Assembly: GCA_020628495.1 (NCBI GenBank)
Contig: JAHDFA010000005.1
Location: forward strand, 1 to 47,774
Reading direction: 5' to 3'
Length of the DNA stretch: 47,774 nt
From: Hellea sp.
GTDB taxonomy: Bacteria; Pseudomonadota; Alphaproteobacteria; Caulobacterales; Maricaulaceae
In this document: positions 1 through 47,774 of the stretch, in pieces
How positions within the stretch are numbered: the stretch's first letter is position 1
Layout: each line of letters starts with the position of its first letter
Position numbers and translations under genes: made by a program
Notes under the pieces: model-generated
What the model was told of the DNA's origin: nothing
The model's input: the letters and a program-made list of their open reading frames with translations, nothing else
The model's database searches: none

Positions 1-471
1 TTTGAAATCTCCTCTGAGAGCGCGCTGGCTGCGGGCTCAGTGATGGGCATTATGCTTGTTCCCTTTATCTCATCCCTATCTGACGACGTTATCAATGCCG
101 TTCCACAAGCCTTGCGGGATGCGTCTTATGGGATGGGGGCAACTCATACGGAGACGGTGACGAAGGTTGTTCTGCCAGCCGCAACGCCCGGCATTATCGG
201 CAGTCTTTTGCTCGCAATTTCCCGCGCCATTGGCGAAACGATGATTGTTGTGATGGCGGCGGGTTTGGCTGCGAATCTGACGGCTAACCCATTTGAAGCC
301 GTTACCACAATGACGGTTCAAATCGTGACATTGCTGACGGGGGATCAGGAATTTGACAGCGCTAAAACATTAGCCGCTTTTGCGATTGCGCTTTTCCTTT
401 TGGTCCTGACCCTTGGCCTGAACGTCGTCGCGCTGCGTATTGTTGATAAATATAAGCAGAAATATGCCTGA
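1..471 (+). CDS. pstC: Phosphate ABC transporter permease PstC, C-terminal part (truncated by window start)
   Basis: Frame open from base 1; permease motif region (DASYGMGATHTETVTKVVLPAATPGIIGSLLLAISRAIGETM); followed directly by pstA-pstB-phoU. Confidence 0.93.
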   Translation, partial: FEISSESALAAGSVMGIMLVPFISSLSDDVINAVPQALRDASYGMGATHTETVTKVVLPAATPGIIGSLLLAISRAIGETMIVVMAAGLAANLTANPFEAVTTMTVQIVTLLTGDQEFDSAKTLAAFAIALFLLVLTLGLNVVALRIVDKYKQKYA

Positions 472-1744
472 TTATTTGCTGACAACTTCGCCGCAAATGG
501 CCAAACGCCATGCCCGTCATAAGCGGTTCCAGTGGTATGGCCGGATTGCGATCGCGATCTCCATATCCTTCATGCTGTTCATGTTTACGGCGATTTTCTT
601 CCGCGGCATTGGTGCCTTTCAAAAAACAATGGTTGCTGTGGATGTGCAGTTTACGGAAGCAAATCTGGATCCGTCCGGCAACCGAAATTCGTCCGACCTT
701 CTGCGGGCAAATTATAAGCCGATATTGTTGCAAGGTTTGCAACAAGTTGTTCCTGAGGCCACAAGCCGTCAGGACCGAAATCGCCTCTATGGACTTTTAA
801 GTAATGGCGCCGCCTTTGATCTGGGAGAGCGGGTTTCGAATAAGCCGGCAATGGTGGGAACGTCTGAGCGTGTCTGGGTCGCGGCTTCATCAGAGGTTGA
901 TCTGTATGTCAAAGGTAAGATCGACCCGGTTGAAATTCCTGAAGAGCTACGTCGCCTCAAAGATCAGGATATTGCCTGGGTCGAGGCCTTGCGTGAAAAA
1001 GGTCAGATAAAGAAGAAGTTCAATACGGCGTTTTTCACAAATGGCGACTCGCGAGAGCCGGAAATGGCGGGCATTTTAAGCGCCGCGATTGGATCCTTCT
1101 TCAGCCTACTCATTTGCTTTTTGATTGCTTTCCCACTTGGTATTTTGACGGCAGTCTATCTTGAGGAATATGCGAAGAAGAGTCGTTTTACAGACATCAT
1201 TGAAGTCAATATCAATAATCTGGCGGCTGTCCCGTCTATTGTATTTGGACTGTTAGGACTCGCGATCTTCCTGAATTTCTTTGGATTGCCGCGGTCCACG
1301 CCTTTGGTTGGTGGTATGGTTTTGGCCCTTATGACATTGCCCACGATCATTATCGCATCCCGCTCCATTTTGCGGTCTATCCCTCAAGCGACACGCGATG
1401 CCGCCTTAGGTTTGGGCGCAAGTAAAACGCAGACGACATTTCACCACGTGGTCCCGCTCGCTATGCCAGGCATGTTGACGGGTACTATTTTGGGTATGGC
1501 CCGCGCCCTCGGCGAAACTGCGCCTTTGCTGATGATTGGCATGGTTGCCTTTATCGTGGACGTTCCGAAGGGGGTGACAGATGTTGCGACGGCCTTGCCG
1601 GTACAAATTTTCCTCTGGGCAGATAGTCCGGAAAAAGGTTTTGTCGAATTGACCTCTGCGGCCATTATGGTCCTGCTGGTCTTTTTGGTTTTGATGAATG
1701 TATTCGCTGTCTATCTGAGACGAAAATTGGAACGGCGTTGGTAA
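464..1744 (+). CDS. pstA: Phosphate ABC transporter permease PstA (long alphaproteobacterial form with N-terminal extension)
   Basis: [48 protein letters not shown] motif; operon position. ATG at 464 preferred over 440. Confidence 0.93.
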
Positions 1745-2547
1745 TGGACACAAAAATGAACACAGACGCCCCGGTTTCCGATTCTGGTGCAAAGCCAATC
1801 ATGACGGCCCGCAATGTCGATGTTTTCTATGGTAAGAAACAAGCCATTGATAATGTCAGCCTTGATATTCCGGAAAACCAGATCACCGCTTTGATTGGAC
1901 CGTCAGGGTGCGGGAAATCCACGTTCCTGCGCTGCTTTAATCGTATGAATGACACGATCCAGATTTGCCGCGTCAAAGGCGATATCAAATTTGCGGGACA
2001 GGACATCTATGATCCTAAAGTCGACGTTGTGGCCCTGCGGTCTCGTATCGGGATGGTGTTTCAAAAGGCGAACCCTTTCCCGAAGTCGATCTTTGATAAT
2101 GTCGCTTACGGACCGCGTATTCACAGCCTGTCAGAGTCCAAAGATCATTTGGAAGACATCGTGATCACCTCGCTCAAGCGGGCAGGGCTTTATGATGAGG
2201 TTTCAGACCGCTTGGACGAACCCGGCACAAGCTTATCTGGTGGCCAGCAACAACGTCTTTGTATTGCCCGCGCGATCGCTGTCGATCCACAGATCATTCT
2301 GATGGATGAGCCATGCTCGGCTCTTGACCCAATTGCGACCGCCATCATCGAAGAGCTCATGGACTCCATGAAAGAGAAATATACAATCGTGATTGTCACC
2401 CATTCGATGCAGCAGGCCGCCCGTGTGTCACAGCAAACAGCCTTCTTCCATCTCGGTGAATTGGTGGAGAGCGGCGACACAAAACAGATTTTTACCAATC
2501 CGGAAAAAGAGCGCACACAAAATTATATTTCAGGCCGAATTGGATAA
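1738..2547 (+). CDS. pstB: Phosphate ABC transporter ATP-binding protein PstB
   Basis: Walker [10 protein letters not shown], signature [14 protein letters not shown], Walker [13 protein letters not shown]. Confidence 0.97.
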
Positions 2548-2550
2548 TCC

Positions 2551-3273
2551 ATGAGTGACGAGCACATTGTTTCTTCATTTGACGAGGATATGAGCCGCCT
2601 GCGGGACTTGTTTCTCGAAATGGGGCGCATTGTGTCCTCTCAAATTCAAGCCGCCACGCGTGCGTTACGTAAAGAAGACCGCATGCTTGCAAAGCAAGTG
2701 ATCGCGAATGACAAACAACTCAATCGCCTAGAATCCGAGCTCAATGACCTTGCGATAAAGATCCTGGCTCTGCGTCAACCTTTTGCGGGGGATTTACGTC
2801 AAGTCGTGGCGACATTGAAAAGTGCCGGCCATTTTGAGCGTATGGGCGATCTTGTGCGCAATAGTGCGCAGCGGACAAATACGATTACAAAGGCAGAGGC
2901 GGAAACCGGGTCGATCGAGACCTTGGTTCAGATGAGTGAAACCGTTCAGGTGATGACCAACTCAATTCTGACGGCTTATGAGCGCTCGGATTCGGAGATG
3001 GCCGAAGAAGTACGGATGCAGGACGAAACGGTTGACCGTCTTCACAACTCGCTTTTCCGCGAAATGCTGACCTATATGATGGAAGATCCGCGCAATATTT
3101 CCGGCTGCATGCATGTCATGTTTATGGCCAAAAATATTGAACGTATGGGCGACACGGTCGCTGATATTGCGAAAGAGCTCATTTATATGGCGACAGGCGA
3201 GTGGCCTGAAGGTAGTCGAACCAAAAAAGATAAAACCAGCCGTATTGTTATTGAACCCGAAGCTGACGCTTGA
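2551..3273 (+). CDS. phoU: Phosphate transport system regulator PhoU
   Basis: HIVSSFDEDMSRLRDLFLEMG start; PhoU-type repeats with ERMGD motifs; directly after pstB. Confidence 0.95.
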   Translation: MSDEHIVSSFDEDMSRLRDLFLEMGRIVSSQIQAATRALRKEDRMLAKQVIANDKQLNRLESELNDLAIKILALRQPFAGDLRQVVATLKSAGHFERMGDLVRNSAQRTNTITKAEAETGSIETLVQMSETVQVMTNSILTAYERSDSEMAEEVRMQDETVDRLHNSLFREMLTYMMEDPRNISGCMHVMFMAKNIERMGDTVADIAKELIYMATGEWPEGSRTKKDKTSRIVIEPEADA

Positions 3274-3275
3274 TT

Positions 3276-4244
3276 CTAAGGGTTTTCACGTTTCCACTCA
3301 CGGTACCAGTCGACAAATTGAGCAATACCGTCTTCTAGTTTGGTTTTCGGAGCAAATCCGAAATCCCGTTTCGCTGCTGATATATCCGCAAATGTGCTTC
3401 GTACATCTCCGGCTTGCTGAGGTTTGATGATCGTTTCGGCCTTTTGTCCGCAGGCTGTTTCAACAGAATTGACCAAGTCATAAAGCGTATTCGGAGCTGA
3501 ATTTCCAAGATTATAAATTGCGTGACCCATCGGGGCTTTCGTAAGTATTTTTGGCAAGACGTCGACGATATCATCTACATAAGTGAAGTCACGTCTCATC
3601 AGATCCGGTGCATAAAGCGTAATTGGCTCCCCTTCTAAAATCTTCTGGGTGAATATCCAATAAGCCATATCGGGCCTTCCCCACGGTCCGTAAACAGTGA
3701 AAAAACGCAGTCCGGTTTGAGGGATGCCATAAAGACGGGCATAGCTCTCTGACAGCATTTCGCCGCTCAATTTGGTTGCGGCATAGAGTGAGGCAGGCTC
3801 GCGCACGGGGTCCGACTCCTTAAAGCCGGTCCTCGCTTCCCGCTCTCCATAGACGGACGAGCTGCTGGCATAGGCGAGGTGTTGCACGTTGCCGCTATGG
3901 CGCGCAAATTCCAATATATTCAGATGTCCCATGACATTTGACTGAATATAGCTATGCGGATTTTCTAGGCTGTAACGGACACCGGCTTGCGCTGCGAGAT
4001 GAAGAATATGAGTGACCTTGCTTTCGCCAAGCGCGGACTTAAGAGCCCTTTTTTCGGATATATCAAGATGATGGAATTTAAAGTCAGGCTCAGACTTTAG
4101 GTGTGCTAAGCGTGCCTGCTTCAATTCTAACGAATAATAATCATTCAGGCTATCAACACCGATGACAGTATGGCCGTTTGCCAAGAGCCGTTTGGCCGCA
4201 TGAAAGCCGATAAATCCGGCGACACCTGTCACTAAAATATCCAT
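3276..4244 (-). CDS. NAD-dependent epimerase, UDP-glucuronate 4-epimerase-like
   Basis: MDILVTGVAGFIGFHAAKRLLANGHTVIGVDSLNDYY Rossmann start; YAATK catalytic motif; internal ATG chosen from domain start. Confidence 0.85.
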   Translation of the reverse strand: MDILVTGVAGFIGFHAAKRLLANGHTVIGVDSLNDYYSLELKQARLAHLKSEPDFKFHHLDISEKRALKSALGESKVTHILHLAAQAGVRYSLENPHSYIQSNVMGHLNILEFARHSGNVQHLAYASSSSVYGEREARTGFKESDPVREPASLYAATKLSGEMLSESYARLYGIPQTGLRFFTVYGPWGRPDMAYWIFTQKILEGEPITLYAPDLMRRDFTYVDDIVDVLPKILTKAPMGHAIYNLGNSAPNTLYDLVNSVETACGQKAETIIKPQQAGDVRSTFADISAAKRDFGFAPKTKLEDGIAQFVDWYREWKRENP

Positions 4245-4384
4245 TGCTTCGCGATAGCTCTTTCGCCTGAGTATATCCATTTTAATCGGCGATAAGCACT
4301 GCGTTTCGAGAGATTTACCCTACACACTCCTCCTGACGGACGCTAAGGGGGAAAGAAATAATCAGGCGCAGAAAAGAGTATCTT

Positions 4385-5728
4385 ATGGCTGAATTTTTTG
4401 GAACGGACGGTGTGCGCGGCTTGGCAAATGCCGGCAAGATGACGCCTACTAGCATGTTGCGATTGGGCCAAATCGTCGGTCAATATTTTGCTTCAAATGC
4501 AAAGGGACGACCGTCGGCTGTTATTGGAAAAGATACGCGTATGTCCGGCGACATGATTGAAAGTGCGTTGATTGCGGGTCTGACATCCGTGGGTGTAGAT
4601 GTGATATCTGCAGGCGTTATTCCGACATCCGGTGTATCTCTCATGACAAAGGGTTTGCGCGCGAATTTGGGCGTAATGATCACGGCCTCTCACAATAAAT
4701 ATCCTGATAACGGCGTGAAATTTTTCGGACCGGATGGGTGCAAATTGTCGGACTTAGCAGAAGCAGAAATCGAATCTCTCTTAGATGCCGGTGACACTGC
4801 CCTTGTGCCTTCTGCAGAATTAGGTCGTGTCAATACACCTGACGGGCTTCAAGCACGTTACATTGAATTGTGCAAAGCCACACTTCCAGAAAACCAGCGC
4901 TTGGACGGACTGAAAATTGTTATCGATGCCGCGCACGGCGCAGCCTATGCGACGGCGTCAGAAACGCTGCGGGAATTGGGGGCGGATGAAGTGATTTCAA
5001 TCGGAAATTCTCCGAGTGGAGATAACATCAATGCAGGATGCGGTTCTACGGCAACCGAGCTTCTCTCAAAAACCGTGGTCGAAACAGGGGCTGATGTCGG
5101 CGTTGCATTGGATGGTGATGCGGACAGAATTATCATGTGCGATGAGAGCGGAAAAGTTATTGATGGCGATCAGCTCCTCGGTCTGATTGCAAAAAGTTGG
5201 AAAGCGCAGGGCCGTTTGCGAGGAAATGGCTTGGTAGCAACGGTTATGTCTAATCTCGGTCTGGAGCGTTTTCTGGAAGCCAATGACATGCATTTAGTAC
5301 GGACACAGGTGGGTGACCGCCATGTCGCGGCGCGCATGCGCAAAGATGGTTTTAATATTGGCGGCGAGCAATCGGGTCACTTGCTCATGACGCAATATAG
5401 TCCAACAGGTGACGGCACGATGGCAGCCATTCAAGTTCTCGCGGAAATAAAGCGGCAAGGCCGTCCGGCGAGTGAAGTTTTGAATGTGTTTAAACCCGTT
5501 CCGCAAATTTTGAAAAATGTGCGCTATACAGGTGAAAATCCGGTGACACATCCGACGCTCTTAGATGCAATTGAAGCGGCACAAGCCGAATTTTCCGGGC
5601 AAGGGCGTATCCTCATACGTGCCTCCGGCACGGAGCCTCTCATTCGTGTGATGGCCGAAGGGGATGATCCTGTGAAAGTCGAGGCTCTTGTAGATGATTT
5701 CGTGAGCCTGATTTCCGAACTGGCTTAG
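4385..5728 (+). CDS. glmM: Phosphoglucosamine mutase
   Basis: FFGTDGVRGLAN, TASHNKYPDNGVKFFG (phosphoserine loop), DGDADRI, RASGTEPLIRVMAE. Confidence 0.97.
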   Translation: MAEFFGTDGVRGLANAGKMTPTSMLRLGQIVGQYFASNAKGRPSAVIGKDTRMSGDMIESALIAGLTSVGVDVISAGVIPTSGVSLMTKGLRANLGVMITASHNKYPDNGVKFFGPDGCKLSDLAEAEIESLLDAGDTALVPSAELGRVNTPDGLQARYIELCKATLPENQRLDGLKIVIDAAHGAAYATASETLRELGADEVISIGNSPSGDNINAGCGSTATELLSKTVVETGADVGVALDGDADRIIMCDESGKVIDGDQLLGLIAKSWKAQGRLRGNGLVATVMSNLGLERFLEANDMHLVRTQVGDRHVAARMRKDGFNIGGEQSGHLLMTQYSPTGDGTMAAIQVLAEIKRQGRPASEVLNVFKPVPQILKNVRYTGENPVTHPTLLDAIEAAQAEFSGQGRILIRASGTEPLIRVMAEGDDPVKVEALVDDFVSLISELA

Positions 5729-5768
5729 CTCTAAATGCTCCGCAAATAAGGTTTCATCGGTCTATTCT

Positions 5769-5807
5769 AAGGTGTTGGCTCGAAACGGGTTCAACTGGCA
5801 CCTTTTT
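5769..5807 (+). terminator. Possible rho-independent terminator after glmM
   Basis: AAGGTGTTGG / CTGGCACCTT can pair as a 10-bp stem including three G-U pairs, 16-nt loop, followed by TTTTT. Confidence 0.4.
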
Positions 5808-5875
5808 GCTAAAAAAATAGATAGTTTTATCCTTGTCATTTTACGTGCATAAAATCTCGTAACTTAGCCTATTTC

Positions 5876-5905
5876 TTGAATATACTGGTTTTTTTAGGAT
5901 ATAGA
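5876..5905 (+). promoter_or_regulatory. Candidate sigma70-type promoter for wecB
   Basis: TTGAAT-N18-TATAGA in an AT-rich intergenic region about 70 bp before wecB. Confidence 0.3.
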
Positions 5906-5977
5906 CCATCAAATGCGTTTTTGGACTGGGCTTACTCTTGTCTGGTAGCCTACTCTTAAATCAATACGGGGTGTATA

Positions 5978-7078
5978 ATGATAAAAATTTTTCTGGTTGT
6001 GGGCACGAGACCCGAGGCGATCAAAATGGCGCCGGTCTATATGGCCTGTTTGGCTGATCCCGATGTCCAACCTTTATTGATTTCGACAGGGCAACATAAA
6101 GAAATGTTGGCGCAAGTTTTTGATTGGTTCGAGTTATCACCGGATGAAGACCTCGCTGTTATGAAGCATAATCAAACGCCGTCCATGGTTTTATCCTCCA
6201 GCTTGACCGGTCTGGAGCGCTTGATACATAAACATGAGCCTGATGCGGTTTTAGCGCAGGGAGATACAACGACAGTTCTCGCGGCGGCGCTTGCAGCCTT
6301 CCACGCGCGCGTCCCGTTCGGACATGTTGAGGCGGGTCTTCGCACCTATGATATTGATCGCCCGTTTCCGGAAGAGGGGTATCGCCAGATGGCGCAGCGA
6401 GTGGCTCGTTGGAATTTTGCTCCGACCCAGCGCGCAATGGATGTACTCGCTCAGGAAAATTTATGCGGAACCTCCTACATGGTAGGAAATACGGTTATTG
6501 ATGCCCTCTTGCATACAGCAGCCGGCGGGGGAGATTTACCTCTCGAACTTACCCGGGATCGCCTTGTTATGATTACGGGACACCGGAGAGAAAATCACGG
6601 TGACCGTTTTCGGAGCGCTTTCGGTGCCATGGCAGATCTGGCGAAAGATTTCCCTGATGTCGATTTTGTCTATCCTGTGCATTTGAACCCGAATGTTCAA
6701 GGTATGGCTCGGGAACTGCTGACAGGTATAGAAAATTTCCATCTCATTGAACCGCTTCCATATCCTGAGTTGGTAGCTCTTATGCAGCGTGCCTATATTA
6801 TCCTCACGGATTCAGGCGGTATCCAGGAGGAGGCGCCAAGTTTCAAGGTGCCGGTCCTCGTTATGCGAGACAGTACAGAACGTCAGGAGGGAGTTGAAGC
6901 CGGTGTCTCAAAACTGGTTGGTGTTGACCCGCAGATTATTGCTCGCGAGGCAAAATTATTGCTTACAGACCAAGATGCATATGACTCTATGCGGCAGGCT
7001 TCCAATCCGTTTGGTGACGGCCAATCCTCCCAGCGGATAGTTGACATTCTTAAGCAAGAAGTTAAGCCGCGGGCCTAA
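5978..7078 (+). CDS. wecB: UDP-N-acetylglucosamine 2-epimerase (non-hydrolysing)
   Basis: VVGTRPEAIKMAPV, GHVEAGLRT, TGHRREN, LTDSGGIQEEAPSF motifs. Confidence 0.95.
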   Translation: MIKIFLVVGTRPEAIKMAPVYMACLADPDVQPLLISTGQHKEMLAQVFDWFELSPDEDLAVMKHNQTPSMVLSSSLTGLERLIHKHEPDAVLAQGDTTTVLAAALAAFHARVPFGHVEAGLRTYDIDRPFPEEGYRQMAQRVARWNFAPTQRAMDVLAQENLCGTSYMVGNTVIDALLHTAAGGGDLPLELTRDRLVMITGHRRENHGDRFRSAFGAMADLAKDFPDVDFVYPVHLNPNVQGMARELLTGIENFHLIEPLPYPELVALMQRAYIILTDSGGIQEEAPSFKVPVLVMRDSTERQEGVEAGVSKLVGVDPQIIAREAKLLLTDQDAYDSMRQASNPFGDGQSSQRIVDILKQEVKPRA

Positions 7079-7145
7079 AATATTATTTAATGTACTGGGT
7101 CAAATTCTTCTTATTGATCCAATAAGTTTCCAAAAGAGGTGCGTT

Positions 7146-8423
7146 TTGAAAACCGTTACAGTTGTAGGCTTGGGCTATGTTGGATTGCCGTCAGCGGCTT
7201 TGATTGCCAATGCCGGATATCAGGTTCATGGTGTGGATTTGAATAAGGATCTCGTATCCGAACTTCAAAACGGCGTTTGCCGTTTGGACGAAACTGAGGT
7301 TCAAGAGGTCGTCCATAAGGCGCTCAGCTCAGGGAATTTGAAAGCCGCATTAACGGGAGCGCCGGCTGATATTTTCATCATCTGTGTCCCGACGCCCGTA
7401 TCTGCCGATAAGACGGCCGATTTAACTATGGTGAAGTCGGCCATCAAGGCAACCGTTCCCATGGTTAAAAAAGGCGATCTCGTTATCCTTGAGAGTACCA
7501 GCCCGATTGGCACAACTGAAAATGTTATTGGCGGAGCATTACGTGAAGCCGGCCTTGACCCATTTGAAGATGTCGATGTTTGCTATTGCCCTGAGCGTGT
7601 TTTCCCGGGAGACACGGTGCGCGAAATTCTCGAAAATGATCGGGTCGTCGGAGGTTTGACGTCCCGCGCTGCAGAGCGCGCCCGCGATTTTTATCTGAGC
7701 TTTTGTAAGGGTGAGCCAAATATGACGACGGCGGCCACGGCGGAGTTTTCAAAACTCATGGAAAACACTTATCGCGACGTAAATATCGCATTGGCGAATG
7801 TTTTCTCTCATGTAGCGGAAGAGGGAAATGTGGATGTCATGGATGTTATTGCATTGGCGAATAAGCACCCTCGTGTGAATGTCCATATCCCCGGACCGGG
7901 TGTGGGCGGGCACTGTATTCCTGTCGATCCGTGGTTTTTAATTGACGGTTATCCGGACCAGACAGACTTGTTGCGTCAGTGCCGGAATATCAATGACGGG
8001 CAAGCCAAGCACTTTCTGAAAAAGGCTGAAGATCTTGGTCTGAAGCCCGGATCTAAAGTTGTCATATTAGGCGCCGCCTATCGCGGCGACATTGACGATG
8101 CGCGAGATACACCGACGGAGCTCTTGATCGAGGCACTAGGCAAAGCAGGTTATGAATATGCAACCCATGATCCACATGTCGTGCATATGAAAACGCATTG
8201 TGGTTATCCCCCTAATTTGACCTCTGATCTTCAAGAGGCAGTCCAAGATGCGGAGGCTGCATTTATCATTACAGATCACTCGGCTTATAAAACGCTGACG
8301 CCGAGTCAGTTTGCGGGTCTTAAAACACCTTTGATCATTGACACGCGCCGGGTTCTCGATCGTCTCGCTTTTGTAGAGGCAGGGATAAAGCTTGTTAGCG
8401 TCGGGGCGCCAACGATTGGCTGA
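7146..8423 (+). CDS. wecC: UDP-N-acetyl-D-mannosamine dehydrogenase
   Basis: KTVTVVGLGYVGLPSAALIANAGYQVHGVD; STSPIGTTE; GPGVGGHCIPVDPWFL. TTG start at 7146 with AGAGG upstream fits the domain start. Confidence 0.93.
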   Translation: MKTVTVVGLGYVGLPSAALIANAGYQVHGVDLNKDLVSELQNGVCRLDETEVQEVVHKALSSGNLKAALTGAPADIFIICVPTPVSADKTADLTMVKSAIKATVPMVKKGDLVILESTSPIGTTENVIGGALREAGLDPFEDVDVCYCPERVFPGDTVREILENDRVVGGLTSRAAERARDFYLSFCKGEPNMTTAATAEFSKLMENTYRDVNIALANVFSHVAEEGNVDVMDVIALANKHPRVNVHIPGPGVGGHCIPVDPWFLIDGYPDQTDLLRQCRNINDGQAKHFLKKAEDLGLKPGSKVVILGAAYRGDIDDARDTPTELLIEALGKAGYEYATHDPHVVHMKTHCGYPPNLTSDLQEAVQDAEAAFIITDHSAYKTLTPSQFAGLKTPLIIDTRRVLDRLAFVEAGIKLVSVGAPTIG

Positions 8424-8435
8424 TGGCTTTTTAGT

Positions 8436-9623
8436 ATGGTGACCGCGCCGCTGAGCATTTTGTTCGTTACGCGCCATTATCCTCCCTTAGTGTCAGGTGG
8501 ATGCCGCCGATCAATGTTAATGGTGCGTGGCTTGCGGGAAGCAGGCGCGCGCGTCAGCGTTCTTGCACCGGTGCTGAACGGGGATGAACTTGCTTCGGGT
8601 TTGGCTGTACCCCATCCACAACCCGAACCCGATCTTGAGGCAGTTGATGCCGCGCTGCCAATTTCGGTAAAGCTGAAGAATTTTTTTCGGAGGTGGCTGC
8701 TTTATCCTGATGCAGATATCCGCTGGTGCCGCCGTGCTGCAAAAGCGGCCATTCAGCACTGGCCGGATGGCTTTGATTGGGTGATAACATCCAGCCCGCC
8801 GGAGTCCCTTCATGTCGCTGGCCGTATGCTACAAAGACATTGGTCTTGCGCTTGGCATGCAGATATTCGTGATTTTTGGTTCCAATACCCGCTTGTCCCA
8901 GTCCGCCGTTACGCCTTTAGACGATGGCTTGAGCGACCCTTCGCGAAATCATTGCTGGCCAAAGCAGACATTGTCACGGCTGTGTCGCAGCCTATGGCAG
9001 AGGAGGCGGCGAAAATTAGCGGGCGCGCGGCGTCCGTGATCAAAAATTTCGTCGATCCGCCGCCGGCACGCGATGCCAATTTCTTTGATGGCTATCCCGA
9101 TAAATCCTTTACGAAAGATATGATTCATGTCGTTTACACTGGGGCTTTCAGCCTTTCCGACCCCAATCGGCATCTGGCGCCTGTGCTGGATGTCTTTAAA
9201 AAGGCGGCGGTAGAGAACCCAGACCTAATCCTGCATCTTGCCGGGCCGCTCACGACGACCGAACAGCGATTAATTGATACGAAGTCTCTGGAAGACCGGG
9301 TTTTTTATCATGGGAGAGTAGATGCTGCGACGGCGCGACAGTTCCAGGTGAATGCCCATGCGCTCATATTGACAGCTGCAGAGGGAACATGTGTCGTCCC
9401 CGGAAAGTTTGCGGAATATAAGGCGGCAGGCGTACCTATTATTGCCATTGGTTCTGGTCCGTGGCGCCAAGGCCTTGGCCGCGAACGAGATGCGAAGGAA
9501 CAGTTGATCGCATTAACGCGAGAGAGAGAAGGCTTGGCGCAATCTGACATTTACGCTCCGCAAGCTGCGGCGAGGGCTGTTTTGGCATTGATGGCGGACG
9601 CCCCGGCTAACGGGAAGATTTAA
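8436..9623 (+). CDS. Glycosyltransferase (GT4-like)
   Basis: ILFVTRHYPPLVSGGCRRSMLMVRGLREAGARVSVLAP N-terminal; GKFAEYKAAGVPIIAIG C-terminal GT-B motif. Confidence 0.8.
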   Translation: MVTAPLSILFVTRHYPPLVSGGCRRSMLMVRGLREAGARVSVLAPVLNGDELASGLAVPHPQPEPDLEAVDAALPISVKLKNFFRRWLLYPDADIRWCRRAAKAAIQHWPDGFDWVITSSPPESLHVAGRMLQRHWSCAWHADIRDFWFQYPLVPVRRYAFRRWLERPFAKSLLAKADIVTAVSQPMAEEAAKISGRAASVIKNFVDPPPARDANFFDGYPDKSFTKDMIHVVYTGAFSLSDPNRHLAPVLDVFKKAAVENPDLILHLAGPLTTTEQRLIDTKSLEDRVFYHGRVDAATARQFQVNAHALILTAAEGTCVVPGKFAEYKAAGVPIIAIGSGPWRQGLGRERDAKEQLIALTREREGLAQSDIYAPQAAARAVLALMADAPANGKI

Positions 9624-11289
9624 ATCGTTCGGTCCACGGTGCGAAAACAACATCTATTGATCGGTGTAACCTGACCCATTTCGCGGCCTCGCTTGTGATA
9701 GAGTTGCACCTTTCCGGCTCAGAAAGTAAAAGTTCGATTGCGTCTTGCCAGGCTTCGGGAGTTGCCGACGACACGATAAATCCTCGACTTTGTTTCGGCC
9801 CAGCCAATTCTCGATGAGGTCTAATATCGGAAAACAGACAGGGCGTCCCTTTCAGCATAGGTTCCAGCGGCTTGAGGGGGGGTACATACTGAAATGTTTT
9901 ATGTCCACTTCGTGGATACGCCATAAGGCTGGCCGCTGAGATTAGGGTGTTAACGTGTTCACGCGACACGTGGCCCATAAACGATACATGTTCCAGCATC
10001 TGTTTTTGTGCTGCTTGTGTTTTTAAGGCTGCGAGAGCCGAGCCCTGACCTGCAATGATGAGATGCCAGGATTTTCCTGTATTGCTATTGTAGGAGAGCG
10101 CGAGCGCATCAATTAAGATGTCGAGTTGCTCATATTGCGTGACTGATCCGGCATACCCAATAACGTCAGTTTCAGGGTCTAAACCCAAAAAATCGCGAAG
10201 CGAATTGTGTGATTCCGGCATTGAATTACCAGTAATATCTATTCCGTTCGGTACGACGCGAATTCGCTTTGGTGAAACACCGTTTTCAATGGCTAGCGAC
10301 TTTAGCCCCTCCGATATAACGAACACTTGGTCAGCGGCGCGCATCAATGCAAACTCCGCACGGTGTTGGATTTCATATGCGGACGTTGCTGCGAAGGCCG
10401 GATCAACTGCGCTTCTTGTGAGATACCAGAGTCCGCGGACGTCATATAGGAATGGGAGGCCAAGCTGCCGTGCCGCTTGAAAAGCGCAATAGCCGGATAA
10501 CCAGTTTGATCCGCTCGCAATAGAGCGCGCGCCCGCCGCCCGAGCCCGAGACGCCAATGCTTCAATTGCGGTCTTCACCAAATGAATGATATCAGCATTT
10601 TTGCCTAAAGCTGCGTAGATTGTCTCTGCATCTTTCAAAAGGCGTTCATTATTCTGAAAATCCAGATTTAGCCCAAGATAAGCGACCTGGACCTCAACTC
10701 CATTCCGTCTGAGCGAGTCCAATATGTGATGTGTTCTGATGCCGTAGCCGCTGGGCGTGCGAGATTTCGCCATACCGCTCACATACAGAAGGGGTTGTGC
10801 GAAAGGGGGACTGAGCCCTGGAGGAGCGAATTTTTCCATCCTGTCAGTTATGGCGATTAAATCTTTGCGCCTTTGGGTGAGCAATGCGTCGCTATCTGGG
10901 GGCAAAGGCCATTGCACTAACGGGTCATTTTGAAGGCCAATATCCCAATCCATATATGGCGCCAGCCGAGTCTGTTGACGACGATAATGAAGCGCTAGAG
11001 CAGAGAAGTGAAACGGTAATGTAAGGCGGTTAATGAGTGAAGATTGCGCTTTTAAAATTCGCGCTCCAATTTGATATCTATAAGATGTTCTTTGTTCGTC
11101 CGTCAGCTCATTCAATGTGGACGAAGATTCGAATACGGACAAACCGTGCGGATACAGCACGGTTTGTCCAAGCAGTTTAATTTTTTGAATTTTGTCGGCG
11201 CTTTGCCATCTTTGAAAAAATGTCTCGCCAATTTGCATGGCCATCAATTGATTCTGACGAGCCCAAGGGCGTGATGCATTGAGTGCCAT
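9607..11289 (-). CDS. Glycosyltransferase (GT4-like)
   Basis: RIRVVPNGIDI, VIGYAGSVTQYEQLDILIDAL, HVSFMGHVSREHVNTLISAASLMAYPR, PLKPLEPMLKGTPCLFSD motifs. Confidence 0.85.
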   Translation of the reverse strand: MALNASRPWARQNQLMAMQIGETFFQRWQSADKIQKIKLLGQTVLYPHGLSVFESSSTLNELTDEQRTSYRYQIGARILKAQSSLINRLTLPFHFSALALHYRRQQTRLAPYMDWDIGLQNDPLVQWPLPPDSDALLTQRRKDLIAITDRMEKFAPPGLSPPFAQPLLYVSGMAKSRTPSGYGIRTHHILDSLRRNGVEVQVAYLGLNLDFQNNERLLKDAETIYAALGKNADIIHLVKTAIEALASRARAAGARSIASGSNWLSGYCAFQAARQLGLPFLYDVRGLWYLTRSAVDPAFAATSAYEIQHRAEFALMRAADQVFVISEGLKSLAIENGVSPKRIRVVPNGIDITGNSMPESHNSLRDFLGLDPETDVIGYAGSVTQYEQLDILIDALALSYNSNTGKSWHLIIAGQGSALAALKTQAAQKQMLEHVSFMGHVSREHVNTLISAASLMAYPRSGHKTFQYVPPLKPLEPMLKGTPCLFSDIRPHRELAGPKQSRGFIVSSATPEAWQDAIELLLSEPERCNSITSEAAKWVRLHRSIDVVFAPWTERFKSSR

Positions 11290-11377
11290 ACATATGTGCT
11301 AACCCGAAATCAATTTGCGGTAAAGCATCGGCTGCACGGGTGGGGATTTTTCAGAAACTGCGTCGTTACTACCTTAT

Positions 11378-12313
11378 TCAGCACAGAAAAGTGTAGCTGT
11401 AATTATGATCCGCCGAAGCCCGATTCTCTATTGTCAACGCGCCTTGGCTCACAGATATATTTGATCGGAAGCCCGGACCCGTTGTTCCGGTGAGAGGTGT
11501 GGTTCCTTGGTTTGTTACATTTGCTGTGGCGGCGAGGGTTAGAAGTTGGGGGGAGTTGCCGCTATCATATGCCATGATAGCGCTGTGACTGACCCGAGCG
11601 TAATTTGGATCTGTAATTGTGAAAAGTACTATCCCGCCGCCTGAAGGTGTTGGGATCTGTGCGGTTTGGTCATCCGGAATAAAGATTGTTCCGGACTGCA
11701 GGCTCTGGCATCTTATTTGTCCCGACGCAGAATTTACGCTTACAGCGTCAAGCCAAGCTGCTCCATCGAGGCTCGTCTTTATAGTCAGATCATTATTTCC
11801 GGCGAGACCAATCTCGGCATGACCCGTAAAGTTTTCCTGAAAGATAAGGCTGGCCGTTTCATTGGGCCCGGCCTTATTGACTTTAACGGAATGGCCTGTG
11901 CCATCATGCGTAAAAAGACTGGCATCACTTGCAACGGCGAGCCGATTTCCCGTGTCGGCCTGAGTATTTATGCCGAGAGGAGACGTCCCATCCCAACTTT
12001 CAGTCGGGGTCCAACCCGCTTCAGTAAAAGCAAGCAAGCGACTCTGATTTTTATCCCAGCATAACCACCCAATTTCAGGGGTGTGATAAGTCCATTGACC
12101 GTTTAGGAAAATTGCGATGTCCCTCTCATGACTCCCTTGGGTTAGCAAAATGCGCTCGCCGTCGTCCGCTGTCGTCGGAAGGCTATTTACCTGCCTTTCT
12201 ATGGATAAATGAAGGATTTGATCCAATGTATTTAAGGCTTCATTATGCGTAATATGCCGGAGGGCTTGTCCGGGCGCGATAAAAGGCAGTTTTAAGAAAA
12301 ATGATTTTAGCAT
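11378..12313 (-). CDS. DUF2793-like protein (phage tail / GTA-associated family)
   Basis: LPFIAPGQALRHITHNEALNTLDQILHLSI, GWLCWDKNQSRLLAFTEAGW and FTGHAEIGLAGNNDLTIKTSLDGAAW resemble the DUF2793 pattern. Internal ATG at 12313 preferred. Confidence 0.65.
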   Translation of the reverse strand: MLKSFFLKLPFIAPGQALRHITHNEALNTLDQILHLSIERQVNSLPTTADDGERILLTQGSHERDIAIFLNGQWTYHTPEIGWLCWDKNQSRLLAFTEAGWTPTESWDGTSPLGINTQADTGNRLAVASDASLFTHDGTGHSVKVNKAGPNETASLIFQENFTGHAEIGLAGNNDLTIKTSLDGAAWLDAVSVNSASGQIRCQSLQSGTIFIPDDQTAQIPTPSGGGIVLFTITDPNYARVSHSAIMAYDSGNSPQLLTLAATANVTNQGTTPLTGTTGPGFRSNISVSQGALTIENRASADHNYSYTFLC

Positions 12314-12500
12314 GTGTATCTCCGATAATAATTGGAGACACAGATTGTGTGGTTTATTTGAAACGTGGATGGAATAGAGAGATAAAATCTCGGATGCGAC
12401 TAATCCCTTTAGATTATGGGATACTCTCGTCGTTTTAATAACTGGCGCATTCATAGCAAACAGGGATGCATTTTGTCGCATAATGTAGTTAAGGACAGAC

Positions 12501-13544
12501 ATGTCCAATTCCGACAAGCCAACGACTTACCTTTACAGTTTGGATCTCTTGCGTGGCCTCTTTGCATTTGCAGTCATGTGCTATCACGTCCTTCGATATG
12601 AAAAGGTGGTGAGTCTATCGGTGCTTGGTTATTATTGCGTCTATGGTTTCTTTGTCATCAGCGGTATTGCGCTATATCTGACATATGTAGATCGACTCGC
12701 ATCTATTCGAGACGTGCGGACTTTTCTACTGCGCCGCATTTTCAGGATAGCGCCCCTCTACTGGTTAACGTGCATTGGTGTTATCATTATTCTAGGAGTG
12801 CCCAAGGACTTTGCGGTGAGAGGACCGCTGAACTTTTCGCTCATGTTTGGATTCTTTGATCCCGGCAAAGCGTCGATCGTCACCGGAGGGTGGTCTATCG
12901 GAATTGAGTTCGTATTTTACATTCTGTTTCCCTTTATATTATGGGCAGGATCAAAGCGCCCAGCCGTCATGGGAGCTATGGCTTTCTTTTCAATTATTCT
13001 CTCAATCTGGTTCACCAATAAAGTGATTCCGGATGATGTGCTCAATATGACGCGCGATATCTGGGCGGCTTATACGCAACCCATAGCTTTCATTGGCTAT
13101 TTCTTGATGGGATGTTTTTTTGCGCAGATCTTTCAGCGTTATGGTAAAAAATGGCAGAGTTGGAAGCTGGGCGTCCTCATTATTACCTTCTCAATACTCC
13201 CTTTCCTCTTTCTGCGAACAGAGGGTCCTGTTCAACTCTTGCATGGGATGGTTGGTCTCACCTTGATGATTAGCACGCTAACCGTAGTCATTGGGTTCGC
13301 GTTATTACCACGCTTTGATGACAAGTTGAGAGCCGTATCAATTGAAGCCGGGAAATTGAGTTACAGCGTATATTTGCTGCATCCATTAGTTTATCGCAGC
13401 TTACAGAAAATAGACGGGCTGGGGAGCGTCCCGCGGATAGGCTTGACCTTTTTTCTGACACTTATTTTTTCGGCAATCATTTATCGTATCGTGGAAAATC
13501 CAGTGAGAAGATTGGGCAAGCGACTGACAGCCACTCACCCGTGA
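12501..13544 (+). CDS. Acyltransferase 3 family membrane protein (OafA-like)
   Basis: LYSLDLLRGLFAFAVMCYHV, RRIFRIAPLYWL, WSIGIEFVFYILFP; multiple TM helices. Confidence 0.9.
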   Translation: MSNSDKPTTYLYSLDLLRGLFAFAVMCYHVLRYEKVVSLSVLGYYCVYGFFVISGIALYLTYVDRLASIRDVRTFLLRRIFRIAPLYWLTCIGVIIILGVPKDFAVRGPLNFSLMFGFFDPGKASIVTGGWSIGIEFVFYILFPFILWAGSKRPAVMGAMAFFSIILSIWFTNKVIPDDVLNMTRDIWAAYTQPIAFIGYFLMGCFFAQIFQRYGKKWQSWKLGVLIITFSILPFLFLRTEGPVQLLHGMVGLTLMISTLTVVIGFALLPRFDDKLRAVSIEAGKLSYSVYLLHPLVYRSLQKIDGLGSVPRIGLTFFLTLIFSAIIYRIVENPVRRLGKRLTATHP

Positions 13545-13546
13545 TA

Positions 13547-14950
13547 CTAAAACTGGAAGTAAATAAACGAGCTGATTGTCAGTGGCAAAATTTGTAGTAC
13601 GAGTGCAAAAATGGCGCCGAGACCCAGCCAATATATCCAAGGCCGTGTTACAAAATTAACCGACTTTTTATGCAGGGGCGCAACGATCAGACAATCGACA
13701 AGTAGGGGCAAGAAAATCAGAGCGTAGGGCACCAAAATCATCTTGCCATCGCCTGTTGAAAGCGGTGAGAGGAACCCGGAAAAGACAGAGAAGACATCCT
13801 CTTTACTTGCAGCCCGGAAAGGCACCCAAGCGAGAAGTGCCACGAGTTGCGTTAAGAACCATCCGCCTGCCAGCATAACAATCGGTGCGACCGTTCTGTT
13901 CTTGAGCAAAAACCGCAATCCATGGTTCAAAATTAAGGCGCCGCCATGAATGAAACCCCAGAGGATAAAAGCAAAGCTCGCCCCGTGCCACAATCCACCT
14001 AAAACCATAGTCGCCATTAAATTTCGATAGCGTTTGATCTGCCCAAAACGGTTGCCGCCCAGCAATGCGATGTAAAGATAATCGCGGAGCCAACCGGATA
14101 ATGAAATGTGCCAAGTTCTCCAAAAATTGATGATAGAGGTTGCTGTGTAAGGAAAGCGGAAATTTTCAGGCAGTTTGAAACCCAATAAGCGTGAAACGCC
14201 GATGGCCATGAGTGAATATCCCGCAAAATCAAAATAGATTTGTCCGTAAAAACCCAAGGTTCCCATGACTTTCACATGCGAGGCAAAGCTGTCTGGCGCA
14301 GCGTAAACTTGGTCAACGAAAGGGGCGAGGCTGTCTGCAAAAATGGCCTTATAGATGAAGCCCATAACAAATGCGCGTGTGCCTTCAATCAGATCAGAGC
14401 GTTTCAGAATTTTATCTTCCAAAAGTTGCGGCATAAAATCTGTCGCCCGGACAATCGGACCCGCGACAAGTTGCGGAAAGAAAGCGATATATAAACCGAC
14501 CCGCAAGATACTTTTTTCCAATGGTATCGTCTTTTTCGCGGCATCGACCATATAGGAAATTGCTTGGAAGGTGAAAAAAGAGACGCCGACGGGTAGGATA
14601 ATTTTCAAGGTTGGGGCCGATAAAGTTAGGCCGAAGATGCCCATTGCATCTTGAAAGGTTTCGACAAAAAATCCGAAATATTTAAAGACAGCTAAAACGC
14701 CTAATGCCGACAAAATACCTGCTGGCATAATGAATTTATTCGTTGGATATCGATGTTTCAAAAGCGGGATGGCCCAAGACAGCAAGATGACGAAACTTAT
14801 TAGAATGAGAAAACGCCAGTCCCACCATCCGTAAAAAACAAAGGACATTCCTAATAAGAATACATGCCGCAATGTACGGCCGCGCATTGTCCAATAGATG
14901 GCGAAGCAGATAGCTAAAAAAGCAAAAAATACGGGTTCCGTAAAAATCAT
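13547..14950 (-). CDS. MBOAT-family O-acyltransferase (AlgI-like)
   Basis: VSFFTFQAISYMVD, FPQLVAGPIVR, FWRTWHISLSGWLRDYLYI, GGLWHGASFAFILWG. Confidence 0.95.
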   Translation of the reverse strand: MIFTEPVFFAFLAICFAIYWTMRGRTLRHVFLLGMSFVFYGWWDWRFLILISFVILLSWAIPLLKHRYPTNKFIMPAGILSALGVLAVFKYFGFFVETFQDAMGIFGLTLSAPTLKIILPVGVSFFTFQAISYMVDAAKKTIPLEKSILRVGLYIAFFPQLVAGPIVRATDFMPQLLEDKILKRSDLIEGTRAFVMGFIYKAIFADSLAPFVDQVYAAPDSFASHVKVMGTLGFYGQIYFDFAGYSLMAIGVSRLLGFKLPENFRFPYTATSIINFWRTWHISLSGWLRDYLYIALLGGNRFGQIKRYRNLMATMVLGGLWHGASFAFILWGFIHGGALILNHGLRFLLKNRTVAPIVMLAGGWFLTQLVALLAWVPFRAASKEDVFSVFSGFLSPLSTGDGKMILVPYALIFLPLLVDCLIVAPLHKKSVNFVTRPWIYWLGLGAIFALVLQILPLTISSFIYFQF

Positions 14951-16146
14951 TTTACAAGACCTGCTTGGGATATAATTTTACCTGAAAGCCAAGTGGTGTA
15001 ACTGTCGGCTCCTTTTTTGGACAGGTGATTGGGATCTGTCCAGTAACTATCGTCATCAAAGCTCTTGAGTAAATCGGCATAGTCTTGGTCGATGAACAGG
15101 CATGCGGCTTTCGGGTCGCGGCAATAAGAGTTAAAATATCGCAAGTCACGCGTGTTTGTCGTGATAGGAAGATATGCCAATTCAATGTCGACGAGTTGTT
15201 CTTTCAAAGTGTCGACTTTGGGAGAGACACCGGATTGGCTCCAACTCCAGCGTTTTTTCGCACGGCTCGATGGCGCTCCGGTTGCAGCGTTCGGTCCCAG
15301 AATATGGTTCTCAACAAATTTATTGGCTTTATCAAGTGTGGCCGGGGTCACGGGTTTTCTGTTTTTCGAAATCGGATTATATCCAGGATAAGGTTTTAGA
15401 TCCTTCGTCAGGACGGGCTCACGCAGACGCCCCAGCCCGAGCATATTAATCGCTGTTGCTTTTTTCAGTACCTTTGCGGCTTCTTTTTGCGGTTCAGTCA
15501 GGGACTCTTCGCTAACAAGGTCCATGGCTTTTAGTTGTCGCCACGAGCTCAGAGGTTCCGCATAGCCCACCACGCGATCATTAATATCACGAACTTGATT
15601 AAGTGGGTAAGTATCATAACCGCTATGTGCCTCACGCAAAAAAACAATGCGGCGTTTTCCAACCTCTTTTTCGGACGCTAGACGTCCTAATAGGCTCTCT
15701 AACAAACGTGCACGTTCAAAATGATTAGCTCCCGGCAGGCTGCTTTGAAAAACAGTGACGTTGAAGCCGCGTCTTTTTAGCAAGGTCTCAAGTGCTTGCC
15801 CGTCAATTGCACGATGCGCGTAACTACCTCCGTCAATGATAATTATATTATTCTCAAGCGTATTGGTCTGCGTGATAAGGCTTTGAGACAAACGTTCTGT
15901 CACGGTGTTTCGGGATAAAAATTCAGATGCAAACAAGGCTGAAATCAGCCCAATAATGATGAAAAAACCGCTCAAAAATAAAGCAAGATTTTTCAGAACG
16001 TCGAGAAAACTTGAAGATGTCTCAAGCGAAGATGCTTTCTCATCAATAGTATTCGGAGCTTGTTCGCTGAGGTCATTGTTCAATGGACGGTAGAAGACAC
16101 CCATAATGGCCAATGCTATGCACCCGATTATAGCAACCCAGACCAT
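14947..16146 (-). CDS. Membrane-anchored SGNH/AlgJ-like protein, partner of the MBOAT protein
   Basis: Two N-terminal TM segments; IIIDGGSYAH Ser-containing motif and C-terminal DPNHLSKKGADSYT (SGNH DxxH-like); 4-nt overlap with the MBOAT gene. Confidence 0.7.
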   Translation of the reverse strand: MVWVAIIGCIALAIMGVFYRPLNNDLSEQAPNTIDEKASSLETSSSFLDVLKNLALFLSGFFIIIGLISALFASEFLSRNTVTERLSQSLITQTNTLENNIIIIDGGSYAHRAIDGQALETLLKRRGFNVTVFQSSLPGANHFERARLLESLLGRLASEKEVGKRRIVFLREAHSGYDTYPLNQVRDINDRVVGYAEPLSSWRQLKAMDLVSEESLTEPQKEAAKVLKKATAINMLGLGRLREPVLTKDLKPYPGYNPISKNRKPVTPATLDKANKFVENHILGPNAATGAPSSRAKKRWSWSQSGVSPKVDTLKEQLVDIELAYLPITTNTRDLRYFNSYCRDPKAACLFIDQDYADLLKSFDDDSYWTDPNHLSKKGADSYTTWLSGKIISQAGLVK

Positions 16147-16252
16147 TTACGCCCTCCGAGCAACTCACGCTGCCATTTCCGATTCAGCGAATGACGATGT
16201 TTTGTCCTTCGCGGTCAAAAGCCGAATCTAAGTTCAGCTCTAAACGCTAAAT

Positions 16253-16852
16253 TTACTTTAGATCCAGCGGTACATAGACATATTCGCCGTCAATCCGCGC
16301 TGTCAAAACAACATTCTTTAAAACCCGTTCACCATTTTGAACGGCGTGAAAAGTTACACGTGTCAAATTTGTATCGTCAATATTATTTGTGACATAATCG
16401 TCGCCAACAGACAGGCTTTTACCAAAACTCGCTTTCGAGCCATTATCGCCTACAAACGCTAAGTTAATTGCGTCTGTCGTCAACGCTACAGATCGAGCAG
16501 AGATGCGGTCTACGGTCTTACCTTTTAAAATGAATGAGGCTTTCCCTTCTTCAGTTGTTACAGTCAGAAGATTCCCGTCTATATACTTCATAACTCCTGA
16601 TTTACCGTTATGGCTGGAGCGAGTCTCTTTCAAGCCTTGTGAGAGAACAGGAAGGTAGTCTTCTCCATCCACGGAATAGACGCCAGCAGATTTGGACGAG
16701 AAAACATCCCATTTACTGGGAGGCGGAACGTCAATTGTGCTTACCGGATTTTGGACAGCTGGTGATTTAATCGTAGCAGGTTTCTCGTTACAGGCTGACA
16801 GAGAAACTGCCACGGCGGCTGCCAAGCAAACAGAGGAAATTTTTAAAAACAT
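16253..16852 (-). CDS. Putative lipoprotein of unknown function
   Basis: MFLKISSVCLAAAVAVSLSACNEKP signal with LSAC lipobox; start at 16852 rather than 16945. Confidence 0.7.
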   Translation of the reverse strand: MFLKISSVCLAAAVAVSLSACNEKPATIKSPAVQNPVSTIDVPPPSKWDVFSSKSAGVYSVDGEDYLPVLSQGLKETRSSHNGKSGVMKYIDGNLLTVTTEEGKASFILKGKTVDRISARSVALTTDAINLAFVGDNGSKASFGKSLSVGDDYVTNNIDDTNLTRVTFHAVQNGERVLKNVVLTARIDGEYVYVPLDLK

Positions 16853-16964
16853 TTTAATGTCCTGAGAGCGGAAATGGGAAGATTTCATATCGACGTTCCT
16901 ATATTGTATAAGCGAAGGGCAAGCAAGCGTGATAAACTGTTGCAAAAAAGGTGTTTTTTAATTG

Positions 16965-18407
16965 ATGTCCGAAGAAACTCTGAGGCGAATATGGGAAAAT
17001 AATGCCAAGCCTCTTTTGGTAGCTTCGGGACAGAGTGTTTTGTCGACACCTGTTTACGACGGTATTTTTTTGTGGCCTGTATTGAAATCAGCCCTCATCA
17101 TGACTCTGTTAAATCAATATCAAACGGCGCCATTGGGGCATCCTCTGACCAAATCTCCACGCTTCTTGGACAAAGTAAAATCAAAAATTGAAACGAAAAT
17201 CTTGCGAACCAGTCGGCCTACAGCTTCGAAGCAAGCCGAATTCACGTTCAAAATGGACGGGCCTGATGTCTTGTGTCTTGGGAATATTGGACCGACGTTG
17301 AAGCGGGCGGGCGGGCTCTATAACCCCCATTTCGACCCGCTCAGATTTGAGTTGGCCAACTGTGGCATGTCAAGTTTTGCCTTATATTATGATACTGATT
17401 TGGAGGGGCTTGCTTTTGAGCAAAACTCTGCAAGCATTAAATCCTATACAGATATGGCCATCAATCATGCGTCCCTGAAAGCTCAGGCGATGGAGGATTT
17501 GTGGGACATATTTGAAACGGCTTTGCAATCAGCAAATATTCGCGAGCTTAACCTTAATCTTTCTCCGGAATTTTTCGTCCATCGCGTCGCTGTCATCCTT
17601 GAGTGCCGGAAATTTTTCAGAACTTTATTTACGGCTTATCCGGAAATTCGAACCCTGCTGATGACCAATTATTACAACCCCGTTGGGTGGGGCGCACTTT
17701 ATGCGGCACATGATCATGACATTCGCAGGATTGATATCCAGCACGGCGCGCAGGGTCGTTTTCATCATGCGTATTCGGGATTCGAGTTGAGCCAAGTGGC
17801 GTCGAGACCGGACGGTTTTCTATGTTGGGATAAGCGCTCTGCGGAAAATTTAGACGAACAATTGGGAGTGGGGCATACAAGAATTATTGGACTAAGCTCT
17901 GTCCGATCTGTTTCTGGGTCTGTTAAGACGGCCCGAAGGCTTCACGGTTCAAAGAGGATTTGTATTTTCCTACAATATACCGAATCCAGATCATGGTTGC
18001 AGGCTTTGCGAGCTGAGCTACCGAATGACGTGCATATCGGTGTTCGGAGGCACCCCGGGGCATTAAAAAAGGGTTTTATTTTCGACTTACCGGAAGGCTG
18101 TGAGAGCTGCGACGAAACTGATATGGCAAGGCTTTTGCTGAATTTGGATCTAGCTGTGACAGGCTATTCAACTTCAGCTCTTGAGGCAGAGGAATTTGGC
18201 GTGCCCGTTATCGCCTATTCCGTTTTAGCTCCGGCTTTCTTAGACGCCGGTCGAACCGTGACCCCTATAACCCATTCTTCTCCCGAACCTGAAATACTCG
18301 CAGCGCAGATTCTAACTGAGCTTGAGAAAAATTCACGAAATATTCCCAAACTGCCGGAAGTTCCGAATTTACAGCCAATTGCAAAATGGGTCCTGACAGG
18401 CCGTTAA
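16965..18407 (+). CDS. Capsule polysaccharide biosynthesis-like protein, putative GT-B transferase (paralogue of 27797..29413)
   Basis: DIQHGAQGRFHHAYSGF, GVRRHPGALKKG, VTGYSTSALEAEEFGVPVIAYS; start region FLWPVLKS. Confidence 0.6.
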   Translation: MSEETLRRIWENNAKPLLVASGQSVLSTPVYDGIFLWPVLKSALIMTLLNQYQTAPLGHPLTKSPRFLDKVKSKIETKILRTSRPTASKQAEFTFKMDGPDVLCLGNIGPTLKRAGGLYNPHFDPLRFELANCGMSSFALYYDTDLEGLAFEQNSASIKSYTDMAINHASLKAQAMEDLWDIFETALQSANIRELNLNLSPEFFVHRVAVILECRKFFRTLFTAYPEIRTLLMTNYYNPVGWGALYAAHDHDIRRIDIQHGAQGRFHHAYSGFELSQVASRPDGFLCWDKRSAENLDEQLGVGHTRIIGLSSVRSVSGSVKTARRLHGSKRICIFLQYTESRSWLQALRAELPNDVHIGVRRHPGALKKGFIFDLPEGCESCDETDMARLLLNLDLAVTGYSTSALEAEEFGVPVIAYSVLAPAFLDAGRTVTPITHSSPEPEILAAQILTELEKNSRNIPKLPEVPNLQPIAKWVLTGR

Positions 18408-19558
18408 GCCTCGTCAAAAAATGATAATGTCGCATCGATCACTGTTTGCTGCTCGTGATCTGTGAGTTGCGTTGAGCAGGGAAGGGGTAAAATTTGTTCC
18501 CAAACTTGGTCAGCGATTCCGGTAAGTGTTTTGGGAGCGTCAAGATAGGGGGTCTGCCAATGCATGGGTTTCCAAAATGGCCGGGCATCCACGCCGCTCT
18601 CCCGCAGATGCTCGCGTAAGGCACTGACAGTTTCTGCCGAATGGGCCGGAAGGAAAATTCCGGAGAACCAATGATTACTTTCGCCCCAAGATTCGCTTCT
18701 GAACCCTTCCGCGCCGTCAATTTTTTTCCAAGCCTGAGTGTATCTATCCGCAATTCTTTTTTTAGCTGTCAAAAATTGCTCTAAAATTTCCATTTGCCCG
18801 ACGCCAATGGCAGCTTGGACATTTGTCATACGATAGTTGAAGCCAATAATGTCATGGTCATAACCGCTGCCGACCCGCGCGGTCGTGGTTAAATGACGAA
18901 CATATTTCATAAGGGCATCATCTTGGCCTAAAATAACGCCGCCGCCGCCAGTTGTGATGATTTTATTCCCGTTAAAGGACATAACATTCAGAGTCGCACC
19001 CATCTGCCCGACTTCTTTGTTCTTGTATCGCGTTCCAAGGGCCGCAGCCGCATCTGCGACGACGGGCAAATTCCACATTTTAGCGACCGACGTAATACGG
19101 TCCATATCAGGTGGATGACCCATGGTATGTACAGGCATAATGGCTGCAACGCGCCGTCCGGATTCCGTGTGGATACACTGGCCATCCGCATCTTTATGGC
19201 ACTGCGTATTCAGAGCGTTTTCCAATAGATCTGGATCTAAAGTCCAGCTGTTTTCAGTTATATCCATCAACCATGGAACGGCCTTGCAATGCGAAACGGC
19301 ATTCGCGGAGGCAATAAAAGTGAGCGTGGGTATGATTACAAGATCACCTGTATTGACACCTACAGACGTCAGAGCAGCGTGAAGGCCGGTTGTTCCTTGG
19401 GAAACACAGACAGCGTGGTCACTGCCAGTACGTTTCGCTAGTCTGTCCTCCAACTCGGTCACGAATCGTCCTACGGTTGACACGAAATTTTCTTCAACAC
19501 AGGCCTGTAGATACAGCCCTTCATTTCCGTCAAGATTGGGGATAGCGAGAGGGATCAT
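18404..19558 (-). CDS. legC: LegC-family DegT/DnrJ/EryC1/StrS aminotransferase
   Basis: SQGTTGLHAALTSVGV, DAAAALGTRYKNKEVGQMG, SFNGNKIITTGGGG (PLP lysine); adjacent to NDP-sugar dehydratase and neuB. Confidence 0.85.
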   Translation of the reverse strand: MIPLAIPNLDGNEGLYLQACVEENFVSTVGRFVTELEDRLAKRTGSDHAVCVSQGTTGLHAALTSVGVNTGDLVIIPTLTFIASANAVSHCKAVPWLMDITENSWTLDPDLLENALNTQCHKDADGQCIHTESGRRVAAIMPVHTMGHPPDMDRITSVAKMWNLPVVADAAAALGTRYKNKEVGQMGATLNVMSFNGNKIITTGGGGVILGQDDALMKYVRHLTTTARVGSGYDHDIIGFNYRMTNVQAAIGVGQMEILEQFLTAKKRIADRYTQAWKKIDGAEGFRSESWGESNHWFSGIFLPAHSAETVSALREHLRESGVDARPFWKPMHWQTPYLDAPKTLTGIADQVWEQILPLPCSTQLTDHEQQTVIDATLSFFDEA

Positions 19559-19594
19559 ATCATTTACTTCCGCGGACCATTTTCGTTCTGAGAG

Positions 19595-20839
19595 TTAGGC
19601 TCTTTGGTCCAAATTCAATTGGCTCACAACGTGAGTTTCGAGGAATTTGGGTTCAAGCTTTGCGATAATCGCCTTTAGAAATTCAGTCTCCAGCGCGCCG
19701 GAATGTTCACCCGATAAAAGCTGCCGTATCTGGTCGACAACGCTGCCTACATCGCCGTGACTTTTGCGGTAGCTGACGCTGCGTAAGCCGTTCAAGCCGA
19801 TTTCATTAACGGATTCACCTTCCGCGACGAATTCCTCGTAAGGCTTTTCTCCGGCGGTATTGGCGGGGGTCAGGATCAATGGATAACGTCCTTCGGCTTT
19901 ATCTGTTTCCAAATTTTTGATGGCCGCCTCTTCATCTTCGTATATGCGGGGCTCAAAACCCTGGTTATTAATAAATGCGCGCGCGATTTTTTCTAAGGGT
20001 ATGAGGTGGTCTTCGGGATTGAGACGGGGAATCGCAATGTGGCCATCCGGTGCTAAAATACTGGCCAAAGCGCAAATTTCACCTGATTCTTCAAGGCTAA
20101 CGAAATAGCGTGTCACGCCGATAGGACAAGCGAGGGGTTCGTCGCGTTTCATCCGATTTACAAAACTCTCAAGCAGGCTGCCATTTGAAAAGGCGACATT
20201 GGCAAATCGCGCCGATGTCACAATCGCATTGCCTAGTGTCTTGCGCCCATCGCTCGCGAACATGACATGCTCCATGACCCGCTTTGTCGCACCCATGAGT
20301 GAACTTGGATTAGCGGCTTTATCTGTCGAGACAGAGAAATAGCGACCGGAAAAGCCTGTCTGTCCAAGCCAGTTGAGAAAACGGTCTTGTTTCAAGATGT
20401 TGGTGTCAAACATTTGCAATGTTGAGAAAGGATCTTTTTCACTCCTGACATGTTTTATTGCCGCGAAATTCAATACGATATCGTAAGCTGCCTGAGCTTT
20501 TAAGAATTGTAATGTCGCATGTGAACCATAATCCAATGGCAGGGTTCTGAAATCCGCAATGGCAAGTCCGCCGGGCTGTGATCTGAGTTGGCGGACCAAT
20601 TCGGCCAGCGCATTTTCATTTTGGTCAATAACGTGCAAAGATTTTGGGCCAAAATGTTGAAGAGTCTTTATCGTATTTGATCCGATTGAACCTGCGGCTC
20701 CGACGGCTAAAATGCGCTTTCCTGAAACTCGTTTTGACATCAGCGTATTCTGAGCCGTGAGATCGCCGCTAAACATCGATATTGTCCGCCCTGTCGCGAT
20801 GTTTGCGCCGCCGGGTGTTCGCATGGGGTTAAGTGACAT
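19595..20839 (-). CDS. NDP-N-acetylglucosamine 4,6-dehydratase-like (CapD/PglF/LegB-type) SDR protein
   Basis: ILAVGAAGSIGSNTIKTL Rossmann motif; NFAAIKHV; SVSTDKAANPSSLMGATKRVMEHVM. Confidence 0.85.
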   Translation of the reverse strand: MSLNPMRTPGGANIATGRTISMFSGDLTAQNTLMSKRVSGKRILAVGAAGSIGSNTIKTLQHFGPKSLHVIDQNENALAELVRQLRSQPGGLAIADFRTLPLDYGSHATLQFLKAQAAYDIVLNFAAIKHVRSEKDPFSTLQMFDTNILKQDRFLNWLGQTGFSGRYFSVSTDKAANPSSLMGATKRVMEHVMFASDGRKTLGNAIVTSARFANVAFSNGSLLESFVNRMKRDEPLACPIGVTRYFVSLEESGEICALASILAPDGHIAIPRLNPEDHLIPLEKIARAFINNQGFEPRIYEDEEAAIKNLETDKAEGRYPLILTPANTAGEKPYEEFVAEGESVNEIGLNGLRSVSYRKSHGDVGSVVDQIRQLLSGEHSGALETEFLKAIIAKLEPKFLETHVVSQLNLDQRA

Positions 20840-20874
20840 ATAGCATATCCAAGAAACTGAATCACAAAGACTAA

Positions 20875-20903
20875 TTGGCTTCGTGAGTATAGTGAAATAT
20901 GCT
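20875..20903 (+). promoter_or_regulatory. Candidate promoter for neuB in the divergent intergenic region
   Basis: TTGGCT-N17-TATGCT about 80 bp before the GTG start at 20982. Confidence 0.3.
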
Positions 20904-20981
20904 AAAATTGAAGAGTTTTTCTTGCAATAACAACATGACGCAGATAGGTGCGCAGCTAGTCACAAGCGGGGCAAATGTAAA

Positions 20982-22052
20982 GTGTCTACAAAAATAATTG
21001 CTGAAATCGGTGTCAACCATAACGGTGATATTTCGATAGCGAAGAAGCTAATCGATGTTGTCGCCGAATCCGGTGCAGATTATGCGAAATTCCAGACCTT
21101 TTCTCCAAAATTATTATCATCCAGCAAAGCGCCAAAGGCTGCTTATCAGAAAGAAACGACGGATGAGACCCAAAGCCAAGTCGACATGCTGACAGCCCTC
21201 ATGCTGCCGCATGAGGCTCATTTTGTTCTTCGGGATTATTGCGACGCCAAGGGCGTTAAATTTCTTTCAAGCGCATTTGACCACGAGAGTTTGGCGTTTT
21301 TGGTTAATGAGATGAAATTGGATTTAATCAAGTTCGGATCAGGGGAGCTGCAAAACGCGCCCTTGATTTATGAAGCGGCCAGGCTCGGTGTTGATATTAT
21401 CTTATCGACTGGCATGTCGATTTTATACGATGTTGAGCAGGCCTTGATGGTAATCGCGCTCGGATATTCGGAAAATCCTCCCGATAAGCCCACCCGAGAA
21501 GATTTTTTGACAGCATGGTGTGATCCGGCGCTGCGAGAATTGTTGAAAGAAAAAGTTGCGGTTCTTCACTGCACGACATCTTATCCAACGCCGCCGGAAG
21601 ATGTGAATCTCTTTGCTATGGATACGCTCTCCCAGGCATTCGGGTTGAGAACAGGCTTCTCTGATCATACTGAAGGCAATGCAGCTTGCGTCGCGGCGGT
21701 TGCGCGCGGAGCTTTAATCATTGAGAAACATGTGACTTTAGATAAAGGCATGGACGGCCCGGATCATGCGGCCTCCAGCTCTCCTGATGATTTTAAGGCC
21801 ATGGTCGATGATATACGTTTTGTGGAACGTGCAATGGGGCACAGCTACCGCGTTCCCAGTCCGACCGAGCGTGAAAACGCCATTGCGGCCCGAAAAAGTC
21901 TGGTGGCATTAAAGCCAATTGCTAAAAATGATGTATTCACACGCGAAAATGTTACGGTGAAACGCCCGGGTGGCGGTCTGTCCCCTATATCCTTTTGGGA
22001 CATATTAGGCACAAAAAGTCAGCGTTCATATGACCTGGATGATACAATCTAG
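20982..22052 (+). CDS. neuB: N-acetylneuraminate / legionaminate synthase (NeuB/LegI family)
   Basis: IIAEIGVNHNGDISIAKKLID, KFQTF, KFGSGELQNAPLI, STGMS, GFSDHTEGNAACVAAVARGA, C-terminal SAF-like region; GTG start. Confidence 0.93.
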   Translation: MSTKIIAEIGVNHNGDISIAKKLIDVVAESGADYAKFQTFSPKLLSSSKAPKAAYQKETTDETQSQVDMLTALMLPHEAHFVLRDYCDAKGVKFLSSAFDHESLAFLVNEMKLDLIKFGSGELQNAPLIYEAARLGVDIILSTGMSILYDVEQALMVIALGYSENPPDKPTREDFLTAWCDPALRELLKEKVAVLHCTTSYPTPPEDVNLFAMDTLSQAFGLRTGFSDHTEGNAACVAAVARGALIIEKHVTLDKGMDGPDHAASSSPDDFKAMVDDIRFVERAMGHSYRVPSPTERENAIAARKSLVALKPIAKNDVFTRENVTVKRPGGGLSPISFWDILGTKSQRSYDLDDTI

Positions 22053-22054
22053 TC

Positions 22055-23818
22055 ATGAGTGGTTTAGGACAAGATTTTCTACCCAATCTCCGGTATTTGA
22101 AGCCGGATGTTGTCATGTTGTGCGCGAATGATGGTTGGGATGTGCGGGCGCTGAAAGAGGCGCGGAGTTTGGCTGCATCAGGTTTGTCTGTCGTCATTGT
22201 AGGACGGCGTCGTTACCACACAGATTTAGCCCGGTTTTCTGACGAATTTGAAATCGACATTGTCGATGTGGCGATGCTGAATGATCCTGTCACAATGCGA
22301 CTGCATATGGAGTCGGGTGTTTGGAAACGGATGAGTTTGTTCGAGAAAATTCTGACGAGTTTTTTACATTGGTGGTTTTCGATGACTGGCTTGAAAATAA
22401 AGCCGAAATTCGTACCGCCGCCCGTCAGTGGTAATGTACTGAAGAAAATTGAACGGAGAAGGAATCTTTTGGCGGCGAGGGCCAAAAAACGCGGCAAGCG
22501 AAAAAAGCTGGCGCCACGCGGGCATAGTCTGTGGCGTGAGAGTCTCGCGCGGACTTATGCCCGCGCCACGGCCCCCCTTGCATTAAGATTGCAGAAAAAC
22601 CGCATAACTTTTCTTTTTATGCGGGCGCTGGCTCTTTTTGCGAAGGGCATTATTTTGCTTCTAATTCTGCCCTTTGCGTTCATCGCATTGCCGTTCATCC
22701 TCATTTATAAAGGCGTTCGTTGGCTTCATGCGAAAGTGCGACGTTTCATTCCTGAGCCGCCAAATTTACTCGGGCGCATTCATCGTCGGATACTCGCCGA
22801 AATTACAAAGAGTGGCCGGACTATGTTCCGATATTCTCGGTTTTTTCTATATACTTTGGAGTATGGAGAAACTGTTGCTCGTTTAAATCCGAAAATCATT
22901 CACGCGCATGATCTTTACACACTGCAGGCGGCCACCCGCATTGCCAAATGGACGGGTGCAAAAGTAATTTATGACGCCCATGAACTTGAATCCGACCGCC
23001 GCGCTGGAACCGGAAAGCGGATGAAGAAGTGGATCATCAATCAAGAAAAAAAATATGCGCCAAAGGCAGATGGATGGGTAACGGTATCCCATGCCATTGG
23101 CGATGAAATGGTCAAAGAATGTAAATTGAAAGACCAGCCAACCGTGGTGTTTAATTCTCCCGTGATTAAAGGCATGCCCAAAGCTATGACGGGGCGAACC
23201 GTTCGAACGGATTTAGGTTTGGATTCCTCCGTGCCGCTATTTGTCTTCGTCGGCAAAGTCTATGAAATCCACAAAGGAAACCAAAAAATCGCCTATATCA
23301 TAGACGCCATTGCGGATATTGAAGATTTTCACTTGGCAATCGTTGGCCCCATGAGCGACCATGCACGTGAACAAATTCGTTCATTGCTCGAAGAAAACAA
23401 TGCGAAGGGCAGGGTTCATTTGGTTCCACCAATCCCCGCCGAAGCCATCGTCCACTACATCAAAGATGCCGATGCAAGTGTCTATTTTATGTGGCCGGAT
23501 ACTCGAAATATTGATCTCACGATTCCCAATAAGCTTTTTGAGTTTTCGCTGTCAGGATTGCCGCTTGTCGTATCTTCGCTTTACTCGACGCGTTGGTTTT
23601 GTGAGCAGTTCGACAATGCAATCCCCGTTGCCGAAAATACGAAAGAAGCCATCACCGCAGCTTGTAGGCAAGCCTATGCTGAGCGGGACCGCTTACGTCC
23701 AACGTCTGAACAACTCGAAATCATGAAGCGCGATTTCTCTTGGAGCGCCCAGGCGGACAAACTTTGGGCATTATATAGATCAATTCTGCTATTACCGGAT
23801 GGGAGGCTAAAGAAATGA
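22055..23818 (+). CDS. GT4-like glycosyltransferase with a basic/transmembrane insertion
   Basis: IIHAHDLYTLQAATRIAKWTGAKVIYDAHELESDRRAG; VGKVYEIHKGNQKI; NKLFEFSLSGLPLVVS; hydrophobic stretch GIILLLILPFAFIALPFILIY in the middle. Confidence 0.8.
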   Translation: MSGLGQDFLPNLRYLKPDVVMLCANDGWDVRALKEARSLAASGLSVVIVGRRRYHTDLARFSDEFEIDIVDVAMLNDPVTMRLHMESGVWKRMSLFEKILTSFLHWWFSMTGLKIKPKFVPPPVSGNVLKKIERRRNLLAARAKKRGKRKKLAPRGHSLWRESLARTYARATAPLALRLQKNRITFLFMRALALFAKGIILLLILPFAFIALPFILIYKGVRWLHAKVRRFIPEPPNLLGRIHRRILAEITKSGRTMFRYSRFFLYTLEYGETVARLNPKIIHAHDLYTLQAATRIAKWTGAKVIYDAHELESDRRAGTGKRMKKWIINQEKKYAPKADGWVTVSHAIGDEMVKECKLKDQPTVVFNSPVIKGMPKAMTGRTVRTDLGLDSSVPLFVFVGKVYEIHKGNQKIAYIIDAIADIEDFHLAIVGPMSDHAREQIRSLLEENNAKGRVHLVPPIPAEAIVHYIKDADASVYFMWPDTRNIDLTIPNKLFEFSLSGLPLVVSSLYSTRWFCEQFDNAIPVAENTKEAITAACRQAYAERDRLRPTSEQLEIMKRDFSWSAQADKLWALYRSILLLPDGRLKK

Positions 23819-24864
23819 CGCCCAATATCTCTGCAATCTCTCCCGTCTCTACGCTCATTGAGGCGATGTCGGCGATTGATAAAAGCGGAAAAGGTTTCGT
23901 CCTTATCGTATCTTCTGACGGGCGGCTGGATGGCGTTTTGACCGACGGTGATATCCGGCGTCAATTGCTGGCGGGTTTGAAACGGAATGATAAAATAACC
24001 GATATCTACAATAGAAATCCGATTACACTTAAACAGCCTTATAGTTTTAACGACGTAAGGGATATTTTCAAAACTAAGAAAATCCGCCATCTTCCGGTAA
24101 CTGACGATAATGGTGTGTTGCTAGATGTATTGTTTGACGTCGACTATTTGAGTGGTCAGACAGTTCTTCATAATCCTGTCGTAATTATGGCTGGTGGTAT
24201 TGGGTCCAGGCTTATGCCGCTGACAAAAAATTGTCCCAAGCCAATGGTGCCGGTTGCAGGCATACCGATGATCGAACGGATTATCGGAAATCTAAAATCC
24301 AGCGGTTTTTACCGCATGTTTCTGACGGTGAACTATAAAAAAGATGTCCTGAAGGACTACTTCAAAGATGGATCTGACTTTGGTGTCGAAATCACTTATA
24401 TTGAAGAAACAAAACGTATGGGCACCGCCGGCAGTTTGAAGTTGGCGGAATTTGCGTTGGACCAAGATATTCTTGTAACAAACGGCGACATTCTCTGCGG
24501 TGCAAATTTCGCCCAAATCCTTTCCCAGCATAAAGCCTCAAGGGCTCTCGCGACTATGGCGGTACGTGATTACAGCGCGAAAGTTCCCTTCGGTGTCGTC
24601 AGCGTTCGGGATAAGGAAATTTTGAGTATTACTGAAAAACCATCTTTTACACATCTTGTGTCGGCAGGCATCAATGTTTTGAACCCGCAAGCGATTAGGT
24701 TCATTCCTGACGATGTTTTTTATGACATGCCCAGCTTGTTTCAAGCTCTTTTAGAGGCCGGTAAGAAAACCAATGTCTATCATATCAATGAATATTGGTT
24801 CGATCTTGGAACGAAAAAAGATTTAGATGTTGCGGCTGCGTTTTTGGAAAGTCAGGACACTTAG
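23815..24864 (+). CDS. CBS-domain nucleotidyltransferase (PtmE-like sugar-1-phosphate guanylyl/nucleotidyltransferase)
   Basis: Two CBS-like segments, then VVIMAGGIGSRLMPLTKNCPKPMVPVAGIPMIE; ATGA overlap with preceding GT gene. Confidence 0.88.
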   Translation: MTPNISAISPVSTLIEAMSAIDKSGKGFVLIVSSDGRLDGVLTDGDIRRQLLAGLKRNDKITDIYNRNPITLKQPYSFNDVRDIFKTKKIRHLPVTDDNGVLLDVLFDVDYLSGQTVLHNPVVIMAGGIGSRLMPLTKNCPKPMVPVAGIPMIERIIGNLKSSGFYRMFLTVNYKKDVLKDYFKDGSDFGVEITYIEETKRMGTAGSLKLAEFALDQDILVTNGDILCGANFAQILSQHKASRALATMAVRDYSAKVPFGVVSVRDKEILSITEKPSFTHLVSAGINVLNPQAIRFIPDDVFYDMPSLFQALLEAGKKTNVYHINEYWFDLGTKKDLDVAAAFLESQDT

Positions 24865-24932
24865 CCACATTTCATTAAACGGATCTGCGGCAGGCAGGAG
24901 ATTGATTACGGGGCGAGAAATCAGTGAGCTAA

Positions 24933-27791
24933 ATGTTCAAAAAATTTGAAATACTAAATCTCATTGGATTTGTCCTGAAATGGATAGGTCGAGATAATCT
25001 GCGTCCACGCATTATTGATACGCTTCCATCTTTATTTTTACTGATAATTTCTCCGTTTTTTTCGACCTTGGCTTTTGTATTGCTTCCATTGGCGATATTT
25101 TCCTCAAGCGATGTACCCCTGAAAATTCCCGGTTTGCCGGAACTACCGACCTTGACGAATTCAATGGATAAATGGGCGTTTTGGGTGATTCCGGTATTGT
25201 TTCTTGCCTTTGCCCTAACAAGTTATTTTGGTCATCGGTTGGTGCTTCGCCATTCCATGATTTATCAACGCAGCCTGTCGCGCCGGGTTTCAGATTTTTA
25301 CTATTCAATGATCCGAAGTGGATCGGTTGACCCTCTATTGGATGTCGCGGTTATTCGAAAGCTCATCTTGGGAGATTCTCGCTATCTGGCTCGTATATAT
25401 ATGAGCCTCTATCTTCTCATACCGCAGCTTGTAATGGCGATGGCAAGCTTTTTAGCGCTTATCTATCTCGTTCCCAAGATTATGATGACGTTGATTGCCG
25501 TGTTTATTTTCTTCATCCCTGCCTATGTATTTGTCGCTAATTCAAGCCGTCAAGCGTCTGCCGGATTTTTAGAAGGGGCGGCAAAATTAAGTCGATACCT
25601 GCCGGGTGCTCTGAAAGATGTCGCGACGCTCCCAAAACCTCAAACCCTGTCCCCCTCAACTGTATCCGATGTCATTTTAGGAGATCCCTCGAAAGAGTTT
25701 TTTGAATGTTTCGAAACTCGGACAAGGATGACTTATGTCGGCGCGCTTGTTTCGAATGTGGCGTTGGCGTTTATGTTGGTCGCCCTCATTGTATTGCTGC
25801 CAAGTGTGACACAAAATGATTTGGCACTGCAGGTCTCACTGGGTGTCGTATTACTGATTGCGGCCCGTTATTTCTTTGGCGGCGTTACTGCGGTCGTTCG
25901 AATTCTTGTCGCGATCAGTAATACATATCCATATTATGGGAATTACTTGCGGGCATTTCCGAATAGTCGATGGGCCATTGGCGACGAGGTTGTCCCGGAT
26001 GACAGGCCGTCTAACCCGCCGGAATTAAGTGGCTCATCCCTCGGTTTGGTTCTTGTGGGAACACCTCAATCTGGTGATGAGAATATGCTATTAATACCCG
26101 GCTTAGGGACATTCCCACGTGTGCGTCCTTACAATATATTGGACTGGAGAAAAGCTAGAAATCAAACAGTCCAGCCTGAAAACCCTGCTGTCTCGAAAAT
26201 CAGGTCATTGGATAATCAAGCGGTGTATTCCGATGCCGGAGGCTTAATTTTTGCCATTGCAGATGCCGTGGATCAATTAGGTCCAATTGTATTAGACGAG
26301 GCGGAATGGCGCCGTATCAACCAAAAACGACGCATAACATTGGCTACGATTTTGAAAGAGCAGGCCATACCTCTCTGGATAACCTCACTAGATTACGACC
26401 GCTTCTGTAAGCCCGAACCGGAAAGCGTTTATGTTGTGAATGCGTTTGAAAATATAGTGACAGAAATCGCCCCGGAAGACAGCGTCCTATATTTGGGTGG
26501 AGCCCCGCTTCAGCCTCTCGAAATTTTGGATCTACAGTCGGACAAAAGCTCCGGATGTCCGGATTTGATGATTTATATTACGCGAAACAGAAATTCATTA
26601 TCCGTTGTTAACAAACTTCTACAAAATATTCCGTCTCGTTGGGTGGAACCAAAGCCTTTAAACGTTTCCGACTTTGGAGATGACAAGCTTGACTTAAAGC
26701 GCCTTTATTCTGAATTTCCATCCCTATCACAATTTTGGGACAAACTTTACGAAAACATGTCCGAAAGCGCGATTATGTCAACGCAGAGCGGTCATTTGGT
26801 CGAAAATTTGAGTGTGGAATTGATTCATGGTTTAGCCGTGGCCCTGAACAGCCATCCCGAACTTTTAGTCTTCGACCACGAAGTCCCAGCAAAGCTAAGA
26901 CAGAATCAACGCCCAGCTTTTTATAAAGCGCTTGAAAAAGCGGGGCTCCGGATTGCTATCATCGGGGAGCCGGGACAACCGGAACTGCGCCCCGAAGCGA
27001 CACACAGATTAGCCATAAGTGCAGAGCTGAATTTGGTAAGAAAATTAGACAAAGGCGTAAACTTGCCTGCGCCGAGAACATTCTCAGCCGAGCATAAAGT
27101 CCAAATCGGAGAAGTTAGTTTGGATATTGCTATCGGCGAAACATTTGGAATTGTAGCCAATCAAGGTGCGTTTGATTGGACAACTTATCGACACATGAAA
27201 AATTTGATTGGTGATGCCGCTCCGCGCTTGTTCCAGAACCCGTCCATTGTCTCTCCCAATTTGCTCTTGGGGAAAACTGTCAGCGATATAGCGATTAAGG
27301 GATTAGCGAAAATTGACTTTGGCCGGCTTAAATTTCTTTATCCGGCTCTCGCCGCAAATTGGGATGAAGCCCGGAAAATTCATCATTTATTGCTCTCTTT
27401 CCTCGAATCAGCCGGCGATCAGTATAATTTCTCTAATAAAGTTACACCGCGAAACGCATTTTACCTGACCTTAGCTTCTGCCCTAACGCATAATCCTGAG
27501 ACCCTCTACGTTCGTGAGGACGACTTTCGTTTGCTGCCGCAATCGGAACGTATGAAAATCGCAAGTGCCCTAAAGGGCATTCTCATTGTGGTGTGGAAAA
27601 ACCATATGCGAGGTGCATTTATCAAACCTCGATCACCTCATGCCTTAATGCTGGAAAATTCGGGTGTTATCGCCATAACGAAGTCAGAGTTTAATGCGCG
27701 CGACATCCTGCCGTCTCAATATAAAAGGCTAATTGCTGAGCCTTTCAAAAGCCCGAGTGCAGACCTCTCTGATATCATGATCGAGGATTAG
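24933..27791 (+). CDS. 952-aa ABC-exporter-like protein: membrane domain plus three degenerate NBD-like segments lacking ATP-binding motifs
   Basis: About 6 hydrophobic segments in aa 1-340; NBD-like patterns at GPIVLDEAEW, LSVELIHGLAVALNSHPELLVFDHE, and SLDIAIGETFGIVANQGAFDWTTYRHMKNLIGD followed by VTPRNAFYLTLASALTHNPETLYVRED; no GxxGxGK[ST] anywhere. Confidence 0.6.
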   Translation: MFKKFEILNLIGFVLKWIGRDNLRPRIIDTLPSLFLLIISPFFSTLAFVLLPLAIFSSSDVPLKIPGLPELPTLTNSMDKWAFWVIPVLFLAFALTSYFGHRLVLRHSMIYQRSLSRRVSDFYYSMIRSGSVDPLLDVAVIRKLILGDSRYLARIYMSLYLLIPQLVMAMASFLALIYLVPKIMMTLIAVFIFFIPAYVFVANSSRQASAGFLEGAAKLSRYLPGALKDVATLPKPQTLSPSTVSDVILGDPSKEFFECFETRTRMTYVGALVSNVALAFMLVALIVLLPSVTQNDLALQVSLGVVLLIAARYFFGGVTAVVRILVAISNTYPYYGNYLRAFPNSRWAIGDEVVPDDRPSNPPELSGSSLGLVLVGTPQSGDENMLLIPGLGTFPRVRPYNILDWRKARNQTVQPENPAVSKIRSLDNQAVYSDAGGLIFAIADAVDQLGPIVLDEAEWRRINQKRRITLATILKEQAIPLWITSLDYDRFCKPEPESVYVVNAFENIVTEIAPEDSVLYLGGAPLQPLEILDLQSDKSSGCPDLMIYITRNRNSLSVVNKLLQNIPSRWVEPKPLNVSDFGDDKLDLKRLYSEFPSLSQFWDKLYENMSESAIMSTQSGHLVENLSVELIHGLAVALNSHPELLVFDHEVPAKLRQNQRPAFYKALEKAGLRIAIIGEPGQPELRPEATHRLAISAELNLVRKLDKGVNLPAPRTFSAEHKVQIGEVSLDIAIGETFGIVANQGAFDWTTYRHMKNLIGDAAPRLFQNPSIVSPNLLLGKTVSDIAIKGLAKIDFGRLKFLYPALAANWDEARKIHHLLLSFLESAGDQYNFSNKVTPRNAFYLTLASALTHNPETLYVREDDFRLLPQSERMKIASALKGILIVVWKNHMRGAFIKPRSPHALMLENSGVIAITKSEFNARDILPSQYKRLIAEPFKSPSADLSDIMIED

Positions 27792-27796
27792 GACGC

Positions 27797-29413
27797 TTAA
27801 ACCATAGACTTCGTGATGGCGTTTCCAAGTTCTTCAAAATCACAAGATCCCTGAGATCTAATCTGGTCTGTTGCATACGCAGATAAGCGCTGTTTTATTC
27901 CTGCGACCATAATATCAGGAGAGGGAAGTACGACTTTTACTTGGGATATTTCCACAGGACCAAAGAAGTGAGTTGCGGCCTCAGAATAGGCGACTGTGGG
28001 AATACCGTAAGCCATAGCATCCTGAGCAACTGAGGAATATTTTGTCAAAATAATATCTGTTTCATTTAAAACGACATTAAGAGGAATATGTGTCGGTAAA
28101 TCGACGAGAATATTCTCGGTTTCTAAAGCGGCACATCTTGCTTCGAGCTTTCCGGCCTTATTATACTCGCCCGGATGGAGACGAATGAATATATTCCATT
28201 CATCCGGCATTATTTTCTTAAATCGAGGAAACCATTCCAGAGTTTCATCAGGGTGTAATGCAAGCAGAATATTCTTCTTTTCCGGATCATCCAGTAAACC
28301 CGTCGCCCTAAACTGGCGTTTAAACGCATCAATTGAGCCGACAGCAGACATACGATGTTCTTGTACGAGGACATCCGGAGCTGTTTGATAAGCTAAGATA
28401 TCGTCCAGCAATCTCCATATATTACCGATAACCACCAAACCGGGTTTCCAATCTCCACTACCTGTGATCATATTTCTTTTCTCTATGTCTGACCATAGAA
28501 AGAAGTGGGTTGGAAGCGTTGTGTAGCTTTCCTTAGGTGCGTTTGGCCAAGAGTAAGCGTGGTGCCCGGGGCCTGCCACACCGTGCTGGATATCTGCGAT
28601 ATTAACATTCAGCTTCCGAAACGCCCAGCTGGCGCCATGACCCATCAAACCATAATAGGCCGCAACCAAAACGGCTTTGGGCGGCTCATCTTTGAACGTT
28701 CTGTAAATCCACTCGGCTGTGATCCGCGTCTGTTTGATAACATTTTCGATATGTTCGATTGTGACGAATTTTTGTCGCCCCAATAATGCGTCTAAATCAT
28801 CCCACCACTGAGCAAAGCCTTTACAACCCATCAAGTTTACATCCGGCAATTGACTGCTGAGACGACGGGCGGCGCGAAACTCTGCATCAATCCCAAATGT
28901 GTCATCTAGCGCAGCATTCTCAACGCCGTCTGCATCCGCACTCAAGCCAGCAATGCAGCATGCGGTCGTGTAACCGACCGTTTCGAGCGCTAGACGACAG
29001 GGGTCCATGCAAAGCTGGAAATAGGTCTCACCAAATTTTTTGTGATTGGTTGCATAGCCTAGGGCCAAGACATCAGGGACTCCGCCCTCCGGAAGTGGGA
29101 ATTCCGGCCAAACCATCTCATCGAAAATACCATTATCAACTTCCGGTGGCGCAGGGTATTCTTCCTTGGCTTTTACGAAAAACCGATTGAAAAATCCACT
29201 CGAAGCTTTGGGGGCCTCAGCCTCGACAGGATCTTTAATCAAGGTCATGTTCCGGCCGGCAAAAAATATGTTGGAGCCCCGCATGACAATTTGTGATTTT
29301 ACGACAGGCCAAATATCCATCCCTAGATAGGACCAGGATTTTTCATATCCTTTCGGATGGCCAACATTGACGTATTTGTATAGCGTGTCGAAGAGAGAAT
29401 TGTCTGTACTCAC
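27797..29413 (-). CDS. Capsule polysaccharide biosynthesis-like protein, putative GT-B transferase (paralogue of 16965..18407)
   Basis: WSYLGMDIWPVVKSQIVM start region; DIQHGVAGPGHHAYSW; FIRLHPGEYNKAG; LTKYSSVAQDAMAYGIPTVAYS. Confidence 0.6.
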   Translation of the reverse strand: MSTDNSLFDTLYKYVNVGHPKGYEKSWSYLGMDIWPVVKSQIVMRGSNIFFAGRNMTLIKDPVEAEAPKASSGFFNRFFVKAKEEYPAPPEVDNGIFDEMVWPEFPLPEGGVPDVLALGYATNHKKFGETYFQLCMDPCRLALETVGYTTACCIAGLSADADGVENAALDDTFGIDAEFRAARRLSSQLPDVNLMGCKGFAQWWDDLDALLGRQKFVTIEHIENVIKQTRITAEWIYRTFKDEPPKAVLVAAYYGLMGHGASWAFRKLNVNIADIQHGVAGPGHHAYSWPNAPKESYTTLPTHFFLWSDIEKRNMITGSGDWKPGLVVIGNIWRLLDDILAYQTAPDVLVQEHRMSAVGSIDAFKRQFRATGLLDDPEKKNILLALHPDETLEWFPRFKKIMPDEWNIFIRLHPGEYNKAGKLEARCAALETENILVDLPTHIPLNVVLNETDIILTKYSSVAQDAMAYGIPTVAYSEAATHFFGPVEISQVKVVLPSPDIMVAGIKQRLSAYATDQIRSQGSCDFEELGNAITKSMV

Positions 29414-29591
29414 CGGATTTCCTGCTCCTGACCGCCGCGCGGTTTCACCTATGTTTCTGACTGGCCTGTGGCAAGTAAATTCCCGGCATAGCTGCCTGAA
29501 ATTATGGCTAGAGGAAATAGTCTTTTCGCAACTTTAGTGGACTTTTTGAGAGAGTCTACATAGATAGTGAAAAACACTTACGCGAAGCGAG

Positions 29592-30515
29592 ATGGATATG
29601 ACATCGGGAATAATGTTTCATCATTTTTATGATGATATTCACCCAAAAGGGCAGGGCGCCATATCTGCGACAGAATTCCGGAACATGTTGATACATGTTG
29701 GAATCGACAAGATTTTACCGGCAGAAGAGTACTACACAAAGTCACAGGAGGGGACTTTAAAACCTGACGATTTATGTTTGACTTTTGATGATGCGCTTTT
29801 GTGCCAATATGACATCGCTGTACCGGTTATGCGTGAATTCGGACTCACAGCATTCTGGTTTGTATATTCTTCCGTTTTGGAAGGAAATATCGAAGTCTTG
29901 GAAATCTATCGATATTTCCGGACGATGGCATTTGACGATATTGACGATTTCTATGGCGCATTTTTTCAGCATTTGGAAACCCAGTATTCTGAAGAATCGA
30001 GCGCTGCGTTGAAAGATTTTGATGTCAAAGCCTATCTAAAGCCTTTTCCATTTTATTCTGATAATGATCGTAAGTTCAGATATTTACGAGATAAAATGCT
30101 GGGGCCGCAGAGATATAATGCAATTATGGATGAGATGATTGAGGCGAGCGATTATAAAGTTGAAGATATGGCAAAAGCGCTTTGGATGAGTGAAGAACAA
30201 ATCAAAAATCTCAAAGACGAAAAGCACATGATTGGCCTGCATTCCTATAGCCATCCGACTGCATTGGCGAATTTGCCCTATGAGTCTCAAAAGCTGGAAT
30301 ATCAGAAAAACTTTGATCATTTATCCCAGTTGGTTGGGCCACCAGTCGTATCCTCACATCCTTGCAACTCATATAATGCCGACACGCTTGACGTCCTCAA
30401 AGGCTTGGGTGTGAAATTGAGTTTCTGTTCAAATATGAGTCCGGTTGAAAACAGGTCCATTTGGGAAATTCCGCGTGAAGACCATATCAATATTGCCAAA
30501 GGCATGGCGCAATGA
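29592..30515 (+). CDS. Polysaccharide deacetylase-like (NodB/CE4-type) protein
   Basis: LCLTFDDALLCQYDIAVPVMREFGLTAFWFV (TFDD) and MIGLHSYSHPTALANL (HSxxH) motifs. Confidence 0.8.
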   Translation: MDMTSGIMFHHFYDDIHPKGQGAISATEFRNMLIHVGIDKILPAEEYYTKSQEGTLKPDDLCLTFDDALLCQYDIAVPVMREFGLTAFWFVYSSVLEGNIEVLEIYRYFRTMAFDDIDDFYGAFFQHLETQYSEESSAALKDFDVKAYLKPFPFYSDNDRKFRYLRDKMLGPQRYNAIMDEMIEASDYKVEDMAKALWMSEEQIKNLKDEKHMIGLHSYSHPTALANLPYESQKLEYQKNFDHLSQLVGPPVVSSHPCNSYNADTLDVLKGLGVKLSFCSNMSPVENRSIWEIPREDHINIAKGMAQ

Positions 30516-31306
30516 AAATTACTGTTTTTACATCTAATCAACCGCGTCATATCTCTCTCATCAAGGATTTGGCAGCGATTGCCGATGAGGTTTACGCGAT
30601 ACAGGAATGCAATACGGTATTTCCCGGAAAAGTTGATGATTTCTTTAAAAAATCCGAGGTCATGCAAGACTATTTCGCGAATGTGATTAGAGCTGAAAGA
30701 GATGTATTTGGCGGACTTACATTTTTGCCGTCGAATGTGAAATCCATGGCGCTAAAAATGCACGATTTGACTAAATTGGATATTGAAAGTCTGAAACCTG
30801 CTTTGGAATCCGACGTATATGTCGTATTTGGCGCTACCTATATTCGCAAGCCACTGATAAATATTTTGGTCGAGAACAAGGCCATCAACATCCATATGGG
30901 AGTGTCACCATATTATCGTGGCAGTTCGTGCAACTTCTGGGCCCTCCAGCAGGGTAATTATGATCTCGTTGGATCAACAATTCATATGTTGTCCAAAGGC
31001 CTGGACTCAGGGGCAATGCTCTTTCACGCATTGCCGAAGCCTGTAGGAGATGAGCCTTTCGTTTTCGGCATGAAAGCCGTGCGGGCTGCTCACAAATCTC
31101 TCGTGAAGACAATTGCTTCCGGTGAACTTTTTGACATGCAGCCTGTTGTGCAAGACAGAGAAATGGAAATTAGTTATACGCGAAATTCTGATTTTGACGA
31201 TGATGTGGCCAAAGCCTATCTAGAAAATAGCCCTACAGCAGATGATTTGACAGAATATTTTAAAACTGCGCCACAGCGTGATTTCTTAAATCCTCAATTT
31301 TACTGA
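30512..31306 (+). CDS. Formyltransferase-family protein (sugar N-formyltransferase candidate)
   Basis: INIHMGVSPYYRGSSCNFWALQQGNYDLVGSTIHMLSKGLDSGAML matches the N...H...S..RG and D-loop pattern of formyltransferases. Confidence 0.8.
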   Translation: MKITVFTSNQPRHISLIKDLAAIADEVYAIQECNTVFPGKVDDFFKKSEVMQDYFANVIRAERDVFGGLTFLPSNVKSMALKMHDLTKLDIESLKPALESDVYVVFGATYIRKPLINILVENKAINIHMGVSPYYRGSSCNFWALQQGNYDLVGSTIHMLSKGLDSGAMLFHALPKPVGDEPFVFGMKAVRAAHKSLVKTIASGELFDMQPVVQDREMEISYTRNSDFDDDVAKAYLENSPTADDLTEYFKTAPQRDFLNPQFY

Positions 31307-31332
31307 GGATGAACAGAGTTTTTCAATACAAA

Positions 31333-31355
31333 AAAGGCTCCCTTTGGGAGCCTTT
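31333..31355. terminator. Bidirectional rho-independent terminator between convergent genes
   Basis: AAAGGCTCCC-TTT-GGGAGCCTTT, perfect 10-bp stem with A-tract before and T-tract at the end of the stem. Confidence 0.85.
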
Positions 31356-31378
31356 AATATTAATTTTAAAAGAAGATT

Positions 31379-31537
31379 TTAGCGGCGTCTTTTTGGTGCA
31401 GCCGCAAACTTTGATAAGCTCTCTCGTGCTTGTTCTGTACGAAGACGTGCTTCAACAGTCCTCGCTCTAGCTTCTGCTAAAGCAGCCTGCGCCTCTTCTT
31501 TTTTCAATTGTTCCAACAGTTTTGTTAAATCTGCCAT
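31379..31537 (-). CDS. 52-aa putative coiled-coil protein with basic C-terminus
   Basis: MADLTKLLEQLKKEEAQAALAEARARTVEARLRTEQARESLSKFAAAPKRRR; heptad-like pattern; flanked by terminator and neuD. Confidence 0.5.
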   Translation of the reverse strand: MADLTKLLEQLKKEEAQAALAEARARTVEARLRTEQARESLSKFAAAPKRRR

Positions 31538-31598
31538 TTCGCCCTCTAAATTTAAATGAGCCGCCCATATATTTGAGCGTTTCCAAAAAGTAAAATGT

Positions 31599-32255
31599 TT
31601 ATTTTTTGGCTCTGGCTGGCACCCCATATGCGGTCTGATGGTCGTCAATATCCTTAGTCACAACGGCTCCTGCACCTATCGTAACGTGTTTGCCAATTTT
31701 GATGTTCTGTAACAGGCTCGCACCCAAACCTATGTGTGACTTTTCACCAACTTTCACGCCACCGGACAAGGTCGCGCCGGGCGCGACATGTACGCCGTCA
31801 CCAATTTTACAGTCATGATCAAGGCCCGCGCGTGTGTTGATAATGCAATTCCGACCAATCACTGTACCAATATTCACGCAGGCCATAGGGAACACGACAC
31901 TTCCTTCACCAATCTCAGCCAAATTTGAAATCACGGCGCTGGGCGCAATAATCTTTGCCGGGGACAAGCCGGCGTTCAAGCCTGTTGCAAATAACGTATC
32001 CCGTATATGATCTTCGCCCGTCAGACGTCCCATACCAATAACGAAATGACTGGCGACATCTCGTTCATACAATGATTTGGCAGAGGTTTCCTTTTCGTTA
32101 TAGACGGGAACGTCATCAAAGCCCGAAACGGCCTTGTCTCCCATCGTGAAAAACCCTGCCAAAACATAATCATTGCCGGACCGAACACAGTCGGCCACCA
32201 TTCTCGCATGACCACCTCCGCCAAAAATTATCAATCGAGGGCGCGAAGATAACAT
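31599..32255 (-). CDS. neuD: Sugar O/N-acetyltransferase, NeuD/PglD family (left-handed beta-helix)
   Basis: LIIFGGGGHARMVADCVRSG start; hexapeptide repeats (IGEGSVVFPMACVNIGTVIGRNCIINTRAGLDHDCKIGDGVHVAPGATLSG). Confidence 0.9.
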   Translation of the reverse strand: MLSSRPRLIIFGGGGHARMVADCVRSGNDYVLAGFFTMGDKAVSGFDDVPVYNEKETSAKSLYERDVASHFVIGMGRLTGEDHIRDTLFATGLNAGLSPAKIIAPSAVISNLAEIGEGSVVFPMACVNIGTVIGRNCIINTRAGLDHDCKIGDGVHVAPGATLSGGVKVGEKSHIGLGASLLQNIKIGKHVTIGAGAVVTKDIDDHQTAYGVPARAKK

Positions 32256-32372
32256 GAATCAGAATCTCTCCTATAGTCCCGACACAGATATTGTTGACGG
32301 GTTGCTAAGATTAACGACTTCGGCGATACGCACTCTTTCATCATTGAGCAAGTGAGGTTAGGTCAGGAAATT

Positions 32373-33524
32373 ATGAAGTGTCTTGTTGTCACCTCCACCC
32401 GCGCTGATTTTGGCTTGCTCCGGCATCCCATGATAGCGATTGAAAATCACCCTAAATTGGAGCTTCTGGTCGCAGCTTCCGGCACGCATTTGTCTAAAGA
32501 TCATGGTTATACGGTTGATGAAATTACACGCGCCGGTTTCTCCGTTGATTATGAAATCCCGATCCTAACCCAATCGGATGATGGGCTGGCAACCTCAGAG
32601 ACCTTGAGCCGTGCCATTTCAGGCCTGTCTAAAGCTTACGCTGCGGCACAGCCCGATATGATTGTGGTTCTCGGTGATCGGTATGAAATATTCGGCGCGG
32701 CCAGCGCCGCGACACTTATGCGCATTCCCATAGCACATCTTTGCGGTGGCGACGTGACTGAAGGCGCATATGATGAAGCTTTCCGGCACGGAATATCGAA
32801 GATGGCTGCATTGCATTTTCCAACACATGAACAAGCTGCGCTGCGGCTAATCACAATGGGTGAGCCCAAAGACCGCATTTTTAATATCGGTAATACCGGC
32901 TTGGATGCTTTGACGGACATTGACTGGATGCCGAGAGAATTTGTTTTCGATAGGCTCGGGCTGCGCCCACGTAAATTTAATGTTGTCACGACATATCATC
33001 CGGTCACACGTGATCCCGCTGTCGCTATGCAGGAACTGTCATCCCTTCTGAATGCTTTTCACGTTATGGCGTCAGATTTAGGTATCATCTTCACTGGGGT
33101 AAATGCCGATACGGGTGCATCCGATATCACGCGGGAAATTCATAACTTTGCGGCGGGACGAGATAATGTCGTGATACACGACTCACTCGGTCACAATCTC
33201 TACATGAACACCGTGCGGCAAATGGATGCTGTCGTTGGGAATTCTTCCAGCGGGATTTATGAGGCTCCAGCGCTGAAAACTGCAACATTAGATATCGGGC
33301 CGAGACAGAAGGGACGTCCACAGGCTCGCTCCGTTATCCACGTTGACGGAGATGAAAACGAAATCCTCAAAGGTCTAAAGGCTGCCATTGCGCTCGATTG
33401 CTCTAGCGTCGAGAGTCTTTATGGCAATGGCGGTGCCAGTGAGGCCTTCGTCGATGTGCTTGCAAGAGGTTACGACAGACAAGCGCTTCTCAACAAACCT
33501 TTCGTCGATTTCAAAACATTTTAG
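32373..33524 (+). CDS. neuC: Hydrolysing UDP/GDP-N-acetylglucosamine 2-epimerase (NeuC/LegG family)
   Basis: CLVVTSTRADFGLLRHP; VVLGDRYEIFGAASAA; HLCGGDVTEGAYDEAFRHGISKMAALHFPT; GNSSSGIYEAP. Confidence 0.93.
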   Translation: MKCLVVTSTRADFGLLRHPMIAIENHPKLELLVAASGTHLSKDHGYTVDEITRAGFSVDYEIPILTQSDDGLATSETLSRAISGLSKAYAAAQPDMIVVLGDRYEIFGAASAATLMRIPIAHLCGGDVTEGAYDEAFRHGISKMAALHFPTHEQAALRLITMGEPKDRIFNIGNTGLDALTDIDWMPREFVFDRLGLRPRKFNVVTTYHPVTRDPAVAMQELSSLLNAFHVMASDLGIIFTGVNADTGASDITREIHNFAAGRDNVVIHDSLGHNLYMNTVRQMDAVVGNSSSGIYEAPALKTATLDIGPRQKGRPQARSVIHVDGDENEILKGLKAAIALDCSSVESLYGNGGASEAFVDVLARGYDRQALLNKPFVDFKTF

Positions 33525-34264
33525 GTCTTCGGTTTCTGACTGAGCGGAGGCGTATGTGGCCAGCCTAACTGAGTTTCCGCAACAAAAGCGGCCAAGTCAA
33601 AATCGAGCGCAAGATCAACGTCGAAGCTATAGAGATCAGGCATCTCCCAATATCCGCTTTCAGGCGTTAATGCGTGATCCCATGCATAGAGACCGGCGCG
33701 GCTCCAGGCATAAATAGACCCATTTAGCTGGTAAGATTTTGGCACATCCTGACGACGCGTTTTAGCGTGTCCGGACAGAGTTTTGGCAATTGCTAATCGG
33801 CCGTTGTCGCCCACTTCCACCTGGTTGAAATAGGGGGAAACCTTACAAGCCGCAATCGAAATGGCATTGGCGAGGGACGAATCTTTTTCCAAAGTAGCAA
33901 TCGTGCCGGGAATATCTTCGGGACGTCGCAAAGGGGAAGTCGGTTGAAGGTCAACGATTGTGTCGAACTTTATACCGGACGATACCTCAACCGTCTCTAG
34001 AGCGTGGCGTAAAACAGGTTGTTTAGCCACATTATCACCGGAGAGGGCGTCGGGCCTAAGCACCGGATGGGTTGCACCATGCGCGACGGCAATGTCAATA
34101 TAAGCCTGACTATCACTGGAAATTGTAACGCAATCAAACTGTCCTGAGGCCAATGCCTGCTCAATCGAATGCGCGAGGAGGGGCTTTCCGGCAAAAATTA
34201 GAGCATTTTTGTTTGGAAGCCCTTTGGAACCGCTGCGCGCTGCGATAATACATAGACGTTTCAT
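33521..34264 (-). CDS. neuA: Acylneuraminate cytidylyltransferase (NeuA/LegF family)
   Basis: CIIAARSGSKGLPNKNALIFAGKPLLAHSIEQAL; VDLQPTSPLRRPEDI. Confidence 0.93.
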   Translation of the reverse strand: MKRLCIIAARSGSKGLPNKNALIFAGKPLLAHSIEQALASGQFDCVTISSDSQAYIDIAVAHGATHPVLRPDALSGDNVAKQPVLRHALETVEVSSGIKFDTIVDLQPTSPLRRPEDIPGTIATLEKDSSLANAISIAACKVSPYFNQVEVGDNGRLAIAKTLSGHAKTRRQDVPKSYQLNGSIYAWSRAGLYAWDHALTPESGYWEMPDLYSFDVDLALDFDLAAFVAETQLGWPHTPPLSQKPKT

Positions 34265-34423
34265 CGAAGACACTTTCTACTGAACTCATAGGAATTGAAG
34301 CGCCATATAAAGAAATTTTGAGAGTATGGCGAGATAATTTCGAGATATGCAAAGCATTTGGCTGACGCTACAAGCATTGAGCCGCCCAGCTTCATATTGT
34401 TATAAACAACTGTCGGAAAAACG

Positions 34424-35338
34424 ATGAATATTGAGGATCAAATCAGGGAAAAATTACTTGAGCATGGCCCTCAAACGGGCGGCGAACTTTCAGATAAGCT
34501 GGAGGATATTAGTAATATCGCGATTTGGCGCGCCTGTTATGGGTCAGGAGAAATTCGGGTCAGTAACTGTGCCCGTTACTATTTACGTTATGATATTCTG
34601 CGCGGCAATCAGCTGCGCCTATCGCCATCTATACTGCGCGATTTTCTAACCTTTAGCTTGGTGTATTTGAAGGATCAGATGGTGGAAATCGTTGAAGGCG
34701 GAACCATGTTAGCCAATCGTTTCAGAACCATTAGTTTGCAAAAACTAAGTTGGGCCCGCGAAGCGCTTTTACAGCTAGATGAAGAACTGCAAAATGTTTT
34801 ATACGAGCATTGCGTTGTCTTCCTCTCCGGTGACATTGCATATTATCTGGCGCATGAGACAAAGCGAACCCACTCCCAGTTGGGAGTTGAGGTAAATGGA
34901 TCCGATATTGATATCGTCATCATTGCAAATCGGGGGGCACCACCAGAAAAGATCGAGCGAATTGAAAGTCAGTTGCTGACGATTAAGAAGATTTACCTTA
35001 CGACCCCGCATATCCGTGAGGAACTCGATTTTATTGTCAAATCCATTGACACTATGCTCGGCCAGCTCAGTTATGGCGATATACATCAGAAAATAGCCAG
35101 CAAAATTCTTTATGAGAGTTACTTTCTCATGGGCCGGGTCGACATTTACCAGACGCTAATGCGGCATTTAAAGCTCAGCGGTACATGGGAACGCATCGAG
35201 AAAGATTTTCAAACTGCACTGGGACAACGCAAACAAACAATCGAAAAAATTTTGGATCTGGCACCCGATGCTTCTACGGATGATCCGGAAGTTGCATCTC
35301 TATTTTTCGCGTCAAAAGAACGACTGGAATTTCGTTAG
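34424..35338 (+). CDS. Hypothetical protein, possible N-terminal winged helix plus nucleotidyltransferase-like domain
   Basis: REKLLEHGPQTGGELSDKL (wHTH-like), FLSGDIAYYLAHETKRTHSQLGVEVNGSDIDIVII (GS...DID pattern). Confidence 0.5.
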   Translation: MNIEDQIREKLLEHGPQTGGELSDKLEDISNIAIWRACYGSGEIRVSNCARYYLRYDILRGNQLRLSPSILRDFLTFSLVYLKDQMVEIVEGGTMLANRFRTISLQKLSWAREALLQLDEELQNVLYEHCVVFLSGDIAYYLAHETKRTHSQLGVEVNGSDIDIVIIANRGAPPEKIERIESQLLTIKKIYLTTPHIREELDFIVKSIDTMLGQLSYGDIHQKIASKILYESYFLMGRVDIYQTLMRHLKLSGTWERIEKDFQTALGQRKQTIEKILDLAPDASTDDPEVASLFFASKERLEFR

Positions 35339-36276
35339 GCCGCATGGCTTACAAACCAATCGTAAGTTTGGGTCAAACCGCGTGATAGATCAATTTCTGG
35401 GCGCCATCCCAGCTGCGACAAAAGCGAAATATCCAATCGTTTACTCGGCGCTCCATCCGGCTTGCTAACATCATGTCTTAAATCACCTGAATACCTTGTT
35501 AACTCTGCGATTGAATGCGCTAATGCGTTGATAGAAATGTCTTTACCCGTACCAATATTGATGGGACCGGCTCCGTCATAATGTGTCAGGACATGAATTA
35601 AGGCATCCGCGCAATCATCTACATACATGAATTCGCGCCGAACTGTACCGCTTCCCCAGATTGTCACAAAAGGCAGGTTTCCGATTTTTGCTTCATGGAA
35701 CTTGCGCAAAAGGGCAGGGACAACGTGGCTAGTCTGGAGATCGAAATTATCATTCGGCCCATAGAGATTTGTTGGCATAGCGGAAATCCAACGCCGCCCA
35801 TATTGCGAGCGGTAAGCATCAATTTGACGAATTCCTGAAATTTTGGCTATGGCGTAGGCTTCATTCGTGGGCTCTAATGCCCCGTTCATCAGGCAATTTT
35901 CGGAGATAGGTTGCGCCGAATATTTAGGGTAAATGCAGGACGACCCAAGAAATAGAAGCCGCTCTACATTAAATGCATGTGCCGCTTGCATTACGTTGAG
36001 TTGAATACGCAGATTATCTTCCAAAAAAGAAACAGGGAAATCTCGATTCGCGAGAATCCCTCCAACTTTGGCGGCGGCGAGGATCAGCGCGTCCGGTTTA
36101 ACGCGGCCAATTAAGACTCTGACGGCCTGTTGATCTGTTAAATCGGCATCGGATCTTGACGCCCCTATCGCCCTACATTCCAATTGAGAGAGACGCCGCA
36201 TCAAAGCGGATCCGACGAGACCCTGGCTTCCCAGAACGAGGACCGTCTTCCCCGTTAAATTCCAAGTCGACATCAA
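35335..36276 (-). CDS. fcl: GDP-L-fucose synthase
   Basis: [49 protein letters not shown]. Confidence 0.93.
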
Positions 36277-37313
36277 GAAATCGCCTGAATGTCGGTCGCG
36301 ACCATTTCTTTGACCAATGTCTGAACTGATATGTCAGCATTCCAACCCAGTTGCGCTTTTGCTTTCTCTGCATTGCCGCACAAAGCATCGACTTCTGTCG
36401 GCCTGAAATATCGCGGGTCAATTTGGATTCGGCAAATGTCCGTACCGGCTTCATAACCACATTCATTCAGGTCTTTGCCGCGCCACTCAATGTTTACGCC
36501 AATTTCAGCAAAGGCCCATTCTGCAAATTGACGCACCGTCGTTGACCGACCAGTTGCCAAAACATAATCATCGGGTGCGGCTTGCTGAAGCATCAACCAC
36601 ATGCCCCGCACAAAGTCACGGGCATGTCCCCAATCACGTTTGGCTTCCAAGTTGCCTAGATATACCGTGTCTTGATGTCCGGATTTTATAGCAGCAACAG
36701 CCCGCGTGATCTTTCGCGAAATGAAAGTTTCACCGCGTAATGGACTCTCATGATTGAATAAAATTCCGTTGCTGGCGTGTATATCATAAGCTTCGCGGTA
36801 ATTCACGACCGTCCAGTACGCGAAGAGTTTCGCAGCAGCATATGGGCTACGCGGTCGAAATGGCGTTGCTTCAGTTTGCGGGCTCTCCACCGCCTGACCA
36901 TAAAGTTCTGAGGTAGAGGCTTGATAGAACCGCGTTTTCCGTTCGAGTTTAAGTATCCGAATGGCTTCCAAAAGACGCAATGTGCCAATCGCATTCGCAT
37001 CCGCCGTATATTCGGGAGTTTCGAAACTCACGGCGACGTGGCTCTGCGCTCCAAGATTATAAATTTCATCGGGCTGCACGTCTTGGAGAATTCGGATGAG
37101 ATTTGTTGCATCCGTCAAATCTCCATAATGCAAAAAGAAGCTACGATTTTCGACGTGTGGGTCTTCATAGATATGATCGAGACGCTGCGTATTAAAAGAA
37201 GATGATCGCCGTTTTATACCGTGAACTTGGTATCCTTTGCGCAAGAGAAAGTTTGCCAAATAGGCACCGTCCTGACCGGTGACGCCCGTTATAAGTGCGG
37301 TTTTCATAGCCAT
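36273..37313 (-). CDS. gmd: GDP-mannose 4,6-dehydratase
   Basis: [67 protein letters not shown]. Confidence 0.97.
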
Positions 37314-37347
37314 ACGCTACAAGTTTTTCTGCTCAGGCTATAGGGTT

Positions 37348-38448
37348 TTATTGATCGTCATGAGCTATGCGCTCGCTTTCCGCAGCCATACATAAAATGT
37401 GATAAAATGTACTTACCGGGATTGTTTCCGCTATATTGACGTCGCAGGCATTTATCTGATCGTTCCATAACCCTGTTTCCGTCAGATAAACCGGAAACAA
37501 GGCGTCAATTGTTGCCGCGGCCATATCCCGTGCACCCGGACAGCCGATTTCAGCCATGGCAAGATGGGCTTTGATCACTTCAGTCTGCACCCAAAGGCGT
37601 TTGGATTCCCGTCTAATATCTCGAACTTTGTTCTCTTCGTCATTCAGAAACCAACTCCGGCCACGTAAAGTATTATTATATAGAACCGATTGATAAGCGC
37701 TGACATCTTCTCCGGTCGCCTTGTGATACTGCCCCAAAAGCCAAACCCATTCCATGGCGTGACCAGGTTCTACCGTTTGGCCATGCGAGCCTGATTGCAA
37801 AGCCCAATCTGCCTCGAAAAACTCACTTATTGTCCCGTCATCGAAAAAATATGACTCAAAAAGACCAAATATTTTTTTGGCATATTCGAGATGTTTTTCC
37901 ACGCCCGTAATACTGTGCAGAAATAAGCTCGCTTCCAAAAGATGCATATGTGGATTTTGGCGGCGCGGTGCAGTCCTTCCAACTTGGTCGGACTCCCGCC
38001 ATCCGCCCGCCGAATGCGGCAGGGTCGTATCAATCCATTTTAGTAAGGTTTCCGCCTCATACAAATACTGTTGTTCCCGAGTTAGGCCGTAAAGACTGCT
38101 GGCGGCCAACACATAAAAAGCGTGATCATATAAATCCCGCATATCGTTAGTAATGTCTCCGCCAGCGCTCACGCGATGAACATAGCCTGTCTCCACCATT
38201 TTCTGATAGGTTGAAACCGCTATATCACGTCCGTCAAACCAGCCCAATTCGCTGGCTTTGGCATAGACATAGACTTGCCGGGCCAAAACGCGCCAACGCC
38301 GTTCAGCAGCTAAATCAGGGCGTCCGTCCAAAAGCAGATGCTCGACCCAGCTTCCGTCAGACTTTTGAGCGCGTGCCGCCCAAAGGGGTAGGGCTTTCTC
38401 GATACACCACTTGCGCAGATGCGCCGCGCTCCGTCTCAAATTATCCAT
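37348..38448 (-). CDS. AGE-family protein (N-acylglucosamine 2-epimerase / mannose-6-phosphate isomerase-like)
   Basis: LLDGRPDLAAERRWRVLARQVYVYAKASELGW; QNPHMHLLEASLFL; TVEPGHAMEWVWLL motifs. Confidence 0.85.
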   Translation of the reverse strand: MDNLRRSAAHLRKWCIEKALPLWAARAQKSDGSWVEHLLLDGRPDLAAERRWRVLARQVYVYAKASELGWFDGRDIAVSTYQKMVETGYVHRVSAGGDITNDMRDLYDHAFYVLAASSLYGLTREQQYLYEAETLLKWIDTTLPHSAGGWRESDQVGRTAPRRQNPHMHLLEASLFLHSITGVEKHLEYAKKIFGLFESYFFDDGTISEFFEADWALQSGSHGQTVEPGHAMEWVWLLGQYHKATGEDVSAYQSVLYNNTLRGRSWFLNDEENKVRDIRRESKRLWVQTEVIKAHLAMAEIGCPGARDMAAATIDALFPVYLTETGLWNDQINACDVNIAETIPVSTFYHILCMAAESERIAHDDQ

Positions 38449-39344
38449 TAAGCCTGTTCCGCAGACTTCCGGATCAGCGCCCGCGCATCTTTTCCAATAT
38501 CCGGATGTATCCTCGCAAACGCCATCACAGCTTCAAAATATCCCAGTTTTGATCCGCAATCATAATCCTGCCCGTCATAGACAAAAGCGTGAAACTCCTG
38601 GGTTTTCATCAGACGCGCCATTGCGTCCGTGAGCTGGATTTCCCCGCCAGCGCCTGCGGCTTGATCCTTCAAAAGACCCATCAATTCGGGCTGCAAAATA
38701 TATCGTCCCGTGATTTTCAAATTTGACGGCGCGTCTTTCAAGGCAGGCTTTTCCACCATGCCGTCCATAGGAATAATCGTTTTGGTTTTTGCGGTTACTG
38801 GATCTTTCGGTTTGATAACACCGTAGCTGGAGACGCGCTCATCCGGCACGGGATCCACGGCAATAATATTGCCGCCGACCTCATGATAAGCCTCCATCAT
38901 TTGCGCGAGGCAAGACCGCACATCCGACTGAATCAAAACATCTGGCAAAAGAACCGCAAACGGGTCATCACCGATAATATCGCGAGCACACCAAACGGCA
39001 TGTCCTAAGCCTTTGGCCTCCTGTTGGCGCACGAAGCTCATAGTGCCCTCTCGCGGTTGTTTCGCCTTCAGACGATTATAAATATCTGTTTTGCCTTTGC
39101 GTTGAAGCGCGTCTTCCAATTCATATGCTGTATCAAAATAGTCCGATATCGCGATTTTTCCGCGGGCCGTAATAAAAACGAAATGCTCAATGCCGGCTTC
39201 AATCGCCTCATCGACAACATATTGCAGGGCCGGGCGATCTACTACAGTCAACATTTCTTTAGGCACAGTCTTCGTGGCCGGAAGGACGCGGGTCCCGAAT
39301 CCGGCTACGGGAAGAACGGCTTTTTTTACGGGCTTCATAGTCAT
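38448..39344 (-). CDS. galU: UTP-glucose-1-phosphate uridylyltransferase
   Basis: MKPVKKAVLPVAGFGTRVLPATKTVPKEMLTVVDRPALQYVVDEAIEAGIEH. Confidence 0.96.
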   Translation of the reverse strand: MTMKPVKKAVLPVAGFGTRVLPATKTVPKEMLTVVDRPALQYVVDEAIEAGIEHFVFITARGKIAISDYFDTAYELEDALQRKGKTDIYNRLKAKQPREGTMSFVRQQEAKGLGHAVWCARDIIGDDPFAVLLPDVLIQSDVRSCLAQMMEAYHEVGGNIIAVDPVPDERVSSYGVIKPKDPVTAKTKTIIPMDGMVEKPALKDAPSNLKITGRYILQPELMGLLKDQAAGAGGEIQLTDAMARLMKTQEFHAFVYDGQDYDCGSKLGYFEAVMAFARIHPDIGKDARALIRKSAEQA

Positions 39345-39392
39345 TTTCCGATTTTGGATTCTATTAGACTTTGCTTGAGGCACTGCGGCATA

Positions 39393-40913
39393 CTATATTT
39401 TCTGGTCGAAGGCACCGATTTCAGAATAGGCCGCCAAACGCCGCTCAATCTCTCGGAACATGCCAATCATATTGTCTTCTGATGTCGGGCTCTCGACAAC
39501 AATAACAAGGTTCGGCGTATTTGAACTGGCCCGCATCAAACCCCAAGTGCCGTCTTCCAATGTCAGGCGGACACCATTGACTGTGTTCACGTCCATAATT
39601 GACTGCCCCATTATCTTCATGCCCGCGTCAGCGTCCGACTGAACCTCAGCGATAATTCGGTCAATCACGCCGTATTTTTCTTCATCCGCGCAGAAAGGAC
39701 TCATTGTCGGGCTGCCCCAAGTTTTGGGCAAAGCCTCGCGCAAATCTGCCATTGTCTTATCTGGATTGCGGTCAAGCATTTGTAAAATCGCGATGGCTGA
39801 GACTAGGCCGTCATCATAGCCCCGTCCGATAGGTGCATTGAAGAAATAGTGTCCGGATTTTTCAAACCCAACCAAGGCGTTCAAATCATGCACACGGCGT
39901 TTAATATAAGAATGTCCGGTTTTATAATAATCCGTCGTGGCGCCATTCGCCTTCAAAACTGGGTCCGTATGATAAAGCCCCGTCGATTTAACATCGACGA
40001 CGAATTGCGCGTTTTCATATTGCGCGGACAGATCGCGCGCGAGCATTACGCCGACCTTATCCGCGAAAATCTCCTCACCTTCATTATCCACAACGCCGCA
40101 ACGATCTCCATCGCCGTCAAAGCCCAAAGCGACCTCCGCCTTATTCTTCAGGCATGCATCCCGCATAGCGTGGAGCATATCCAGACTTTCGGGGTTGGGA
40201 TTATAATTCGGAAAACTCCAGTCCAGATCGCATTCGACTGGAACGACATCTGCACCGATACGCGTAAGCACCTCTTCGGCAAAGGCCCCAGCCGTTCCAT
40301 TACCGCAGGCGGCCACTATTCTTATGGGACGGGAGAGTTTCACGCCTTTCGTCAAATCGTCTATATAGGCTTCTCGCACATGCTCGACATAGCGATAACT
40401 ACCACCCGAACGCGGCAGAGACTCACCATTCAAAACAATGTCTTTTAGTCGCGCCATCTCGTCGGGCCCGAAGGTGAGGGGGGCTTCAATCCCCATTTTT
40501 ACGCCTGTCCATCCATTCGAATTATGGCTGGCTGTCACCATTGCCACGCCCGCGCAATCGAGATGAAACTGCGCGAAATAGGCCATAGGCGAAAGCGCCA
40601 GGCCAATATCATGGACACTAACCCCGGCATTCATCAAGCCAGTCATCAACGCCATTTTTATACCGAGGGAGTAATGCCTGAAATCATGCCCGACCGCGAT
40701 ATTCGGATCCACACCGCGTTCATACATTAATGTGCCAAGACCTTCACCCAAAGCTTGAACGCCATATAAGTTGAGTTCTGATGGTTTTTCATCCGTCGGC
40801 AAGCCAAACCACCACCGTGCATCATATTCGCGAAAGCCCGTCGGCTTAACGAGGGGTGATGTTTCAAATTCCAATGTATTAGCAGCGATTTTGGGCTGCG
40901 GATAACGCGTCAT
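39393..40913 (-). CDS. manB: Phosphomannomutase/phosphoglucomutase
   Basis: TASHNSNGWTGVKMG phosphoserine loop; GFDGDGDRCGVVD; MRASSNTPNLVIVVES. Confidence 0.9.
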   Translation of the reverse strand: MTRYPQPKIAANTLEFETSPLVKPTGFREYDARWWFGLPTDEKPSELNLYGVQALGEGLGTLMYERGVDPNIAVGHDFRHYSLGIKMALMTGLMNAGVSVHDIGLALSPMAYFAQFHLDCAGVAMVTASHNSNGWTGVKMGIEAPLTFGPDEMARLKDIVLNGESLPRSGGSYRYVEHVREAYIDDLTKGVKLSRPIRIVAACGNGTAGAFAEEVLTRIGADVVPVECDLDWSFPNYNPNPESLDMLHAMRDACLKNKAEVALGFDGDGDRCGVVDNEGEEIFADKVGVMLARDLSAQYENAQFVVDVKSTGLYHTDPVLKANGATTDYYKTGHSYIKRRVHDLNALVGFEKSGHYFFNAPIGRGYDDGLVSAIAILQMLDRNPDKTMADLREALPKTWGSPTMSPFCADEEKYGVIDRIIAEVQSDADAGMKIMGQSIMDVNTVNGVRLTLEDGTWGLMRASSNTPNLVIVVESPTSEDNMIGMFREIERRLAAYSEIGAFDQKI

Positions 40914-41058
40914 ATCAATATTCCCACAATTTAGCGCCTGTTTAACGCAAACATCCTAATAATTTGGGAATCACGTACCCGCAGACGTATCTGGACTCAG
41001 GGGCGAGCTTTGCTATCAGTCGAACAGCGTTATTCGCCGCCACTGCTCTCTGAAAGGC

Positions 41059-41940
41059 ATGTTTATGAAGGGTATAGTCCTTGCGGGCGGAGCTGGAACC
41101 CGTTTGCATCCCGTTACACTTGCCGTATCTAAGCAATTATTGCCCGTGCATGACAAGCCGATGATTTATTATCCGCTGTCTGTTCTGATGCTGGCAGGGA
41201 TCCATGACATCCTCATCATTACAACACCCGAGGACCAAAGCCAGTTTCAACGGCTTCTGGGTGACGGCGCGCGCTTCGGCTTGAATTTGACATATGCCGT
41301 TCAGGACGCTCCGAATGGATTGGCTGAAGCCTTCATTATAGGCAAAGATTTCATCGGCGACGACACGGCAGCGCTCGTGCTGGGCGATAATATATTTTAT
41401 GGGCAAAGCTTTATGCCGCTGCTTTTAAACGCGGTGCAATCCGTAGAAAAAGACGGTGGGGCAGTTATATTTGCCTACCAAGTCAAGGACCCCGAACGCT
41501 ATGGCGTGGTTGAATTCGACGATCAGCTTTCCGTGGTGTCTTTGGAAGAGAAACCGCTCGCCCCAAAAAGCGATTATGCCGCGACAGGCCTTTACCTCTA
41601 CGACAACCGCGTCTCTTCCATTGCCAAATCCGTGACCCCGTCCGAGCGGGGCGAGCTGGAGATAACGTCAGTAAATAATGCCTATCTTGATGCGGGGGTT
41701 TTGCGCGTCGAATTATTAGGCAGAGGTTTTGCCTGGCTCGATTCCGGCACCCATGACAGCCTGCTCGCAGCCTCGCAATTTGTCGCAACAATCGAAAAGC
41801 GCCAAGGTCTGAAGATCGCTTGTTTGGAAGAAATCGGCTTGATGAAAGGTTGGCTTACCCAAAGACAACTTCGCGCGACCGTTGATGAGAATAGCCAGAG
41901 TGAATATGTTGTCTATGTCCGGAATTTGATTGATAACTAG
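41059..41940 (+). CDS. rmlA: Glucose-1-phosphate thymidylyltransferase
   Basis: [56 protein letters not shown]. Confidence 0.97.
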
Positions 41941-42989
41941 GTCAATCCACGGCGATCTGCACCTTGTGTTGAATTTAGAATGGCGCGCCACCAATCCTCG
42001 TGTTCCAAATACCACCGGACCGTTTCGGATAGTCCCTCTTCAAAGCTGTGCCGGGGCTTCCAGCCCAGCTCTTTCTGGATGCGTTGAAAATTAACGGCAT
42101 ATCGGAAATCATGGCCGGGTCTATCCGTCACAAATCTAATGAGGTCTTTATGTGCCTTGCGGTCAGGAAATGCCTTGTCCAAGGCAGCGCAAATGGCGTG
42201 AACAACCTCAAGGTTTGTGCGTTCTGACGCCCCGCCAACGTTATAACTCTCGCCGAGTTGGCCACGGCTCGCGATCAGCCAAAGTGCCTCCGCATGGTCT
42301 TCGACATGCAGCCAGTCCCGCACATTTTCCCCGCTGCCATAAACAGGCATAGCCTTTTGGTCCACACCCTTTGCAATCATGAGAGGGATTAGTTTCTCAG
42401 GATATTGCCAAGGTCCGTAATTATTTGAACAATTTGAGAGCACGACAGGCAATCCATAAGTCTCGCCCCACGCTCTGACGAAATGGTCTGACGCGGCTTT
42501 GGATGCCGAATAGGGCGAGCGCGGGTCATATCCGCTGTTTTCGGTAAAGGCAGGGTCTCCTAATTGTAGCGAACCAAAAACCTCATCCGTAGAGATATGA
42601 TGAAGTCGAAATCCGGCGCGTTCTTCATCTGATAGCGTGTCGAAGTAAGCCCTGCAGGCCTCGAGCACCTGAACCGTGCCAACAACATTTGTTTGTACAA
42701 ATTGCGCAGGACCGTCAATGGATCGGTCAACATGGCTCTCAGCCGCCAAATGCATGATGATGGTCGGACGATGTTCGACGAGCACGTTTCGAAAACGCGC
42801 ATAATCACAGATATCACCATATTCAAAAACATAGCGCGGATTGCGGTCATGCGCGGCAACCGCATCAGGCATGGCTGCATACGTCATTGAATCCACCACA
42901 ATCACCTTAAGATTTGTTGTCGCCATCAAATGCCGCACGACAGCCGAGCCGATAAAGCCAAGCCCACCCGTAATTAAAACGCTTTGCAA
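41937..42989 (-). CDS. rmlB: dTDP-glucose 4,6-dehydratase
   Basis: [74 protein letters not shown] start at 42989 preceded by GAGGAAG suggested. Confidence 0.95.
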
Positions 42990-43184
42990 AATGGCTTCCT
43001 CTTTTCCCAAAGAGTTTGAAAATACTCTCGTTCTAAGGTCACTGTATAGGTCGGGCTGAATGAAAAACACAGCGAAAGACTCGGACCTCGTCAAAAATTG
43101 GGGTAATCACCCTATTTATTTTTGCGGCGAGTAAAGGCATGACAGACTATCAATTTTGATAGGATTGTAACCAGATCAAGGGGC

Positions 43185-43802
43185 TTAAATATCAATCATA
43201 CCCTTTCGCATTGCAGTGACAAGAAGAGAGGCGGTCGACGAAACATCCATCTTTCTGAGAAGGTTCGTTCTATGTGTATCTACCGTTTTTGGACTGACGC
43301 CCAGAATGTCTGCCAGTTCGCGATTGGTTTGTCCGCGCGCAAGGCCTTGCAAAACTTGATATTCGCGCTTCGACAATTCTGTATTTTCCTTTGCCTTCGC
43401 AATCAACATTTGCGCATAATGCGAAATAAACCTCTTGCCTTCGAGCATAGCGACAACGCCCTGACAGATCTCTTCAGGCGGTTCGTTCTTTACAAACAAT
43501 CCATGCATCCCGCTCTCGTCAATTTTTCTGAAAAGCGGCGCGGCAGAGCGGCCTGTAATTATGGCAAAGCGGGTCAGGGGCGACCATCGACGGGCTTCCA
43601 TAAAAACTTCCAATCCATTTGCGCCGGGCATGCTCAAATCCAAAAGCGCCCCGTCGGGTTTTTTCCTTTTAATTTCCGAAATCGCATCAATTCCGTTTTC
43701 GACAAGTGCAACGACATGGATATTGGGAACTTTTTGCAGGGCTCGACGCATGCCTTCGGCGGTGAAGGGATGGTCATCAGCGATGATAACGGTTTTGACC
43801 AT
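43185..43802 (-). CDS. LuxR/NarL-family two-component response regulator
   Basis: VIIADDHPFTAEGMRRAL receiver; LLDLSMPGANGLEV; LSKREYQVLQGLARGQTNRELADILGVSPKTVDTHRTNLLRKM HTH. Confidence 0.95.
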   Translation of the reverse strand: MVKTVIIADDHPFTAEGMRRALQKVPNIHVVALVENGIDAISEIKRKKPDGALLDLSMPGANGLEVFMEARRWSPLTRFAIITGRSAAPLFRKIDESGMHGLFVKNEPPEEICQGVVAMLEGKRFISHYAQMLIAKAKENTELSKREYQVLQGLARGQTNRELADILGVSPKTVDTHRTNLLRKMDVSSTASLLVTAMRKGMIDI

Positions 43803-43823
43803 GCTAACGTCTCCCCCTGTTGT

Positions 43824-45833
43824 TTGCGATTGGTCCGAAAAACTCTTATCTACGTCTTAGTTATCTTGAGCCTCGGCGCAAGTTTTGCCTTCGCGCAGTC
43901 TGACGCAGAGTCCTTTGAGAGCGTTACGGGAGCTTTGAGCGTCGAGGCGCTGTCGGCCAAATTCGAGGTTTATCACGACATAAATTGGGACGCGGAGATA
44001 GAAGACTTTCAAAAAGACAATGCACCGCGCTTTACACCAATTAACATGTCGGAGCCCGATTTTGGATATGTCGACAATCGCATTTGGCTGCGCGCCCGGT
44101 TAAAGAATGACACACTCAGCGATTCAGTCTGGCGTCTCTATGTCCGGGAAAATTTCCTACAATACTATAGCGTCTATATGGTGCGTGATTCAGGGCAGGT
44201 TGAGCCAATAGAAAACCACACGCCCAAAACCAAATTTTCTGAGCGGTTAATGAATTATCCGGAACTCGTGACTCCCATAAAGTTTGAACCGGGTGAATCC
44301 ATCACACTCTATATTGCTTATTGGTCGGAAGGCTCTTCCAATGCGGCCATATCCTTGGAAACCTCCGATAGCTTTGCTCAGATGGCCGTCGCCCGAACAT
44401 CAAAGAATTACATCTTTTATGGCATGATCGGCTTATTGATCATCACAGCCTTTCTGGGACTAGTTATCCTGCGGCGTAAAGTTTTCGCGGCCTATCTCAT
44501 CTACGTTTTTCTAACGCTTTTATATTTGATGCATGTTGACGGGGTTACCTTTCAATATTTCTGGCCATCACACCCGCGCTTCAATTCATATTTCACAATC
44601 ATTATAGGGACGGCTTTTGTGCTGGCGACCTATAATTTTGCGCGCATATTTTTGGATACGCGGCGATATCACCCTTTCGCAGATAGCGTGCTGTTTTGGA
44701 TGGGTGCCGCCACGCCATTCATTACAATACCGGGTGCGGTTTTTGACCCGCAACTCACCAAACAAATCATCATGCCACTTATTTTGCTGGCTATTCTGGC
44801 CGGCACGGTGGTTGGCCTTATCGCAGCAAGAGAGCGGTTTAAACTCGTCCGCTTTTATCTATTTGCCTGGATGTTTGGTATCATATCCGCGGGAATAATG
44901 AATATGCGACATGTCTTGGGTTTCGATATTTCCCAAGATACAGAATTTGACAGCATCCGCATTTCCATGGTGGTTGATTCCATCATGATGGGCCTTGCTG
45001 TTGTCGACGGATATATCCAAACACAAAGGCAGCGCGAAAAAGCGACCCGGGAGAACCTGAAATCCGCAAAACAAAATTTGAAACTCAACCAGCGTCTGTT
45101 TGATCTGGAAGAGCAATATAATCTGGCAGAGGAGATGGCGATTACGCGAGATGAAAATCTCAAAAACACGATTCATGATTTGCGCCAGCCCCTGCATGCA
45201 CTACGATTGAATATCCAAAAATCCTCCGGTTCAATCCAGCGTAGCACGGAAGAATCAGAGCAAATCGGCGAGATGTTTTCCTATCTGGAGACGCTGCTGA
45301 CAACGCAATTGGAGACAGCCGTTTCATCTCCACCAACCCCATCAGGCACTACTGCACAACCAAAAATCGAAGCCACGGACACGCCGATGAGAGCGCAAAA
45401 AATTCTGAAATCCGTGCATGAGATGTTTCTTCCCGACGCATTGGAGAAAGGACTGACGTTTCGGTTTATCCCCTCTCGTCATGATGCCACAGTCAACGCC
45501 TTTATTCTTATCCGCATTTTGAATAATCTTGTTTCCAATGCTATTAAATATACGCCATCAGGAAAAGTCTTGATCGGTTCGCGGCGCATGAAAGACCATT
45601 TACGAATAGAAGTGCACGACACCGGGATCGGAATGAACGAGGCGGATTTCAAAGCGGCCAAACTTCGACATGTCCGGCTGGATGAGGGTTTACCGCATGC
45701 GGATGGAAGGGGGCTCGGTCTGTCCATTGCGGCGCATCTGGCGGCACAAAACGGATATCGGCTCTCTCGCGCGAGAAACCGTAAAAACGGGACGAGCCTC
45801 TATCTCGAAATACCAGTAAAGCCGGAATCTTAA
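43824..45833 (+). CDS. Sensor histidine kinase with 7TMR-DISM-like sensor region
   Basis: Signal peptide-like VRKTLIYVLVILSLGASFAFAQ, extracellular beta domain, about 7 TM helices, HDLRQPLHALRL H-box, NNLVSNAIKYTPSG / DTGIGM / GRGLGLSIAAHL ATPase boxes; start codon uncertain (TTG 43824/43830 or ATG 43770). Confidence 0.85.
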   Translation: MRLVRKTLIYVLVILSLGASFAFAQSDAESFESVTGALSVEALSAKFEVYHDINWDAEIEDFQKDNAPRFTPINMSEPDFGYVDNRIWLRARLKNDTLSDSVWRLYVRENFLQYYSVYMVRDSGQVEPIENHTPKTKFSERLMNYPELVTPIKFEPGESITLYIAYWSEGSSNAAISLETSDSFAQMAVARTSKNYIFYGMIGLLIITAFLGLVILRRKVFAAYLIYVFLTLLYLMHVDGVTFQYFWPSHPRFNSYFTIIIGTAFVLATYNFARIFLDTRRYHPFADSVLFWMGAATPFITIPGAVFDPQLTKQIIMPLILLAILAGTVVGLIAARERFKLVRFYLFAWMFGIISAGIMNMRHVLGFDISQDTEFDSIRISMVVDSIMMGLAVVDGYIQTQRQREKATRENLKSAKQNLKLNQRLFDLEEQYNLAEEMAITRDENLKNTIHDLRQPLHALRLNIQKSSGSIQRSTEESEQIGEMFSYLETLLTTQLETAVSSPPTPSGTTAQPKIEATDTPMRAQKILKSVHEMFLPDALEKGLTFRFIPSRHDATVNAFILIRILNNLVSNAIKYTPSGKVLIGSRRMKDHLRIEVHDTGIGMNEADFKAAKLRHVRLDEGLPHADGRGLGLSIAAHLAAQNGYRLSRARNRKNGTSLYLEIPVKPES

Positions 45834-45990
45834 CTTTTAAGATGGCTAATCATCTAACAGACCCGCCTTATGTCTGCATGTCAAACGGTCTCTGCAACCA
45901 TGTGAAGACGGGCTTGCTCATGGCGATGGAAATTTCGGCCCCCATCACACTGATATTGGCGGCATCGTTTTTCGCCGTTGAATGCGAATT

Positions 45991-47349
45991 TCAATATTGA
46001 ATTTTCAGAACCTCATCTGGATTTACGGCCTCAAGGTTCCGATCATATAGCCGAGTTGTTTCAGCACTTTTATGCCCCGCCATTTTGCGCGCTTCCTCCA
46101 GCTCTCCCCCATGGGCGAGATAATTCGTGATGCCCGTCGCGCGTAGGCTGTGGTTCCCGATCTCTCCGTGATAGCCAGCGGCTTTCGCTCTCCGCTGGAT
46201 CATCTTCCAGCTCGCCACGCGAGAATAGGCGTGGCCGGTCAGCGTGCCTTTATGTGGTGTGCCGCCTTGGAAGAGAGGGGCGTCGGGCTGATCGATGAGG
46301 CCGGTAAAGGTGAGGTAGTCATCAATGTAATGGGCGAGAACCTCATGAACCGGCATCTCGTGGACCTTGGTGCGTTTCTCGACCGTGGTAAGATAGCGAA
46401 TATTGCCACGCATTTGATAATCCCGCACGCGCATCCGGCAGACAGCCGAGATCCGAAAGAGGGAATAGGCCATCATCGCGATCATGGCGCGGTCACGATA
46501 ATCGGCTTCGGTTTCCATCGGAATCATGTCGATCATGCGTGCGACGAGGGCGTTCTCCACAATTGGTGTGGCTCCCCGGCCCGACGGCACTTTGGGCAAG
46601 CGTACGGCCCGCGCGACGTTCTTCTCCAGCAGGCCGTGGGCAATACAGGCGTCAAGAAAAGTGCGGACCGCCGAGAGGATTGTGCCGACCGTGCGGGGCT
46701 TGTCATCCACTTGGCCGGTCTCGGGATCGACCTCCTGCACGGAGGCAATGAAGGCCGCGACATGCGACCCGCGCAGGTCTCTAATGTCCTGTAAACGGGC
46801 GCCTTTGGCGTCAGAACCGACCCAATCAAAGAAGCGCTGCAGACCGTTCGCATAGGCCTCGCGCGTGCGGGGATTGGTGTGCTGGATCAGGAAGTCCGCG
46901 AAAACGGCGAGGACGTCTGCCGTCTCATTCGAGCTTTCCACGAGCAGGCGAGGCGGGCAGGGGCGACCGTAATGCTTGCGCGCGAGGAGCTTTAGGCGCG
47001 GAAGATGTTCGGCGCATTCACTCAAGAGGAGATCTATCGCGCAGAGCCGCGCGAGCAGCTCGCGCTCTGTGCATCCGACTTTAGACAGCGCGTCCAGATG
47101 CGCGGCAACATTATCCTCAACAATATCCTCGAGGGTAAGTAAGCCCGCATGATCTTCGAGCCAGTCGAGAAAGTCCGCGCACCCAACCGCGAATTGATCA
47201 TTGCGTGCGGGTTGAAACACACCAGATTGCAGCGCGGCATAACATGCCACGACGTCCTGACCGCTCCGCGCAATAACAGCCGGCGGGACGAGCGATACTG
47301 CGCTTGTTCGCAAATCGCCGTTGTTGGCTGTGGGATATTGTTTTAGCAT
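45991..47349 (-). CDS. Tyrosine recombinase / integrase (Xer-like, with extra N-terminal region)
   Basis: SAM-like core-binding region; YSLFRISAVCRMRVRDY (Arg I), HSLRATGITNYLAHGG (HxxR), GHKSAETTRLYDR (H...Y). Confidence 0.93.
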   Translation of the reverse strand: MLKQYPTANNGDLRTSAVSLVPPAVIARSGQDVVACYAALQSGVFQPARNDQFAVGCADFLDWLEDHAGLLTLEDIVEDNVAAHLDALSKVGCTERELLARLCAIDLLLSECAEHLPRLKLLARKHYGRPCPPRLLVESSNETADVLAVFADFLIQHTNPRTREAYANGLQRFFDWVGSDAKGARLQDIRDLRGSHVAAFIASVQEVDPETGQVDDKPRTVGTILSAVRTFLDACIAHGLLEKNVARAVRLPKVPSGRGATPIVENALVARMIDMIPMETEADYRDRAMIAMMAYSLFRISAVCRMRVRDYQMRGNIRYLTTVEKRTKVHEMPVHEVLAHYIDDYLTFTGLIDQPDAPLFQGGTPHKGTLTGHAYSRVASWKMIQRRAKAAGYHGEIGNHSLRATGITNYLAHGGELEEARKMAGHKSAETTRLYDRNLEAVNPDEVLKIQY

Positions 47350-47350
47350 A

Positions 47351-47378
47351 TGGAAACATAATTTGGATTATGTTTCCT
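47351..47378. promoter_or_regulatory. dif/Xer-core-like inverted repeat adjacent to the recombinase start
   Basis: GGAAACATAA-TTTGGA-TTATGTTTCC: perfect 10-bp arms, 6-bp spacer. Confidence 0.6.
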
Positions 47379-47543
47379 AAGATATAGTGAAGAATAGGGG
47401 GTAAATCAGAACAAATATCAGGCTCTCAGATTGCTCAAAATGTAATTCGTCGTAGTTCAGAAGGAAGGCTCTGCGGCAAATTTGAGACCCTAAAAATGGC
47501 AAATCCGCCCTGAAAAACGTAAGGCAATTAATTTTGTTGGTTT

Positions 47544-47774
47544 TTAAAGAGCTTCGCTCTCGTTCCGCTTTCGTTCCAAAACGTGTCGTAAATGTACACG
47601 ATCATTGTCACTAGGCCAAATAACGGTTGCACCCGCAGTTGCCAGTTCAACAAGCTCTAAATCATCATCACCAGCTACAGCTAAAGCTAAAGCTAAAGCT
47701 AAAGCTAAAGCTGTAGAGATACAAGTTAACAAGCAACTCAATCTAAATCCAGTTGATGCAATTGCTCCACCAGC
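47544..47774 (-). CDS. Partial ORF (3' end only) of unknown function, containing an Ala-Leu repeat; truncated by window end
   Basis: Minus frame open to the window edge: ...LTCISTALALALALALAVAGDDDLELVELATAGATVIWPSDNDRVHLRHVLERKRNESEAL*. The opposite strand is also open here, so coding strand is uncertain. Confidence 0.35.
   Translation of the reverse strand, partial: AGGAIASTGFRLSCLLTCISTALALALALALAVAGDDDLELVELATAGATVIWPSDNDRVHLRHVLERKRNESEAL
47680..47712. repeat. Hexanucleotide tandem repeat (GCTAAA)x5 plus GCT
   Basis: Read directly: GCTAAAGCTAAAGCTAAAGCTAAAGCTAAAGCT. Confidence 0.95.

Follow-up and report, generated by a model that had tools for sequence, protein, structure and literature searches.

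ATP-driven nucleotide-binding domains (NBDs) define ABC transporters. The window studied here (the whole stretch of DNA that was analysed, 47,774 nucleotides) encodes, among genes for nonulosonate synthesis, an exporter-like protein whose ATPase motifs are gone, and this raises the question of what such a protein is and what it does at this locus. The sequence-only reading had described six membrane segments followed by three NBD-like segments, had proposed retention for a structural or regulatory role in glycan export or assembly, and had brought flagellin into consideration.

The frame at 24933-27791 is open over 952 aa with no internal stop, in a genome of 1.83 Mb that is 66% complete. A Hellea sp. 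MAG (Robiginitomaculaceae, Alphaproteobacteria) encodes a full-length relative, identical at 41% of positions over 950 aa, and the two loci are syntenic gene by gene. Since the identity extends over the whole length and the locus is syntenic, the window frame is, as judged from this sequence comparison, not a chance one, and the uninterrupted 952-codon ORF was thus confirmed. Taken by part, the two proteins share 55% identity over the membrane domain, and the figures for segments 1, 2 and 3 are 26%, 30% and 41%. The frame and the features of its membrane domain are as follows, the two intracellular loops being putative assignments from the layout of ABC exporters.

24933..27791, + strand: complete ORF of 952 aa, pseudo-ABC exporter; relative with 41% identity over the full length
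24933..25967, + strand: transmembrane domain of ABC exporter type with six helices, residues 1-345; 55% identity with the Hellea MAG protein
25374..25385, + strand: putative intracellular loop 1 (coupling helix), D148-x-R150-Y151; R150 invariant in 12/12 members
25698..25721, + strand: putative intracellular loop 2, F256xxxF260xxR263; R/K at 263 in 12/12
25866..25868, + strand: R312 in TM6, invariant in the 12-member family alignment

The N-terminal domain of about 345 residues, with its six hydrophobic segments or helices, is homologous to the membrane domains of type I/IV ABC exporters, as the sequence-only reading had proposed. In hhalign, a profile of eight short cousins matched 25 intact exporters with a probability of 95% and an E-value of 2.4e-8. 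When a profile of the 12 membrane domains was run against 399 genomes of the phylum, an MsbA-like exporter with intact motifs was matched at 7.7e-7, and this was the sole match with E < 1e-5 outside the window genome. Near the N-terminus of the window domain lies the elbow motif WIxRDxxRP. Across the 12 members, the elbow Trp, the D/E-x-R-Y of loop 1, the F-x3-F-x2-R of loop 2 and the TM6 Arg are kept, the loop and TM6 arginines being invariant or nearly so, and no conserved acidic residue was found in the membrane helices in this alignment. The full-length AlphaFold model, with an input of two sequences, is poor (pLDDT 43.6), and the best 50 PDB matches to it in Foldseek were all of ABC exporter type; with viral structures Foldseek gave nothing significant. 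The models are of low confidence (pLDDT 44 for the full length and 51 for segment 3) because only two sequences were usable, and for both of them the fold comparison returned ABC-family structures.

The soluble part of the protein was divided into three segments.

25968..26492, + strand: pseudo-NBD repeat 1, residues 346-520, without Walker A; hhalign score 31.1 against repeat 3
26493..27068, + strand: pseudo-NBD repeat 2, residues 521-712, without Walker A; hhalign score 27.9 against repeat 3
27069..27788, + strand: pseudo-NBD repeat 3, residues 713-952; corresponds to the one pseudo-NBD that the short cousins have

The reading of three NBD-like segments stood directly for segment 3, by shuffles, decoys and Foldseek, and for segments 1 and 2 through repeat homology more than through direct NBD matches. 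The alignment of segment 3 with intact NBDs is colinear over the whole stretch between the Walker A and Walker B positions, and its score was reached by none of 120 column shuffles and none of 41 decoys. The eight-member profile, in which the window protein was not included, matched segment 3 at 2.3e-7, and segment 3 therefore corresponds to the one C-terminal domain of the cousins. Folded alone, it gave a model of pLDDT 51 and pTM 0.56, for which the best 50 PDB matches in Foldseek were all of the ABC family, mostly isolated ATPase subunits, with none passing E 0.001 and with TM-scores near 0.3. Because segments 1 and 2, when compared directly with intact NBDs, match weakly and not clearly above decoys, the claim of three repeats rests on their match to segment 3, with scores that were reached by 0/120 shuffles and 0/41 real-protein decoys. 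A helix-strand-helix-helix-strand order is common to all three segments in the poor full-length model. The case for segments 1 and 2 as extra, more diverged pseudo-NBD repeats is good but not conclusive, and it is the branch of the window and Hellea MAG proteins that gained these two extra copies.

The catalytic motifs were located in segment 3 by alignment.

27156..27182, + strand: Walker A position ANQGAFDWT, residues 742-750; Lys replaced by D748 and Ser/Thr by W749 in the family alignment
27441..27455, + strand: signature (LSGGQ) position VTPRN, residues 837-841; register from hhalign
27501..27524, + strand: Walker B position TLYVREDD, residues 857-864; TLYIREDD in the Hellea MAG protein
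27582..27605, + strand: H-loop strand region LIVVWKNH, residues 884-891; from the family alignment

Walker A (GxxGxGK[ST]) is absent from all three segments of the window protein and from all NBD-bearing relatives, and the family alignment thus bears out the loss that had been read from the window alone. The position reads ANQPLFDWM in the Hellea MAG protein and KKSDWSD, GAAFSWSA, PDGASWSV, AAHLNWAL or VPTSYANA in cousins. No NBD-bearing member has the Walker A Lys: Asp, Ser or Asn stands in its place, and the Ser/Thr position is occupied by Trp in 10 and by Tyr in 1 of the 11 NBD-bearing sequences, with an uncertain alignment of G103 at this aromatic position. Where a functional ATPase has LSGGQ and the catalytic Glu of hhhhDE, segment 3 has VTPRN, the degraded signature that had been noted, and LYVREDD. 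The claim that the H-loop His is absent did not hold for segment 3, where a conserved His, H891, is close to the H-loop and seems to stand two residues beyond the canonical site.

Ten more distant relatives were found in the same order, with a similar membrane domain and, except for one, a single C-terminal domain. The short cousins have 550-650 aa with one pseudo-NBD and occur in two bacterial families; the member in G296 has nothing but the membrane domain, is closed by a stop and has no visible NBD downstream of it. The family profile search found members in 10 of 397 genomes of the order and, within the bacterial family to which the window genome belongs, in 8 of 137. No further members were found in samples of 387 genomes of the class and 399 of the phylum, in which distant members may be missed owing to the sampling and a loose first pass. 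In the maximum-likelihood tree, the 12 pseudo-ABC membrane domains formed one clade with 100/100 support against 28 intact exporters; several branches are long, and the finer relations are unsure. Between G028 and G069, dN/dS was 0.036 for the membrane domain and 0.106 for the pseudo-NBD, and by the same measure the gene is under purifying selection in three close cousins. No orthologue with intact Walker motifs was found. Motif loss across the clade and purifying selection together mean that the motifs were lost long ago and that what remains is in use, in agreement with the proposal of a retained pseudo-ABC protein.

Searches of Pfam, NCBIfam and PDB sequences with the window protein gave nothing usable. 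A Pfam GRAB match had an E-value of 0.04, far below the family cut-off, and no member tested reached a Pfam cut-off. PHROGs gave a weak 'ABC transporter' match over residues 33-318 (E 0.0014), and the profile search against PDB sequences gave no ABC match and two weak efflux-pump matches, which were treated as chance. No relatives were found in phage, plasmid and viral collections. The proteins form a small, uncatalogued family of single origin, derived from type I/IV ABC exporters. With MsbA, TmrAB, PCAT1 and PrtD (PF00664 + PF00005) they share the six-helix membrane domain, the elbow and the intracellular loops; their C-terminal domain is colinear with the NBD of these exporters, which gave the best Foldseek matches. 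They differ in having no Walker A, no LSGGQ and an altered Walker B, in forming a separate clade and in carrying extra pseudo-NBD repeats. In the open-access literature, with most subscription papers outside the scope, we found no description of an ATPase-dead exporter of this kind.

The gene lies in a locus for nonulosonate glycan synthesis.

13547..16146, - strand: MBOAT O-acyltransferase (PF03062) and AlgJ/SGNH-like partner, the latter labelled from reading, with no Pfam match
18404..20839, - strand: LegC-type aminotransferase and LegB/PglF-type dehydratase
20982..22052, + strand: NeuB/LegI nonulosonate synthase (TIGR03569, E 1.7e-125)
23815..24864, + strand: PtmE-like CBS and nucleotidyltransferase protein, the immediate upstream neighbour, adjacent also in the Hellea MAG and in G264
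31599..34273: NeuD acetyltransferase (- strand), NeuC 2-epimerase (+ strand) and NeuA cytidylyltransferase (- strand)

The window locus also holds glycosyltransferases, a formyltransferase and deacetylase pair, and fucose- and rhamnose-type sugar genes that were assigned from sequence reading; the PtmE-like neighbour may, by resemblance, be of the GlcN-1-P guanylyltransferase type. Two related glycosyltransferase-like proteins (16962-18407 and 27797-29413) have no Pfam match over the cut-off and are both kept in the Hellea locus, and a relative of these two flanks the pseudo-ABC gene in G264 (L019:6450-8222). The block at 27797-31306 downstream of the pseudo-ABC gene (glycosyltransferase-like, deacetylase, formyltransferase) is inverted in the Hellea locus (L014:14214-17715).

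NeuB and the pseudo-ABC gene are 3 to 15 kb apart in all 10 testable genomes, a count that leaves out G303 (contig too short) and G296 (no NeuB in the genome). The chance of such proximity is about 1-2% per genome, with one or two NeuB in about 3 Mb, and about seven lineages are independent. LegB, LegC, PtmE and NeuC genes occur in the same loci. The set of NeuB/LegI, LegB, LegC, NeuC, NeuD, NeuA and PtmE-type genes around the pseudo-ABC gene resembles the legionaminate (Ptm/Leg) clusters, for which no pseudo-ABC protein was found in titles and abstracts. In the 18-30 kb scanned in G017, G264, G380, G103 and G063, the pseudo-ABC protein is the only polytopic membrane protein, with the exceptions of fragments of a broken second copy in G063 and, in G103, a protein that has three hydrophobic stretches of weaker character; in the other scanned loci an MBOAT protein stands beside it, and unrelated membrane proteins are encoded in the long window as well. 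As had been noted, the glycan locus contains neither Wzx nor an intact glycan exporter. Wzx-type flippases (PF01943) are present in all seven genomes checked, never at the pseudo-ABC locus, and no intact ABC exporter (PF00664) was found near the locus in six genomes checked.

On these observations, we consider the pseudo-ABC protein, at roughly even odds (about 0.5), to be an inner-membrane component that works without ATP in the assembly or translocation of nonulosonate surface glycans, its pseudo-NBDs acting as docking or coupling modules. The analysis shows the ancestry, dead motifs, selection and locus of the family; the step, ligand and partners are inferred. The pseudo-NBDs would sit under the intracellular loops, where they could dock or sense cytosolic enzymes (glycosyltransferase, nonulosonate synthesis). 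A dimeric membrane domain with its invariant arginines might receive an acidic lipid-linked or nucleotide-linked glycan and hold or pass it at the membrane, by translocation or by only anchoring its assembly. Against this reading, the Wzx elsewhere in each genome checked could do the flipping; the G296 cousin has no NBD and no NeuB, so neither feature is universal; the structure models are poor; and a shared neighbourhood does not say at which step the protein acts. A wider version of it, which we offer tentatively, is that the family represents a new class of translocator or assembly hub for glycans, in which ATP hydrolysis was given up and the NBD fold (with Trp at the P-loop Ser/Thr position, and triplicated in one lineage) was reused to dock nonulosonate enzymes or nucleotide sugars. 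Here NBD-like domains have been kept, and in one lineage multiplied, after loss of their catalytic motifs, at a defined pathway. The family thus offers a way to separate the structural contribution of the NBD fold from that of ATP, and it may supply the membrane step that is missing from the non-flagellar loci for nonulosonate glycans in marine alphaproteobacteria.

Among the alternatives, a secondary, ion-driven transporter like SbmA/BacA would move the nonulosonate glycan or its lipid carrier without ATP; we regard this as unlikely, though worth keeping in mind. SbmA is an established precedent derived from an ABC exporter (PMC13316013), and the likeness to SbmA/BacA (SLiPT) lies in an ABC exporter membrane fold that its own NBD cannot power (PMC13316013). 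The membrane-only member in G296 and the position of the pseudo-ABC protein as sole polytopic protein in most loci also speak for such a transporter. However, SbmA has kept the membrane part without NBDs, coupling helices or elbow, and it needs a glutamate ladder (PMC13316013), whereas our family is reversed on each tested point: pseudo-NBD, intracellular-loop and elbow motifs are present, and the membrane helices have no conserved glutamates. Nor was there a match to the SbmA_BacA Pfam family. Since the family differs from SbmA on each feature, it is not filed there and membership is rejected, though working free of ATP would be possible.

Heterodimeric exporter halves are usually co-encoded. 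It is improbable that the pseudo-ABC protein is the dead half of such an exporter, paired with an intact half encoded elsewhere to give a degenerate site. Its intracellular loops are conserved, and degenerate-site heterodimers, with one working site and ATP still bound at the other, are common among type I exporters (PMC7756269); TAP, TmrAB and BmrCD likewise have degenerate nucleotide-binding motifs kept by selection. But in these the degenerate half pairs with a functional one, whereas the pseudo-ABC protein has no co-encoded partner, and in six genomes searched no intact exporter lies near the locus. Three pseudo-NBDs in one chain are at odds with a 1:1 NBD dimer, and the loss of Walker A, signature and Walker B together goes beyond the degenerate sites in the review (PMC7756269).

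It would be a long shot that the pseudo-NBD binds another ligand (for example CMP-nonulosonate, a GDP-sugar or polyprenyl phosphate) with Trp in the place of the P-loop, as a sensor or gate of glycan flux. The strong co-location with nucleotide-sugar synthesis and an aromatic residue at the Walker A Ser/Thr position in 11/11 NBD-bearing sequences (that of G103 on an uncertain alignment) would suit such a role, but the sequence around the Trp varies and the models are too poor to show a pocket.

A component of flagellin glycosylation is very improbable. Flagellins carry nonulosonates in many bacteria, Caulobacter included (PMC7591256). However, no flagellin gene was found near the pseudo-ABC gene in the genomes checked, and G028, which is 99% complete, carries the pseudo-ABC gene but lacks flagellin genes altogether; G063 and G103 each have a second NeuB close to the flagellins, and the pseudo-ABC gene goes with the other NeuB. 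With flagellins elsewhere or absent, the flagellin system is largely refuted, and this part of the sequence-only reading fell. A decaying pseudogene of an ordinary ABC exporter, which the loss of all catalytic motifs might suggest, has a negligible chance, being refuted by conserved open frames (952 intact codons and a full-length relative from another genus at 41% identity), clade-wide loss and selection, with dN/dS in cousins far below 1.

Several minor observations concern the members and their genomes. A short acidic tail ends several members, the membrane-only one included (for example SDIMIED, EDIID, DDDEHE, FDDTTEFV; 27768-27788 in the window), and it may be a partner-binding tag. The second pseudo-ABC copy in G063 is in pieces around an IS3-like transposase gene (L016:13245-14138, 15234-15812; L032, L034), and the first copy is intact. 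Elsewhere in the window, a sensor kinase ORF (43272-45833) overlaps a response regulator on the opposite strand (43185-43802), and the kinase gene probably starts only after about 43800. In G264, two adjacent ABC exporter halves (G264:C17:310520-313446; L051, L059) have an altered Walker A Lys (GSGSST, GSGRSS) and are otherwise normal-looking.

Follow-up and report, generated by a model that had tools for sequence, protein, structure and literature searches.

The question raised by this locus is what a perfect inverted repeat does when it stands immediately before the start codon of a tyrosine recombinase gene. The window, that is, the whole stretch of DNA analysed, comprises 47,774 nucleotides of a Hellea sp. 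genome (contig JAHDFA010000005.1), and contains pst-phoU, a glycan gene cluster, a two-component pair and the recombinase. The repeat and the gene are as follows.

47351..47378, no strand: putative dif-shaped crossover site, 11-6-11, TGGAAACATAA-TTTGGA-TTATGTTTCCT (repeat analysis and co-varying counterparts in relatives)
45991..47349, minus strand: Xer-like tyrosine recombinase of 452 aa (domains, profile scores and alignment)

The perfectly paired part, GGAAACATAAT-TTGG-ATTATGTTTCC, occupies 47352-47377, with 11-bp arms and a 4-bp centre. The initial annotation was right that an inverted repeat is present here, though its figure of perfect 10-bp arms around a 6-bp centre is slightly off. When the site is framed as 11-6-11 (47351-47378), the outermost base pair (T/T) is mismatched; the framing with a 6-bp centre was favoured because the centres vary in relatives while the arms co-vary. 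The recombinase ATG lies at 47349-47347 on the minus strand, leaving the 2-bp gap to the repeat that had been described, and a recount by eye again gave 17 of 28 positions identical to E. coli dif. When perfect repeats with 11-bp arms and a spacer of 4-8 bp were counted, 2 were observed, compared with 0.05 in dinucleotide-preserving shuffles of the whole window. The perfect arm in front of the recombinase is 11 bp long, whereas the best one found upstream of 33 other genes in the window is 3-6 bp. The repeat beside the recombinase is not a product of chance. Folded as an RNA hairpin, it was 5 s.d. better than shuffles. Elsewhere in the window, a perfect inverted repeat with 13-bp arms, GGACAAACCGTGC-GGATACA-GCACGGTTTGTCC (11137-11169), lies within a glycosyltransferase CDS (9607-11289, minus strand), and an intergenic terminator-like hairpin, AAAGGCTCCC-TTT-GGGAGCCTTT, was seen at 31333-31355.

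The recombinase carries Phage_integrase and SAM-like domains and the catalytic residues R299, K325, H400, R403, H426, and Y435, which are invariant across nine aligned members. Of these nine, only the window and Hellea MAG-193 recombinases are extended at the N-terminus, by about 115 aa that the other seven lack. The protein resembles XerD and XerC, but far below the curated cut-offs (92.9 vs 329.6 bits and 85.9 vs 335.15, respectively), and its family forms one clade apart from both, with a support of 100/100. On these two grounds, an XerC or XerD orthologue was ruled out. The NCBIfam XerS model gave 40.2 bits against a cut-off of 267. What the locus encodes is one Xer-like tyrosine recombinase with the full set of catalytic residues. 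Viral contigs and phages were also searched, and neither a relative nor the site was found in them, a single 30-bp match being due to chance.

A dif-shaped 11-6-11 repeat adjoins, or lies shortly upstream of, most relatives of the recombinase in the Alphaproteobacteria and on PLSDB plasmids. A conserved site beside orthologous recombinases, proposed earlier as a check, was thus found, with arms that differ by lineage. In the lines below, G001, G003, and G015 are related marine bacteria; the window's own genome is G000. All sites but the last come from relatives in the same order as the window and stand beside the recombinase start codon.

Hellea MAG-193: AGGAAACATAA-TCCAAA-TTATGTTTCCT
G070: TGGAAACCTAA-TACAGC-TTATGTTTCCT
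G003 and G015: ATACAACATAA-TGCAGA-TTATGTTGTAT
G001: ATGCACAGAAA-TGTAGA-TTTCTATGCAT
G099: ATCTGACAAAA-TATCGA-TTTTGTCAGAG
Mesorhizobium plasmid (PLSDB): ATCTATGATAA-TGTTCT-TTATCATAGAT

In many of the plasmid-borne relatives in PLSDB the site was found up to ~1 kb upstream of the gene, often with TGTCCT as its centre, and in a few no site was seen. XerC and XerD orthologues, taken as controls, had no comparable site in the same position, and the distant relatives L194, L195, L199, L201, L217, L218, and L220 had no clear site in the stretch searched. Across 20 distinct sites, 93% of the cells pair, and doubly changed cells numbered 57, compared with 17 in shuffles; sliding of the partner arm abolished the co-variation signal. 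The AA...TT core is invariant around the variable 6-bp centre. Since a dif-shaped repeat recurs at relatives and its arms co-vary between lineages, the best interpretation of the repeat is as a crossover site used by the enzyme itself. This role had been proposed from the start, along with the view that symmetric arms suit a single recombinase; orthologue conservation, arm co-variation, and KOPS convergence (see below) argue well for both.

A symmetric palindrome is the usual target of a dimeric regulator, and the present one, 2 bp from the ATG, overlaps the leader, as would an operator at which a repressor or the recombinase itself controls recombinase expression, with no crossover at the site. 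However, on plasmids several hundred bp may separate the site from the gene, the 11-6-11 form with its invariant AA...TT core around a variable centre is the shape of a Xer core, and the site falls exactly at the KOPS convergence. We consider an operator very improbable. It is harder still to believe that XerC or XerD acts on the palindrome as an IMEX-type mimic of dif, the adjacent recombinase being irrelevant. The dif-like CATAA...TTATG core and the above identity to E. coli dif would fit such a mimic, but the arms follow the recombinase lineage, some lineages lack CATAA (having CAGAAA or CAAAA instead), and the site is kept in three genomes devoid of XerCD.

These three are G001, G003, and G015. 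Of the 99 family genomes, almost all of which are at least 90% complete, no others lack both XerC and XerD. All three carry the recombinase together with its site (henceforth, the module), and this recombinase is their sole Xer-like protein near that score range. If 9 carriers were placed at random over the 99 genomes, the chance that all three XerCD-less genomes would be carriers is ~5e-4, a figure that treats the related, non-independent G003 and G015 as separate. Among the other carriers, XerD is present in G000, and XerC/XerD are not absent in G008, G065, G070, and G099.

The KOPS-like motif GGGNAGGG was counted around the site in each of the three. In G003 (524 kb sampled), the counts were 30+/0- to the left of the site and 2+/37- to the right, the nearest motifs being at -1386 and +3634, and the GC skew switches sign at the site. 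The corresponding counts were 4+/0- and 0+/15- for G001, and 17+/1- and 0+/1- for G015. A switch in GC skew or KOPS, as at a terminus site, was thus seen in G003, G001, and G015. The canonical dif of the genus, AATCGCATAATGATGATTATGAGAAATA, occupies a KOPS convergence in G008 (6+/0- and 0+/4-). No remnant of it was found near the termini of G001, G003, and G015; absence of dif is by itself weak evidence, since the XerCD genomes G002, G004, and G017 likewise gave no canonical dif match with the pattern used. The FtsK gamma domain is retained, with its usual sequence, in all three XerCD-less genomes. Gene orders around dif and around the module are given below, with product names inferred from sequence.

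G014 (read backwards): ispA-like - 740 aa - dif - phnP - tatD - holB - tmk - dacA
G003: ispA-like - 740 aa - 288 aa - site - recombinase - kdsB - phnP - tatD - holB - tmk - dacA
G008 C4 and G000 C41: dif - kdsD - kdsB - phosphoglycerate-mutase-like gene - phnP - tatD
G015: site - recombinase - kdsD - kdsB - phosphoglycerate-mutase-like gene - phnP - tatD

One flank of the G001 site matches G003 and G014. Because the genes flanking dif in XerCD genomes also flank the module in the XerCD-less ones, dif appears to have been replaced in place by the module. It may be noted separately that in G065 the gene of a further Xer-like recombinase (C164:4077-4784) has a canonical-type dif (C164:3673-3694, L086) ~400 bp away, which is possibly an IMEX-like or resolution element.

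The module is sporadic, occurring in 16 of 398 genomes of the order, and it is also found on plasmids. In G008, the recombinase relative lies on the 113-kb contig C1 along with Rep3 and ParA; if this contig is circular, its KOPS run outward from parA (53-54 kb) and meet at the site (1.2 kb). An XerCD-type dif, CGCATAATGTATCTTATGAGAA, is present on the same contig at 108455-108476 (L167, about 8455), which places it ~6 kb from the site of the single recombinase when the contig junction is crossed; its centre differs from that of the chromosomal dif. Contig C10 of G099 carries RepC, ParA, TrbI, and TraE; here, too, the KOPS point away from parA (50 kb) on its two sides and toward the site (64.8 kb). 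On C41 of G070 the KOPS converge at the recombinase site (175 kb), with a second polarity switch between 120 and 143 kb. The module is also carried by pCB4 and G332, in which a check of the KOPS showed no clear polarity. Recombinase and cognate site were thus found on replicons with rep/par genes, consistent with plasmid resolution, in G008 C1, G099 C10, and PLSDB plasmids.

The chromosomal recombinase of G001 is 89% identical to the plasmid copy of G008, and those of G003 and G015 group with that of G065 in the tree. Plasmids look like the source of the module. Two separate displacements are possible, since the copies of G003/G015 and of G001 come from different branches of the family; the FtsK tree did not discriminate between one and two losses of XerCD (AU p = 0.31). 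Probably, then, a plasmid-borne recombinase and its site displaced XerCD/dif in place on the chromosomes of a marine alphaproteobacterial genus, and possibly did so twice.

The window's own genome, G000 (66% complete), differs from these three in keeping XerD, on C2, and the canonical dif, on C41, where it stands in its native context beside kdsD-kdsB. XerC was not found in this 66% complete assembly; an apparent XerC on C46 proved to be a different tyrosine recombinase, truncated where the contig ends. As XerD and the canonical dif are kept, the window copy is not the sole system in G000. Near the site, two more features come into play.

46955..46962, plus strand: KOPS-like GGGNAGGG, the copy nearest the site, pointing to it
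47379..47455, no strand: flank outside the site, 77/78 bases identical to Hellea MAG-193, another genus (sequence comparison)

Six further KOPS of the window lie at 2180, 18479, 23407, 29649, 35712, and 38386. All seven are on the plus strand, none being on the minus strand, and all point to the site; the contig ends 397 bp past the site, so that this holds for one side only. None of the rep/par genes tested for was found in the window, and its pst-phoU end matches chromosomal contigs of relatives. On balance, the module is somewhat likely to be a passenger in G000, either left over from an integrated plasmid or lying on a second replicon, with XerCD/dif still resolving chromosome dimers. The retained XerD and dif speak for this, as does the coexistence of both systems in G008, G065, G070, G099, and G150, the last being probably Hellea MAG-193. 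The uniform polarity of the seven KOPS toward the site speaks against it, though any position on the left replichore would give the same picture. Such a passenger is compatible with, rather than opposed to, the reading of the locus as a dimer-resolution module.

The outer flank brings in a different explanation, in which the module is part of an integrative element, with the repeat as an att core recombining with a second copy elsewhere. The tyrosine recombinase fold and the PHROG matches, which are integrases, agree with it. The identity with Hellea MAG-193 is lost a few bp from the site, the recombinase proteins being ~70% identical, and both contigs end close to the site, which fits a mobile insert. 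The near-identical flank and the break at the site suggest that flanks were exchanged or that an element entered here; 47379..47455 could be a promoter/leader or the edge of such an element. A second copy flanking an island, which the initial annotation had proposed to look for, was, however, absent from G000 (66% complete), G001, G003, G008, and G015, and a single copy per genome is as expected for a resolution site. A three-mismatch match at G000 C21:4005 was rejected as near noise level. Moreover, the module occupies the chromosomal dif slot or lies opposite parA on plasmids, not at island flanks, the arms are symmetric, and no extra arm-type sites were seen. An integrase with its attachment site is, for these reasons, unlikely. 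The earlier suggestion of an attachment site at the edge of an element does not describe the main role, the sites being single and without flanking pairs, but a weaker signal of an edge persists in the flank. The outer flank (47378-47774) ends in AGCTAA tandem units (47673-47714).

Taken together, the repeat and the adjacent recombinase very probably constitute a compact single-recombinase dimer-resolution module, with the repeat as its crossover (dif-equivalent) site. The best reading is that the module is carried by plasmids and is able to displace XerCD/dif. At the level of sequence, it is documented that the site co-varies with the recombinase lineage, occurs on plasmids, and occupies the dif slot at the KOPS convergence in G001, G003, and G015. 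Each 11-bp arm would be bound by one recombinase subunit, and two sites would synapse in a dimeric replicon. The R-K-H-R-H-Y site (Y435) would then exchange strands at both edges of the 6-bp centre, leaving monomers. On replicons with KOPS polarity, the two sites would be brought together at the septum by FtsK. The window's own copy would resolve dimers of whatever replicon carries it; its role in G000, with XerD and dif kept, is less certain.

The known single-recombinase Xer systems belong to a few large groups in which the switch is ancient. In the present case, the switch falls inside a single genus, and the plasmid donor, the coexisting, and the replaced state are all represented, so that displacement of a near-universal chromosome-maintenance system becomes directly testable. 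If the reading is true, chromosome dimer resolution passes from host to plasmid machinery, and those three states are found in close relatives. Use of the module in place of the chromosomal dif is visible from the relatives, not from the window alone. It would be a natural exception to the view that the chromosomal dif position and FtsK-linked control are not easily gained by systems other than XerCD (PMC11724359). The module may also offer a compact tool of one enzyme and one site, with many co-varying site specificities. A literature search, subscription journals and preprints excepted, turned up no report of the recombinase family, of the site, or of XerCD-less Alphaproteobacteria whose dif slot is occupied by a plasmid-type module.

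Among known systems, XerS and XerH are single recombinases with linked sites (PMC2731167), and XerL is found in the Legionellales, being plasmid-encoded in Coxiella (PMC9765430). The present module resembles XerL/dif of the Legionellales in its one recombinase, long uninterrupted inverted arms, and terminus-near site; like XerL it can be plasmid-encoded and is missed by XerC/XerD homology searches (PMC9765430). XerL, however, is gammaproteobacterial, and in L. pneumophila more than 400 kb separate dif from xerL, whereas the present site adjoins its gene, the two systems being compared by description. With XerS/difSL of streptococci and lactococci and XerH/difH of epsilonproteobacteria, the module shares a terminus site linked to a single recombinase, XerCD having been replaced (PMC2731167). 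It differs from them in its protein (40 bits with the XerS model vs 267) and in its distribution, for XerS and XerH are fixed in their groups, whereas the module is sporadic, occurs also on plasmids, and appears to displace dif within one genus. Coexistence of XerS with XerCD in Lactobacillus helveticus has been noted as a possible intermediate (PMC3025954). Like XerCD/dif, the module has a 28-bp 11-6-11 site, an AA-6-TT core, KOPS convergence, and FtsK gamma present, and KOPS polarity toward XerCD sites is known on large replicons (PMC11724359, PMC13342612); unlike it, the module has symmetric arms and one recombinase outside the XerC and XerD clades. Among plasmid-encoded resolution systems, Cre/loxP of P1 is similar in being a self-encoded tyrosine recombinase with a nearby site, toward which the GC skew and KOPS of P1 are biased (PMC11724359); the present module differs from it in its Xer-type 11-6-11 site and in what appears to be a natural takeover of the chromosomal dif position.
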